64,000 nt of DNA, taken from Triglochin maritima (taxonomy: Eukaryota; Streptophyta; Magnoliopsida; Alismatales; Juncaginaceae). The stretch is from contig OY821771.1 of assembly GCA_963682175.1 (NCBI GenBank), forward strand, positions 27,486,201 to 27,550,200, in the 5' to 3' direction. Positions 1 to 64,000 of the stretch are shown in pieces. Both the position numbers and the translations under genes were made by a program. Each line of letters starts with the position of its first letter. Within the stretch, counting starts at the first letter, position 1. The notes beneath the pieces were generated by a model. That model did no database searches and was not told the DNA's origin. It was given only the letters and a program-made list of their open reading frames with translations.

Positions 1-1301
1 TCAAGTCTAGCAATCACCTCATTCTTTTCATTCATGATTAATTCAATTTGACATTTGAGATCATTTATAGTTTTTCTAGCATTTTTGTTCTTTTCACAAA
101 TGATCTCATATTGTTTAACTAAATCATGAAATGCATTTTGTAGCTCATCATGTGTATATGATTCACCATTAGCATTAGAGTTAGAGCTAGCACTAGAATA
201 TGATTTACTTGACCATGAATTACTTCTAGTGGAATAAGATTTAGAGGAGTTAGAAGCTACCTCACTTTGTTCATCTTCAATGGCCATGAAGCATGAATGT
301 GCAACCTCTCTTCTACTTTGTAAGGAAGAGGATGATGATGATGGAGATGAAGAGTCATCCCAAGTGGCTTTGTGAGCTTCCTCCTTCCTTTCTTTCCTCT
401 TACTCTTCTCCTTTTCTCTTCTCCTCTCTCTTCTCTCATTTTTCTTCTCCCTCTCTTTTCTCTCATTTTCGCTCTCCTCCCTCTCTTTTTCTTTTTCTCT
501 TTTCTCACTTCTTCTACCTCTTCTTTCATTCTTTTCTCCCTTATCCCTCTTGAGATATTTGAAGAAGTCTTGGGCAAGGACCTCAATGTCCTCTTCTTCC
601 ACCCTCCTTGGCTCATCAAAATTTGCATGCAATGCCACCATGGAGTTTTTCTTTGAAGCTTCCTTCTCTCTTCGATGACTCAATTGGAGCTCATAGGCCA
701 TGAGATTTCCAATGAGTTCCTCCATCTTCAATTTTGAAAGATCATGTGCCTCTTCAATTGCGACGATTTTATCTTCCCAATCGATGCTAAGTGACCGGAT
801 GAACTTCCTTGTCATCTCTCCTTCATTGATTTTTCTTCCAAGAACCAAAAGAGAGTTAGTGATATCGGTGAAGCGAGTGTTCATTTCGCTTATGTTTTCA
901 CCGATTTGCATAGAAAAAATCTCATATTTATGCATGAGGAGACTAATGCGGGTTTCCTTAGTTTTACTATCCCCCTCATGATGCATTTGTAGTCTATGCC
1001 ATATTTCATGTGCACTAACACACCCTCTAATCCTATTATATTCTCCCTCATTTAGCCCACAATATAGAATGTTCATGATTTTTGAGTTCATCTCAATTTC
1101 TTTCATTTTGGGCCTAGTGAGTGAATCTAATTCATCTTCATTTGGTGGTGTGTATGGATTTTGGAGAAACATCCAATACTTAAGGTCATTAGAAATTAGG
1201 AAAATCTTCATCCTATTCTTCCAATAATCATAATTTGACCCATTAAGCAAAGGAGGTCTAGTGGTGCATAATCCCTCTACATGATTAGATGTGCTAGCCA
1301 T
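1..1301 (-). CDS. copia-type gag polyprotein, N-terminal part, runs off the left edge
   Basis: Read on the minus strand from the ATG at 1299-1301, the frame stays open for 1.3 kb to the window edge. The N-terminus (residues 9-30, with RPPLLNGSNYDYWKNRMKIF) is the DUF4219-like start of copia gag, followed by a UBN2-type gag domain (IWHRLQMHHEG, then SLLMHKYEIF, then LSIDWEDKIVAIEEAHDLSK) to about residue 215. A long Lys/Glu/Arg-rich stretch (plus-strand 370-545) occupies the place where this family normally carries a CCHC zinc knuckle; the ATWDDSS and CFMAIED segments that usually flank the knuckle are present. The product would be the nucleocapsid protein that packages element RNA. It lies directly downstream of its own LTR and primer site. 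No stop or frameshift is seen, so this gag may be intact. Confidence 0.85.
   Translation of the reverse strand, partial: MASTSNHVEGLCTTRPPLLNGSNYDYWKNRMKIFLISNDLKYWMFLQNPYTPPNEDELDSLTRPKMKEIEMNSKIMNILYCGLNEGEYNRIRGCVSAHEIWHRLQMHHEGDSKTKETRISLLMHKYEIFSMQIGENISEMNTRFTDITNSLLVLGRKINEGEMTRKFIRSLSIDWEDKIVAIEEAHDLSKLKMEELIGNLMAYELQLSHRREKEASKKNSMVALHANFDEPRRVEEEDIEVLAQDFFKYLKRDKGEKNERRGRRSEKREKEKEREESENERKEREKKNERRERRREKEKSKRKERKEEAHKATWDDSSSPSSSSSSLQSRREVAHSCFMAIEDEQSEVASNSSKSYSTRSNSWSSKSYSSASSNSNANGESYTHDELQNAFHDLVKQYEIICEKNKNARKTINDLKCQIELIMNEKNEVIARL
366..545 (-). repeat. low-complexity charged tract in the copia gag
   Basis: The plus strand is an almost pure C/T run; on the minus strand it encodes alternating Glu/Lys/Arg with a few Ser and Asn. 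It stays in the gag frame, so it is tolerated coding sequence. It replaces the expected zinc-knuckle region and could bind RNA through charge alone, which is inference. Confidence 0.75.
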
Positions 1302-1339
1302 GCTAAAAATACGATTAAGTATAGAATTTAGCTAACAAG

Positions 1340-1351
1340 GCTCTGATACCA
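1340..1351 (-). promoter_or_regulatory. primer binding site (initiator tRNA-Met type) of the left copia element
   Basis: The minus strand reads TGGTATCAGAGC, complementary to the 3' end of plant initiator tRNA-Met, the usual primer of plant copia reverse transcription. It lies 2 bp from the LTR end and about 40 bp upstream of the gag ATG. Confidence 0.9.
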
Positions 1352-1353
1352 AA

Positions 1354-2922
1354 TGTAGGATCGTGTGGGTTATGGGTCCACTAATCACTCCTAAGCTAAT
1401 CACCTTTTTAATCTAATTAACTACTTGGTTGATTGATCAAAGAATTGCAGCGGAAATTAAAAACAAATCAAACACAAGTAGGAAAGCAATGCAAACCAAA
1501 CAAGAAGACACCGGATTTACAGAGGTTCGGCCGCGCCTACGTCCTCTCTTGCAAGCCCCTCTCGAATCCCCGTTCGAGCTCCTCTTGCGTCTTCACTATG
1601 CCTCCCCGTTCCGGGCCGGGAGCAACGCCTTTTACAAGTCTTCAAGCTCGCGAACAACCCTCGCCGAGCTTGGCACCACCTCTCACAAACCGAGAGAATC
1701 ACTTCGGGCTTTCACCGAAATCCTTGCTTCTTTGTCTTGGGCTTTCACCAAGACCCTTGCTCACTTTACAACAATGGTGACTGAGTGGAACTCACTCTCT
1801 AATTGAGCACAACAATTGCTAGATGAATGTATGATGAATGATGTGTAGATGTGAGGCTTAAGATCACTAATTTGGAGCTTTGAGGTTGTGGAAAATCTCA
1901 CTATAAGTTTGACACTTTGGAGTTGTGAAATCTTGTAGAAAACTAAGTGTGAACCTCTATTTATAAGCTCCTAAAGATTTCTAGCCGTTTGGACAAGATT
2001 TGATTGGGGTTTGTGCAAAGGACACAAAACAGAAAAATCGGATTCAGAAATCTGTCCAGAAACGGTCGACCGAAAGGTGTATCGGTCGACCGAACCCTTG
2101 AGTCTGTTGATGGATCGGTTGACCGAACAAAGGTACTGGTCGACCGAATCACTTAAGTTCTATAGGTCAACGGTCGACTGAGCAGGTACCGGTCGACCGA
2201 ACTACTGGGTTCGGTAGAGAGAAATCTTGATCGGTTGGACAAACTTGTGTCGACCGATAGCAGGGGGTTTTTCACGAATTGAACGGTCGACCGAAAATGG
2301 TATTTTGTTCGACCGGTTCAAAAGTATTTGGGGGTGTATATAGGAAAAATGTGTATACGACCGTTGTATAATACGACAAATAAAACGGTCGTATTTTTAC
2401 CAGAAATGGCAAACGAAACGGTCGACCGAAGGTCTACCGGTCGACCGAACAGGTCTGGGTAATCGGTTAATAGAAGGTGGAATCGGTCGAACGAATTGGT
2501 CTGGTATAACAAATATTGTGTATAACCGGTCGACCGAAAAGGTGAACGGTCGACCGAACTCAGGTAGACTGGCGACCAATGTTTTAGGTGTTTGGGTGAT
2601 CTAATGGAGTCCAAATTATATGATATTTTGTGTGTGACTCCTACAAGGAACCTAGTGTGTGAATGCATGCATATTAGCTTAAGTTATGCTCAATTTACAT
2701 AAGTTCCTAATACTCAAAGAAATATAAAATTACATGTCTTCAATCCTAGCTTGATTACATGTCTTGACTTGATTTTTCTTCTTTCTTGAGTCTTGATCAC
2801 CTGTAGATGTTAGCACAATACAACATGTATACCATTATACTACATGTGCTAATCTACATGTCCTAATTAAGATTAGGTTGAAATACATCATCAAAATACG
2901 GATTAAGGCCAAAAAGCCAACA
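1354..2922 (-). repeat. 5' LTR of the minus-strand copia element
   Basis: The LTR runs from TGTAGGATCG (plus strand 1354) to GCCAACA (2922), so on the minus strand it starts TGTTGG and ends CCTACA. The primer site abuts one side and broken gypsy integrase sequence the other. A second member at 13959-15414 shares both ends and much of the interior. Between 2060 and 2570 it holds a dense array of CGGTCGACCG palindromes, mostly in pairs about 20 bp apart. The 1500-1750 stretch is GC-rich and could be read as short ORFs, but I see no gene. The copia 3' LTR and the target duplication lie outside the window. Confidence 0.85.
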
Positions 2923-4010
2923 TTGAGCTGCTAGAGTGGAAGTGGGAGCACGTGACGATGGATTTTTTCATGGGGCTACCAAAGATGATGAGATTCCACG
3001 ACGCGATTTGGGTGATAGTCGATCGACAGACCAAGTCGGCGCACTTCTTAGCGATCAGGACCATGTTGCCCCTGGAGGGTCTAGCTAAGTTGTACGTGTA
3101 GGAGATAGTCGGGTTTCACGGAGTACCAGTGAGCATCATCTCTGATCGAGATCCCAGATTTACATCCAGGTTTTGGGGAGTCTGCAACAGGCTTTGGGGA
3201 CACGACTGAGGTTCAGTACAACGTTTCACCCACATATAGATGGTCAGTCAGAGAGGATGATCCTGACCCTGGAGGAAATGCTGAGAGCATGCACAGTGGA
3301 TTGGGCAGGATACTGGGATGGGCATCTGCCGTTGATAGAGTTCGCCTACAACAACAACTACCATTCGAGTACTGGGATGTCACCATACGAGACAATGTAC
3401 GGGAGGCCTTGCAGATCACCGGTATGATGAAGCAATGTGGGCGAGAGATAGTTAGTGGGGCCAGAGCTCGTGCAAATGTATGTAGAGAAAGTGGATTGAT
3501 CAGGAGGATATTGGCCACAACACAGAGCATGCAGAAGAGTTATGCCGACAGACACAGACGGGCGTTGATCTTTAAGGTTGGCGACCATGTGTTTTTGAAG
3601 ATCTCCCTAGCTTGGGGAGTGATGAGGTTTGGGAAGAAGGGGAAGCTCAGTCCGAGGTATGTCGGGTCATTCGAGATTCTAGACCGAGTTGGAGAGGTTG
3701 CCTACCGTATTGCATTGCCACCCCAGTTTCCAGGTCTTCACAACGTCTTCCATGTATCGATGTTGAGGAAGTACGTTGCAGATCCAACTCACGTGATTGA
3801 GATTGTAGTGCTAGAGATCCAGCGTGACTTGTCGTTTGAGGAGAGACTGGTCGAGATCGTTGATCGCATGGATCACCAGCTCAGGAGGAGGACCATTCCG
3901 ACAGTGAAGGTCTAGTGGCAGCATCACAGTGAGCACGAGGCCACCTGGGAGATCGAGGAGGAGGTTTGCAAGCAATATTCGGAGCTTTTCAGTGAGTTGC
4001 TTGTTTTGAT
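2923..4010 (+). pseudogene. gypsy chromovirus integrase core plus chromodomain, 5'-truncated and broken
   Basis: Translation gives [46 protein letters not shown] (the two Asp of the DDE core), HIDGQSERM, then [21 protein letters not shown] and [17 protein letters not shown] of the integrase C-terminus, and [10 protein letters not shown] of the chromodomain. Breaks: a TAG at 3099-3101 after KLY, a one-base loss near 3179 (after RFWG), further frame changes between 3420 and 3560, and a TAG at 3913-3915 just before the chromodomain. The 5' half of pol is gone at 2922, where the copia LTR begins. It is a relative of the complete element at 24251-33462. Not functional. Confidence 0.88.
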
Positions 4011-4042
4011 TTCGGGACGAAACCCTTTTAAAGAGGGTGGAT

Positions 4043-5850
4043 TGTTATGTCCCTAACCCTTATTTAAGGTGCTAATGGTGTTTAGTGAGGAGGTTTGCAT
4101 GGGGAAATGGTGTTGCACAGTGTTGTGCGTAGGGAAGGAGGAGGATAAGATGAGTAGGGTGATGGTGGGGGTGTTTTGTTGGTTTTTGTGTTGGTTGAGA
4201 AGGATTTCCTCCATTCTTGCACCCAACTCATCTCTCTCACTCTCCTTTCCCTTCCATTTCCGGCGAACCAGAGGTGGTGGAGGCGACTCTGACGAGTGCC
4301 GTCGAGCACGACGTTGCGGAGGCGAGGACGTGAGGTGCATTGCAGCGGGGGTTGCTGTCGGACGTCGACGTTGAGTGGAACTCCGACGTGCTCCATCTTG
4401 CACTTGAGGTATGCCGGTTCTTTAGTTGTTTTTGTTGCTCACCCACGTTGGGGTGGAGTTGTGATCGGTCGCGGGAGGTTGGAGACCTCACCGGCGGCGA
4501 AAAACGACGTAAAATACTCGGCATGCGCGGGGTTGCTGTCAGCCAACGCTCGACCGGTGCCTTCGGGCGGTCGACCAGTCGGAGGAATTCGTTTTTGTTT
4601 TCGGTCGACCGTTCCTTGCCTTTGGTCCGACCAGAACGCAAGTGTACTTGAGAATAATGCATGTGGTTTGACCGATTATTTATATTGTTCGACCGTTATA
4701 TGACTTAGACTATTAGGATGACCCTGGTAGTTTTCGGTCGACCAGAATCCCTAAGTCGGTCGACCGAATAGACTTGTATGATTTGGACCAGACTACGGAT
4801 TTGACCCCGTATTCGGTCGACCGACTTTAGTTTTCGGTCGACCGAATTGCCTACCCAGGGACCGTTGTGTGAAAGAGTGTGGACACTTGGGTCGCGCCAC
4901 CTCTATTGATGGACAATGGTGTGACGTGATGTTGCTTGACTCTCTGTAAGCAGCATACCTGAGGGATCACGGATCCCAATGCATGTTGAGGCATGGCTCA
5001 TAGAGCATGATGTCCCTGCAGACTACGGTCTGGACCCGTCCGATGTTGTGTTGTACGTATGTTGTACCGCCGAGGTTTTTGTCGGCAATGATGTTCCGAC
5101 TTGTGGTTGTGTCGTCCGATGTTGTGCCCGACGTATGTTGTACCGTCGTTGTTGTGCCGGCGATGTTGTTCCGGCGATGATTCCTTGATTGGGCACCTAT
5201 CGGGGAATGTTTGGACCGACCGGGCTACGACTCCGTTGGGGTGGTGTAGACCACGTGGTTACCTTGCGCGGAAGTGCAGACACTCCTCACCGATCCCTTT
5301 GGCTCGAGTAGTCGCGTGTAGGGGTGCATCGCGTACTGTCCGCAAGACCGTATATGCCTACGGTAGGTTTCCGAGGGAGACACGTTGTTGTTGCTGGACT
5401 GATGTCCTTGTTGACCCTTTGAGGGTATTTGTTGTTGCCGAGGGACTGAGGTCCTGTTTTACCCTTGGAGGGGATTTGTTTCATTGCATATGTTGATATG
5501 GCATGCCACTAGTACGATAGGTTCATTTACCGTATTGTTGCATTCATATAGGCGAGCTTGACATACGGGTTTTCCTAATGGGAAACTCAGGCATTGTTGT
5601 TGATTCATGTTTCAGGACCGCAATAGGTTATGTCGGGTGGTGACAGCGGACACACGCATGTTGGGGCTTCATGATTACTTGTATCTGTCTTTCGTTGTAT
5701 TAATGTTATCATGTATTTTGACAAACTCTGTTGTATTGTGGTGCACCGACTGATTATATTTATATGAGTAACATTCCCGTTTGATTACCTTTGTCTTTCA
5801 GATCTCGTTTGTTTAAATTTTCAAATTTTCTGCTGTTTCGGAATGTTATA
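4043..5850 (+). repeat. 3' LTR of the truncated gypsy chromovirus
   Basis: It begins TGTTATGTCCC directly after a purine tract (AAAGAGGGTGGAT, 4030-4042) and ends near TGTTATA at 5850, where the intact relative ends TGTTACA. The last 60 bases (TTTAAATTTTCAAATTTTC then TGCTGTTT) align by eye with the ends of the LTRs at 24251-26537 and 31137-33462. Between 4547 and 4850 are six paired CGGTCGACCG-type palindromes with 21-22 bp offsets. The stretch 4980-5490 is GC-rich with short repeats of GATGTTGT and GTTGTGCCG type, and has no gene. Confidence 0.8.
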
Positions 5851-8241
5851 AAATATTTACGATACTTTTCTATTTTTAATAAGATTTGAGGAGAGTAAAA
5901 CTGATTTTTCTGGTTAAAAGTCAAAAAACTAGATGATAGATAAATTTTTGGCTATTGTCTTAGTTTTGGGGGACAATAAATCAGTCAAATTATGTCTTTT
6001 AAGCTATTTTTTTTAAAATTTCTATGACATTCAAACACACCTATATCATTACAACGGATAGCAAAGGTTGTTTCCATTCACGAACAGTCAGTTACCCCAA
6101 ATTCAATGTACAGGATTGATACGAGAAGATTTTTCAAAGCATTGATTTGGTTCCAATTCTAGAAATATGAACATGAAAATCTAAAAAGATTCGTCAGGTC
6201 GCCAACTCGGCATTTGCAGTTTCGATTACCCCTACTCTGGACTCCTCCATAGGCCCATAGTCTTTTCAAATTACTGCCACTCTAAACCACAATGCGTATA
6301 TCTTAGATGTTATTAGCATATAATACAAGTGAATGATGTGCAAGTTTTGACTTAATTAGCAAACGGCAGTGAACTTATGTCTACTTAAACTCGAAATTTA
6401 ATGCAACTGGTTTAGCTAGATCAGTATGATTATTTTAGTTTTGTTTTAGTGATTGATGGTATTGAAACTGATTGAACAAACAACCTAACATGTTTTATTC
6501 GTGGGATACGATACCTAGATCAATCTAATCTTATGGAATTCAACGAAGGTGGATTGAGCCCATTTCAAAATGTATGAAAATGAACTCACGGTCCTCTGTC
6601 TCCCCATTGGCATCACCATGGGACGGTGGATATGAATTGACAGCGTTTGCTGGAGCAATAGCCTACTTAATTTACAGTTTGACTAACTCGTAGACGTACA
6701 ATCAATCCACATCTGAGTTGGGACTTGTACAGAATCATAGAGCACAATCAGTTTATAATTCTACCTACTTAACAATAAATAAAAAGTACTTTGTTATTCA
6801 AGGACTTTAGATGGTCTAAATAAATAGTCTTTTAGAGCCCACATCATGAAACCATAAAAGTAGAAAGCGAGTGATCTTAATTTTACCTCCCTCTCCGGAT
6901 TAATTTGTATTTATCATTACACGATTTTAGTTGGATGAGCTATTGATGTAGTTCCTAATTAGGAATGAAATCATTATTTATCGTGTAGTACACTACCAAA
7001 GAGGTTGTAGTTATCTATCAGACATCAATCACATGGGTCACGGTTGAGGTCGTTGGCTACTTGCACAAAGTTTTAAGTTGTAACTCGCCAACTTTTCATC
7101 TAACATTTCCTGTGTTTAGTTGACTCGTGGTAGCATCATAATCAATTAACCAATAACTCGAGAAACTTAAAGAAAGCGCCTCAATCGGTCACTAGAGTAG
7201 AGCTGAAGAGAGTTGTTGATGATAGTCTGTAGGTGCATGATTACTCTTGGTAATTTTGTGTATCTATAGATATTTGTAACATATTGTGATGTTGGGAATA
7301 AAATCAGAAACACTGACGGAAAATATGACGGAAATCTAAGAAATTCTTTTGAGACGACGAAGTCTTTTTTACACACTTTGTAGAACACGGCGAAAACAAC
7401 AAAAAAGTAGAAATAAAACAAGTTCAATCACTAAGGTCCAGTTTGGATCAGTTCTTGGTTTTTTTTGTAGTATTTAGTGGACCCAAGAGCCATGAAAAAT
7501 TGTTAGTTGCATCCAAATAGAGATTTGAAAAGCTTGGTTGACTTATTGTGCACCCTTTTCTAGACATACAATTACACTAAACAAAAAAACTCAACTACTG
7601 AGCTTTCCACAGTTTTTGGATTAAATTCATTATTGTCATGGTCGGAATTTACCATGACACCCCTGTGATTTCGCTAAAGGACATGTCATGTCCTCATTCA
7701 TCATTCACATATGACCCCATTGTTCAACGTTATTAAGTCGAAGTAATTACAACTTTACAATTCTTAATTTGAAGCTGAATTACAATGGTATTATGTGATC
7801 TCATTTATTTTTCTCAACTCAACATTAACTTTAACAAAAAGTTTTTCCTCTTGCAACAATCGCCACCATCCCTTTCTTCCCACATCCATCTCGAGCTTGT
7901 CGACATCCTCTGGAGGCCGGTGGTTGCAATGCGAGGCAGCGAGGTACTAGGATGGATCATCTAGGAAGGAGGAAGCTGGGGTCACCTAGTCGGCCGTGTC
8001 GCCCACCTTCGCCGACGATCACATTTCCATTGTCTCTACGTTCTGATACTTTCTCTATCTACATTTTCCTAGAGATTAGCCTAATTGTATTCATCTCTTA
8101 TCATATGTCGTGGATCTTGAACTTCAATAACATTATACTTACCTTGTTAGTCCTAAATCTAGGGTTTCGGTTAATATCTTGGAATTCTTGAAATTACAAA
8201 TTATTCGTGTGGAAACCATATGCCATGGCTTTGCATGTCAT
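5851..8241. other. AT-rich intergenic DNA, no gene recognised
   Basis: I find no conserved domain, RNA gene or element terminus here. A short GC-rich island at 7850-8030 (around CGCCACCATCCC and GGCCGTGTCGCCC) breaks the AT-rich background and could be the remnant of a first exon, but its translations match nothing I know. Confidence 0.5.
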
Positions 8242-10165
8242 TAGACCTGGGTGTCGTGTCGTGCCGTGACACGGCGGTCGTGCCGGATCCGGGGGTGTTG
8301 GGTCGAGTTTTGATTTTTCGGTTGTTATTTTAATTTGAAGTAAGTATACAATCACAATTGAATTAACAAACACAAACACAATTTATTTTTCCCGAAAGTA
8401 ACTAATTTATTTATTAATAATTTTTTACTCAAATCGAGAAACAATATAAATACATAATTGGTTACATATTAAAAAAATCCAGAGGCTAGCTAAACCTAAA
8501 GAGTAATGAAAAAAAATCCTAAGAGGTATTAGGAAAAAATACTCCTTAAACATAACGGCTTAGCTAATTCATCTTCAATATTCATCGTCGTTATTGGCGT
8601 CGTTAAGATTCATGTTTTGCATTTTGTCCACATCGTCTATCCAATCATTTAGTCATACACTCATCTCGATCGAATTGTCAGATAAACTGCCTTTTGTCAG
8701 TTAAGACACGTTTACTAGCCCTAAATGCATACTTTGACGCCACAGTTGAGGCCGAATGACATAATAAGTCTCGTGTCATCAAGGAGACTAGTGGAAACTT
8801 ATCTGAGTTCTTTCTCTATCAGTCTAAAACATCAAAAGATTTAACTCAGTAGTAAAGTATATTTCAGTGTTTAAATATCCAGTTAATTCATTTTGTGTTT
8901 CATTTTGCACTAATTTTAGTTTTTTTTTACTTAACCATTTCCATTAGGAGTCATCATCATCTGGATCCATTTGTAGTTGTAGGTGGTTGTGATGATGAAC
9001 TAGCAAGTACATTATGTAGTCTTTCATATTCTTCAAAATATTTGTTTAATAAAGACTTACAACTATCTACATGGTTTTAAAAAATTTCATAATTCATATT
9101 TGTAAAAATTTCTTCCAAGAAAACTTGTGAACCAATTTTAACATTTCGTATGTAGAATTCCATTTATGGGGGACATCTAATTTAAACTTCCTAGGTTTAA
9201 CATGATTATATATACAAAATTATCTAAATTCCTGATATCTAGATGTACTACTGCAACCTACATGGGTAACTGCATTCCTAACATTTTATACTTAAGGTTT
9301 AATTATGTTTAGTCCGTCTTGTACTACCAAGTTCAAAGTATGACAAACACATCTAATATGAAAAAGTAAATCATCTACAGGTGAATGACAAAAAATTATA
9401 AGCATTTGTATTGCTGAATTGTTATTAGTAATATTATCAAATGCAATTGCACATACTTTATTTTCAAGATTATGAACTACCATGACATCTTTAATATGAT
9501 CAAATATAACATTGGTAGTGTGTGGATGCAAAATAAGTAAAAAAGAAATGATTTTTTATATTTAAATACCATGAACCATCTAGATAATGAGTAGTTACCA
9601 ACAGTAAGGATAATTATTTGGACCGGTCCAAATATCACTAGTTAATGTTACCTTGTAGTTTATTGATGATTTTTTTAATCATGTGTTCTTTTTTTACCGA
9701 ATTTATCAGTTACGACATTTAAGTATTGTTCTCTAAAATGGTTTAAATTGCGGATTATGGTAGAGAATCGCTTCCCTAAGGCCTTTCGATTCACATATGC
9801 TAAATGATAGTTCATCTGTAATTATGAAATCAACAATTATCTCTCTACCTTTAATTGGACAATATCTTCTGAAATTTAAAGTTCCACTAGTTGTGTTTAA
9901 AACCGATTGACGTGAATCTACTACCGATGATGTATTATTCTTAACTTTACATGAAAGTTCATGTCTAGCTAGATGACATGTTCCTCTACTTGACTTAGCC
10001 GAATATACTTTACCATAGTGTATACACCTAGCAGTTGGTTTACCCTAAGCAGTTTGTCATTTTTCAAAATCATCTCATACTGGAGATGTTTTTTTCTCTT
10101 AGTAGTTTTACCCTTAGGTTTTGGTGGATTAACAAGAGGAGGAGGGGGTTGTTATTATCTTCAGA
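8242..10165 (-). pseudogene. decayed hAT transposase (BED finger to C-terminal dimerisation domain)
   Basis: Read right to left on the minus strand: a Pro/Lys-rich N-terminus near 10090-10160 (PPKPKGKTTKRKK), a BED-type zinc finger remnant at about 9950-10030 (GKVYSAKSSRGTCHLARHEL, its first Cys pair partly lost), the DxxxxN segment AIAFDNITNNN at about 9425-9460, HIRCVCHTLNLVVQDGLN at about 9305-9365, and the C-terminal hAT dimerisation motif STVASKYAF with SKRVLTDKR at about 8690-8755. Stops and frameshifts occur throughout. A plausible hAT end, TAGACCTGGGTGTCGTGTCG, lies at 8242. The N-terminus is cut at 10166 where a CACTA terminus begins, so I read the CACTA element as inserted into this one. 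Confidence 0.75.
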
Positions 10166-10510
10166 CACTGCTGGAAAAATGGGTTACGACGTCGACATGT
10201 CATGTCGGGTATTTAGCACCTGACGTGACACAAACTTCTCACGTCGGTTGTCGGTAGCTGACATAATACATAGATAAAACATGTCGGTTTATATGAAACT
10301 GGCGTCATATGTAGATAAAAAACGTCGGTTTTAGTAAACTGACGTGAGATGTCTATACTTTCACGTCGGTTTTGGTAAATCGACGTGAGATGGCTACAAT
10401 GTCACATCGGTTTACGAAAACCGACATGAGATTGCTACAATGTCAGATATTGTGAGTAAACCGACGTGATATGTCACAATTTCACGTTGGTGTATTAAAA
10501 CCCGACGTGT
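10166..10510 (+). repeat. CACTA left terminus and subterminal repeat array
   Basis: After the terminus, modules of the type CACGTCGGTTT and their inverted form (AACCGACGTGA) recur about every 25-50 bp, at for example 10220, 10280, 10325, 10360, 10385 and 10460. CACTA transposases use such subterminal motifs as binding sites; that these serve the tnp2 product encoded here is inference. Confidence 0.75.
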
Positions 10511-10799
10511 TTTCCCAACTAAATAACTCCACTACGACCGAAAATCATCACAACCCAAGCACAACCCTAGCCGCCCTCTCCCACACGACCCAACCTCGGA
10601 TCTCCCTGCCGCCAACGTCCAACCTCCAACCAGCCTACGTGAAGCTCCTCCCGCTCCCTTCCCCTCCCAATAAGACCACAAGCTTCTCCTCCTCCGCCCC
10701 CGCCGTCTCCTCCGTCCGATCCTTGAAATCGGCTTTCCTCCCGACGGTTCAGACCCCAACAAGCTCTGGCCAAGGCAGCGAGCAGTTTGTCAGCATTGG

Positions 10800-11990
10800 A
10801 GAGTGAGTTCCCCCACAAAATTTGGTTTGATTTTGGTTCTCATCGTGTTTTTCAATACGTTTGTTAACTTTGTTTAATATCAGATAAACATTTGAGTAGT
10901 TTGTTATTTGGGTATTTTCTTCTTCTTCACACGTTACATTTTTCTATCATATTATATTTTTTCTTTTTCATAGAAAATGAAATGCAAGAATCCCTCCCAA
11001 TTATGTTGTGTTTTAGGAGGTCTGTGGCAATTCGACTTCTCTATGCGTGCTTCGTTTATTGCGCTTGATGTGGTTTTAGTTGTGATTTTGTACCTCTAGT
11101 TTGCTTAAAGTGCGTTGGTGTTTGTTGTGAGATTTTTAAGTGTAGAAGGAAAAGAGTACGTTGGTGGCTTTTGGATTCCGGAGAGGCTACAAACAACAGC
11201 GGATCCGGGAAAAAAGTTTAGGATGGGCACAACTGCCTTGATGTTATTTTGAAGACAAAAGTAATATATGAAAATTACTAATTAAAAAATTAAAATCAAC
11301 TGGGAGTTGTCTCATTTCTTTATATTTTTTGTACTTTGGATATTCATGTTACTTCTTATAAAAAAATTAAATTCTTGGGTCGAACATCAAACAAAACAAT
11401 TTAAAGGAAACAAATTATATTTATAGTCACAAGACATGCAAGAAAAAAATATTACTTTAGTAAATACCTAAGTTGTAAACTTCTTCTATTCATTCCATTA
11501 GGGTTTGGGTTTGATTTATTGTTGTTGACATTTTTTAAAATGTATCTTGTGGGAAAAATGTATCTTGTGGGAATTGAATTATGATGTGAATGCGGATAAT
11601 AACTTAAAAGCCACCATCACTAATCATTACCAACACACTGTGAATTTCATTAAGTAGTACGAATTTCATTAATAAAAAACTTTGTTATGGACCACAACAA
11701 AACCTTCAAAACATCATACAATCTGAAATAATTTTAGAGCTCATGTATGCCTCCATATAGACTATCTGAATGAGTAGATACGAGTTTGTTTAGGTAGTTG
11801 TGGCAATAAGACTATCACGCCGAAGTTGAAACATTTTATATAGTTTGTATATGTTTGTGTTTTTTTCCCACAGGAAAGTTTATATGACTATTAAATGTAA
11901 GGGGAGATTTGCAGAAATTTTGAAAAATTTAGTGTATTTGGTTCATTTTATATTGCGATTGTTTGTGTTATTGTGTAGATAATAATGAAT
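10800..11990 (+). other. CACTA leader/intron region without recognised coding sequence
   Basis: This stretch between the GC-rich leader and the transposase is AT-rich. A GT-like junction follows the leader near 10803 (GGAGAGTGAGTTC), so it probably holds one or more introns of the transposase transcript. I see no conserved protein segment in it. Confidence 0.45.
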
Positions 11991-11994
11991 CACA

Positions 11995-13905
11995 ATTGAA
12001 TTTTTGCAAGTCGATTGAGTGATGAGTATGAGTACGGAGTTGATCAATTTCTAAATTAAGTTTGCACAAAGGAATGCACATATTAGAAACGAAGGAAATG
12101 TCTTGTGTCTATGTAGAAAGTGTCTTAACATGTTCTTAAGAGATGTAAAAGAGATCAAAACTCATATGTTTGAGAAAAGTTTTGATAAAGGATACACACG
12201 TTGGATATGACATGGTGAAAATGAAATACGTACGAAGGAAGAAAGTGATAGTCCTTCACAGAAATATGTTAATGATGATGATCAGTTAGAGGATATGATT
12301 TGAGATGTTGCCGATAAGTTTGATGATAAACCCCAAGTACTTAGTAGTTTGTTGTCTTACAATGAAAAAACATTTGTATCCGGGTTGCACCGATTTTAGT
12401 AGATTGTCTACAGTGTTGCAGTTAGGGCTGTCAAATTCTGCTCGAGCTCGGCTCGATAAAGCTCGACTCGAGCTCGGTTCATTTATTAAACGAGTCAAAC
12501 TCAAACACCAAAATCTGCTCGTTTAATAAACGAGTCAAGCCCTAGCTCGGCTCGGTTAGCTCGATAAGAGCTCGTTTGGCTCATTTAAGTCTATACACAT
12601 ATTACATATAAGTCACAAATAAACATATTATTTTCTATATCTCAATTACCTAAAAGTAGAGCATATAATTTATAAAAATTTCCATTTATATGATAACGAT
12701 ATTTATAAAATGTAATTATTATATTTTACAACAAGTTAATCAAGCCTTAAACAAACTTAAACGGGCTGAAAAACTTGTTGAAAATTTTAAACGAGCAAAC
12801 GAACCTAACCCAAACATGACATCTGGCTCGTTTATTAAACGAGCCAAGTTCAAACACTGTGGGCTCGGCTCGTTTAGGCTGGTTTACACCCCTAGTTGCA
12901 GTTATATACCTTGAAAGTCTCGAACGATTGGAGTGATGTCAGTTTTACTACTTTACTTAAGTTGTTGAATGAAATTCTTCCAGAAAACAACGAACTTCCA
13001 GACCATACATATGAGGCTAAACAAATCTTGTGTCCGATGGGTATGCAGTATAGGAAAGTACATGCATGCCCTAATGATTTCATATTATATAGGGCCGAGT
13101 ATGAAAATCTTCATTGTTCTCCGGTATGCAATGCTTCACGGTACAAACATAAGAAAAATGTGAGTGGTGATATACAAGTACAACGGCCGCCTACAAAGGT
13201 GTTGTGAGATCTTCCGATCATTCCAAGGTTGAAACGTTTGTTTGCCTATCTCGTGGATTCAAGGAATCTGACATGGCACGCATATCGTGTTAAAGTGATT
13301 GATCAGATGCTTCGACATCTTGCGATTTCTCCGCAGTGGAAGAAGATCGATTTCGACTTTCCGTTGTTCGGTGAGGAATCCAAAAATCTGACACTTGGTC
13401 TGTGTACTGATGGAATGAATCCTTACGGGAGTTTGAGTAGTATTCGTAGTTCATGGCATGTTCTACTGGTTATGTACAATTTACCTCCATGGTTAAGCAT
13501 GAAACATAGATACATGATGTTGTCTTTAATGATTTCTGGTCCAAAACAACTAGGCAATGACATAGATGTGTATTTGGCTCCCTTGATTGATGACTTACAG
13601 AAATTGTGAATGATGGTGAGCAAGTGTGGGATGCCCACCGTCAACAGTCATTTACAACAGGTGTTATAATATTTTGCACAATTAATAACTTCCCTGCATA
13701 TGGAAATCTATCTGGCTATTCTGTGAAATGGCACAAAGTGTGTCCTATTTGTGAATAAAACATGTGTTCTTTGCATCTTGTGCATGGCAATAAGACAGTG
13801 TATCTTGGACATCACAATTTTTTTCCTATGAGTCATCTATACCGAAAAAAATGGTCTATGGTCGACGCTTTACTTACAACCAAATTTGGCAAGATGTAAT
13901 GGTAA
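11995..13905 (+). pseudogene. CACTA tnp2 transposase with N-terminal transposase-associated domain, broken
   Basis: The N-terminal transposase-associated domain is visible at about 12017-12230 (RLSDEYEYGVDQFLN, then FDKGYTRW and a degenerate HGENE). The tnp2 domain follows: LYPGCTDFSRLSTVLQL up to 12422, then, after the hAT insertion, YTLKVSNDWSD, LLKLLNEILPENNELPDHTY, QYRKVHACPNDFILYRAEYE, NLTLGLCTDGMNPYGSL and DIDVYLAPLIDDLQKL, ending near GHHNFFPMSHLYRKK at about 13850. Breaks: TGG to TGA at 13205-13207 (Trp lost after TKVL), a one-base loss near 13609 after DDLQKL, and a TAA at about 13756 after VCPICE. The protein would cut and paste CACTA elements in the nucleus; this copy cannot make a full product. 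Confidence 0.88.
12423..12894. mobile_element. non-autonomous hAT element (472 bp) inside tnp2
   Basis: The termini are TAGGGCTGTCAAATTC on the left and, inverted from the right, TAGGGGTGTAAACC. A perfect 8-bp target duplication GTTGCAGT lies at 12415-12422 and 12895-12902. Removing the element plus one duplication restores the tnp2 reading frame (STVLQL then YTLKVSND). The interior is rich in the repeated GAGCTCGGCTCG and TTTATTAAACGAG(T/C)CAA modules, the latter at both ends. It has no coding capacity. It shares its terminus with the element at 15923-17054. Confidence 0.92.
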
Positions 13906-13958
13906 AATTTTACTTCCTACATTAGTGATTTTTGTCTTTTATGTTTTTTATCAAACTA

Positions 13959-15414
13959 CGTAGGATCGTAAGGGTCTTTAATTCTAATCACTTTTAAGCT
14001 AATTACCTACTTATTTAATCGATCAAATATGTGCAGCAGAATTTAAAACTAAACAAGCAAGTAAATAAATGGAAAATGCAAACCACAAGCAGTCGGGGGA
14101 TTTTACAGAGGTTCGACACCCCACCCGGGTCCTAGTCCTCTTTTGCAAGCTCCGCTCGGATCACCGAGCTCCGCTCACGACTTCACTAACCACTCCCCAT
14201 TCCGGGCCGGGAGAGAACGCCTTTACAACACAAGCACCGCGAACACCCTCGCTTGCTTGACCTTCTTCCTCTCACAATCCGAGAGGGAACAATTCAGGCT
14301 TTCACCGTAATCCTCGCTTATTGAACAACAAATGAGTGGGACAACACTCTCTAAATGTTGAGCACACTTTGAGTATGATTTGGCTATGATCAAATGTGTG
14401 GAATTGAGGCTTAGAGTGTAGGATTGGGGAAATTGGAGCTTGAGAGTTTCTCTCTAGTGTATGTGACAAATGGAAGTGTGAGAGATGTGTTAAAATGTGT
14501 TTTACAACTCTATTTATAAGCACTAGAGAGAATATAGCCGTTGGGGTTAATTTGGGTAAGAGTTGTGAAAGATACACAAAATAGAAATCTGCAGGACCCA
14601 AAACTGAGTAAGTTCGGTCGACCGGATCGGGCTGATTGGTCGACCGTTTGGCAATTTTTAACTCAGTTCGGTCGACCGCCAGAGGCTATGTTCTAGGTAC
14701 ACTTAAGTTATCGGTCGAACACCGAGATAGGTTCGGTCGACTGAAAACTAACAGGCTCTTCTGGGTTGACAAACAAGATTAAATTCGGTCGACCGAAAGA
14801 AGGTCCACGGTCGACCGAAAACCAATAGAAAGTTTTGGTTTGTCGAGATGTCTTAATTCGGTCGACCGAACAAGGCCCTCGGTCGACCGATACACTAAAT
14901 GTATTTGGGGTATTTAGGAATAATACGAATACGATCGTTTGGTATATACGACAAAACAAACGGTCGGAAATTTGTTGTTACTCGGTCGACCGAACTTGGG
15001 CAGTAAAACACTAACTGGATATATGATCACTTGGTCGACCGAATGTGGGCAGACAGTTCATGTTAATGTTTGGTGTTTTCCGGTCTAAGTTTGAGTGATC
15101 TATTGAAGTCCAAATTATATGAAATTTTGTGTGTGACTTCTATAGGGAACCTAGTGTGTATTGAGTAGTTTTTAGTTCAAGTATGCTCAATTATACAAAA
15201 TTCCTAAGACTCACAGAAAGAAAATTACATGTCTTCAATAGAGCTTGATTACATGTCTTGACTTGAATTCTTTCTTTCTTGAGTCTTGATCACCTGTAGA
15301 AGTTAGCACATAGCAATATATATGCAGTGCAATATGTGTGCTACTCTTCATGATTACAATTAAGATTAGGTTGATTAAATCATCAAAACATAGATTAATG
15401 CCCAAAAGGCAACA
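13959..15414 (-). repeat. solo copia LTR inserted in the CACTA element
   Basis: It begins CGTAGGATCG (TG mutated to CG) and ends AAGGCAACA, the same ends as the copia LTR at 1354-2922. A perfect 5-bp duplication AACTA flanks it (13954-13958 and 15415-15419), and transposase sequence lies on both sides. No internal region remains, so the element was lost by LTR-LTR recombination. Between 14615 and 15045 it carries CGGTCGACCG palindromes, four pairs of them with 21-22 bp offsets. Confidence 0.92.
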
Positions 15415-15419
15415 AACTA

Positions 15420-15660
15420 TCTATTGTTGTTTAATGTAGGAGAAATTTATTGTTGAGCCCACAAAATTGTTGAAAAAGAAATGGTTGTCGTATGTGGGCA
15501 ATGAGTGGAAAGATTTTAAAACAAAGTTGACAACCAACTTTGTATTTGGGGAGTACAAGGATCAAAATCATTGTTTGATTTACAACTTTATTACTACAAC
15601 AACTTGGGCGCATTTCCTAAAATCAAGACAAACTCCTGAATTTTTGGTACAATTTTAATA
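15420..15660 (+). pseudogene. transposase_24-like fragment of the CACTA gene
   Basis: Downstream of the solo LTR the frame reads EKFIVEPTKLLKKKWLSYVG, NEWKDFKTKLTT, then TTWAHFLKSRQTPEFL, the pattern of the plant transposase_24 (Ptta/En/Spm) domain with its conserved WKDFK-type and W-x-x-F segments. A splice-acceptor-like run (TTTTTTTCCATTATAG) follows at about 15686-15701. The exon downstream is cut at 15721 by the Helitron-like end. Fragment only. Confidence 0.65.
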
Positions 15661-15721
15661 GTTTCATAATATTTTTTATTGTTTAATTTTTTTCCATTAT
15701 AGGCCCTACGAGAGCTATACA

Positions 15722-15752
15722 CTAGGAGGCTAGCATGTGCTGCGCACGTGCT
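15722..15752 (-). mobile_element. Helitron-like 3' terminus (hairpin plus CTAG)
   Basis: On the minus strand the order is a 9-bp-stem hairpin (AGCACGTGC, loop GCA, GCACATGCT, one G-T wobble) at 15732-15752, six bases, CTAG (15722-15725) and then a T. That is the structure of a plant Helitron 3' end inserted between A and T. The body would extend to the right on the plus strand. I could not identify a 5' end with confidence, and no Rep/helicase sequence is visible. Confidence 0.5.
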
Positions 15753-15914
15753 TATTCATTTTACGAAGTCACGTGTAGTATATAATTTTTTTAGAATAAT
15801 AAATAATAAAGGGTATTCACCATGAAAATTTACTAATACATTTAGTCAACATGTTCGAGTGTCAACACCATCATGCACCAATGAATAGTCATAATAAAAC
15901 TATTTCTTCCCACA
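15753..15914. other. short spacer between Helitron-like end and hAT element
   Basis: AT-rich, no coding signal or repeat structure recognised. Confidence 0.4.
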
Positions 15915-15922
15915 ATCTCTAT

Positions 15923-17054
15923 TAGGGCTGTCAAATTTGTGTTTCGGGTCGTGTTCGTGTTGACAAGAATTGACACAAATTTGTTTTTGCTCAACCCGAA
16001 CACGAAATTAAAAAAATCCCGACCCGAACACAAACACGAAATTCTACACCTAAACACAAACACGAAATTAGTAACACGAACACGACCCGAATTGACACGA
16101 ATTTCTTTTCGTGTTTGTCGAATTCGTGTTTCAGGTTGTGTTCGTGTTGACACGAATTCTTTTTGTCAACCTAAAAACAAAATATTCATGATTAATCATC
16201 ACAAACTCTTTTAAACTATGAAAGGCTACAATGATACATCCATAAACATTCATCATCATTCATCATAAACTAAAAATCCATTCATAACATTCATCATCAT
16301 TCATCACAAACTGCAATCAAACAAATTGAAAATCCATTCATACAAACTAAAAATCAAACAAAAACACAAACTAAGCACAATATTCCTAATTCCATCCCAT
16401 AAAAATCATCAATATATAATTATATATATAACAAGCTTCAAATATGCTAATCGAATCGGCCGGAATTGGAGGACTGTGGTGGTGGCTGCGGGAGGAGAGG
16501 GTGGTGGTGGTGGACTGTGGTGGAGTGGAGTTGACTGCGAGAGGAGAGGGTGGTGGTGGTGGACTGCGGGAGGAGAGGTGGTGGTGGAGTGACTGGAGTC
16601 TACGTTTGGGAACGAGGTTGGGAGAAGAAGTGGTTGAACCTGAAGGGGAAGGATCGGCGACGGGTGGCGAGGACGGCGACAGTGGAGCCGTGGAGATTTG
16701 GATCGGAGATGGGTGGCGAGGACGAGGTGGCGATTGACGAGGTGGATCGGAGGCTTGGAGATGTAGATCAGAGATTTAGAGGAGTTGGAGACGGTTGGAG
16801 GGTTGAGAAGTTAAGATTGTTTGTTTTAGTTAGGGTTAGGATTTTTTACTCTGTATTTGAAATTCGGGTATTTCGTGTCGACACGAATTACACGAAACCC
16901 GAATTTGGTAAACCAAAATCCGACCTGAATTACACTTCGTGTTGTTCGTGTCGACCCGAATTTGACACGAACCCGAAATAGGTCAACCCGAACCTGAAAT
17001 TTCGTGTCGTGTTCGGGTTCGAATTTCGTGTCATGACCCGAATTGACAACCCTA
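15923..17054. mobile_element. non-autonomous hAT element (1132 bp) with G-rich core
   Basis: The left end is TAGGGCTGTCAAATTTG; the right end inverted is TAGGGTTGTCAATTCGGG. A perfect 8-bp duplication ATCTCTAT lies at 15915-15922 and 17055-17062. Both subterminal regions contain many CGAATTGACACGAA-like and CGTGTTCGTGTTGAC-like modules. The core at 16440-16810 is strikingly different: purine-rich with repeats of GGAGGAGAGGGTGGTGGTGG and GC-rich segments, like a piece of a gene leader. Short open frames cross it but match no known protein. Confidence 0.9.
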
Positions 17055-17062
17055 ATCTCTAT

Positions 17063-17365
17063 AGAAAGAGCGAATTATAGTTTCGATTTAAAAAATAAGA
17101 GGTCGAAAAGAAATTAAAAGTCAATAGAACGTCTAAATGAATAGTATACAGTTCAAATCCAACCAATTGAATTCTCATTATTAAACAAGGCATGGAATAC
17201 AAAAAGTTATAGAATGGATCCCAGCTATCGAGTTACTCCCGATGTAGCACTACATAATAATGTATCTTAAACCATTGTCTGAAAAATAATGCCTTCTTTG
17301 CGCATCAAGCTACTTTTGATAAATCCACCTTTGAAGTATTTAAAGACAACAGGTTTTGTGATTTA
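17063..17365. other. AT-rich spacer, nothing recognised
   Basis: Between the hAT element and the solo gypsy LTR. No coding segment or terminus that I can support. Confidence 0.4.
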
Positions 17366-17817
17366 CTCCATGTTAGAACCGACTCTCTCTCCTCTCTCAT
17401 CCCTAACCCATCAGCCCCACCTTCCTCTCCTTCTTCTCCATCCGACCCAAACCCTCAACCCACGTAATTCAACCTAACCCGACTTCCTCCTAACGTCGGC
17501 GACGACTAGGACAACGGTGAAGAGCACCGAGTCGCGACGGCAATTTCCGGCGAGGTACGCCACCCATCCATTTCGTTTCGAGTCCATAGGGGTTGACGCG
17601 AGTTGAGGGTGTTTTGGGAGGGGGAGAGGCGGCACTAGCGACCCGGGTCAGTCGACCGACGAAGTAGGACGCAGGGGGCACGCGGGCTGGTACCGCGTAC
17701 CTCGTGTCGGGTCGCGTGTGGGATGGCGAGGGGGAGGCTAACGTTGGGACACGTGTTGTCCGACAAGGGGGAGTCAATTCCGCCCTGTAGACCCTATAAT
17801 TTAATTATATTTCATTA

Positions 17818-18285
17818 AATAATGAATAAGTGGGTTAATTGCTGGAAAACACTGTAATTTAATGATATTTGATCGAATAATGAATAATTGGGTTAATTGT
17901 TGGAAAACCCTGTAATTTAATGATATTTGATTAAATAATGAATAATTAGGTTAATTGCTAGAAAACTATGTGATTTAATGATAATTGATTAAATAATGAA
18001 TAATTAGGTTAATTGCTAGAAAACTATGTGATTTAATGATAATTGATTAAATAATGAATAATTAGATTAATTGTTGGAAAAACCCTGTAATTTAATGATA
18101 TTTGATTAAATAATGAATAATTGGATTAGTTGTTGGAAAAACCCTGTAATTTAATGATATTTGATTAAATACTGAATAATTGAGTTAATTGTTGGAAAAC
18201 CCTGTAATTTAATGATATTTGATTAAATAATGAATAATTAGGTTAATTGCTAGAAAAGTATGTGATTTAATGACTTAATTTTAGG
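17818..18285. repeat. 58-bp tandem repeat, about 8 copies, inside the solo LTR
   Basis: The unit contains AATAATGAATAATTGGGTTA, TGGAAAACCCTGTAATTTAA and TGATATTTGATTA. The GTTAATT landmark recurs at 17834, 17892, 17950, 18008, 18066, 18125, 18184 and 18242, so the period is 58-59 bp. Copies differ by a few bases. Confidence 0.9.
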
Positions 18286-18569
18286 AAAATAGCAAATTTC
18301 TTTGGATTTCTAAATTTTGTATGAAATGAGTTAATTTTGGAAAAAAATGCTTTTTTCCCTGGATTTTCAGATTTTATAGTAAACTATATTAATTGGGAAT
18401 TTTATTGTTTTTCCGTTGAGTTTGTGTATATTACTCTGATTCATTGTTGTTGTAAATAAACTTATGATATTATGAGATATGGATTGTTGGGGGTTGTATG
18501 ACCTGTACTTTTGGGGTAAATTGCGTTTACCCTTGCCTTGTGTGATTGTGTGAGAGGTTCGTGGAACTA

Positions 18570-19340
18570 GTTGTCCATCCACGTTGTGACGAGTGGTCGC
18601 TGGAGCGTTGCTCACAGACTCGGACGTGTGGTCAGGTGGTGGGATTACATATGAGGCACGTATGACTAGACATTAGAGTTTCCCTATTGTCTGTGATGGT
18701 CCGAGATGGTTGACCCGTGTTGTGACGATTGACCCGCGTTGTGACGAGTGACAACTGGAGCTGGGCTTGCAGGTTTGGGCGTGTGGTTGGAGTAGGACGT
18801 TGCCTTGTGGGTCGGATGCGCGGTTGAGTCGAGGTGCACACTCGACCTTGTTGGGGCGCGTGATCGCGTTGCGACGTGTGACAGTCAACCAGATGTGAAA
18901 CTGGTCAGCTCACCCGTGTTGTGACGAGTGACTGCTGGAGCTGGGCTCAGACGCGTGGTTGGAGTAGGGCATTGCCTTGTGGAGTGGATGCGCGATCTCA
19001 TCGAGGGTGCATGCTCAGCCTGGTTGGGACGCGTGATCGCCTTAAGACGTGTGACAGTCATCCAGATGCGGAACTGGTCAGCTCACCCACATTGTGACGA
19101 GTGACCGCTGGAGCTGGGCTCGAGCACGAGGCTGGAGTAGGGCGTTGTCATGTGGATCAGATACGCGATCTTGTCGAGGGTGCATGCTCAGCCTAGCTGG
19201 GATGTGTGATCGCATTGGGATGTGTGACAGTTCTGCCATGAGAGCGAGTTGAGTGTTGCCTTGTGGATCAGATGTGCGATGAGGTCGATGTGCACACTCA
19301 GCTTCGTTGCGACACGTAATCACCTTAGGACACGAGACTA
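18570..19340. repeat. imperfect repeats of about 155-180 bp inside the solo LTR
   Basis: The landmark TTGTGACGAGTG recurs at about 18584, 18739, 18919 and 19092, each followed by CTGGAGC, GTTGCC, a GATGCGCG-like box, TGCACACTC and CGCGTGATCGC. The block is GC-rich, in contrast to the AT-rich 58-bp repeats just before it. Confidence 0.75.
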
Positions 19341-19903
19341 GTGTAAGTTGTTTGGACAACGTGGCCTAGTTCTGCGAGTCGTTTAGACGGCATGACCTAG
19401 TTCTGTGAGTCATTTAGAAGGTGTGGACTTAGTTCAATGTCGGGTTGGGGTGGTGTTATAGGGTTTTGATTTAAGACTCATGTGTGACTTGTGTGTATGC
19501 AGGTGAGACGCGGTAGGCGGTTGAAGGTGACTTGGGCTTGAGACACGTGGACTGGATCTGTTGAGCTCGGTTGTCATGTATTTTCCTGCTCTTCTTAGTA
19601 GTCATGTAGTAGGAATTCAAAATTTCTTGTATTTACCTTCCGCATTGTACTCTGACATTGACATTATGTTATGTTTTTAATTGAGGCATCGACTTGACTA
19701 TTTTTAGTTGATGTCCATTTTTTGCTTGTTATAATTGTGATTAATTATTGTGTCCTGAATGCGGATTAGGGGCGTTACACTCCATCAAAAAGCATGCTTA
19801 TGAAAATCAAATAACTCGAGGAAACCTTTTTTTAGGTTAGTTTTTAGGTGTTAAAACTCCAAAAGTGATGTCACGTAATTCGATTTAAAGACTGTAAACT
19901 TAC

Positions 19904-20212
19904 CCAATCAAAGAGATAGACAAACTCCTTTGGTCTATAACTTGGGTTGCTCTTGCCATTGATGAGTTCCCCGCATTGCATACTTTGGAGCCAAATATAT
20001 ACCCACTGAAAAACATATATAATTATTGTTAGTTTGAAAGCAAATCAACTTCAAACAAAATTATTCTACAAATAAGGACCAAACAAATGACACGATTCTA
20101 AATTTAATTTGGAAGCAAGTAGTGTACTATATAGAAAATAAAATAATCAAACCTTGAATTGTTGATTGTCTGTCCTCAGTTCCAGGAACTTGCTGCAACC
20201 AAACAGGCAGAC
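19904..20212 (-). pseudogene. receptor-like kinase exon debris (LRR-VIII type)
   Basis: On the minus strand, 19904-20005 is flanked by a TTTTTCAG-type acceptor and a GTAAGTTTA donor. One frame begins YLAPKYAMRG (kinase subdomain VIII, normally YMAPEYAMRG); after an apparent deletion another frame continues NGKSNPSYRPKEFVYLFDW, matching the GKSNTxYRPKEEFVYLLDW segment of LRR-VIII receptor kinases. A second exon-like piece at 20153-20212, between CAG and GTTTGA, gives GLPVWLQQVPG or LRTDNQQFK depending on frame and is unassigned. The first piece has lost its middle and its frame, so this is debris. Confidence 0.6.
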
Positions 20213-20357
20213 CTGTTGCACGAAAATCTTTTAGACATAATTTTGAATATTTGCATTCTATAATTACAGATAGTTGTCAAATACTTATTATTTAATAGTT
20301 GAATCTAGCATGGTTCAGAAAATAAACCTCCATTCATTACATACTAAACATTTGAGT
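20213..20357. other. spacer between kinase debris and solo LTR
   Basis: AT-rich; possible intron of the kinase remnant. Nothing else seen. Confidence 0.35.
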
Positions 20358-20362
20358 GAAAA

Positions 20363-22023
20363 TGTAACATCCTCAAAAGCGGAAGAAATTTAATTTTTTA
20401 ATGAAACACAACACGGGGATATTACCGAAGAAAACAGACAACTGGTGCACCAACATATATACAATATATATATAAGAGTTTCAAAAGTGTGATTACAACA
20501 AAAGATAAGGAAAATATACATGTAATCACTCAGACCTCAAAATAAGGAAAGCAGGATCTGACCCCAAAACACTACTCCTCGGTCACCACCTCCTATTACT
20601 GCTCACGACCTGAAATAGAACCCGCATATTCCTGAGTTTCCCATAGGGAAACCCCGTATGCCAAACTTCTATCACAATAAATGAACTAGACAACTAATAG
20701 CATGTATGATATGAAATACAATAAACAAACAACGTCTCACTGGGCCCCCGGGAACTCTCTCCCTACCACAGTAGACACCAAACAGTGACGGGTCTCGCGG
20801 GTCCTCTAGCCCAACCCTCACACGTGCCCCAGGCACCACAGCCCGAAACATCCTCGGCTACAACACACACTGGATCACTCTCAGGTCGGTAATGTTTGTA
20901 TCGTTGCCCCTTTAGGGTCGGAGACCCAATGCCATCTTGAGCTATTCCAGAAGACCACTCTCAGGCCGGCAATGTCTGTACCGTTGCCCCAAAAGGGCCG
21001 GAGACCCGTTGCCATCTTGAGCTGGCTCCACAACACTAAAACCACACAAAACCGCACCAAACGGTCAAACAAAACCACCAAACCGGTCGACCGAATCCTC
21101 TCCATAGGACTGACCCAACTGAAAAACTTGTCAACCGGTCGAACAACAAAGGGGTCCCGTTCGACTGAATTCGACCAGTAAAAACTCCATGCCACAATAA
21201 AAAGCACAAACGGTCGAACCACACACGATCACCGGTCGACCGAAAATGGGCAGTAGAAAATCCAAATCAAACATAATACTCCGACCGACCGAACCATCAC
21301 GCGGTCGGACAAACTTAAGTTATTTAAAACGTCGATCGAACGAGTCAACTAGGCGGTTGACCGTTTGGATGGTCAACGCCCCAACCGACCTACAACAGTG
21401 CTTTCGGTCGATCGGCAAATGGGTCCCGTTCGACCGAAAACACCCAGAGTCTCCGTCTCTCGCTCAAAATGCACTACCGGTCGACTAACTCCAAGGTATC
21501 GTTCGACCGATACGAGAGATTTCACCCAATTTACACTACGACCGGTCGACCGTTTACAGTGCAAAAACTGCTGCACAGGTTCGACGAGCCATCCGGCCTA
21601 CTGTCGACCACTCCAGCACCCACGAAAGCATAAGTGAGCATCAAAGTAAAGCTTGACATACATTTAAGGCTTGAAGAAGCCTTTGAAGCCCGAGAACGTT
21701 TCCACGCGAACTCTTCTTCTCCGGCGAACTCCTCGAACGCGAACACCTCTACTCCGGCTCTCAACTGAGCTCCTCCTGGCTTCGCCGACCTCACTTCCAC
21801 GATTTCTCCGGCTGGGAGAGAAAGGATCGAGAGAGAGAGAGAGAGCGTGAGAGTTGAGAGACGAGTGAGAGAGAGAATGAGAAGGAGAGAGAAAACCAAC
21901 CTATATATACAATTTCTCCATTCAATCTCAGCCATCCATCTCACCAACTCTTAAGCCTCCCTAAACAGCCCCTAATCAAGTCCAAAACATGATTAGTGCA
22001 AAGCAAGGATTTAGGATATTACA
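20363..22023 (-). repeat. solo chromovirus LTR (minus orientation)
   Basis: It starts TGTAACATCCTC and ends TTAGGATATTACA, like the LTRs of the element at 33715-41875. The flanks are GAAAA (20358-20362) and GAAGA (22024-22028), a duplication with one mismatch. It contains the short CTCAGGCCGGCAATGTC(T/C)GT repeat at about 20941-21020, CGGTCGACCG-type palindromes at 21080-21555, and a GA-rich leader at 21820-21890. No internal domain is left. Confidence 0.85.
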
Positions 22024-24245
22024 GAAGATATAACACCATTCTTAAATTCTTTACTTACACATTCCTTGTGAAAAGTATTATGGTATTGTTCAAGAAGAAA
22101 TACTCAATAGAAAGACGAAACTGCCAATGGTTGAACATAAAAATTCTGCAAATTCGTGTAGCAATATCTGAAAAAATATCTGCAAACGAGTGAACAAAGA
22201 TAAGACAAGATAGCTAGTGAGGTAAAAGATGATTCAATGGAATGGCTAGTTTATTTAAGTTGAAAGCAAAAGTTAGAAAATATTTAGTGAAGAGAGGGAC
22301 ATATGCTTCTCAACTATCATGAAGGTCCGGAAGACATGACCTAAATCACCAATGTGACTGCATGATCTCTCTTAGAAACGTTGAATTTAAGTTCATGGTA
22401 TGTTCTGAAACCTTTACATTTCTCCTATTTAAGCTTAAAAGCATATAGCTCATGCTCACAGAGGTAAATAGGTAGCTACCCTTCTGTTTTGGCAATTCCT
22501 ATATGAAAAAGGATATCTATGAACTCATATTTACACTCACTTGAATAGGTAGAAAGAAATAGAAAATTAATTTTAGATAACCAACAACAAACTTCAATAT
22601 GAACCTAACCAGCGAACGATGAAGCAACAATGATGCTAACAAAGTACTATCAATTTAGAGTAACTTTAAGTTTTGCTCTGCTCAACTCATGAACCGAAAC
22701 GTATCATTTGGTTTCTACTTTCTAGAGTAGGACATAACAATTTCTACGCATAAAAATAATAACTACTTCTAACATGGGTCATCAAACTTTGCTTGTTCTG
22801 TAGTAGAAAGGATTATCATTATGGGAAGAATATGACATAAAGTAAGAACTATAAAAACTTATAAGAGGTCATCAACAAAAATGATTCCAAGCCGTAAATA
22901 ACAACTGCAAGTCTAGAACTGCATAGTCCGGAGTCTAGAACTTCACTCAGTGGAGTCTAAGAATGATCTATGTATACTCATATATGCTTACTGGAATGGA
23001 TGGAAAGAAGTTAAAAAACTATTTAAGATAAGCAACAGTAGACTTCAATGTGTACTTAACCAGCAAACAATGAAGCAGTAACAACGCCCAGGAAATACTC
23101 TTAGAATTTTCCTTTAAACTCTTAATTTAGCTATCCTAAACCCATGAATAGAAACGTATTTTCTTTGTTTTCAGAGTAGCACATAACAATTTCTTTGCAT
23201 ATAAATTAATAATTACTATCAATATCAACGTTGTTTGTTTTGTAGTCAAAAGGATTACCATGGCCCGACAAACTTACATACAACAAACCATCAAGTCTAG
23301 ACGAAAATTTGAATCTCTTCTATGAATTAAATGAGTAAAATGCCTTGCAATCTAAACAATTCCAAATCGTACCAGGTTAAACAATTTTATAGTTCCAATT
23401 TTCTAAGAGAATCGAAGCAAATCCACCTAAAACTCTGAGATGCCCAAATATTACAAACCAACAAAAATAAGAAAGCAATGAACAAAGGCATAACGGCAAA
23501 TCAAAAACAATCACAAGCCATACTCAACAAAAACAAACACCTGTTGGACCACATGTTCTTCAGCAGCAATAAATGGGAGATACAGAGGAATCGGCTCCAG
23601 AGCTTCATATGGAAGATAATCAACAAGGAAAAATATATCTAACTCAGCAACTTTCTCTTCCACATATAAAATCACTTGTAAACACGCAACATGATGAGAA
23701 AGAAAAAGAAAATCGCAGTGACAAAATGTATTAATCAGTACTGGAATCGGGAGAAAATAAATTGCCACACCCAAAATTAATGGATATGAAATTAGTAAGA
23801 GATTCCCAAATCTATTCTCAACCCTAAATCGCAAATTCACATATGATGAACATAATAGAACCTTGTTCTTTCAAATTTTGTTATATACAAAAAATGATAA
23901 ATATGTTTTTGGTTCACTTGATTATGTTGAAGGACATACCTATCTTTATACGAAGTCTGGTAAAATTCCACTTGACAAATTTTGAAGTTGTCACAAATAT
24001 TTATTTTACAGGAGCACTTATGACCCATTTAGTATTAGCTTCTGGTATTAACATTACATGCAAAGTGAACACGCAAAGCAGCAACTGAAGTCATGATAGA
24101 GCAAAATATAATGCTCTTCCATGCAACTCTCACTTCCCAATAGTTCAACTCTTGCTCTAAAATTTTATACTCTGCTACTGTGCTACATATTTCATGCTCT
24201 ATTAATGTAATCATATTTTGGTAATTTTTATCCTATAATATCACT
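22024..24245. other. intergenic DNA with a diverged tandem duplication
   Basis: No protein domain was recognised on either strand. An open minus-strand frame at 23511-23840 (ending VVQQVFVFVEYGL) has no family I know, and its lower half could be an exon. The clearest structure is the duplication described separately. The region may be the intron-rich flank of the kinase remnant. Confidence 0.4.
22500..23245. repeat. diverged direct duplication, offset about 455 bp
   Basis: Landmarks in the same order in both halves: ACTTCAATATGAACCTAACC versus ACTTCAATGTGTACTTAACC; CATGAACCGAAACGTAT (22688) versus CATGAATAGAAACGTAT (23143); GACATAACAATTTCTACGCA versus CACATAACAATTTCTTTGCA. Function unknown. 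Confidence 0.7.
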
Positions 24246-24870
24246 ACATGTGTAGGATTCTGATCCAAATCCTAATCCTAATTGTGTTTTGGTGTTGATT
24301 AGGTGGTGATTAGGGGGAGATGGTGATGGATGGCTTGGATTGAAGATGGTTGGATGGAGGGTTGAGATGGAGAGGAGATGAGATGAGTGGTGGAGATGGT
24401 TTGGATTGGATTGGATGGTGAGGATTGGTTTGGGTGGAGATATTTATGTGGTGATTTTCTCTCTCCCCCTTACCTTACTCTCACTCACGTCTCTCTCTCC
24501 CTCTCCTAGGCTGATCTCCGGCAAGAGGATTCGAGCTCCGGCGTGGTGGAAGGAGTGTGCTCCGGCGAAGGGAGGGTCGGCACGAGGGGTGGTTGGAGGT
24601 GAGTTCGTTGTTGTACCTACTCATTCTTGTGCATTTGGTTTTCCCTCTCCCTCGACCTAACGTGTTTCTGGGATCGTGGTTGGTGGTTGGAGATTGCCGG
24701 AGGTGGTGTTGTGGCTGTGGTTCGTCGAGGTTCGTCGTGGTTCTTCTAAGGTCTCTTCAGACCTTTAGGTATGTCAAGCTCGCTCACTTAATTACCGTGA
24801 GTATTTGGAAGTCGACGGTAGGCCGTTCGGCTCGTCGCGAGTAAATGTGCAGCAGATTTCACTGTCTGAT

Positions 24871-25551
24871 CGGTCGACCGGTTGGTGCAAACGGTCGACC
24901 GTTCGTGAAGAGAATTCGGGCTCTGCCTCAAATCGGTCGAACGATGCCTGTGGGGCGGTCGACCGATTGTGCTTAGGAGGCAAGTCTGGAGAGATTCGGT
25001 CGACCGGGTCCCCTTTGCCGGTCGACCGTGTGCACTGTCTTAAGTCGGTTGGGGGCGTAGACTATGTAAACGGTCGACCGCCCTTTGATCTCGTCCGACC
25101 GTGACTTAAGTGGACCTTGTGGTCGGTTCGACCGAATGAGGGTTCGGTCGACCGGACTGGTGCGCTGAGCGTGGGGAACGCTCTGGTGGAATTCGGTCGA
25201 CCGAGGTGAGCTCGGCGTCCGACCGGATTCGTGGTGCGTGTGAGGGATTATTCCCTGGACTGATTCGGTCGACCGAGATGTGCTCGGCGTTCGACCGAAT
25301 TCGTTGTGGTGTTGTGGGATTTGTTCCCTGGTGACTTTCGGTCGACCGGGACCCCCTTTGTCGGTCGACCGATTGGTCGTTTTGTTCGTTGGACCGGGAG
25401 ATGACCATCTAAACGGTCGACCGTCCCTTGATTTGGGTTCGACCGAACGAATGTGGTGTTGGGAATCGGTCGACCGATGGAGTGCCGGTCGAAGTGGATT
25501 GCCCTGTATTTGCTTGATTCGGTCGACCGGGACTTTTGGTTCGGTCGACCG
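24871..25551 (+). repeat. array of about eleven twin CGGTCGACCG palindrome modules
   Basis: Paired starts, with exact or one- to two-base-variant second members: 24871/24892, 24934/24956, 24997/25019, 25071/25092, 25124/25145, 25194/25216, 25266/25288, 25339/25362, 25414/25436, 25467/25486 and 25520/25542. Offsets are 21-23 bp except one of 19, and modules recur every 53-75 bp. The spacers are not conserved, apart from a recurring CCCCTTTG. The 3' LTR carries the same array at about 31830-32515. Confidence 0.92.
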
Positions 25552-25664
25552 TTTGTGTCCTGTTTTGCACTATGGAGGTGCTGTTGTCGTGGTTGCCCGT
25601 GTGGGGCGAGTCGTGGTGCCGATGTTCTTCCGGCAAGTGTGCGAGGTGCACGAGGGTTGCAGTG

Positions 25665-26060
25665 GTTGGCTGAAAATAGACCTGGAGCCCCGTAACCGTG
25701 TGAGAGCTGCGGTTGGTTGAAAATAGACCTGGAGCCCAGCTAGTCTGTACGGAGTTGGTTGAAATTAGACCTGGAGCTCCGTAGTGCGTTCAGGTTGGTT
25801 GAAAATAGACCTGGAGCCTGAGCAGGGACCGCGTGTAGGGGTTGGTTGAAAATAGACCTGGAGCCCTTATACGTTTGGGTTGGTTGAAAATAGACCTGGA
25901 GCCCTTGGTCGTGTCGTGGTAGCTGTGGTTGGTTGAGATTAGACCTGGAGCCCAGCTTGGCGACGTGTGTGAGTCGCGGCGGTTGGTTGAGATAAGACCT
26001 GGAGCCCCGTGACTGTGTGGGTGCGGCGGTTGGTTGAGATTAGACCTGGAGCCCCGTACC
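25665..26060 (+). repeat. nine copies of a 27-bp direct repeat in the LTR
   Basis: The unit is GGTTGGTTGAAAATAGACCT followed by GGAGCCC. Copies start at about 25660, 25710, 25752, 25795, 25839, 25877, 25928, 25981 and 26029, separated by unrelated spacers of roughly 10-28 bp. The later copies change AAAATAG to AGATTAG. The same nine-copy block is at 32620-33015 in the 3' LTR. Confidence 0.92.
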
Positions 26061-26370
26061 GGTGGTGTGTCCTGTGATGGAGTTGAGAGCCCTGGTGCTG
26101 GGCGTGTTGTGATGCTTTTCTTGTTGAGTAGAATTGCATGCTAGGATGCTTTTATTTCATACATTTAGAGTTTGGCATACGGGGTTTCCTTCTGGAAACT
26201 CAGGCATTGTTGCATGTTTACTTTCAGGCCGTGATCGGCATTAGGGGGGGTGGTGACCGAGGAGAGGAGCACCGCTACCGGATCCAGCTTTCTCTCAGTT
26301 GAGGTCGTGTGATTATTGTTTCCTTGTATATGCTTTTGATGTAATCACAACTTTTGTATACTCTGATGTT

Positions 26371-26440
<70 letters not shown>
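26371..26440 (+). repeat. (CA)14(TA)21 compound microsatellite
   Basis: A CA run followed directly by a TA run. The matching site in the 3' LTR (33331-33365) is only about half as long and has one CG interruption, so the tract changed length after insertion. Confidence 0.95.
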
Positions 26441-26442
<2 letters not shown>

Positions 26443-26540
26443 ATATGTCGGTGCACCTGTGTTCTTTTATTGCGTAATATCCTCTATTGATTGAGTGTTT
26501 AAAATTTTAAATTTTCCGCTATTTTGAGGATGTTACAACT

Positions 26541-26552
26541 TGGTATCAAAGC
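26541..26552 (+). promoter_or_regulatory. primer binding site (initiator tRNA-Met type)
   Basis: TGGTATCAAAGC lies 3 bp after the LTR end. It differs by one base from the usual TGGTATCAGAGC. The same variant occurs in the related element on the minus strand (40046-40057), so it is a family feature. Confidence 0.85.
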
Positions 26553-26655
26553 GGTCGGTTCCAGTGTTTTATCCAAAGAAACCACCCTTAGAGTTTTAGC
26601 GTCTGCATTAGTTCATGCATTCATGATTTTGATGTGTGCTGTTCTTTGTGTGTAG

Positions 26656-28098
26656 ATGCCTCCGAGACGCGTGAGACCTCCCCCACGGGACCGTAGCACC
26701 AACGATGAGACTGGGGGCACGGACTGGGCAGAGGAGCTGCGGATGCTCTATGACACAGTGGGGCGACTGGGAGCGATGTTGGATCGCCAGTCAGGCAGAG
26801 GAGAGCCAGCAGCGGCAGGAGCGATGCTCGATCGCTTTATGAGACAGCACCCGCCTACCTTTGACGGTAGAGGAGAGTCTGAGGCTGTGGAGGATTGGGT
26901 CCTGAAGATTCAGGAGATCCTGCAGGCGATTGAGTGCCCGCCTGAGAGGCAGACATGCTTGGCAGCTTATGTGTTGGGCGGAGACGCGTCCAACTGGTGG
27001 AGGACCACATTTGCAGTGGTATTTGAGGACAGGACTGATGTCAGCTGGGAGGAATTCCTACGGGAGTTCAATGAGCAGTATTTCGCCGAGCATGTCAGAG
27101 ACGGGAGGAGAGAGGAGTTTATGGCTCTCGAGCAGGGAGATGCGACCCTGGCTGAGTATACCCGGAGGTTCAACGCACTGGAGCGTTACTGTCCGGAGAT
27201 CTGTGTGACGCCGCTGCAGAGGGCGAGGAAGTTCATACGGGGGCTGAGGAAGCACCTCCGTACTCAGGTGACCTACAGTATGCCGCAGACGCTGGCAGAT
27301 GCGGTGAGATTCGCGACGCTCATTGATTAGGATTACCAACAGAATTATGCTGAGGCCAGGAGAGCACCGGGGAAGGTCAGTGGACGTCCGGGTGCTCCAC
27401 TAGCAGGGAACCCGGGCAAGAGGCCCCGGATCGGAGGAGGTGGATCACGCCAGCCTGAGGCGTGCAGAGGTTGTGGCAGAGTTCACTCTGGTGAGTGTTG
27501 GGGTCGCGCAGTGTGCCACGGGTGTGGCAAGCCAGGCCATTTTGTGAGAGATTGTCCGAGTGGGCCAGATGGGTCCAGCAGGCAGTCGGGACAGCCGGCA
27601 GGTGGCAGAGGCGGAGGTCGCCGACCTTTTGCGCCGCAGCGACAGCAGGGTCAGAGGACTGGTCGAGTCTTTACCATCCAGGCGGATGAGGCGAGAGACG
27701 CCAGCACGGTGGTGGAAGGTACGTTTTTTGTTGCTGGGTTGAGTGCGAGAGTGCTGTTTGACTGTGGGGCCACACACTCGTTTATCTCGGAGCGATTTGC
27801 GAGCGTGTTGGGCCGTACCCCTGCGATGTTGACTGCCACGTTGGAAGTCAGCACACCCTTGGGTCTGGTGGGCATTGTGGTGAGCTTCCTCCCCAGCGCC
27901 ACGATTGTTTCGGGAGATCAGGAGTTTCCGGCTGACCTGATCTTGTTGTCGATGGAGGACTTCGACGTCATACTGGGGATGGATTGGCTGTCCCAGTACG
28001 ATGTGCGAGTTTTGTGCCGGGAGAAGAAGATTCTGATCCCGAGGAAGGGTCTACCTGATGTGTTGATCAGGGGGCGAAAGATAGAGGAGGCAGAGTGA
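26656..28098 (+). pseudogene. chromovirus gag and protease, one in-frame TAG
   Basis: The ATG at 26656 opens MPPRRVRPPPRDRSTNDETG. The retrotrans-gag domain covers about 26840-27330 (YVLGGDASNWWR, FNEQYF, RFNALERYCPEI). A TAG at 27328-27330 replaces the CAG seen at the matching site of the minus-strand relative; the same frame continues after it. Zinc knuckle: CHGCGKPGHFVRDC at 27514-27555, preceded by a CRGCGRVHSGEC half-knuckle. The aspartic protease has VLFDCGATHSFIS (27751-27789) and DVILGMDWL (27964-27990); note DCG in place of the usual DS/TG. The frame ends at a TGA at 28096-28098 because of a one-base loss near 28072-28080. The products would be the capsid and protease of the element. 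Confidence 0.93.
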
Positions 28099-31000
28099 TT
28101 GTATCGGCAGTGAGGGCACAGAAGTTGTTGCAGCAGGGTTGCAGAGCTTTTGTGGCCACTTTGGTAGTTCCCGATCCAGAGGCGGAGAGATTGGAGGACA
28201 TCGAGATCGTTCGGGAGTTCCCAGATGTATTTGCAGATGATGTCACTAGGTTGCCGCCTCACAGAGAGATTGAGTTTGGGATCGACTTGGTAGCTGGGAC
28301 TACGCCGCAGACGAAGGCGCCGTATCGGATGGCACCTGCGGAGCTGGCAGAGCTGAAGAGGCAGTTGTAGGATCTGATGGATACGGGGTTTATCCGCCCC
28401 AGTGTCTCGCCTTGGGGAGCGCCGGTACTCTTCGTGAAGAAGAAGGATGGATCACTGCGGATGTGTATATATTACAGGATGTTGAACAAGGTTACCGTGA
28501 GGAATCGGTATCCCTTGCCCAGGATCGAGGACCTGTTTGACCAGTTGCAGTCAGCGCAGGTGTTCTCGAAGATTGATCTGCGATCCAGTTATCATCAGCT
28601 GAGGATCAGAGAGGCAGATGTGCAGAAGACAGCTTTCAGGACGAGGTACGGGCATTACGAGTTTCTGGTGATGCCGTTTGGGTTGACGAACGCGCCTGCA
28701 GCGTTTATGGATTTGATGAACAGGACGTTCAGTTAGTACCTCGACCGGTTCGTGATCGTCTTCGTGGACGATATTTTGATTTACTCGCCATATGTGGAGC
28801 AGCATCGAGAACACTTGAGAGTTGTACTTGGCATTTTGCGGGATCATCAGTTGTATGCCAAGCTATCGAAGTGCGAGTTCTGGCTGAGCAGTGTCGCCTT
28901 CTTGGGACACATCGTGTCAGGTGACGGGATTTCCGTCGATCCAGCGAAGGTCGAGGCCGTTACACAGTGGAGAGCCCCGACGAGTGTAGCAGAGATCAGG
29001 AGCTTTGTGGGTCTGGCAGGTTATTATCGCCGTTTCATCCAGGATTTCTCGAGGTTGGCTTCGTCGTTGACGACTCTGACGCGGAAGGGCGTTGAGTTCG
29101 TGTGGTCCCAGCAGTGCGAGGACAGTTTTCAGGAACTGAAGAGTCGGCTGACGACTGCTCCAGTTCTGACACTTCCCAGTGGCAGTGGTGGTTTTGTGAT
29201 TTACAGTGACGCGTCAGGCGTTGGACTGGGATGCGTACTCATGCAGCACGGGCAGGTGGTTGCATATGCTTCGAGGCAGTTGAAGGTGCACGAGAGGAAC
29301 TACCCCACTCATGATTTGGAGCTGGCGGCAGTGGTGCACGCTTTGAAGACCTGGAGGCATTACTTGTATGGCGAGCGATTCGAGGTATTCACCGATCATC
29401 AGAGCCTGAAGTATCTGTTTTCGCAGAAGGAGCTGAATATGAGGCAGCGCAGATGGCTCGAGCTGATTAAGGATTATGATTTCACCATCTCGTACCATCC
29501 GGGGAAGGCGAATTCGGTTGCTGATACTTTGAGCAGGAAGGTGGACGTTACCGCAGCAGGTCTTTGTATCGAGGAGTGGAAGCTGCTTGAGGCGTTGACT
29601 GAGTGGAGACCGTTCACCGATGAGTCGCGAGGTGCAGTGATCGCCGGGCTGAGAGTGGAGCCTCAGTTGGTCTCGAGTATTGTTCAGGCTCAGAGTACTG
29701 ATGATGAGTTAGCCGGGTTGCTGCAGTTAGCTGCCAGAGATGGATCAGACTTCAGTGTTGGGGTTGATGGGGGACTGAGGTTCAGGGGCCGTGTCTGGGT
29801 GCCAAAGGGAGGAGATCTGAGGCAGGACATTCTGGAGGAGGCGCATAGATCCCGTTATTCGATCCACCCGGGCAGCACGAAGATGTTTAGAGATCTTCAG
29901 AGGAATTTCTGGTGGAAGAGGATGAAGACGGAGATCGCAGAGTTTGTTGGCAGATGTCTGATTTGTCAGCAGGTGAAGATTGAGCACCAGAGACCTGCAG
30001 GGCCGATGCAGAGGATCGAGCTTCCAGAGTGGAAGTGGGAGCACGTGACGATGGATTTTGTCACCGGGCTGCCGAAGACGAGGGGATTCCATGACGCGAT
30101 TTGGGTTATAGTCGATCGACTGACCAAGTCGGCGCACTTCTTAGCTATTCGGACAACTTTACCTCTGGAGGGTCTAGCTAAGTTGTATATTGAGGAGATT
30201 GTCAGGCTTCATGGAGTGCCCGTGAGTATTATTTCAGACCGAGATCCGAGGTTCACTTCCAGATTCTGGGGGAGTTTGCAGCAGGCCTTGGGGACTCGGT
30301 TGAAGTTCAATACGGCATTCCATCCACAGACAGACGGTCAGTCTGAGAGGACCATCCAGACGCTAGAGGATATGTTGCGAGCGTGTACTCTGGATTGGGC
30401 AGGTCATTGGGATGAGCATCTGCCATTGATCGAGTTCGCCTACAACAACAGCTACCATTCGAGCATTGGGATGACACCGTACGAGGCCCTGTACGGGAGA
30501 CCGTGTAGATCACCGGTATGCTGGAGTGATGTAGGCGAGAGACAGCTAGTTGGTCCTGAGATTGTGCAGATGTATGCCGAGAAGGTTGATGTGATCAGAC
30601 AGAGACTAGCGACTGCGCAGAGCAGGCAGAAGAGCTACGCAGATAGGCGTAGGCGTGAGCTGAGATTTGAGGCTGGTGACCATGTCTTCCTGAGGATTTC
30701 ACCATCTCGTGGGGTGATGAGGTTCGGGAAGAAGGGGAAGCTCAGTCCGAGGTATGTCGGGCCGTTTGAGATTCTCGATCGGGTTGGAGAGGTCGCCTAC
30801 AGGGTTGCGTTGCCGCCGCAGTTTTCGGGTCTTCACAACGTCTTCCACGTGTCGATGTTGAGGAAGTACGTAGCGGATCCTTCTCATGTGATTCAGTTGG
30901 AGGTTCCAGAGATCCGTCAGGATTTGTCTCTTGAGGAGAGACCGGTTGAGATTGTGGATCGGATGGAGCATCAGTTGAGGAGGAGGACCATTCCGATGGT

Positions 31001-31103
31001 GAAGGTCAGGTGGCAGCACCACAGTGAGCGAGAGGCCACTTGGGAGATCGAGGAGGAGGTCCGGAAGGAGTTCCCGGAGTTGTTTGGTGAGCTTCAGTTT
31101 TAA
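28078..31103 (+). pseudogene. chromovirus RT-RNase H-integrase-chromodomain, two in-frame TAGs
   Basis: This frame joins after the one-base loss near 28075. [22 protein letters not shown] (28408-28467), where the next residues are IYY and not the usual IDY, then [17 protein letters not shown] and [10 protein letters not shown] (28759-28788) with the DD pair. TAGs at 28368-28370 (after RQL) and 28734-28736 (after NRTFS) both stand where CAG is expected. RNase [12 protein letters not shown] (29198-29230) and [10 protein letters not shown]. Integrase: an HHCC finger about 29840-29980 (ending CLICQQ), DDE core [16 protein letters not shown] and TDGQSERT (30052-30350). The chromodomain near 31000-31090 has [10 protein letters not shown]. 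The 783-residue stretch 28752-31103 is entirely open and ends in TAA. It would copy and integrate the element; the chromodomain would direct insertion to heterochromatin. Confidence 0.95.
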
Positions 31104-31118
31104 TTTCGAGGACGAAAT

Positions 31119-31136
31119 TCTTTTAGGAGGGTGGAT
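31119..31136 (+). promoter_or_regulatory. polypurine tract of the complete chromovirus
   Basis: TTTTAGGAGGGTGGAT ends directly at the 3' LTR. A related tract precedes the 3' LTRs at 4043 and, inverted, at 35493. Confidence 0.8.
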
Positions 31137-33462
31137 TGTAGGATTCTGATCCAAATCCTAATCCTAATTGTGTTTTGGTGTTGATTAGGTGGTGATTAGG
31201 GGGAGATGGTGATGGATGTCTTGGATTGAAGATGGTTGGATGGAGGGTTGAGATGGAGAGGAGATGAGATGAGTGGTGGAGATGGTTTGGATTGGATTGG
31301 ATGGTGAGGATTGGTTTGGGTGGAGATATTTATGTGGTGATTTTCTCTCTCCCCCTTACCTTACTCTCACTCACGTCTCTCTCTCCCTCTCCTAGGCTGA
31401 TCTCCGGCAAGAGGATTCGAGCTCCGGCGTGGTGGAAGGAGTGTGCTCCGGCGAAGGGAGGGTCGGCACGAGGGGTGGTTGGAGGTGAGTTCGTTGTTGT
31501 ACCTACTCATTCTTGTGCATTTGGTTTTCCCTCTCCCTCGACCTAACGTGTTTCTGGGATCGTGGTTGGTGGTTGGAGATTGCCGGAGGTGGTGTTGTGG
31601 CTGTGGTTCGTCGAGGAGACGATTGATCGTCGTTTGGACACGAGGTTCGTCGGCGGATCGTGATTTGGGGAGACGTGCTCGTGGAGGCGGCGTCGTGGTT
31701 CTTCTAAGGTCTCTTCAGACCTTTAGGTATGTCAAGCTCGCTCACTTAATTACCGTGAGTATTTGGAAGTCGATGGTAGACCGTTCGGCTCGTCGCGAGT
31801 AAATGTGCAGCAGATTTCACTGTCTGATCGGTCGACCGGTTGGTGCAAACGGTCGACCGTTCGTGAAGAGAATTCGGGCTCTGCCTCAAATCGGTCGAAC
31901 GATGCCTGTGGGGCGGTCGACCGATTGTGCTTAGGAGGCAAGTCTGGAGAGATTCGGTCGACCGGGTCCCCTTTGCCGGTCGACCGTGTGCACTGTCTTA
32001 AGTCGGTTGGGGGGCGTAGACTATGTAAACGGTCGACCGCCCTTTGATCTCGTCCGACCGTGACTTAAGTGGACCTTGTGGTCGGTTCGACCGAATGAGG
32101 GTTCAGTCGACCGGACTGGTGCGCTGAGCGTGGGGAACGCTCTGGTGGAATTCGGTCGACCGAGGTGAGCTCGGCGTCCGACCGGATTCGTGGTGCGTGT
32201 GAGGGATTATTCCCTGGACTGATTCGGTCGACCGAGATGTGCTCGGCGTTCGACCGAATTCGTTGTGGTGTTGTGGGATTTGTTCCCTGGTGACTTTCGG
32301 TCGACCGGGACCCCCTTTGTCGGTCGACCGATTGGTCGTTTTGTTCGTTGGACCGGGAGTTGACCATCTAAACGGTCGACCGTCCCTTGATTTGGGTTCG
32401 ACCGAACGAATGTGGTGTTGGGAATCGGTCGACCGATGGAGTGTCGGTCGAAGTGGATTGCCCTGTATTTGCTTGATTCGGTCGACCGGGACTTTTGGTT
32501 CGGTCGACCGTTTGTGTCCTGTTTTGCACTATGGAGGTGCTGTGGTCGTGGTTGCCCGTGTGGGGCGAGTCGTGGTGCCGATGTTCTTCCGGCAAGTGTG
32601 CGAGGTGCACGAGGGTTGCAGTGGTTGGTTGAAAATAGACCTGGAGCCCCGTAACCGTGTGAGAGCTGCGGTTGGTTGAAAATAGACCTGGAGCCCAGCT
32701 AGTCTGTACGGAGTTGGTTGAAATTAGACCTGGAGCTCCGTAGTGCGTTCAGGTTGGTTGAAAATAGACCTGGAGCCTGAGCAGGGACCGCGTGTAGGGG
32801 TTGGTTGAAAATAGACCTGGAGCCCTTATACGTTTGGGTTGGTTGAAAATAGACCTGGAGCCCTTGGTCGTGTCGTGGTAGCTGTGGTTGGTTGAGATTA
32901 GACCTGGAGCCCAGCTTGGCGACGTGTGTGAGTCGCGGCGGTTGGTTGAGATAAGACCTGGAGCCCCGTGACTGTGTGGGTGCGGCGGTTGGTTGAGATT
33001 AGACCTGGAGCCCCGTACCGGTGGTGTGTCCTGTGATGGAGTTGAGAGCCCTGGTGCTGGGCGTGTTGTGATGCTTTTCTTGTTGAGTAGAATTGCATGC
33101 TAGGATGCTTTTATTTCATACATTTAGAGTTTGGCATACGGGGTTTCCTTCTGGAAACTCAGGCATTGTTGCATGTTTACTTTCAGGCCGTGATCGGCAT
33201 TAGGGGGGGTGGTGACCGAGGAGAGGAGCACCGCTACCGGATCCAGCTTTCTCTCAGTTGAGGTCGTGTGATTACTGTTTCCTTGTATATGCTTTTGATG
33301 TAATCACAACTTTTGTATACTCTGATGTTCACACGCACACACACACACATATATATATATATATGATATATGTCGGTGCACCTGTGTTCTTTTATTGCGT
33401 AATATCGTCTATTGATTGAGTGTTTAAAATTTTAAATTTTCCGCTGTTTTGAGGATGTTACA
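31137..33462 (+). repeat. 3' LTR of the complete chromovirus
   Basis: 2326 bp, the same ends and internal order as the 5' LTR. It keeps two segments missing from the 5' copy: 29 bp and 43 bp within about 31615-31700, each bounded by short direct repeats (GAGG and GTCG). The microsatellite at 33331-33365 is shorter. The palindrome array (31830-32515) and nine-copy repeat (32620-33015) are retained. Confidence 0.93.
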
Positions 33463-33467
33463 ACATG

Positions 33468-33709
33468 GTTGCGAGCTTAATATATATGCTTTGACTCTAA
33501 ATTATAAATTTTCATTTTGAATGCGTCAACTGCAGTAAAACTATACCATGTGTAATTATCTCAGAATGCATCAACGACATTATAAATCTTCTATCAACAA
33601 TTTCACGGAGAACATCGTGCACACTGTAGTTTTTGTACGTGTAACACAAGAGTATACATTAGGATACAAGAAAAACATTGTAACATAAGACCCTAAATTT
33701 ACGAGCAGA
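33468..33709. other. spacer between the two chromoviruses
   Basis: About 240 bp of AT-rich sequence between two independent target duplications (ACATG and AGTAT), so it was the original DNA. No coding signal. Confidence 0.5.
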
Positions 33710-33714
33710 AGTAT

Positions 33715-35493
33715 TGTAACATCCTCATCAGCGGAAGAAATTTAATTTTTTTAACATAATCACAAACATGAGGATATTAAGGAAGAAACAGACAACTGGT
33801 GCACCAACATTTATACAATATATATATCTGAGAGTTTCAAGAGTATGATTACAACAAAAGATAAAGGGAAATCTACATGTAATCACTAAGACCTCAAAAA
33901 CAGGAAAAACAAGATCTAGCTCCAGACACGCTCCTCCTAGCGCCGCTCACGGCCTGAAATAAAACATGAATATGCTTAAGTTTCCCATAAGGAAATCCCG
34001 TATGCCAAACTCCTATCACAATAAATGAACTAAACAACTATAAACATGTATGATATGAAATGCAGTAAACAACAATCATCGTCGCACTGGACCTCGGGGA
34101 AACCTCTCCCATCCACAGTAAACACAAAATAGTGACGGGTCTCAAGGGTCCTCTAGCCCAACCCTCACACGTGCCCCATGCAATACAGCCGGAAGCATCC
34201 TTGGCTACAACACAACTCTGGATCACTATCAGGCCGGCAATGTTCGTACCGTTACCCTCCAAGCCTGGAGACCCGTTGCCCTCAAAGCTGATCCGACAAA
34301 CCACTCTCAGGCCAACAATGTCCGTACCATTGCCCTCAAAGGCCGGGGACCCGTTACCTTCAAGCTGGTTCCACCACACCACAACACCAACGAACCACTC
34401 TCAGGCAGACAATGTCCGTACCGTTGCCCCAAAAAAGTCGGGGACCCGTTGCCCTCAAGCTGGTTCCACAACACCAGAACAACACCAAACAACACTGAAA
34501 CGGTCGAACAAAAACATCATACCGGCCGACCGAATCCCCATCCAGAGGACTGACCCAACCGAAAAACTCATCAATCGGTCGCACGGCAAGGGGACCCGTT
34601 CGACCGAAAACCACCAGTAAAAACTCATTGTCGCACAAAAAACACAAACGGTCGAACAATACAAGATCGATGGTCGACCTAAAAAGGGCAATAAAAATCC
34701 AATTTATAACAAATTACACCGATCGACCGAAACTACAAAAAGGTCGAACGAACTTTAAGTTAACTTAAGTCATCGGTCGAAGGAGATCTCAGGATGGTCG
34801 ACCGTTTTATGATCTACACCCCCAACAGACTTAAAACAGTGCTTCGGTCGAACGGCAAAGGGGACCCATTCGACCGAAAACCACGAGTACCTCCATCTTC
34901 TTGCTCAACATGTACCACTGGTCAACCACCCAAGGGTATCGTTCGACCGGTGCGATAGATAAACGCCAAAATTTCACTACAACCGGTCGACCGAACCGCT
35001 AAAACGATCAACCGATTCAGTGCTGAACTTTGCTGCACAAGTCCGACGAGCCTTTCGGCCCACCGTCGACTACTCAAACACTCACTCTAGCTTAGGTGAG
35101 CATAAAAGTAAAGCTTGAAATACCTTGAAGGCTTGAAGAAGCCTTTGAAGATCCAACAACGAGTTTTTCCCCTCAAGAACCCAAACTCCGGCGACGATCG
35201 AACAGAGCAACGATCAACCCAACTCCGGCGAACGCTTGAGCTTCACCTCGCCTCACCGCTTTCACCCTCTCCGGAGCTTCTAATTTGTTGAGGATCAGGG
35301 TAGAGAGAGAGAGAGAAAATGAGCGGGATAGAGAGAGACGAGAGAGAAAAACCCACCAACCTTATACTCTTCTCTTCTCCATCTCCACCATCCACCTCAT
35401 ATCCACCAACTCATCCCAGCCATCCAAACCAAAACCTCCAATTTGCCACCTAAAAACCAATTAACCCAAAAAATAAGGGTTTAGGATATTACA
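33715..35493 (-). repeat. 3' LTR of the degenerate chromovirus
   Basis: 1779 bp, TGTAACATCC to ATATTACA on the plus strand. It contains three CTCAGGCCGGCAATGT-type repeats (34228, 34310 and 34400 regions), paired CGGTCGACCG-type sites at 34500-35010 (for example 34501/34523) and a GA tract at 35305-35350. The tract beside it inside the element is AAAATTCTTTTAAGGATGGT on the minus strand, a decayed polypurine tract. Confidence 0.9.
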
Positions 35494-35559
35494 ATCTACC
35501 ATCCTTAAAAGAATTTTGTCCCCAAAATTAGAACCAAAACTCATCAAATAGTTTCGGTA

Positions 35560-38500
35560 ACTTCTTCCGGAACTCTTCCTCGATCTCCCAAGTGGCATCT
35601 CGCTCACTATGGTGCTGCCACCTGACCTTCACCACCGGAATGGTCCTCCTCCTGAGCTGGTGCTCCATCCGATCCAAGATCTCCACATGTCTCTCCTCGA
35701 GAGACAAATTCTCCTGGCTTTCCAGAACCTCTAAGTATCACGTGAGAAGGATCTGCTACGTACTTCCTCAGGATCAAAATGTGGAAGACGTTGTGAAGAC
35801 CCAAAAACTACGGTGGCAGTGCAATCCTGTAGGCACCTCTCCGATACGATCAAGAATCTCAAATGACCCGACATACCTCGGACTGACCTTCCCTTTCTTC
35901 CCGAATCTAATCACTTCTCGAGATGGTGAAATCTTCAGGAAAACGTGGTTGCCTACCTCAAACCTCAGTGCACGCCTATGCCTAGCTGCGTAGCTCTTCT
36001 GTCTACTCTGAGCTGTCGCTAATCTCTGCCTGATCACGTCAACCTTCTTAGCATACATCTGCACAATCTCAGGCCCAACCATCTATCTCTCGCCTACATC
36101 ACTCTAGCACACCGGTGATCTGCAAGGTCTTCCGTACAAAGCCTCGTACGGAGCCATTCCAATACTCGAATGGTAGTTGTTGTTGTAGGCGAACTCTATC
36201 AATGGTAAATGCTCATCCCACTATCCTTCCCAATCTAGAGCACAAGCTCTCAGCATATCCTCTAGAGTCTGGATCATCCTCTCAGGCTGACCATCTGTCT
36301 GTGGGTGGAATGTTGTACTGAACTTTAGTCGAGTCCCCAGAGCCTGTTGTAGACTCCCCCAAAATCTGGAAGGATCCGAAATAATACTCATTAGTACACC
36401 ATGAAGTCTAACTATCTCCTCAATGTACAACTTAGCTAGGCCCTCCAGAGGTAAAGTGGTCCAAATAGCTAAGAAGTGCGCTGACTTGGTCAGTCGATCG
36501 ACTATAACCCAAATCGCATCATGGAATCCCCTCATCCTCGGCAGCCCGGTGACAAAATCCATAGTCACATGCTCCCACTTCCACTCTGGATGCTCGATCC
36601 TCTGCATCGGTCCCACGGGTCTCTGGTGCTCAATCTTCACCTATTGACACACCATACATCTGTCAACAAACTCCGCTATCTCCGTCTTCATTTTCTTCCA
36701 CCATAAATTCCTCTGAAGATCATTATACATCTTCGTGCTACCCAGGTGGATAGAATAACGGGATTTGTGTGACTCCTCCAAGATTTCCTTCTTCAGATCT
36801 CCCCCCTTCGATACCTAGACACGACTTCTGAATCTCAGACCTCCATCAACTCCTACATTGAAATCTGATCCATCTCTGGCAGCCAACTGCAACAACTCAG
36901 CTAACTCCTCATCAGACCTCCGAGCCTGGACAATACATTTGACCATCTGAGACTCTACTCTCAGTTCAGCTATCACCACGCTCTTAGAGTCCTCGGTGAA
37001 TGGCTTCCACTCTGACAAGGTCTCGAGTAGCCTCCACTCCTGAATACACAAACTAGCAGCTGATATTTCCACCTTCCTACTCAAGGCATCTGCAACTGTA
37101 TTCGCCTTCCCCGGATGGTAAGAGATGGTGAAATCATAATCCTTGATCAGCTCAAGCCACCCGCGCTGCCTCATATTCTGCTCCTTCTGTGAAAACAAGT
37201 ACTTCAGACTCTAGTGATCTGTGAAAACCTCAAACTTCTCGCCATACAGATAATGACGGGTCTTCAGTGCGTGAACCACTGCTGCCAACTGTAAATCATG
37301 AGTGTGGTAGTTCCTCTCGTGCACCTTCAACTGCCTTGAAGTATACGCAACCACCTGACTGTGCTGCATCAGTACACAACCCAACCCAACCTCCACTACC
37401 ACTGGGAGAGTCAGAACTGGAGCAGTTGTCAACCGACTCTTCAGTTCCTGGAAACTGTCCTCGCACTTCTGGGATCAAACAAATTCACTCCCTTCTGCGT
37501 CAGTGCCGTCAGAGGTGAAGCAAGCCTAGAGAAGTCCTTGATGAACCGACGATAATAACTCGTCAGTCCAACAAAGCTCCTAATCTCTGCCACACTCGTC
37601 GGGGCTCTCCACTGAGTCACTGCCTCCACCTTTTTGCTGGATCCACTGATATCCTAGCTCCTGATACTATGTGACCAAGAAAAGCAACACTGTCTAACCA
37701 GAACTCGCACTTCAAAAACTTGGCGTACAACTGATGATCTCTCAAGATGCCAAGTACGATCCTCAAGTGCTCCATGTGCTTCTCTATATCTGGTGAATAC
37801 ACCAAAATGTCGTCCATGAAGACTATCACGAATCGGTCGAGGTACTGGCTGAACGTCCTGTTCATCAAATCCATGAAAGCTGCAGGCGCGTTCGTCAACC
37901 CAAATGGCATCACCAAAAACTCATCCTAAAAGCGGTCTTATGAACATCTGCCTCTCTGATCCTCAACTGATGGTAACCGGATCACAGATCGATCTTCGAG
38001 AATACCTTTCCTGACTGCAATTGGTCAAAAATGTCCTCAATACTGGGTAAGGGATATCGATTCCTCACGGTAACCTTGTTCAACATCCTGTAATCAATAC
38101 ACATCCGCAACGAGCCATCATTCTTCTTCTTCACAAAAAGTATCGGAGCTCCCCAAGGTGAGTCACTAGGTCGGATAAACCCAGTATCCAACAAATCCTG
38201 CAACTGCTTCTTCAGCTCGGCTAACTCAACATGTGCCATCCTATATGGAGCCTTCGACTGCGGAGTGGTCCCAGTCACCAAATCAATACCGAACTCCAAC
38301 TCCCTGTGAGGCGGCAGACCAGAGACACCTGAAAATACCTCTGCAAACTCCTGGACAATCTTTATGTCCTCCAATGGCTTCGTCTCCGGATTTGGAACAA
38401 CTAAGGTAACCACAAAGGCTCTGCAACCCTGCTCAATCAACTTTCGTGCCCTCATTGTTGACACCACTACCCGACCACGTCTGTCCTTCGTTCCCCTGAT

Positions 38501-38870
38501 CAACAAATCAGGTAGACCCTTCCTCAGGATCAGAATCTTCTTTTCCCAGCATAAGACTCGCACATCATACCGTGACAACCAATCCATCCCCAGTATGATG
38601 TTGAATTACTCCATCGGTAGCAAGACCAAGTCTGCCGGAAATTCCTGGTCTCCCGAAACAATCGTGGTGCCAAGGAGCAAGCTACCCACAGTGCCCACCA
38701 GACCCAGAGGTGTGCTGACTTCCAAAGTGGCAGTCAACATCATAGGGGTATGGCCCAACACGCTCGAAAATCGCTCCGAGATGAACGAGTGTGTGACCCC
38801 ACAATCAAAAAACACTCTAGCAATAAAACCATCAATATAAAGCATACCTTCCACCACCGTGTTGGCGTCC
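35560..38870 (-). pseudogene. degenerate chromovirus protease to chromodomain region
   Basis: Reading from high to low coordinates: protease FFDCGVTHSFISERF (38775-38819; DCG again), [13 protein letters not shown] (about 38550-38587), RT with [11 protein letters not shown] and KVFSKIDL (to 37982), [17 protein letters not shown] and [10 protein letters not shown] (37617-37916), RNase [21 protein letters not shown] (37300-37400), integrase [18 protein letters not shown] and [11 protein letters not shown] (36221-36640), GKVSPRYVGSFEILDRIGEV (35820-35880), and a chromodomain remnant near 35600. At least eight changes of frame or stops separate these pieces, so no function remains. Confidence 0.92.
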
Positions 38871-38889
38871 TTTGCCTCCTCTGACTGGA

Positions 38890-39915
38890 TGGTAAATACT
38901 CACCCGGTCCTTTGTCGCTGCTGAGGTGGTGCAAAAGGACGACAACCTCCGTCTCTACTCATTGCTGGGGGTCTCACTCGGGCACTACAGTCGCCTGGTC
39001 CACTCGCACAATCCCTGACATAATGACCCAACAGACCACAACTGAAACAAACCCCAGAACGAGTCCCGCACTCTCGCCCTGGGTGGTTCCTGCCACATTT
39101 CTTGCATGGCTCAGGCTGGCGTGCACCGCTCCCCTCTATCCGGGGCCTCTTCCCAGGATTACCTACTAACGGAACTCCCGGGCGTCCACTGATCTTCCCC
39201 TGTGGCCTCCTGGACTCCGTATAGTTCTCCTGATAGTCCTGGACTATGAGAGTCGTGAACTTCACAACATCCGCCAGGGTCTGAGGCATATTGTAGGTCA
39301 CGCGAGTACGGAGTTGCTTTCGAAGCCCCCGAACAAACGTTCTCGCTCTCTGGACCAGTGTCACACAAATCTCCGGACAATAACGCTCCAAAGCGTTGAA
39401 CATCCGGACGTAAGCTGCCAGTGACATCCCCTGTTCGAGGCTCATCAACTCCTCTCCCTTCCCGTCCCTGACATGCTCCGGGAAGTACTGCTCATTGAAT
39501 TCCCTGAGGAACTCATCCCAACTAACATCATTTCTACCAGGAAACACCACTGCAGCCACGGTCCTCCACCAGTTGGATGCCTCGCCGCCCAACACATACG
39601 TGGCTAAACCCACCATCCTCTCCGGCGGACTACTAATCACCTGGAAGATCTCCTAGATCTTAAAGACCCAGTCCTCGGCAGCCTCAGAATCTCCTCTGCC
39701 ATCAAATGCAGGCGGGTATTGGCTCTAAAAGAATCTCCTCTTCCATCAAATGCAGCCTGGAAGAATCCCACCCCAGCAGTCTCCTCTCTGCCAGATTGTC
39801 GCCCTAAAAGAACGCCCAACCTCTGCACAGTGTCGTAGAGCATCCATCCCTCCTCAGCCCAATTTTTGGCTCCAGTCTCTTCACTGGTACTCTGGCAACG
39901 TGGGGGAGGTCTCAT
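38890..39915 (-). pseudogene. degenerate chromovirus gag
   Basis: The start near 39915 reads MRPPPRCQSTSEETGAKNWA. A local duplication of about 48 bp near 39683-39755 (the motif CCATCAAATGCAG occurs twice) breaks the frame. The main capsid domain then runs open from 39640 to 38900: YVLGGEASNWWR, FLREFNEQYFPEHV, RMFNALERYCPEI. It carries CKKCGRNHPGREC and the knuckle CFSCGLLGHYVRDC. At the site of the plus-strand TAG this copy has Gln (LIVQDYQENY), which supports that stop being a mutation. Confidence 0.9.
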
Positions 39916-40045
39916 GCGTCTCAGAGGGATCTACACACGAGGTATCAAACCGAAATCAGATGACTATGCATGCATGCTCTACAAATGCAAACTATCTAAA
40001 TGACATCTAAGGTGGTTTCTTTGGACAAGTGAGTCGGAACCGACC

Positions 40046-40057
40046 GCTTTGATACCA
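40046..40057 (-). promoter_or_regulatory. primer binding site of the degenerate chromovirus
   Basis: TGGTATCAAAGC on the minus strand, 3 bp from the LTR, followed by GGTCGGTTCC exactly as in the complete element. Confidence 0.85.
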
Positions 40058-40060
40058 ATT

Positions 40061-41875
40061 TGTAACATCCTCATCAGCAGAAGAAATTTAATTTTTTTTA
40101 ACATAATCACAAACATGAGGATATTACGGAAGAAACAGACAACTGGTGCACCAACATATATACAATATATATATTTGAGAGTTTCAAAAGTATGATTACA
40201 ACAAAAGATACATGGAAATGTACATGTAATCACTAAGACCTCAAAAATAGGAAAAACAGGATCTGGCTCCAGACACGCTCCTCCTCGGTCACCACCTCCT
40301 AGCGTCGCTCACGACCTGAAATAAAACATGAATATGCTTGAGTTTCCCATAAGGAAATCCCGTATGCCAAACTCCTATCACAATAAATGAACTAGACAAC
40401 TATAAGCATGTATGATATGAAATGCAGTAAACAACAATCATCGTCGCACTGGACCTCGGGGAAAACTCTCCTAGCCACAGCAGACACAAAACAATGACGG
40501 GTCTCAAGGGTCCTCTAGCCCAACCCTTCCACGTGCCCCAGGCACCACAACCGGAAGCATCCTCGGCTACAACACAACTCTGGATCACTATTAGGCCGGC
40601 AATGTTCGTACCGTTGCCCTCCATGCCTGGAGACCCGTTGCCCTCAAAGCTTATCCGACGAATCACTCTCAGGCCGATAATGTCCATACTGTTTCCCTCC
40701 AAGGCCGGGGACCCATTGCCTTCAAGCTGGTTCCACCACACCACAACACCAACGAACCATTCTAAGGCTGACAATGTCCGTACCGTTGTCCCAAAAAGGC
40801 CGGGGACCCGTTGCCCTCAAGCTGGTTCCACAACACCAAAACAACACCAAACATCACCGAAACGGTCGAACAAAAACACCATACCGGTCGACCGAATTCC
40901 CATCCAGAGGACTAGCCCAACCGAAAAACCTGCCAACCGGTCGAACGGCAAGGGGACTCGTTCGATCAAAAACCACCAGTAAAAACCCCTTGTCGCACAA
41001 AAAACACAAACGGTCGAACAATACAAGATCGACGGTCGACCGAAAAAGGGCAATAAAAATCCAATTTATAGTAAATTACACTGATCGATCGAAACTATAA
41101 AAAGGTCGAACGAACTTTAAGTTAACTTAAGTCATCGGTCGAACGAGATCTCAGGGCGGTCGACCGTTTTATGGTCTACACCCCCAACATACTTAAAACA
41201 GTGCTTCGGTCGAACGACAAAGGGGACCCGTTCGACCAAAAACCATGAGTAGCTCCATCTTCTCGCTCAACATGTACCACTGGTCAACCACCCAAGGGTA
41301 TCGTTCGACCGGTGCGATAGATAAACGCCAAAATTCACTACAACCGGTCGACAGAACCACTGAAATGGTCGACCGAGTCAGTGCTGAACTTTGCTGCACA
41401 AGTCCGACGAGCCTTTCGGTCTACTGTCGACTACTCAAACACTCACTCTAGCTTCGGTGAGCATAAAAGTAAAGCTTGACATACCTTGAATGCTTGAAGA
41501 AGCCTTTGAAGATCCAACGACGAGTTTTTCGCTTAAGAACCCAAGCTCCGGTGATGATCCAACAGAGCAACGATCAACCCAACTCCGGCGAACGCCCGAG
41601 CTTCACCTCGCCTCACCGCTTTCACCCTCTCCGGAGCTTCCGATTTGCTGAGTACCACGGTAGAGAGAGAGAGAGAGAGAGAAAATGAGCGGGAGAGAGA
41701 GAGACGAGAGTGAGGGAGAGAGAAAACACACAAACCTTATACTCTTCTCTTCTCCATCTCCACCATCCACCATCCACCTCATCTCCACCAACTCATCCCA
41801 GCCATCCAAACCAAAACCTCCAATTAGCCACCTAAAAACCAATTAACCCTAAAAATAAGGATTTAGGATATTACA
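40061..41875 (-). repeat. 5' LTR of the degenerate chromovirus
   Basis: 1815 bp with the same ends and repeats as 33715-35493. Paired CGGTCGACCG-type starts were read at 40863/40884, 40938/40959, 41011/41033, 41136/41157, 41207/41229 and 41345/41366: offsets 21 or 22 in every case. Confidence 0.92.
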
Positions 41876-41880
41876 AGTAT

Positions 41881-43452
41881 ATACATATTTATCCTTACAT
41901 TACACAATCCATGCTGCGGAAAAGAAGTTGGTGGAGAGTAATATGGCATTGGGAAAGAAGAAAAAACCAGGAGATGGATGGTGGACAATAAGGAGGATAA
42001 TGAGGTGGCGGAAGCAGAAGGGCTGCCGTGATGTAGGATTCAGTTGAGCTGGAATAGGGTTCGAATTCGGCTCAGATGAGTGTAAACCATGTAGCCGGTT
42101 GGGTTTGAACTTAATTGGCTAAAGTTGGTTTTTAACAAGTTTGTTTTGACATGTTCTAATGACAACCAATTAACCCACGCCAACCAATCAACACAAACCA
42201 CGCTTCCGGCTACAACCAATGGAATCGACGCCAGCGGAAGCAGGACGAAGAAGAATACCTGCTTGGAGAATAAAGTTGGAAGTATTCCTGTGAAATGAAG
42301 ATTTGAATAGAACGGCGGATATCTCTAATTTTGAGGATGGAACTGCAATTCGTCAAGCATGTAAACATATTTGGGAACGTAGTGATTTAATTACACATCT
42401 TTGAACTCATTTGAAACTTATTTAAACACATTGTTATGTGATCTGACTATCAAATGTTGCTTTAAATTTTCCACATGTGTTTTATGTTAATTGGAACTCC
42501 ATTCCCTTGTCTATCTTGATTGATATCTTTTTATGCATTCTCCCGTACAGGATTCTTCTGCCTTTGTGGTGTACGTTTATAGGTTGGTCAAAATGGAAAC
42601 GCGTTAGTATAGCAGGCGCGTCATACGCTTCAAACTTTACACGATCCAAATCATGACTTCAAACTTCGTAATGCTGAGTGCATACATCTGATTTCTAATT
42701 CAGATCTAACATAAAACGAACCTAAAGGGTTCCAGGGGCACAAATCGTGGGAAGAAGCCTTATGCAAAATAACACAACCAATACGACATCCTGGCTAGCT
42801 ATATATTGAAACTATGAGGAGGAACATCTGGCCATAAAACCTGGACAATTGATCTAGTTTGGTAGTTCGCAAAGAAAATGCTGACTAGTCCTCCTATGCC
42901 GAACCGAATATCTGTCTCCATTAAATACTTCCAAGGCTGATATTTCTGCATAAGTACCGACTGGGGCTAGTTTAGCTGAGAGATTGTTAATTTTGAGATA
43001 GTCAAAAGATCCGAAATCGAATCTTAACATGAGCATTCACAAGCCTGAGATTTAAAACGAGATTGAGTAGAAAGATTAGATAAATAAAAATTCACCGTAT
43101 TGTAAATTAAGGGCACTTCGGACGGGGCTATCAGAAAAGGTGTGGACCAGATAAACCATGGGCAGTAATTGGTTGCCATGATATGTTTTTGTTGCACCTA
43201 GAAAAATATATTTCTACTAAACAAGGTTCAACATAAAGAACGCACCATTGAAATGCCCAAAATAGTAGAAACGCAACTGCATCAAGGGTGGTTCTGTAAC
43301 ACCAGAGGAAAGCTATGAAAAAATTTAGCCCTCCATCCAACTAAACCTTGCAAGATGAGCAAACTACATTAATCACCGCCAATACAGCCCATTACATACC
43401 ACTCTAGGCATACAAACCAACCAACTATATTCCTCTCCTCCCATCAATTCTA
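41881..43452. other. intergenic DNA upstream of the cell-wall gene
   Basis: No transposon terminus or domain recognised. The last few hundred bases presumably hold the promoter of the gene at 43512. Short frames on the minus strand near 43131-43340 show no family features. Confidence 0.45.
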
Positions 43453-43461
43453 CAATATAAA
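43453..43461 (+). promoter_or_regulatory. TATA-like box of the cell-wall gene
   Basis: CAATATAAA lies about 55 bp upstream of the ATG, followed by a CT/AC-rich leader (CTACTACCTCATCC). The spacing fits a short 5' UTR. Assigned from position and sequence only. Confidence 0.45.
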
Positions 43462-43511
43462 CCCTAACCATCTCAACACTACTACTACCTCATCCGTCAT
43501 TTACTTCCTCA

Positions 43512-43856
43512 ATGGCGTCCACCGGTTTCCGCCACCAACCAGTTCTTGCGATCGTGCTCCTTGTCTCCATCTATTGCATTATGCCGTGCAATGGTGCACG
43601 CGAAATTGCGGAGGACGTTAGTGACATGAAGAAGCCAGTCTGCAGCGTGGACGAAATGATCCCAAATGCAGCACGAGGAGGAGACCAGCCAACCGCACAG
43701 TTGCCGTCCGTTCGTGGAGGATTTGGAAATGGTGGTGATGGTGCTGGCCCGACGATCCATAGGAAATATGTTCCTGGGCTTGATGACACCTTCGTGCCAA
43801 ACCCGGGGTTCGAATTACCGTATCCTTCGACTGTGTCGGCGGATGGCAGTCCTTGA
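43512..43856 (+). CDS. small secreted protein, putative cell-wall protein family
   Basis: A 114-residue intact frame. Residues 1-29 are a signal peptide (hydrophobic VLAIVLLVSIYCIM, likely cleavage after CNGA). The mature part is short, Gly/Pro-rich (VRGGFGNGGDGAGP at 68-80), and ends with KYVPGLDDTFVPNPGFELP at 85-103, the signature of the small plant proteins annotated as putative cell wall protein. Their biochemical role is not known to me; secretion to the apoplast is inferred. It has one Cys in the mature part. The ATG context (CCTCAATGGCG) is good. It stands alone between transposons, and its 3' flank is tandemly duplicated. Confidence 0.85.
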   Translation: MASTGFRHQPVLAIVLLVSIYCIMPCNGAREIAEDVSDMKKPVCSVDEMIPNAARGGDQPTAQLPSVRGGFGNGGDGAGPTIHRKYVPGLDDTFVPNPGFELPYPSTVSADGSP

Positions 43857-43882
43857 AATCACCTTATCATGGTGTTGTTTCT

Positions 43883-44205
43883 GTCCTAGTAGTAAAACTA
43901 GAATAAAGTTTGTTTGGTTGAAACTGGTTGTTCTTGGATGGATTATATTATATATGAGTGTGTAGTAAGATATTGAAAGCAGGAGTGTGTTGTAAGTTTT
44001 GAGTACAGATATGTTGCGAAACATGTTCAAGCTAGCTATAACTGTCCTTGTAGTAAAACAAGAATAAAGTTTGTTTGGTTGAAACTGGTTGCCCTTGGAT
44101 GGATTATATTATATATGAATGTGTAGTAAGATATTGAAAGCAGTAGTGTGTAGATAAGTTTTAAGGACGGATGTTACGAAACATGTTCAACCTTTTTGGT
44201 TTTAG
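43883..44205 (+). repeat. tandem duplication (161 bp) of the cell-wall gene's 3' flank with its poly(A) signal
   Basis: Unit 1 starts GTCCTAGTAGTAAAAC (43883) and unit 2 GTCCTTGTAGTAAAAC (44044). Each contains AATAAA (43902-43907 and 44063-44068, offset 161) followed by GTTTGTTTGGTTGAAACTGG and GGATGGATTATATTATATAT. Copies differ by scattered substitutions and short indels. The result is two candidate polyadenylation sites. Confidence 0.88.
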
Positions 44206-44240
44206 CTAATTCAAGGGTGAAAAAATAACATGGCAAATAT

Positions 44241-44699
44241 TGACAGGAACCAACACTTAGCCCATGACGAAACTGAACCCAATTTCACTAGTCAAGAGGG
44301 TTCATACACTGATGCTGGATGTGGTGCGTAATGAAGGTTCTTGGTATTAATCACTTGGTGCCGTCCCCGTACACATTAGCAACTCATCAGAGTTGAATCC
44401 AACAAAGATGAATTGGTTCTTAACCTGAGGCAACAACTAATCATTGGGCTCAATCAGGTTTATTGCTATCTTGTCTCTTGACAAGGTGTATAACGGTTAT
44501 ATGTAGTATACTTGTATCAATGTCAGGATCCAACCCAATTAGTGTTGGATTGGTGTTTACCGATTAATCGATAAACTATGTATAGATACCTATGTGCGCC
44601 GCACAAACAAATCAATCGAAATGAAAACCGTAATCTCTTGTTTCCATCGCCTTCTTCTTCTTCTTCCGCTGCCCAATCCAGCTCATTGTTGGGTTTTCA
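44241..44699 (+). repeat. 5' LTR of the nested copia element
   Basis: 459 bp, TGACAGG to GGGTTTTCA. Its CTTCTTCTTCTTCTTCCGCT at about 44650 is the uninterrupted form of the site that holds a CACTA element in the 3' LTR. Confidence 0.9.
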
Positions 44700-44701
44700 T
44701 A

Positions 44702-44714
44702 TGGTATCAGAGCC
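44702..44714 (+). promoter_or_regulatory. primer binding site of the nested copia element
   Basis: TGGTATCAGAGCC, initiator tRNA-Met type, two bases after the LTR. Confidence 0.9.
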
Positions 44715-44745
44715 TCTCCTGCTACGATCTACCATCTAGATCTTC

Positions 44746-44896
44746 ATGGCGTCGTTAGGGCTCATTGAGGGAACCAAAAGCTTCCCTTATCCGATGAATC
44801 TGAACGTTGGAACCTTCGTTTCCGTGAAACTCAACTCCTCCAACTATCTGTTATGGGAGATGCAAATCTTGGGACTCATCAAGTCTCAAGGCATTC
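44746..44896 (+). pseudogene. copia gag N-terminus, cut by a gypsy insertion
   Basis: The frame MASLGLIEGTK continues to VSVKLNSSNYLLWEMQILGL, the usual copia gag start, and stops being copia at the TGATTG of the inserted LTR. It resumes at 53376 with GIEEFI, matching the position where the family has an LLGFI-type segment. The middle of gag up to the zinc knuckle is missing (see 53392-54254). Confidence 0.85.
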
Positions 44897-46276
44897 TGAT
44901 TGACATCATTTTATGCATATATTTGTGTCTTATATCCGTTATCTTTCACCTAAACAATGCTCCATAATGAGTTTTATGTTTGAATTTCAGAAATAAATAG
45001 GTTTGAGGAGAAGAAGCATAAAAGGATCTAAAAGCTGGAAAAAATGACTAATTTGAGAGACTTAGGGACTAAGATGCAAGGGAGAAGGACTTGAATGTAA
45101 GCCCTAAAGGACTACTGAGCAAATGAAGAAACTCCACTCCATCATGAGGAGTATTTTGGCAATTAGATTCGGACGACACTCCTATAACCGATCCGAGTGC
45201 ACTCCAAGTGAAGAATTGAAGAAATAAAGAACATATCCGAAAATGGGTCAGATCCGGGAAAAAGTGATCGCCAATTAACGGTCCGTTTGTGTCCGAATCC
45301 GACCCGGTTTCTCCAGGAGATGGGTTATGTGTTTATATATATTCTGTGAAAGTTTTATTAGTCCCACATTGAGAGATTGTCCCCGATTACCTTTTTCTAT
45401 GACTATAAATAGAACTCCTCTTCCTCCTTTTGTATTTACCCATTGTTTGGTGACATTCTCTCAACTAGGAGTAAAAGCCTTGAAGTAAAAACTCAAGGTG
45501 GAGAAAAATGTCACTTGCAATGTGAGTCATGTTAATAAAATATTTTTTCTCAGTTTCTTTTAATATTGTCTTGTCTTTTAATTCTTGCATGCTTTTTTAG
45601 TTTAGTTTCCTTTCATTTAGCTTTTTAATATTTCTTGTTTGCTTAGTTTAATTGCCTAGCTTTCATTAGAATGTTTTGTTAATGTAGTTTGTAGTGTAAT
45701 GATTAGAGAGTAGTTCCATCCCCTTTGGGGGTGGAGATGATGTTCATACATGCATTAAAGAATGTAAATGAATGTTTTATTTTGGAATGTGTTGATAAAT
45801 GTGAATGTATGCTTGCTTGTTTAGAGTAGAACACTTCACATGATGAGTTTTGCCAAAAATATTAGACACATCTGATGATTGTTTAGGTTATGAAATAACC
45901 AACTTGTATATGTGAATGTTAATCAACTAGGTTAGTGAATGGATTGATAGGTTTTGCCATAGCCTTTAGACACTTCCTATACATGAAAACACTACCTACA
46001 TTTGTGCTTATTGAATGGATTCTTCACCATCGTTTTGCATGTGTGCACACACTCCACCCCTTGGGGGTTTTCCATTTCTGATTTCCAGCTTTCATCTTCT
46101 TTGTTTGTTTCGTTCTAGCTTAGCATAGTTACGTTAGTGTAGTCACAACTTCTTCCCCTCTTTTCCCACTTGCCTTCGAACAAACCAGAGTCGACACACC
46201 TCCCTGTGGATCGACCCGTATTTGCCACCGCTTCAACGTGGTTGTGCACTTGCAGTTATTTTAATATGTTCAATCA
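44897..46276 (+). repeat. left LTR of the gag-only gypsy element
   Basis: 1380 bp. It contains the USE/TATA promoter (45360-45411) and a single GATCGCCAATTAACGGTC palindrome at about 45268, where the right LTR has two copies 21 bp apart. Towards the end it holds GTCGACACACCTCCCTGTGG and GTGCACTTGCAGTTATTTTA, a conserved end block of this family. Confidence 0.9.
45360..45411 (+). promoter_or_regulatory. snRNA-type promoter in the LTR: USE-like box plus TATA
   Basis: AGTCCCACATTG (45360-45371) matches the plant snRNA upstream sequence element RTCCCACATCG except for one base, and TATAAATA starts at 45404, 32 bp after it. In plant snRNA genes a USE-TATA gap of about 33-34 bp goes with RNA polymerase II and about 23-24 bp with polymerase III, so this would be the Pol II arrangement. 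Confidence 0.65.
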
Positions 46277-46282
46277 AGTTTT

Positions 46283-46300
46283 TGGCGCCGTTGACGTGGA
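46283..46300 (+). promoter_or_regulatory. primer binding site (tRNA-Asp type)
   Basis: TGGCGCCGTTGACGTGGA is the tRNA-Asp-type site TGGCGCCGTTGCCGGGGA with two changes. It sits 6 bp after the LTR. Confidence 0.8.
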
Positions 46301-47366
46301 GGTGTTCTTTCGATACTTTGGTTTGAACGATTCCAGTGGTTTTAATTTTTTGTTTTTAGTTTTGGTTTGTTTCAGGGATCATCCGGATCAAGGGGAAGCT
46401 ACTGGGGGAATTGGAGGTCAAAAGACACCAAACTGACCGCCAATCAGCGGTCTGGGACCGCCAATTGGTGGCCTGGTGAGCGTCTTTAGCTTCAAGTTTT
46501 GTTCTGGTAGTTTGTTCTTTCATATTAGTTGTCTGGGAGTGCAATCTTGCATGTTCTGACTTTTAGTTTGCTCCCAGATTAACAATCAATCCCCTTTAAT
46601 CAACTTGGACCTTAAAACTAAAAGTAAAAGACTAGATTGATTGACATCTAGGTCATGCATCATTTGTAGACCTTGGACGCATTTGTCTTTTCTTTGCTTT
46701 ATATTTTTTGTTGTTGATTGCTGGCGTGAGGTACGTGCACCCAATTCCCTCATTCATGCATGTTTAGATCATGCATTAGTTAGTAAGGTGCATCGGGACA
46801 AGAGTGAGTTGAGCGTTTGACTGGAGAGTTGATTGCTAGATTAAGGATCAAAACGCTACTAAGGAGGGGCTGTCCCATACAAGATAAGGTGGGGGATTTC
46901 ATCATCCTTTCCTTTGCCCCACAAATCACTCTTAATGAAGCCTTAATTCTAAAAGCAAGTAGACATTGACCCTAAGGATTTCGGACGTATTAGGAGAGTG
47001 ATGGAAGTACCGGATCTCCGGATCTGGTATCACTTGCTGGGCATTGTGGTCTTCGTTGTAGGCAGGTGAGACGTGTCGAGACTAGTGATCTCGAAGTTAG
47101 GCGTCGTCTAGCCTAAAGATCCATATCCATAAATTGTTTGAGCCGTGCTTGCTAGATTATGCTTCTACCCTCTCCCACCACCCACGCTAGCTTTAGGGAT
47201 TCTTTCCTTCTCCTATGAGTCATCTTTTTCTCACCTACTTCTACGTTCTAGTCTCCTCCCCTTTACACTTTTTGTTAGCGTTTAAGGGTGGAGTCGAGCA
47301 CTTTTTGCGAGCTTGGTCTCGTGGTGGTGAAAGTGGTCGACTGGAGAGTTTTTTGTTGTTGTTGAG
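46301..47366 (+). other. long non-coding leader of the gag-only element
   Basis: About 1 kb without a conserved frame. It includes the paired palindrome GACCGCCAATCAGCGGTC / GACCGCCAATTGGTGGCC at 46435 and 46456 (offset 21). Confidence 0.55.
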
Positions 47367-48881
47367 ATGGATGGTTACATGGGCGACCATCCATATCATT
47401 GTTGGGACCAAGATAATTCTCCCTGGTATCCCGGACCCATGCAACCTGGGGTGGCTCAGACAAACACCCCGTATGGTTGAGACAATCTTAATTGTGTGAC
47501 TGAGCAATCTTCATATTGGGGTAATATGAGAGAGGCACCGACTGCTAGACCATCATCTAGTTACGTCGGATCATATGTTAGTCATCAAACTGAGATATTG
47601 CAAGAACCTTTGGTCTCTTTCATGCATGTGGTAGACGACATGAGTGCACCGGTGGCTCCAGTAGTCGTACCGTGTCACTGTTGTGGGTTGAGTGGTCATG
47701 TTTTCGGGGAATGTCCTTATGTTCCCCCAGAGCCTGAGTATGAGCATACTTTTACCCAAAATGCTCAATATGATCATTACGCATCCACGTACACCCCGAG
47801 AGGGATGGATTCGTGGGGAGACAACTCTTATCTAAATTCTCATACATCATTTCCACCCCAGTATCCTCCTCCCGAATACCCAGAATTCTACACACCCTAC
47901 TCCGAATAATTGGACTCATTCTCAGCCTATCAACACCCAACCCAGCAATTTCCCAAATTCTGACTGGAGACTCACAGTTGACCTCAGACTTGATTCTTTA
48001 GAACAAACCGTCCAAACATTCATGGAAATAACTCAAAATGTAACGAAGTCCACTCAAAATTCCTTGGAAACTATGGAAATGTATGTGAGTCAAGTTACAC
48101 AACAATTAAATAAATGTGAGGAAGGTGACATTTCTTGTCAACATTATCTTCTGATATCGAACCACCACCACATCCACAAATTCAAAACACAATATTTCAC
48201 AGTCAAACTCCTAGTCAGTCTGAGGGACTTGTGGTTTCAATTCACGAACACATGGTGGGGGATTCGATCCAAATTGAGAATAACATGGACCAGCTTCATT
48301 ATGAGTCAACACAAGATTGTGCCTTATCTTTTTGTCCTGTAGCCCTTGAGCCATATGATCTTCATGTTATGCATCTTAAGGACTCACCTCTGGTGGAGGA
48401 AGAGCTCCCTAGTACCCTTAATTTCAAACGACCTGATGAGAGTTTGCCTCTTACTATTGTTCCTGATCATCTTGGAAATGATGGAACATCAAACAACTAC
48501 ATTGCTAATGAGGGTATTAGGAGTTCCCTGGAGGATACCTTGGGTATGAGAACTACATTCTGTTCGTCTGGTGAGTCGAACATGCATAACGAGGTTCTTG
48601 ACCTCGTTCCGACCCATCAACCTGTTGGTTGGAGAGTTTGGATTGACGATCATAACTTCAGTACCGCAACAGGAGAAACTCTTCTTCCGTTGCCCCTTAT
48701 TTACCAAACTCTTGAGAGGTTCAAGCTCTTTCAGTTTGATCCTTTGAATGAGACGCCTTTGCGTCTAATTCATGAACCTCTCCTTTCATCATGTGCTCTT
48801 TGTGAGGGAGGGGCCAAACATGAGTATTTTGGCACCGCGTGGTGTCATGTTCCCTTTCCAAGTGCGTTGACCCACTTTTGA
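47367..48881 (+). pseudogene. gag-like gene of the gag-only gypsy element
   Basis: The ATG at 47367 opens MDGYMGDHPYHCWDQDNSPW; a TGA follows at 47478-47480, then the same frame runs to 47909. It includes a zinc knuckle CHCCGLSGHVFGEC (47670-47711) and a Pro/Tyr-rich stretch (YPPPEYPEFYTPY). Two frame changes lead to DSLEQTVQTFMEITQNVTKS, a likely coiled coil (about 47990-48120), and then to a 248-residue open frame (48135-48881) rich in acidic and Pro residues that ends FGTAWCHVPFPSALTHF. I know no named domain for the last part; WRVWIDDHNFS and CALCEGGAKHEYFG look like constrained segments. It would be a structural protein of the particle. Confidence 0.7.
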
Positions 48882-50514
48882 GGTTCCCATTTGATGTCCT
48901 TTGACAAATGAGGATGGGAACTTATTTTTGTGCATAGTTATATTCCAAAAAAAAGAAGAAAAAAGAGAAAAAAGAAAACGAACAAAAAGTACAATAAAAG
49001 ACTCCATGAGCGAGCATTGATTGTTGTGGGCCCCATTTCATTCACGTATTTGTATCACTTCTTTAGCATCTCACAGGTTTTAAGGGAATTTGGGTTTGTG
49101 TCCATCAACATAACCATGAACTTCCTTTTGCGCTTCATGTTTGTGAGATCGTCCCTTTTTCATGCATAAATCACAGTAGTATCTTGCTCACATTCATTGA
49201 GTACAATGCATGAAGTGGATGTGTGTGTGGGGGGGGGGGTGTTCTACATGTGTACATAGTCGAGTCTTTTTTCCTTTGATTTTGTTCTTTTGTGTGCATT
49301 GTTAGGGTCATGTTAGTGTGCTGCATTTAATATCGATATATCTGCTTGTCATGATCCTTGGGTGACTTGTCTTCTTTTGCTTGCCTAGTGCTTTAAAATT
49401 TTCACATTTCTTTCAAAAATCTTCATGTGTTTGCGAAAGAAAATGTTTTGTGGGTTTTGCGTGTGTTTAGCATGTGCGAAACTGTTGAGAGGCAAAGTAA
49501 AAAGAAAGCTCCCAAAATTGTCTTGAACTTGATGCATTAGGATACCTAGTATACCGGCTTTAGGTCTTATCGAGTCGTTAGGATGCACCCCAGTTTTCCC
49601 TCGGGGGGCGAGTAGTCATAGGGTTTCAGTACTCAAACATTTAAAGAAGTCCACCCTGAAACTAGTGAGTCAATAATTTGTGTCTGTTAATATAAGGAAG
49701 TTTGTTGTAGTCAAGAATCCTTTAAATATTGTTGTGAGACATTAAGTGTAGGGGTTTTGGTTCATGTGTAGATAAGAAATAAGTAAGTAGGTGTTCTCTC
49801 TTCTCGCACGGCTCCTATCACTCGGGACATTACGTCTGAGGAGACTTTGTGCCTGGTGCTTTCGAGTCATCTGACTTGGTATGCACCGACCGAACTCCCG
49901 TTACACATGTGGTAGGGATTGCCCTATGTGGAGATTTGGGGAAATGTGTACGTGATAATGTAAGTCCTCATAAGAAATGATGCAGGAAACCTGACCCTGG
50001 GAGAATGAAACTCTAACTAGTAAGAAAAAGAAGAACAAAAAAGAGTAAGAAAAGAAAAAAAAGAAAAAAATAGTAATGCAAATAAGAACCTTAATGGACC
50101 TTACACTTTGTATCACTTGGGGATGTTGAGGTTGTCCATGTTTTGCACTTAAGTCCTTAATTAACTTTTGCACGAATGATTCACTAGGCTAGGTGTGTGG
50201 ACTGATTACATATATAGTGTCGACTCGTAGGATTACTGCGTCCAATGATCGACAAAATAAGTCCAACAAGTCGAGTGTCTAGACTGAATAATGCATCTAT
50301 GTTCGGATTTTGTGGGTATATCCGCTGAAAACTCTCAGGAGACAACACTCCTCCTCCTTGGCGACAAGGAGGTTTAACGACTTGTTGCACGTGCTAAGTG
50401 CAACCGTGATTCCTACGAAAGTGAGTTAGGATTTCTTGTTTTTTGTATGTTTTTCTCTTTCTTTGTTTTGCTCGGGACTAGCAAAAGTTAGGTGTGGGGG
50501 CATTTGATTGACAT
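48882..50514 (+). other. non-coding 3' internal region of the gag-only element, with polypurine tract
   Basis: A-rich blocks at about 48949-49000 and 50030-50075 flank a conserved segment at 49830-50020 (CTTTCGAGTC, GACCGAACTCCCGTTACAC, GATTTGGGGAAATGTGTACG) that recurs at 61690-61880 in the second copy. The polypurine tract TTAGGTGTGGGGGCATT ends at 50514. Confidence 0.65.
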
Positions 50515-50986
50515 CATTTCAGACATACATTTGTGTCTTATATCCGTTATCTTTCACCTAAACAATGCTACGTAAGAAGTTTTATGTTTGATTTCAGAAA
50601 TAAATAGGTTTGAGGAGAAGAAGCATAAAATGACCTAAAAGCTGGAAAAAGGTCTGATTTGAGAGACTTAGAGATTAAGATGAAAGGGAGAAGGACCTGA
50701 ATGTAAGCCCTAAAGGACCACTGAGCAAATGAAGAAACTCCACTTTATCATGAGGAGTATTTTGGCAATTAAATTCGGACCGGCACTCCTATAACCGATC
50801 CGAGTGCACCCCATGTGAAGAATTGAAGAAATAAAGAACATATCCGAAAATGGGTCGGATCCGGGAAAAAGTGACCACCAATTAACAGTCTGAGACCGCC
50901 AATTAGCGGTCCGTTGTGTCTGAATCCGACCCGGTTTCTCCAGGAGATGGGTTATGTGTTTATATGTATTATGTGAAGGTTTTATT

Positions 50987-51038
50987 AGTCCCACATTGGG
51001 GGATTGTCCTCGATTACCTTTTTCTATGGCTATAAATA
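50987..51038 (+). promoter_or_regulatory. USE-like box plus TATA in the right LTR
   Basis: Same box and same 32-bp gap as in the left LTR, although the DNA between has diverged by several bases. Confidence 0.65.
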
Positions 51039-51633
51039 GAACTCCTCCTCCTCCTCCTTTTGTATTTACTCATTGCTTGGTGACATTCTCTTACTAGGAG
51101 TAAAAGCCTTGAAGCAAAAACTCAAGGTGGAGAAAAATGTCATTTGCAATGTGAGTCATGTTAATAAAATAATTTTTCTCAGTTTCTTTTAATATTGTCT
51201 TGTCTTTTAATTCTTGCATGTTTCTTTAGTTTAGTTTCCTTTCATTTAGCTTTTTAATATTTATTGTTTGCTTAGTTTAATTGTCTTTCATTAGAATGTT
51301 TTGTTTTGTTAATGTAGTTTGTAGTGTAATGATTAGAGAGTAGTTCCATCCCCCTTTGGGGGTGGAGATGATGTTCATACATGCATTAAAGAATGGAAAT
51401 GAATGTTTTATTTTGGAATGTGTTGATAAATGTGAATGTATGCTTGCTTGTTTAGTGTAGAACACTTCACTTGATGAGTTTTGCCACAAATATTAGACAC
51501 CTCTGATGCTTGTTTAGGTTATGAAATAACCAACTTGTATATGTGAATGTTAATCAACTGGGTTAGTGAATGGATTGATAGGTTTTGCCATAGCCCTTAG
51601 ACACTTCCTATACATGAAAACACTACCTACATT

Positions 51634-53098
51634 CACTAGTGCAGAATTGGCTTTACTCGTCGCCCAATAGACGTCGGCCGTTACAACGACCGATGTCTAT
51701 TGTGGAGAGGACAGCATAGACGTCGGTTGGAATGGAAGATGACGTCTATGCGACACTATAGACGTCGGGTGTGGGAATAACACATTTAACCGACGTCTAT
51801 AGTGTATAGACGTCGACCTTTAGACGTCGGTGTTTTAGTACCTTGTGAGTCCGACGTCTATAGGGTATAGACGTCGGCCTATAGACGTCGGACTTAATGT
51901 AAGACCGACGTCTATACTCCAACCATATAGACGTCGAGGTATAGACGTCGGTGTTATGGAACATCCGACGTATATAGGTCTTAAAGAAATCAGACAGACG
52001 CGTTTTCTTTCATTCTTTTCAGTCGAAACCCACCCAAACCCTAGCCGTCCCGCGACCGAACTCTCCTCCGCGACCATCCTCCGACCGATCCGCACCGTCT
52101 CCGGCACCACAGCGAGCTCCCAAGCTCTCCTCCACTTCTCCGGCCCTCTTCTCCTTCTTCCTCCGTCTTCCTCTAGCTTTCTCCACATGTATGTTTTAAG
52201 TTCGTTTTTGGTTGTTTTAAGTTCGTCTTCCTCCGTCTTTCTCCACATATTCTTTCTAAGTTAGCCTTCATCCCGTGGTTTCGTTTGCAGCCGTCACCGC
52301 ACCATCTCGCTTCACCGAACCACAAAGAGCTCCTCCGGCATCACATCTTTCCACTCCTCTGGTTCGTCACCGCACCATCTCTGTAGAAAAATCCTATTGT
52401 TACACGTTTGGGATTTAACTGAAAAATACTTAATGCTTTCGGTGAAAAAAAGTATGTGAGCATTCAAAGAGTATTGTAGTAATGTTTTTTTTGGGCCATA
52501 GAATCTAAGTATTTTAGGAAGTCTAGAACTTCATATATCTAAGAAAACTAACATTGCGTTTGGATGCGGTGGTTTGACTTGCAGTATCATATGATATTTC
52601 TAATATGTAATTTGAATGTGACGTATTTATGGAAGAAGGTTGATCTAAAATCATATCAGATTTGTAATCTTTGTTATTTAAAATTTCCATGAGGTTTTAC
52701 AATAGGTCCATCTAAATGAGAACTTAAGTGTTGCAAACTGAACTTAGATTGGTTTGGTTTGCTATCTTAGATTTGTAATGTAATGTGAATGTGATGTAAT
52801 GACTTGGATTGGATTGGTTTGGTTTGATTTCAGGATTTGAAGAATTTTACATATCAAATTTTAAGTGGAGGTTCTGCCAAACTATGACCGACGTCTAACA
52901 TTAAAGAATTATACATTAAAGAATACACGTCGGAGTCTAATTAAAGCCGACGTATATCCGTTAGGTATAGACGTCGGCTATACTATGACCGACGTCTATG
53001 TATAGACGACGCACACATATACGTCGGATTGGGGTGTGCTGATATCCGACGTGTATAACCCCTTACATCCGACGTATATTCCCTTTTCTGTAGTAGTG
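51634..53098 (+). mobile_element. CACTA deletion derivative (1465 bp)
   Basis: The left end is CACTAGTGCAGAATTGG; the right end inverted is CACTACTACAGAAAAGGG. A perfect 3-bp duplication ATT lies at 51631-51633 and 53099-53101. The undisturbed site is visible in the left LTR near 45999 (CTACATTTGTGCTTA). Both ends carry arrays of TATAGACGTCGG and its inverted form CCGACGTCTATA. The interior keeps a GC-rich leader (52020-52190, with AAACCCTAGCCG) followed by a possible intron, but no transposase, so it is non-autonomous. Confidence 0.93.
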
Positions 53099-53391
53099 AT
53101 TTGTGCCTATTGAATGCATTCTTCACCATCTTTTTGCATGTGTGCACACACTCCACCCCTTAGGGGTTTTCCATTTCTGATTTCCAGCTTTCATCTTCTT
53201 TGTTTGTTTCGTTCTTGCTTAGCGTAGTTACTTTAGTGTAGTCGCAACTTCTTCCCATCTTTTCCCACTTGCCTTCGAACAAACCAGAGTCGACACACCT
53301 CCCTGTGGATCGACCCGTATTTTCCACCGCTTCAACATGGTCGTGCACTTGCGGTTATTTTAATACTTTCAATCACATTGAAGAATTCATC

Positions 53392-54254
53392 CACTAGTGG
53401 AAAAATGCAATATACGTCAGATATACAGTGGTATATGACAAATTTTTTGTGATCCAAACGTCCGACGTGTATTCCACCGATGCCTATACCCTTGTGTATA
53501 GACGTCGGTTATATACGACCGACGTCTATGTTACCTTTAATTTACCAAACAAAAACATTACGCCTGTTATACAGCCTATAACATGCACCCAACCTCTACA
53601 GTAATCAAGCCCAAGTGCCAATCTTTTGACCAATAACCGCGTAGAGCAAGCCCAAGTCGCCCAAGTGACCAAACTCGTTCGCATTTGTTTGTAGAGGAGT
53701 GGTGGAGTACATCAACCACAACAACAAAACATTTTGGCCGATGTGGGACTAAACTTTTACGACCTATAGACGTCAGATATATAGGGTGACCGACGTCTAT
53801 ACATACCGTACAACATATAGACGTCAGCCATGATATACGTCCGATGTCTATAAATTTAAATAACCATAAAAAAATTACGACCTATAAACGTTGGTCATTC
53901 TATACATCCGACGTCTATACATGGGTAAATAGTAAAAAAATATTGCAACGAAATATATCTCACTTGCATTTTGTAGTGTGGTACCACACTCTCATTTAGA
54001 AGTAAAGGAGTGGTGGAGTACTTCAACTCCACCAACAAAAAACTTTCTCCAATGTCGGACTAAACTTCCACACATATGACCATACACACATGTGATAGTT
54101 ACATTGATGTAACTATTTTTAAAACAATCCAAATAATTCACATTATTCTTATACAAAATAAATCCACATAAATTCTTACATGAAATAAATCCCAAAAAAT
54201 TGCATTAATTCTTATACAAAATAAATCCACATAAATTCTTATATGAAATAAATC
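53392..54254 (-). mobile_element. truncated CACTA element next to the gypsy insertion
   Basis: The left end is CACTAGTGGAAAAATGC at 53392, followed by TATAGACGTCGG-type arrays to about 53930 and sequence matching, in inverted order, the element at 56364-57497 (for example the GGAGTGGTGGAGTAC box and CCGATGTGGGACTAAAC at 53739). The far terminus is missing. Copia gag/zinc-knuckle sequence begins at about 54260, so a deletion removed both the CACTA end and the middle of the copia gag. Confidence 0.75.
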
Positions 54255-54257
54255 AAC

Positions 54258-56027
54258 CCACAAATCAAGGACAATAACCCCCTCTTACCCAAAATTCCCC
54301 AGACTCCAACCCTAGTGGCAAGAATAATGGAGAGCCTGATGGGTCAATCCTGGAACCAAAAGGCCTTTCACCTCTTGCCAAATCTATGGTAAGCCAGTGC
54401 ATGATGCATTACGTTGCTGGCATCATTTTAATCACTCATACCAGCCAAAAGAGCTTCCCCAAGCGTTGGCTGCCCTTAGAATCTCAGAGTCAGATGCTGA
54501 TTGGTACCCAGACTCTGGAGCTTCCACCCATGTGACAGGTAACCCAGGTATATTGACATATCTTGAACACTATAATGGTTGTGATAAAATCATGGTAGGA
54601 GGTGGCACTTTACTTGATGTTACACACACATGCATTGCAAAAATAAGTCACAATCAGGGTAAATTCACTTTAAAAGATGTCTTGTTAGCTCTAAAGATGA
54701 AAAAGAATTTGTTGGTTAGAAAATTCACCAAAGACCTTCCATACAATATTGAGTTCTCTGATGATATCTTCTTTGTTAAAAACAGACGAACATGCATAGT
54801 TGTAGCTACTGGAGACATAAAAAGTGATTATATTTGTTTTAAAGATAATAATCAAAAGTCTTTCTTCTCAAATAGACATATGACTGTAGATTCTCACATT
54901 TGGCATTGTAGGCTTGGTCACCCTAGCTCTAAAGTTGTGCAGCTGCTTCAAGATCAAGGATGCATCTCTGTGTCCAGTCAGACTTCTCATAATTCCCTTT
55001 GCAGCTACTGCCAATTAGGGAAATCTATCAAACCTCCATTTTTTGATTCTACTTCTCTTACTGAAAAACCATTTGAAAGATCTCGTGATGTTCATAATTT
55101 TCTTGGTATAGAGGTCTCCCGAGATTATACTAGACTTACACTCTCTCAACAAAGGTATGCTGCTTCCATTCTTTCCAAGGCAAACATGTTGTCTGCCAAA
55201 TATATAGACACTCCTTTACCTCTCAGATTTGATAAAATTAGAAAAAATGAACCTTTTGCTGATCCAACTTTGTTTCGACAACTTTTAGGATCATTACAAT
55301 ATCTTACACTAACAAGACCAGCCTTAACTTTTGTTGTCAATCATGTTTGTCAATACATGCATAATCCTTCAAATTATCATTTTAAACTTATCAAATGAAT
55401 CTTACGTTACCTGAATGGGTCAGTCACTCTTAGTATGCATATTAATGCTTCATCTACACTTGATCTCTATGCCTTTTCGGATAATGATTGGGCAGGATGT
55501 GAGGATTCCCGCCGATCCACAACTGGCTTTTGTGTCTTCCTCGGCTCCAATTGTCTCTCTTGGAAAATCAAAAACAACCCACTATCTCTCGTTCTAGTGC
55601 TGAAGTCGAATATCGCGCCATGGCGGTAGCTACTGCTGAGTTGACATGGATAACCATTTTACTTCAAGACTTGGGATTATCTCTAACCTCTTGTCCAACA
55701 TTATTCTGTGATAATGTAAGTGCACTTCATATGTCGATTAATCCTGTTTTTCGTGCCAGAACCAAGCATGTTGAGATTGATTACCATTTTGTCCGAGAAA
55801 ATGTGGCACTCGGTCTATTGCAGACAAAGTTTGTCCCTTCCAAGCTTCAACTGGCTGATATATTTACAAAAAGTGTGCCCAAAGTTCTGTTTCGGCAACT
55901 GCTAACCAAACTGGGTCTCTATTCGCGGCTCAGTTTGAAGGGGAGTGACAGGAACCAACACTTAGCCCATGATGAAACTGAACCCAATTTCACTAGTCAA
56001 GAGGGTTCATACACTGGATGTGATGCG
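54258..56027 (+). pseudogene. copia polyprotein remnant with a large in-frame internal deletion
   Basis: Zinc knuckle remnant CQIYGKPVHDALRCWHHF (second Cys changed to Tyr), then protease DSGASTHVTG (54511-54540), the gag-pre-integrase HIWHCRLGHPSSKVVQLL with CSYC, and the first residues of integrase to about 55085. At that point the frame jumps straight to FLGIEVSRDYTRLTLSQQRY near the end of RT, so the integrase core, the RT fingers and palm (with its catalytic Asp) are gone, yet the 333-residue frame 54397-55398 is open across the joint. RNase H follows in two other frames (YAFSDNDWAGCEDSRRSTTG, then SRSSAEVEYRAMA and FCDNVSALHMS), ending KGSDRNQ at the LTR. Confidence 0.92.
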
Positions 56028-57544
56028 TAATGAAGGTTCTTGGTATCAATCACTTGGTGCCGTTCCCGTACACATTAGCAACCCATTAGAGTTGAATCCA
56101 ACAAAGATGAATTGATTCTTAACCTAAGGCAACAACTAATCATTGGGCTCAATCAAGCTTATTGCTATCTTGTCTCTTGACCAGGTGTATAACAGTTATA
56201 TGTAGTATACTTGTATCAATGTCAGCATCCGACCCAATTAGTGTTGGATCGGTGTTTACCGATTACTCGATAAACTATGTATATATACCTATGTGCGCTG
56301 CACAAACAAATCAATCGAAATGAAAACCATAATCTCTTGTTTCCATCGCTTTCTTCTTCTTCTTACTAGTGCAGAATGCTCAATAGACGTCACCAAATAG
56401 ACGTCGGATATAAAAACATCTGACGTCTATTGGTATAGACGTCGGATGTTTGGACATCCGACGTCTATAGGTTTGTATAAACGTCGGTTGTTTAGTATAA
56501 CCGACGTCTATACCTCCTAAAAGAAGAAAATATTTTTTGTTTATTTTTTGGATTTATTTCGTATAAGAATTTATGTGGATTATTTTGTATCAGAAATAAC
56601 ACAATTTTTTGGGATTTATTTTGTGTAATAATTTATGGGGATTATTTTGTGTAATAATAGTTACATCATTATAACTATCACATGTGTGTTGTACACATGT
56701 GTGTGTATGGTGACATGTTTAGTCCCACATTGGAGAAAGTTTTTTATTGGTGGAGTTGAAGTACTCAACTACTCCTTTACTTCTAAATGGTAGTTTGGTA
56801 CCACATTACAAAATGCAAGTGAGATACATATATATATTTAATGGTCAAAAGATTGGCACTTGGGGCACTTGGCGCAACTTGGGCTTCAAATGGTTGCAAC
56901 GTCTTTTTTTTACTATTAACTCATGTATAGACGTCGGTTGTATATGGTAGCCGACGTCTATAGGGCGTATTTTTTATTAATTATTGTTATTTCAATGTAT
57001 AGACGTCGGATGTATAGCATGACCGACGTCTATAGGTCGTGCTGTATGAATAGACGTCGGTCAATATAAATATCCGACGTCTATTGGGTGTAATACTTTA
57101 GTCCCACATCGGAGAATTTATTTTTGTTAGTGTGGTTGATGTACTCCACCACTCCTTTACTGCTGAACGCGAACGACTTGGAGCACCTGGTTATGATGAG
57201 CTTGATATTCGTGGTTATTTGTCAAAAGATTGGCACTTGGGGCACTTGGGCAGCTTGGGCTGTGAGTGCAGAATGCCCGATATACGTTCCAATGTATTTT
57301 TTTGTTAATTAACATATAATAGACGTCGGTCGTATATAGCCGACGTTTATACACTGTATAGACGTCGGTCGTATATAGCCGACGTCTATACAATAAGGAA
57401 TAGACGACGGGAAAATAGACGTCGGGTACTTGGACCGTCTAAATTCGACGTCTATACCCCTGTATATCCGACGTATATGGACTTTTCTGCACTAGTGTCT
57501 TTTTCTTCTTCCGCTGCCCAATCCAGCCCATGGCTGGGTTTTTA
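55946..57544 (+). repeat. 3' LTR of the nested copia element, split by CACTA
   Basis: It starts TGACAGG right after the purine tract GAAGGGGAG and ends about 57544, where CA has become TA. Without the insertion (1137 bp) its length is about 462, against 459 for the 5' LTR. Confidence 0.85.
56364..57497 (+). mobile_element. non-autonomous CACTA element (1134 bp) in the copia LTR
   Basis: The right end inverted is CACTAGTGCAGAAAAGTCC; the left end is TACTAGTGCAGAATGC (first base mutated). A perfect TCT duplication lies at 56361-56363 and 57498-57500; the empty site is in the 5' LTR near 44660. It has dense TATAGACGTCGG / CCGACGTCTATA arrays at both ends, and an internal duplication in which TTTAGTCCCACATYGGAGAA is followed by GTACTCYACYACTCCTTTAC (56717 and 57097). 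No coding sequence. Confidence 0.93.
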
Positions 57545-58179
57545 TAAGTATTAGTTGGTATATATAGTTGTACGGATTATGCTTGTGCACGCAGTAACGA
57601 TGTCAACAGAAAAATTACAGTAGGCATTCTATTTGGTCTCTTCCATCTCATCGTTAGAGAATCAACTCATACAGAAGTTTGTAGTTTGGGGCTCGTTTCA
57701 TCAGTGTTCACAAATGAGAGGAGACGATCAGACATCCTCATACAAATCCACGGAGCATTTCGTAACTAAAATGGCAACAAGAACGAACGTGGCACGAAGT
57801 TGAAAAATTCTTGATATTTGCTTTCTGTGATCGCAAATCTACCAACACAATTGCCAGAAGTTGGTCATTTTAGAATACAATATATCATATTGTACATGTC
57901 ACAGAATGCTCGGTTTAATTTTGATTTTTTTAGTTAACTAATTAATACTTCAAATATCTAAATTTTCCATCAATAAAATCTTCTTTTAATCCTAACTTCA
58001 AAAAAGATGGATACAGAACAAATAATCATCAAAATCTTGAAGTAACATTATAACATCATTAAATATTATATATATAATTGAAACGCAAATATCACAAGCA
58101 ATTGAGAAACCCACGAACTCTTCTCTCTCAAGCTCAAACGCAACAACATTTACCTCTCTCTCTCTCTCTGTCTTTCTGT
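57545..58179. other. intergenic DNA between the copia nest and PSB27
   Basis: AT-rich. A CT-rich microsatellite (TCTCTCTCTCTCTCTG) at 58153-58168 lies just beyond the PSB27 stop codon and is probably in its 3' UTR. Nothing else recognised. Confidence 0.45.
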
Positions 58180-58698
58180 CTACCTCCCTCTGAGCAGCGC
58201 CTTCTCGGCTGTGTCGACCTCCTCTAGTATCCTCGCCTTCCGCTTCAACGGTATCGGCGTGGTGGGGCCAAAGCTAACATAATGGCCAGAAACAGCATTG
58301 AGAGCCGAGTAAACATCACGGAAGGAGGGGCGCCCAAGAAGAGACTTCTCGCGCCGGTACTTCGAAACCCAAGTGTTCGACATCTCCCGGAGATCAGCAA
58401 CTGCTTCGGCCACGGACGGGTCGGACCGGTCGAGGTTGATGGTCCACCGGACTTTGCCAATCACCTCGTTGGTTTCCTTCACATACTCTTCGTCGGAGGA
58501 GGCGCGGGCCTGGGTGGGGAGGAGGAGGAGGAGGCCTGCGGCCGCGAGGGTGACTTCGCGGCGGAGACGGAGTGGGGCGGAGGAGGTGGGTTGGGATGGA
58601 GTGGAGGTTGGGGTCGGGGTTTTGGCAGGAGTTGGGATGAGGGTTCTGGTAATGGCGGTGGTGGTGGTGGGAGTGAGGAGGGACGGGGAAGAAGACAT
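58180..58698 (-). CDS. PSB27: photosystem II assembly/repair protein Psb27, chloroplast precursor
   Basis: A 172-residue intact single-exon frame. Residues 1-45 are a Ser/Thr/Pro-rich chloroplast transit peptide. RR at 46-47 followed by VTLAAAGLLLLLPTQARA is a twin-arginine thylakoid signal with ARA cleavage after 66. The mature domain holds the family's conserved blocks: EEYVKETNEVIGKVR, RSDPSVAEAVADLRE, WVSKYRREKSLLGRPSFRDV, YSALNAVSGHYVSFGPTTPI and ARILEEVDTAEKALLRGR. Psb27 is a lumenal four-helix protein that binds CP43 during assembly and repair of photosystem II. The length fits plant PSB27-H1. The start is the only upstream Met in frame with a transit peptide. It is the best-preserved gene of the window. 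Confidence 0.96.
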   Translation of the reverse strand: MSSSPSLLTPTTTTAITRTLIPTPAKTPTPTSTPSQPTSSAPLRLRREVTLAAAGLLLLLPTQARASSDEEYVKETNEVIGKVRWTINLDRSDPSVAEAVADLREMSNTWVSKYRREKSLLGRPSFRDVYSALNAVSGHYVSFGPTTPIPLKRKARILEEVDTAEKALLRGR

Positions 58699-58782
58699 GG
58701 CTGTTCGGGATGTGTTGGATTGTATTGTGTTATTGTTTTTTGAGGGTTTGGAGGTGGTTGAGAAGGAGAGGTTGGTTGTGGA

Positions 58783-58797
58783 TTATCCAGAGTTATC
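58783..58797 (-). promoter_or_regulatory. two GGATAA (I-box core) motifs upstream of PSB27
   Basis: On the minus strand GGATAA occurs twice 10 bp apart, about 85-100 bp before the ATG. GATAA cores are common in promoters of light-regulated photosynthesis genes. Whether they are promoter or leader is unknown, because no TATA box is evident. Confidence 0.3.
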
Positions 58798-58853
58798 CGG
58801 AGAGGTGTTGAGGTGGAGGAGAGTGTGGTGATGGGGATCGCATGATCATCCAA

Positions 58854-59425
58854 CTAGATTCCTTTGGGAAGTCGGTTGAGTGTCGTTTGGACGCTTGGCG
58901 CCCACTGGAGGACACTTCTTTTTGAAGGGTTAAAAAATAACTTAAAATGCTTTTCTTTTTCATTTCATTTCATTTCAAAGGGGGTGATTGCTGGACACTT
59001 GCTAAGGAAAAGGTAAACTTCAATTCGTCAACTTGCAACCTTACGAAAAAATTACCAAACGCCAAACAAACATACCAGATATAAATGACCAAATCACTGG
59101 ATTTTTTTGAAAACATCTTATAATAAGTACCGATTAAAAAATTAGTTAGTGGGGTCAAGACTCCTTTTTGACCCTCAGATGGTCCGCCAATTGTGTGACG
59201 ACGTTAGTCAATCCAATTAAGAATCGGGTCCGCATAATCTAGTATAAAAAACAAAAGGAGAAAAAAAGGAAAACTCAATAAAGAATGGAGTCACTATTCG
59301 TCTTAAATCGTCCTAAAAATTATATTTTTGCCATTAACAAATCAATCAATACCCATTTCGTTCCGTGTCTTTAAACAAGTTGTTTGACTCAGTTTTACTC
59401 ACATTCCTAGTACCAACACACGAAA
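58854..59425. other. intergenic DNA between PSB27 and the MULE remnant
   Basis: No element end or coding domain recognised. It should contain the upstream part of the PSB27 promoter. Confidence 0.4.
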
Positions 59426-60410
59426 ATGTCTTGCGAAGTACCTGGATCCGGCGAGGTAATGAGGACAAATTTTTTTCCCGACTCGGGCGTCTGGATAAGA
59501 CGCCTACACGTTAGTGAATGTGTCTGGATACGACGCCTCCATCAATGTGGGGGCGTGTTAGCCAGACGCTTCCACCTTGGTGGAGGTGTTTTGGGCAGAC
59601 GTCTTTTTAATTTTTTTTATATTTTATGTTAATTTTTTCCAGGTTCCGTTGCAAGATTTTGGTAGTCATGGAGTAGATTACAGTGAGTTTTTTGATAGTA
59701 AAGAAATATTTACAACAATCGAGGAAGCTTGTAAATGGGTGAAACAAGTTGCAATAGGATCCGAATTTTTTTTTGTTATATCATCATACAAACCAAAAGC
59801 AGACAATCGGATGGATTGTTACCTGAGATGTGATCGAAAACGTGAAATGAGTTCTCGTGATACGAGTATTGCACTTCAAAAGAATACAAAAAGAAAATGT
59901 TGCGGTTGTCGTTTTTTGGTAAAAGCGGTGGAACGCCGGGATCGTGATGGATGAGTCGTTGTTTCTAGTAGCACCTATGGGCAGCACAACCACGCACTTG
60001 TAGTTTATTCAGAGGGTCACCGACAGGTCAGCGGACTTACTGCTGGGGCAAAGCAAATTGTTCGTGATATGACAGAGGCACAAGCAAGACCACGTAACAT
60101 TTTGTTGGCGGTAAAAGAAAAATTCTCGGACGATAATCTCAATCAAAGACACATTTATAACTTCAGAGATTACATGAGGAGGACGAAATCTGAAGACAGG
60201 AATCCCGCGCAGCAGTTTCTCAGTCAGACAGTGCAACATAACTATTTGCATTGGATTGTGGCAGATGAAGAAACTAATGTCCTCACTCACACATTTTTGG
60301 CACATCCGACTTCAGTTCAGTTGCGTACATACCCATTCGTAATCTGCATGGATTCGACGTATAAGGCGAACAAGTACAATATGCCTTTGTTTGAGATGGT
60401 TGGGGGTATT
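59426..60410 (+). pseudogene. FAR1-type MULE transposase, N-terminal part, cut by a gypsy LTR
   Basis: After an acceptor-like TTTTTTCCAG (59633-59642) the frame reads VPLQDFGSHGVDYSEFF, then the FAR1 DNA-binding region with YLRCDRKREM, KCCGCRFLVKAVERRDRDG, a TGA at 59952-59954 where Trp is expected, and VVVSSSTYGQHNHALVVY (C-C-H-H of a WRKY-GCM-like finger). The MULE transposase domain starts at TYPFVICMDSTYKANKYNMP (60328-60387) and ends at 60410 where an LTR begins. A possible first exon starts at ATG 59426 (MSCEVPGSGE before GTAATG). Such proteins are Mutator transposases or domesticated regulators; the nonsense codon and truncation make this a remnant. Confidence 0.85.
59484..59612 (+). 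repeat. imperfect hairpin repeats in the putative first intron of the MULE remnant
   Basis: GGCGTCTGGATAAGACGCC (59486-59504) is a perfect 7-bp-stem hairpin. Related copies follow: GTGTCTGGATACGACGCC at 59520, GGCGTGTTAGCCAGACGC at about 59552, and GTGTTTTGGGCAGACGTC at about 59586. Confidence 0.6.
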
Positions 60411-61672
60411 TGATTGACATCATTTCATGCTTACATTTGCATTTTATATCAATTATCTTTTACCTAAACAATGCTATGTGACGAGTTTTATGTTTGAATT
60501 TCAGAAATAAATTGGTTTGAAGAGATGAAGCACAAAAGGACCCAAAAACAGGGAAAAATGACTGAATTGTGATACATGAGGACTAAGATGCAAGGGAGAA
60601 GGACCTGAACGTAAGACCAAAGGACCAAATAGCAAAACAGAAAACTCCACACCATCTTGGGGAGTATTTTGGCAATTAGATTCGGGTCGGAGCTCCAATA
60701 AACAAAGTAGATGCATCAAAGACCGACAAATGAATCCAGAAAAGCCCAGAATGAATTTTAGCCGGATCCAGACTTTATGGACCGTCAATTGGCGGTCTGG
60801 ATCTCTCTGGATCCGCTCAAACTTCGGGGGCACATGTATTAGAGGGTGTTTATTCTATTTCTGGTATTTGTTTAGTCCCACATCGGGGAATTGTTCTGGA
60901 TTGCCTTTTTCTATGGCTATAAATAGAACTCTTCACCTTTCATTGTAATCACTTCACATTTGGAGTGACTATTCTTCCTACTAGAAGTGAGGCCTTGAAG
61001 CACACACTAAAGTAGGAGGATACTACTTGAATTGTGAGTCATTTTAATAAATGTTTCTTTATTATGTTGTTTGTTTCATGTTACTTGTTTTACTTTGTTT
61101 AATTTCATTTCATTAGTTTTAGTAACTTAGTTAATATGTTTTTCTTGCTTAGGTTAATAAGTAGTCTAATGTGTAGTGAGTACATCCATCCCCTCTAGGG
61201 GTGGAGTAGAAGTTCATACATGCAAATGAGAATGGAATGAATGCTTTATTTACAATGTGTTGATAAAACATGAATGTATGCTTACTTGTTTAGGATAGAA
61301 CTTATAACTTGATGAGTTTTGCCAAAATGATTAGACACCTCTGATGCTTGTTTTAGGTTCTGAAATAAACCAGCTTGTGTATGTAAATGTTAATCAACTA
61401 GGTTAGTGAATGGATTGATAGGTTTTGCCATAACATTTAGACACCTCCCATGCATGAAAACACAACCTTCATTTGTGCTTAAAGAATGTGTTCTTCACCA
61501 CCCCTTTGCATGTGTGCACTCACTCCAACCCTTAGGGGTTTTCCCTTTCTGAATTCCAGCACACTTAATTCGTTCTTAGTTAAGCTTTACTTCATCGTTT
61601 GTTGTTTGCTTATGCATGTGTTATTTTGTCGTGTAGTATAACGTATAGCTTTAGTATGCGTTATTTCAATCA
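60411..61672 (+). repeat. left LTR of the second gag-only element
   Basis: 1262 bp, about 120 bp shorter than the first copy's LTR, mostly through scattered deletions. It has a single GACCGTCAATTGGCGGTC palindrome at 60780. Confidence 0.85.
60874..60925 (+). promoter_or_regulatory. USE-like box plus TATA in the second gag-only element
   Basis: AGTCCCACATCG (60874-60885) matches the full plant USE RTCCCACATCG, and TATAAATA starts at 60918, a 32-bp gap. The right LTR of this copy lacks the box: sequence jumps from GGGCACACG to GATTACCTTTTTC near 62757. Confidence 0.7.
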
Positions 61673-62316
61673 CCTGGGAAAGTAGGTCTAAGGGGACTTT
61701 TGTGCCTGGTGCTTTCGAGTCTTCTGACTTGGGATGCGCCGACCGAACTCCCGTTACACGGGTGGTAGGGATTGTCCTATGTGGAGATTTGGGGAAATGT
61801 GTACGTGATAGTGTAAGTCCTCATGGGCAATGATGCACAAAACCTGACCCTGGGAGAATGAAGCTCCAACTAAGAAAAAGAAAAATAAAATAAGAAAAGA
61901 AACATTAATGGACTTTACACTTTGTATCACTTGAGGAGGTTGAGGTTGTCTGTGTCTTTCACTTAATTCCTTATTTAACTTGCACGAATGGTTCATTAGA
62001 TTAGGTGTGTGGACTGATTACCTATATAGAGTCGGCCCGTAGGATTACCGCGTCCAATGATCGACAAAATTTGTCCAACGAGTCGAGTGTCTAGATTGAA
62101 TAATGCATCTTGTTCGGATTTTGTGGATATATCCGCTGAAAACCCTCAGGAGACAACACTCCTCCTCCTTGGCAACAAGTAGGTTTAACGGCTTGTTGCA
62201 CGTGCTAAGTGCAACCGTGATTCCTACGAAAGTGAGTTAGGATTTTTTGTTTCTCGTTTGTTTTTCTTTTTCTTTGTTTTGCTCGGGACTAGCAAAAACT
62301 TAGGTGTGGGGGTATT
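61673..62316 (+). other. 3' internal remnant of the second gag-only element
   Basis: Non-coding, conserved with the first copy, including GACCGAACTCCCGTTACAC, GATTTGGGGAAATGTGTACG and the polypurine tract GGTGTGGGGGTATT. The LTR is joined directly to this segment, which marks an internal deletion of more than 3 kb. Confidence 0.75.
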
Positions 62317-63028
62317 TGATTGACATCATTTCATGCTCATATTTGTATCTTATATCCATTATCTTACACCTAAGCAATGCTACGTGATGAGTTTTATGTT
62401 TGAATTTCAGAAATAAAGAGGTTTGAAGAGAAGAGCCATAAAAGGACTCAAAAGCAGGAAAAAGACTTAATTGTGAGACCCGAGGACTAAGATGCAAGGG
62501 ATAACGACCTGAACGTAAGACCGAAGGACCTAAGAGCAAAAAAGAAAACTCCACACCATCATGGGGAGTATTTTGACAATTCGATTCGGGTCAGAGCTCC
62601 AATAAACAAAGTAAATGCATCCAAGACCAACCAATACATCAAGCAAAGCCCAACATGAAAACCAGACGGATCTGGATCTTATAGACCGCCAATTGGCGGT
62701 CTGGGACCGCTAATTGGCGGTCCAGATAGCTCTGGATCCGCTAAGATTTCGGGCACACGGATTACCTTTTTCTATGGCTATAAAGAACTCTCCTTCCTCT
62801 CATGTATCCCATCTCTCTCTTTGGTGGCCATCTTCCCTACTAAGAGTGAAGCCTTGAAGCAAAACTCTGGTGGAGGAAGGGCTACTTGTAATTGAGTGAG
62901 TTCATAATATATGTTTTCCTTTAATTGTGTTGTTTCTCACTTAGGTTAATTTCCTTTAATGTGCTTGCTTTGATGCTTGTTTTGTTTTATGTCATTTCAG
63001 CTTCTTTAATATTTCTTGCTTGATTAGT
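62317..63028 (+). repeat. right LTR of the second gag-only element, truncated
   Basis: It matches the left LTR up to CTTTAATATTTCTTGCTT and is then interrupted by the next element. It holds the perfect 18-bp palindrome GACCGCCAATTGGCGGTC (62684-62701) and a one-mismatch copy 21 bp later (62705-62722). A TATA-like TATAAAG remains near 62780 but the USE-like box is deleted. Confidence 0.85.
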
Positions 63029-64000
63029 GATGAGAATTTAATTTATACCGCAAGTGCACGGTGTCAATGAAGACGTGGCAAGTACGGGTCGAACACAATG
63101 AGGGAGAGTTATTGTTATTTTTGTGATTTTCGATTAAGGAAAGAAAGAGAGAGAAATAAGGTTGGTTTGAGATTTTTGGATTTTTTTAATTTCTAAAGCA
63201 AGAACAACAAAAACAAATTAAAAATAAAGCAAAGATGGATGAGAGTCCAGCGGGTGGAGATTTAGATGTCAGGTTTTGTTTAGAGAAATCTGAAACTTAT
63301 AATAAATCACATTAGTTATAAAGCATTACATGATAAATGATTCAGCATAAACTCAAGTAATCAAAATATACTAACACGGAATTAAAATAATAACATCATT
63401 TTTCTTCTCATCACCCTAAATCCATCACACCCACCCTTTGGAGAGAGTTAGAAACTCATGGATGAAGGGAAGGAGAATGGGTCCTAGAGAAACTACAAAA
63501 GAAAACTAAAAACACAAAATAAACCAACAGAATTTTATAACTAAAGCATGGAATAAAAACTAGTCTTTTCTCAACATCGTTTCGGGGCTATTTATAGCAG
63601 ATACAAGAGACCCAAGTATAAAATAGGAAAGTACACGCGTCATGACACGACTGGACAAAATCTGGGGCCACGGATCGAAAGGGGTGCGGCGTTTTCGCCG
63701 CAAGTTGTATGTGATGTGCGGAGGAATCGCCACAATTTTAGCTCTGATTGGATCCGGATTTTTCCTGTGTGTTTATGGTATGATTTAAATATAATTTGCG
63801 CGTCTGGATTGATTTCTTTACTTTCTTTTGAGCTCTGAATTTATTTCTTCATATATTTGGAGATCCAAATTGATTTTTCTTTAGAACTTCTCCAAAATAA
63901 TATTTTGGTACTAGTAATTTGCAGTCGGGTCCTCAGCTTTTTGCAATTAAGTCCCTGACTACTTTTGTGCTTAGGTCCTTGGCCTTTTTGTAATTAGGTC
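63029..64000 (-). repeat. partial LTR of another gypsy element at the right edge
   Basis: The plus strand begins TGATGAGAATTTAATTTATA then CCGCAAGTGCACGG. Inverted, this gives the CCGTGCACTTGCGGTATAAA and GTTCGACCCGTACTTGCCAC block that closes the gag-only element LTRs (46197-46260), so this is the 3' end of a minus-strand LTR from a related family. No primer site lies next to it, so it is a 3' LTR or solo LTR. It has a GCGGCGTTTTCGCCGC hairpin near 63688. It continues past the window. Confidence 0.6.

Follow-up and report, generated by a model that had tools for sequence, protein, structure and literature searches.

A candidate paired-palindrome binding array in Sirevirus-type copia and chromovirus LTRs of Triglochin maritima

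Within a 64-kb stretch of Triglochin maritima DNA (the window), both copia and chromovirus LTRs carry arrays of the 10-letter palindrome CGGTCGACCG, which is also used in the variants CGTTCGACCG and CGGTCGAACG. The arrays are real, and we lean towards reading them as composite cis-regulatory binding arrays for a dimeric host transcription factor, common to Sireviruses and chromoviruses. In this model, each dyad would be bound by a dimeric host DNA-binding protein. Sites would usually work in twos, spaced by roughly two helix turns and frequently enclosing a CCTT in fixed orientation. The two dimers, possibly joined by another factor on CCTT, would then sit on the same side of the helix and activate the LTR promoter, and the Sirevirus motif would also be in use by the chromovirus lineages of the window. 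From the location, number and spacing of the sites, the spacer motif and the contrast between within- and between-insertion divergence, we infer protein binding, a dimer, activation and a host origin of the factor.

Palindrome arrays and the elements that carry them

Eight LTRs, each turned to element orientation, make up 14,719 bp (23%) of the window. They hold all 55 exact copies of CGGTCGACCG, 86 of the 87 sites with up to one mismatch and 124 of the 132 sites with up to two, bearing out the original prediction that palindrome arrays stand in copia and chromovirus LTRs. At up to two mismatches, each LTR carries 8–23 sites against a mean of 0.3–1.9 in first-order Markov versions, in which the highest single run gave 6 sites; the arrays are therefore not due to chance. 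In the four chromovirus LTRs for which it was measured, the CpG observed/expected ratio is 1.44–1.62 inside the arrays and 0.71–0.97 outside them. Six LTRs are non-duplicate (copiaA, copiaB, chr1, chr2, chr3 and chr3 solo; Table 1), and the second LTRs of the chr2 and chr3 insertions were omitted from the variant, spacer and 40-pair totals. Outside these LTRs, short repeats at 10271-10491, 56397-56472 and 57322-57386 carry ACGTCGG/CCGACGT inverted motifs, a different kind of dyad repeat. At 17791-18273, a 58-bp unit is repeated in tandem (8.3 copies with 90% matches).

Table 1 Elements, arrays and associated features in the window
Feature	Position	Strand	Remarks
copiaA, copia 5' LTR	1354-2922	-	Junction and gag
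Copia gag (PF14223, E 6e-25)	3..1301	-	Partial, cut off by the window edge at base 1
Copia LTR/PBS junction CA-TTTGG-TATCAGAGC	1340..1355	-	15/16 versus published Sirevirus junction
copiaA TATA box TATAAATAG	1960..1965	-	98 bp past array, element orientation
copiaA array, Sirevirus-type repeated motif	2063..2556	-	
copiaB, solo copia LTR	13959-15414	-	AACTA flanks both ends
copiaB array	14615..15041	-	
chr1, chromovirus LTR	4043-5850	+	Preceding pol fragment aligns with chr2
chr1 array	4547..4844	+	4 pairs by the present criterion, 5 in the original prediction
chr2, complete chromovirus	24251-33462	+	5-bp target-site duplication ACATG
chr2 5' LTR array	24871..25551	+	11 pairs, offsets 19-23
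chr2 possible leader intron, contains array	24769..26227	+	AG/GTATGT ... TTTCAG/G
chr2 3' LTR array	31829..32510	+	Same array as 5' LTR
chr3, chromovirus	33715-41875	-	Internal DNA aligns with chr2
chr3 5' LTR array	40863..41375	-	8 pairs, offsets 21-22
chr3 3' LTR array	34501..35014	-	8 pairs, offsets 21-22
chr3 solo, solo LTR related to chr3	20363-22023	-	By alignment
chr3 solo array	21062..21552	-	7 pairs, offsets 20-22

The coding domains of chr2 follow Ty3 order (Retrotrans_gag, RVP_2, RVT_1, RNase H, integrase-type), and among them are an integrase zinc-binding and a Tf2-1-type SH3 domain; a match to the chromodomain stays below the threshold (PF00385, E 1.8e-4, 21.8 bits for a cut-off of 25.1). 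The aligned blocks of its 5' and 3' LTRs are 99.1 and 99.8% identical. Among the best 120 protein relatives of the chr2 pol, from 7,953 candidates scored, the top identity was 68% and the named organisms listed were flowering plants; no relative of the pol protein was found in viral contigs, in which the searched pattern had three matches. By alignment, copiaA adjoins chromovirus pol-like sequence at 2922, so it probably inserted within the chr1 element.

In Sireviruses, the LTR/PBS junction reads CA-ATTGG-TATCAGAGC, and clusters of a repeated motif (RM) start 200–400 bp into the LTR, extend over 300–500 bp and precede a mid-LTR TATA box (PMC2829016). The copia junction in the window agrees at 15 of 16 positions; the arrays occupy 367–860 of 1569 bp (copiaA) and 374–800 of 1456 bp (copiaB), as expected of RM clusters; and TATAAATAG follows at 958 and 897, respectively, 97–98 bp past the array. 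By junction, RM cluster and TATA box the copia element thus appears to fit the Sireviruses, which are further marked by multiple polypurine tracts, an env-like gene, their RT/integrase phylogeny and a polyC-rich integrase signal about 21 bp from the LTR end (PMC2829016). Both copia arrays also contain a second inverted motif (about 2356-2394 and 14929-14968), which lies within the best-aligned stretch between the two; it reads ACGACCGTT ... AACGGTCGTA in copiaA and is more degenerate in copiaB.

Spacing and spacers of the palindrome pairs

We measured successive start distances between non-overlapping sites (up to two mismatches) in the six LTRs: 33 of 78 fall at 19–23 bp, none at 10–18 bp and two at 24–30 bp, with palindromes also present singly. 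Distances of 20–23 bp exceeded random placement in copiaA (4 versus 1.2, p 0.024), copiaB (4 versus 0.8, p 0.005), chr1 (3 versus 0.6, p 0.014), chr2 (10 versus 2.3, p <5e-5), chr3 (5 versus 1.1, p 0.0017) and chr3 solo (5 versus 1.2, p 0.0027), and likewise in the second LTRs of chr2 and chr3. The chr2 offsets are 21, 22, 22, 21, 20, 22, 22, 23, 22, 19 and 22 bp, the right site of the tenth pair having 3 mismatches; ten of these agree with the eleven originally listed, but the fifth had been given as 21. For chr1, four of five predicted pairs were recovered, the partner at 4624 lying beyond 3 mismatches, and in the left copia LTR, described as pairing mostly at 19–22 bp, the pairs are scattered, with 6 of 13 distances at 19–23 bp and 2 of 13 at 21–22 bp.

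A 72-bp tandem unit found by TRF marks copies within a family as related by unit duplication, and the chr2 array can be aligned in places with that of chr3 (24995-25111 with 34878-34763, 83%). The pairs therefore represent approximately 2–3 independent origins and not some 40 independent pairs, so that independent support for the pairing comes from about two or three lineages (copia, chr1 and chr2/chr3). Because pairs within a family are copies, their spacing may be inherited; between chr3 and chr3 solo, 3 of 7 gaps inside pairs and 5 of 6 gaps between pairs differ in length, which is a slight contrast.

The period of all distances was 10.3–10.5 in copiaB, chr2, chr3 and chr3 solo, and peaked elsewhere in copiaA (11.1) and chr1 (11.9). 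We rejected array-wide phasing at 10.5 bp, which without the 19–23-bp distances was only marginal (37 distances, Rayleigh p ~0.05), with no single LTR below p 0.05. Outer half-sites carried 29 mismatches and inner half-sites 51 in 40 pairs that use each site once, an asymmetry that was also set aside: chr1 runs the opposite way (5 versus 3), and chr3 and chr3 solo are not independent.

The spacers are less free than originally described. Across 42 spacers (between successive sites of a pair, with at least one site at up to two mismatches; one site may serve two spacers), CCTT in a single polarity occurs in 16, against about 1.2 expected from its rate between pairs, and its reverse, AAGG, in none. 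The occurrences are spread over copia (6/12), chr1 (1/4), chr2 (4/11) and chr3 with chr3 solo (5/15). Shuffling within spacers gave 0.9 for the 6 in copia and 1.5 for the 10 of 30 in chromoviruses, with neither count reached in 3,000 shuffles; when similar chromovirus spacers were grouped and one was kept per group (16 groups), the count was 3.9 versus 0.5 (p 0.0003). CCTT was picked post hoc, after all families had been viewed, and allowing for the choice of any 4-mer gives p 0.005 for the 30 chromovirus spacers and a borderline 0.049 for chr1 and chr2 together. In copia spacers alone, ACCT ranks first and CCTT second, ACCT being present in just 1 of 30 chromovirus spacers. Spacers resembling GGWCCCCTTTGY recur in chr2 and chr3. 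The claim that only the palindromes and their distance are conserved thus gives way to a spacer motif found in copia and chromoviruses alike.

Divergence of the sites and position relative to the promoter

We took the two LTRs of one insertion as a reference that should diverge neutrally. Between the 5' and 3' LTRs of chr3, 19 of 170 palindrome columns and 26 of 411 spacer columns changed (p 0.06), and between those of chr2, 3 of 240 and 2 of 506 (p 0.33), so that faster palindrome decay within an insertion is not significant alone. In all four comparisons across lineages, change was rarer in palindromes than in spacers: chr3 versus chr3 solo (21/167 and 119/387), chr3 versus chr2 (33/183 and 172/384), copiaA versus copiaB (48/148 and 143/299) and chr1 versus chr2 (46/124 and 90/179). 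Testing within- against between-insertion change gave p=0.0003 with chr3 and 7e-5 when the table was pooled, with site columns chosen by consensus similarity, a rule that favours apparent conservation and was the same in both comparisons. This contrast suggests selection, with active elements keeping their palindromes.

G3T, with its dyad equivalent C8A, is the commonest site variant. Not a CpG transition, it is seen in every one of the six arrays and makes up 25 of 66 changes; of the 21 classifiable changes that separate the two LTRs of an insertion it accounts for none, one more being unclassifiable. Several of the 25 are inherited copies, for G3T is absent from the classifiable differences that set chr3 apart from chr3 solo. 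Only 2 of 22 CpG transitions hit the central CpG (p 0.013); as a single insertion already shows this skew (C5T 1, C1T 6, G2A 2), constraint on that dinucleotide was rejected. A dyad longer than 10 bp was likewise rejected: flanks are not self-complementary overall (90/336 versus 92.9), with chr1 alone at 15/32 versus 9.1 (p 0.03).

The side of the promoter on which the array stands may differ between copia and chromoviruses. If chromovirus transcription starts early, the array possibly lies inside a leader intron. Downstream of the array, an acceptor-like TTTCAG/G is present in all six chromovirus LTRs, and upstream a donor-like GTATG in five, as AG/GTATGT in both chr2 LTRs and the chr3 5' LTR, AG/GTATGC in chr1 and AT/GTATGT in chr3 solo, with no match in the chr3 3' LTR. 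The donor-like site falls within one of six conserved islands among chr1, chr2 and chr3, and the acceptor-like site just past another, an inverted repeat. Early in the LTR of chr3 solo, a pyrimidine tract comes after a TATA-like stretch; chromovirus LTRs have further TA-rich stretches close to the LTR end. In chr2, the putative exon 1 has no ATG, the possible intron 16 and the putative exon 2 up to gag 9. Splicing would have to be partial, because reverse transcription would otherwise lose the array. TTNGATYTG, an intron-enhancement motif, occurs 6 times versus 1.7 in the possible intron of chr2, and the other three possible introns are not above shuffles.

Of the islands conserved among the chromovirus LTRs, the longest is the inverted repeat, GGTTTCC-n-GGAAACTC inside CATACGGGGTTTCC...GGGAAACTCAGGCAT (26168-26207; about 5554-5595 in chr1), some 20 bp upstream of the acceptor-like site. 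Tandem repeats also follow the arrays: about nine copies of a 47–54-bp repeat with GGTTGGTTGAAAATAGACCTGGAGCC in chr2 (25664-26065 and 32623-33024), and different repeats in chr3 (78–95 bp) and chr1 (14 bp).

Alternative readings and known systems

The array could be a minisatellite by-product, a two-palindrome unit spread by slippage and unequal crossover whose spacing is simply unit architecture. The 72-bp tandem, the recurring spacer units and inter-pair gaps kept to 1–2 bp between chr3 and chr3 solo are what such a history would leave; however, the slower divergence of palindromes relative to spacers is seen between lineages and not within an insertion, and the same palindrome and offset stand in copia and chromovirus LTRs with no homology tract, making this account improbable. 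Movement of an array segment between superfamilies, by template switching or gene conversion, would explain palindrome, offset and CCTT together and is compatible with the binding-site reading; we regard it as rather unlikely. Copia and chromoviruses have in common not only the polarity of CCTT but also the octamer ACTTAAGT, found once per LTR in all but chr1, and TTCGACCGAT-R-ACTTAAGT, present in copiaB and chr3. When copia arrays were aligned with chromovirus arrays against versions with sites fixed and spacers shuffled, 3 of 8 alignments reached p≤0.05 with and without the sites, the best masked one (copiaB with chr2) scoring 11.8 against a maximum of 10.8 in 200 shuffles. CCTT, the octamer and these alignments hint that more than the palindrome is common to the two groups. 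In contrast, the other five alignments were not significant (masked p up to 0.85), and 8-mers in common outside the sites (14 versus 12.7 expected, p 0.4) and 9-mers (5 versus 3.1, p 0.23) stayed at chance. Comparison of copia with chromovirus LTRs by blastn gave no match of at least 90 bp at E≤1e-8, and a recent conversion tract was rejected on blastn and the 8-mers.

Recognition could instead act on RNA, with paired palindromes forming LTR-transcript hairpins (10-bp stem, 11–12-nt loop) for packaging, dimerisation or small-RNA silencing. Folded as RNA, the chr2 and copiaB arrays greatly exceed their shuffles in stability (z -8.1 and -9.2, respectively), and small-RNA hot spots are reported at the palindromes of maize Sireviruses (PMC5311732, PMC10760457). 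Such folding is, however, expected of any palindrome array, and the copia array lies upstream of the TATA box, so that the transcript would include it only as the copy in the 3' LTR. Left and right sites do not covary (347/400 paired versus 347.9 permuted, p 0.67), and RNA hairpins therefore look like a by-product; outer flanks are not complementary (97/200 versus 93.8) and inner flanks fall below expectation (66/160 versus 77.2). Missing covariation and flank complementarity speak against the hairpin as a selected feature, and we give this reading little credence. The comparisons favour DNA-level recognition of each dyad, with an RNA structure that may still feed silencing.

The original proposal of paired sites for a dimeric factor is partly supported: it agrees with the dyad, an offset of about two turns, palindromes that diverge slowly between lineages and partner sites that do not covary as RNA, but the array itself had already been described. 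LOB-domain factors (CGG-N-CCG) might be candidates to bind the palindrome. Bolder is the claim that two LTR superfamilies carry one code, dyad–CCTT spacer–dyad over two turns, read by one host dimeric factor, which we consider somewhat less likely than not. If true, the same host signal would co-activate Sirevirus and chromovirus bursts, and unrelated retrotransposons would share or compete for a single host regulator. The Ty3 dyad, with its offset and oriented spacer, would make a sharper bait for the factor (the pair plus CCTT).

The prediction held that no system of this architecture had been described, yet CGGTCGACCG has been published as the repeated motif of a Sirevirus from Vitis, present in 12 copies, 10 of them in the 3' LTR (Bousios et al. 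2010, PMC2829016), and the window copia appears Sirevirus-like. Sirevirus RM boxes are palindromic and CpG-rich with a CGG-CCG core; they were termed Sirevirus-specific and missing from classic retrotransposons, the elements compared being Ty1/copia, and no factor binding them could be named in 2010 (PMC2829016). No such factor was found named in the openly licensed literature searched, nor, in the parts of it consulted (including parts of PMC2829016, PMC5311732, PMC10760457, PMC3414828 and PMC12786077), a description of the array in Ty3 chromovirus LTRs or of the pairing. The chromovirus arrays resemble RM boxes in their CGG-CCG palindrome, at least eight copies (8–23 per LTR at up to two mismatches) and CpG richness, but their carrier is not Ty1/copia, the chr2 domains being in Ty3 order; and the description in the sections of PMC2829016 used here includes neither a pair offset nor a CCTT spacer.

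Maize Sirevirus palindromes (Bousios et al. 2016, Genome Res, as cited in later papers) likewise form arrays in the LTR cis-region with strong predicted RNA structure, but their motif is CACCGGACNNNGTCCGGTG, unlike CGGTCGACCG. Maize Helitrons and Sireviruses have a palindrome in common, and maize Ty3 elements are generally without a peak of such RNA structure (PMC10760457). The heat-responsive element of ONSEN and the W-boxes of EVADE are similar in that host factors at LTR motifs activate the element; they differ in having known factors and unrelated motifs, and the part of PMC12786077 consulted mentions no long array of paired palindromes. The array is thus mostly of a known kind, the Sirevirus RM array, to which the window adds presence in chromovirus LTRs, pairing at about two turns with an oriented CCTT, and a divergence contrast suggesting selection.
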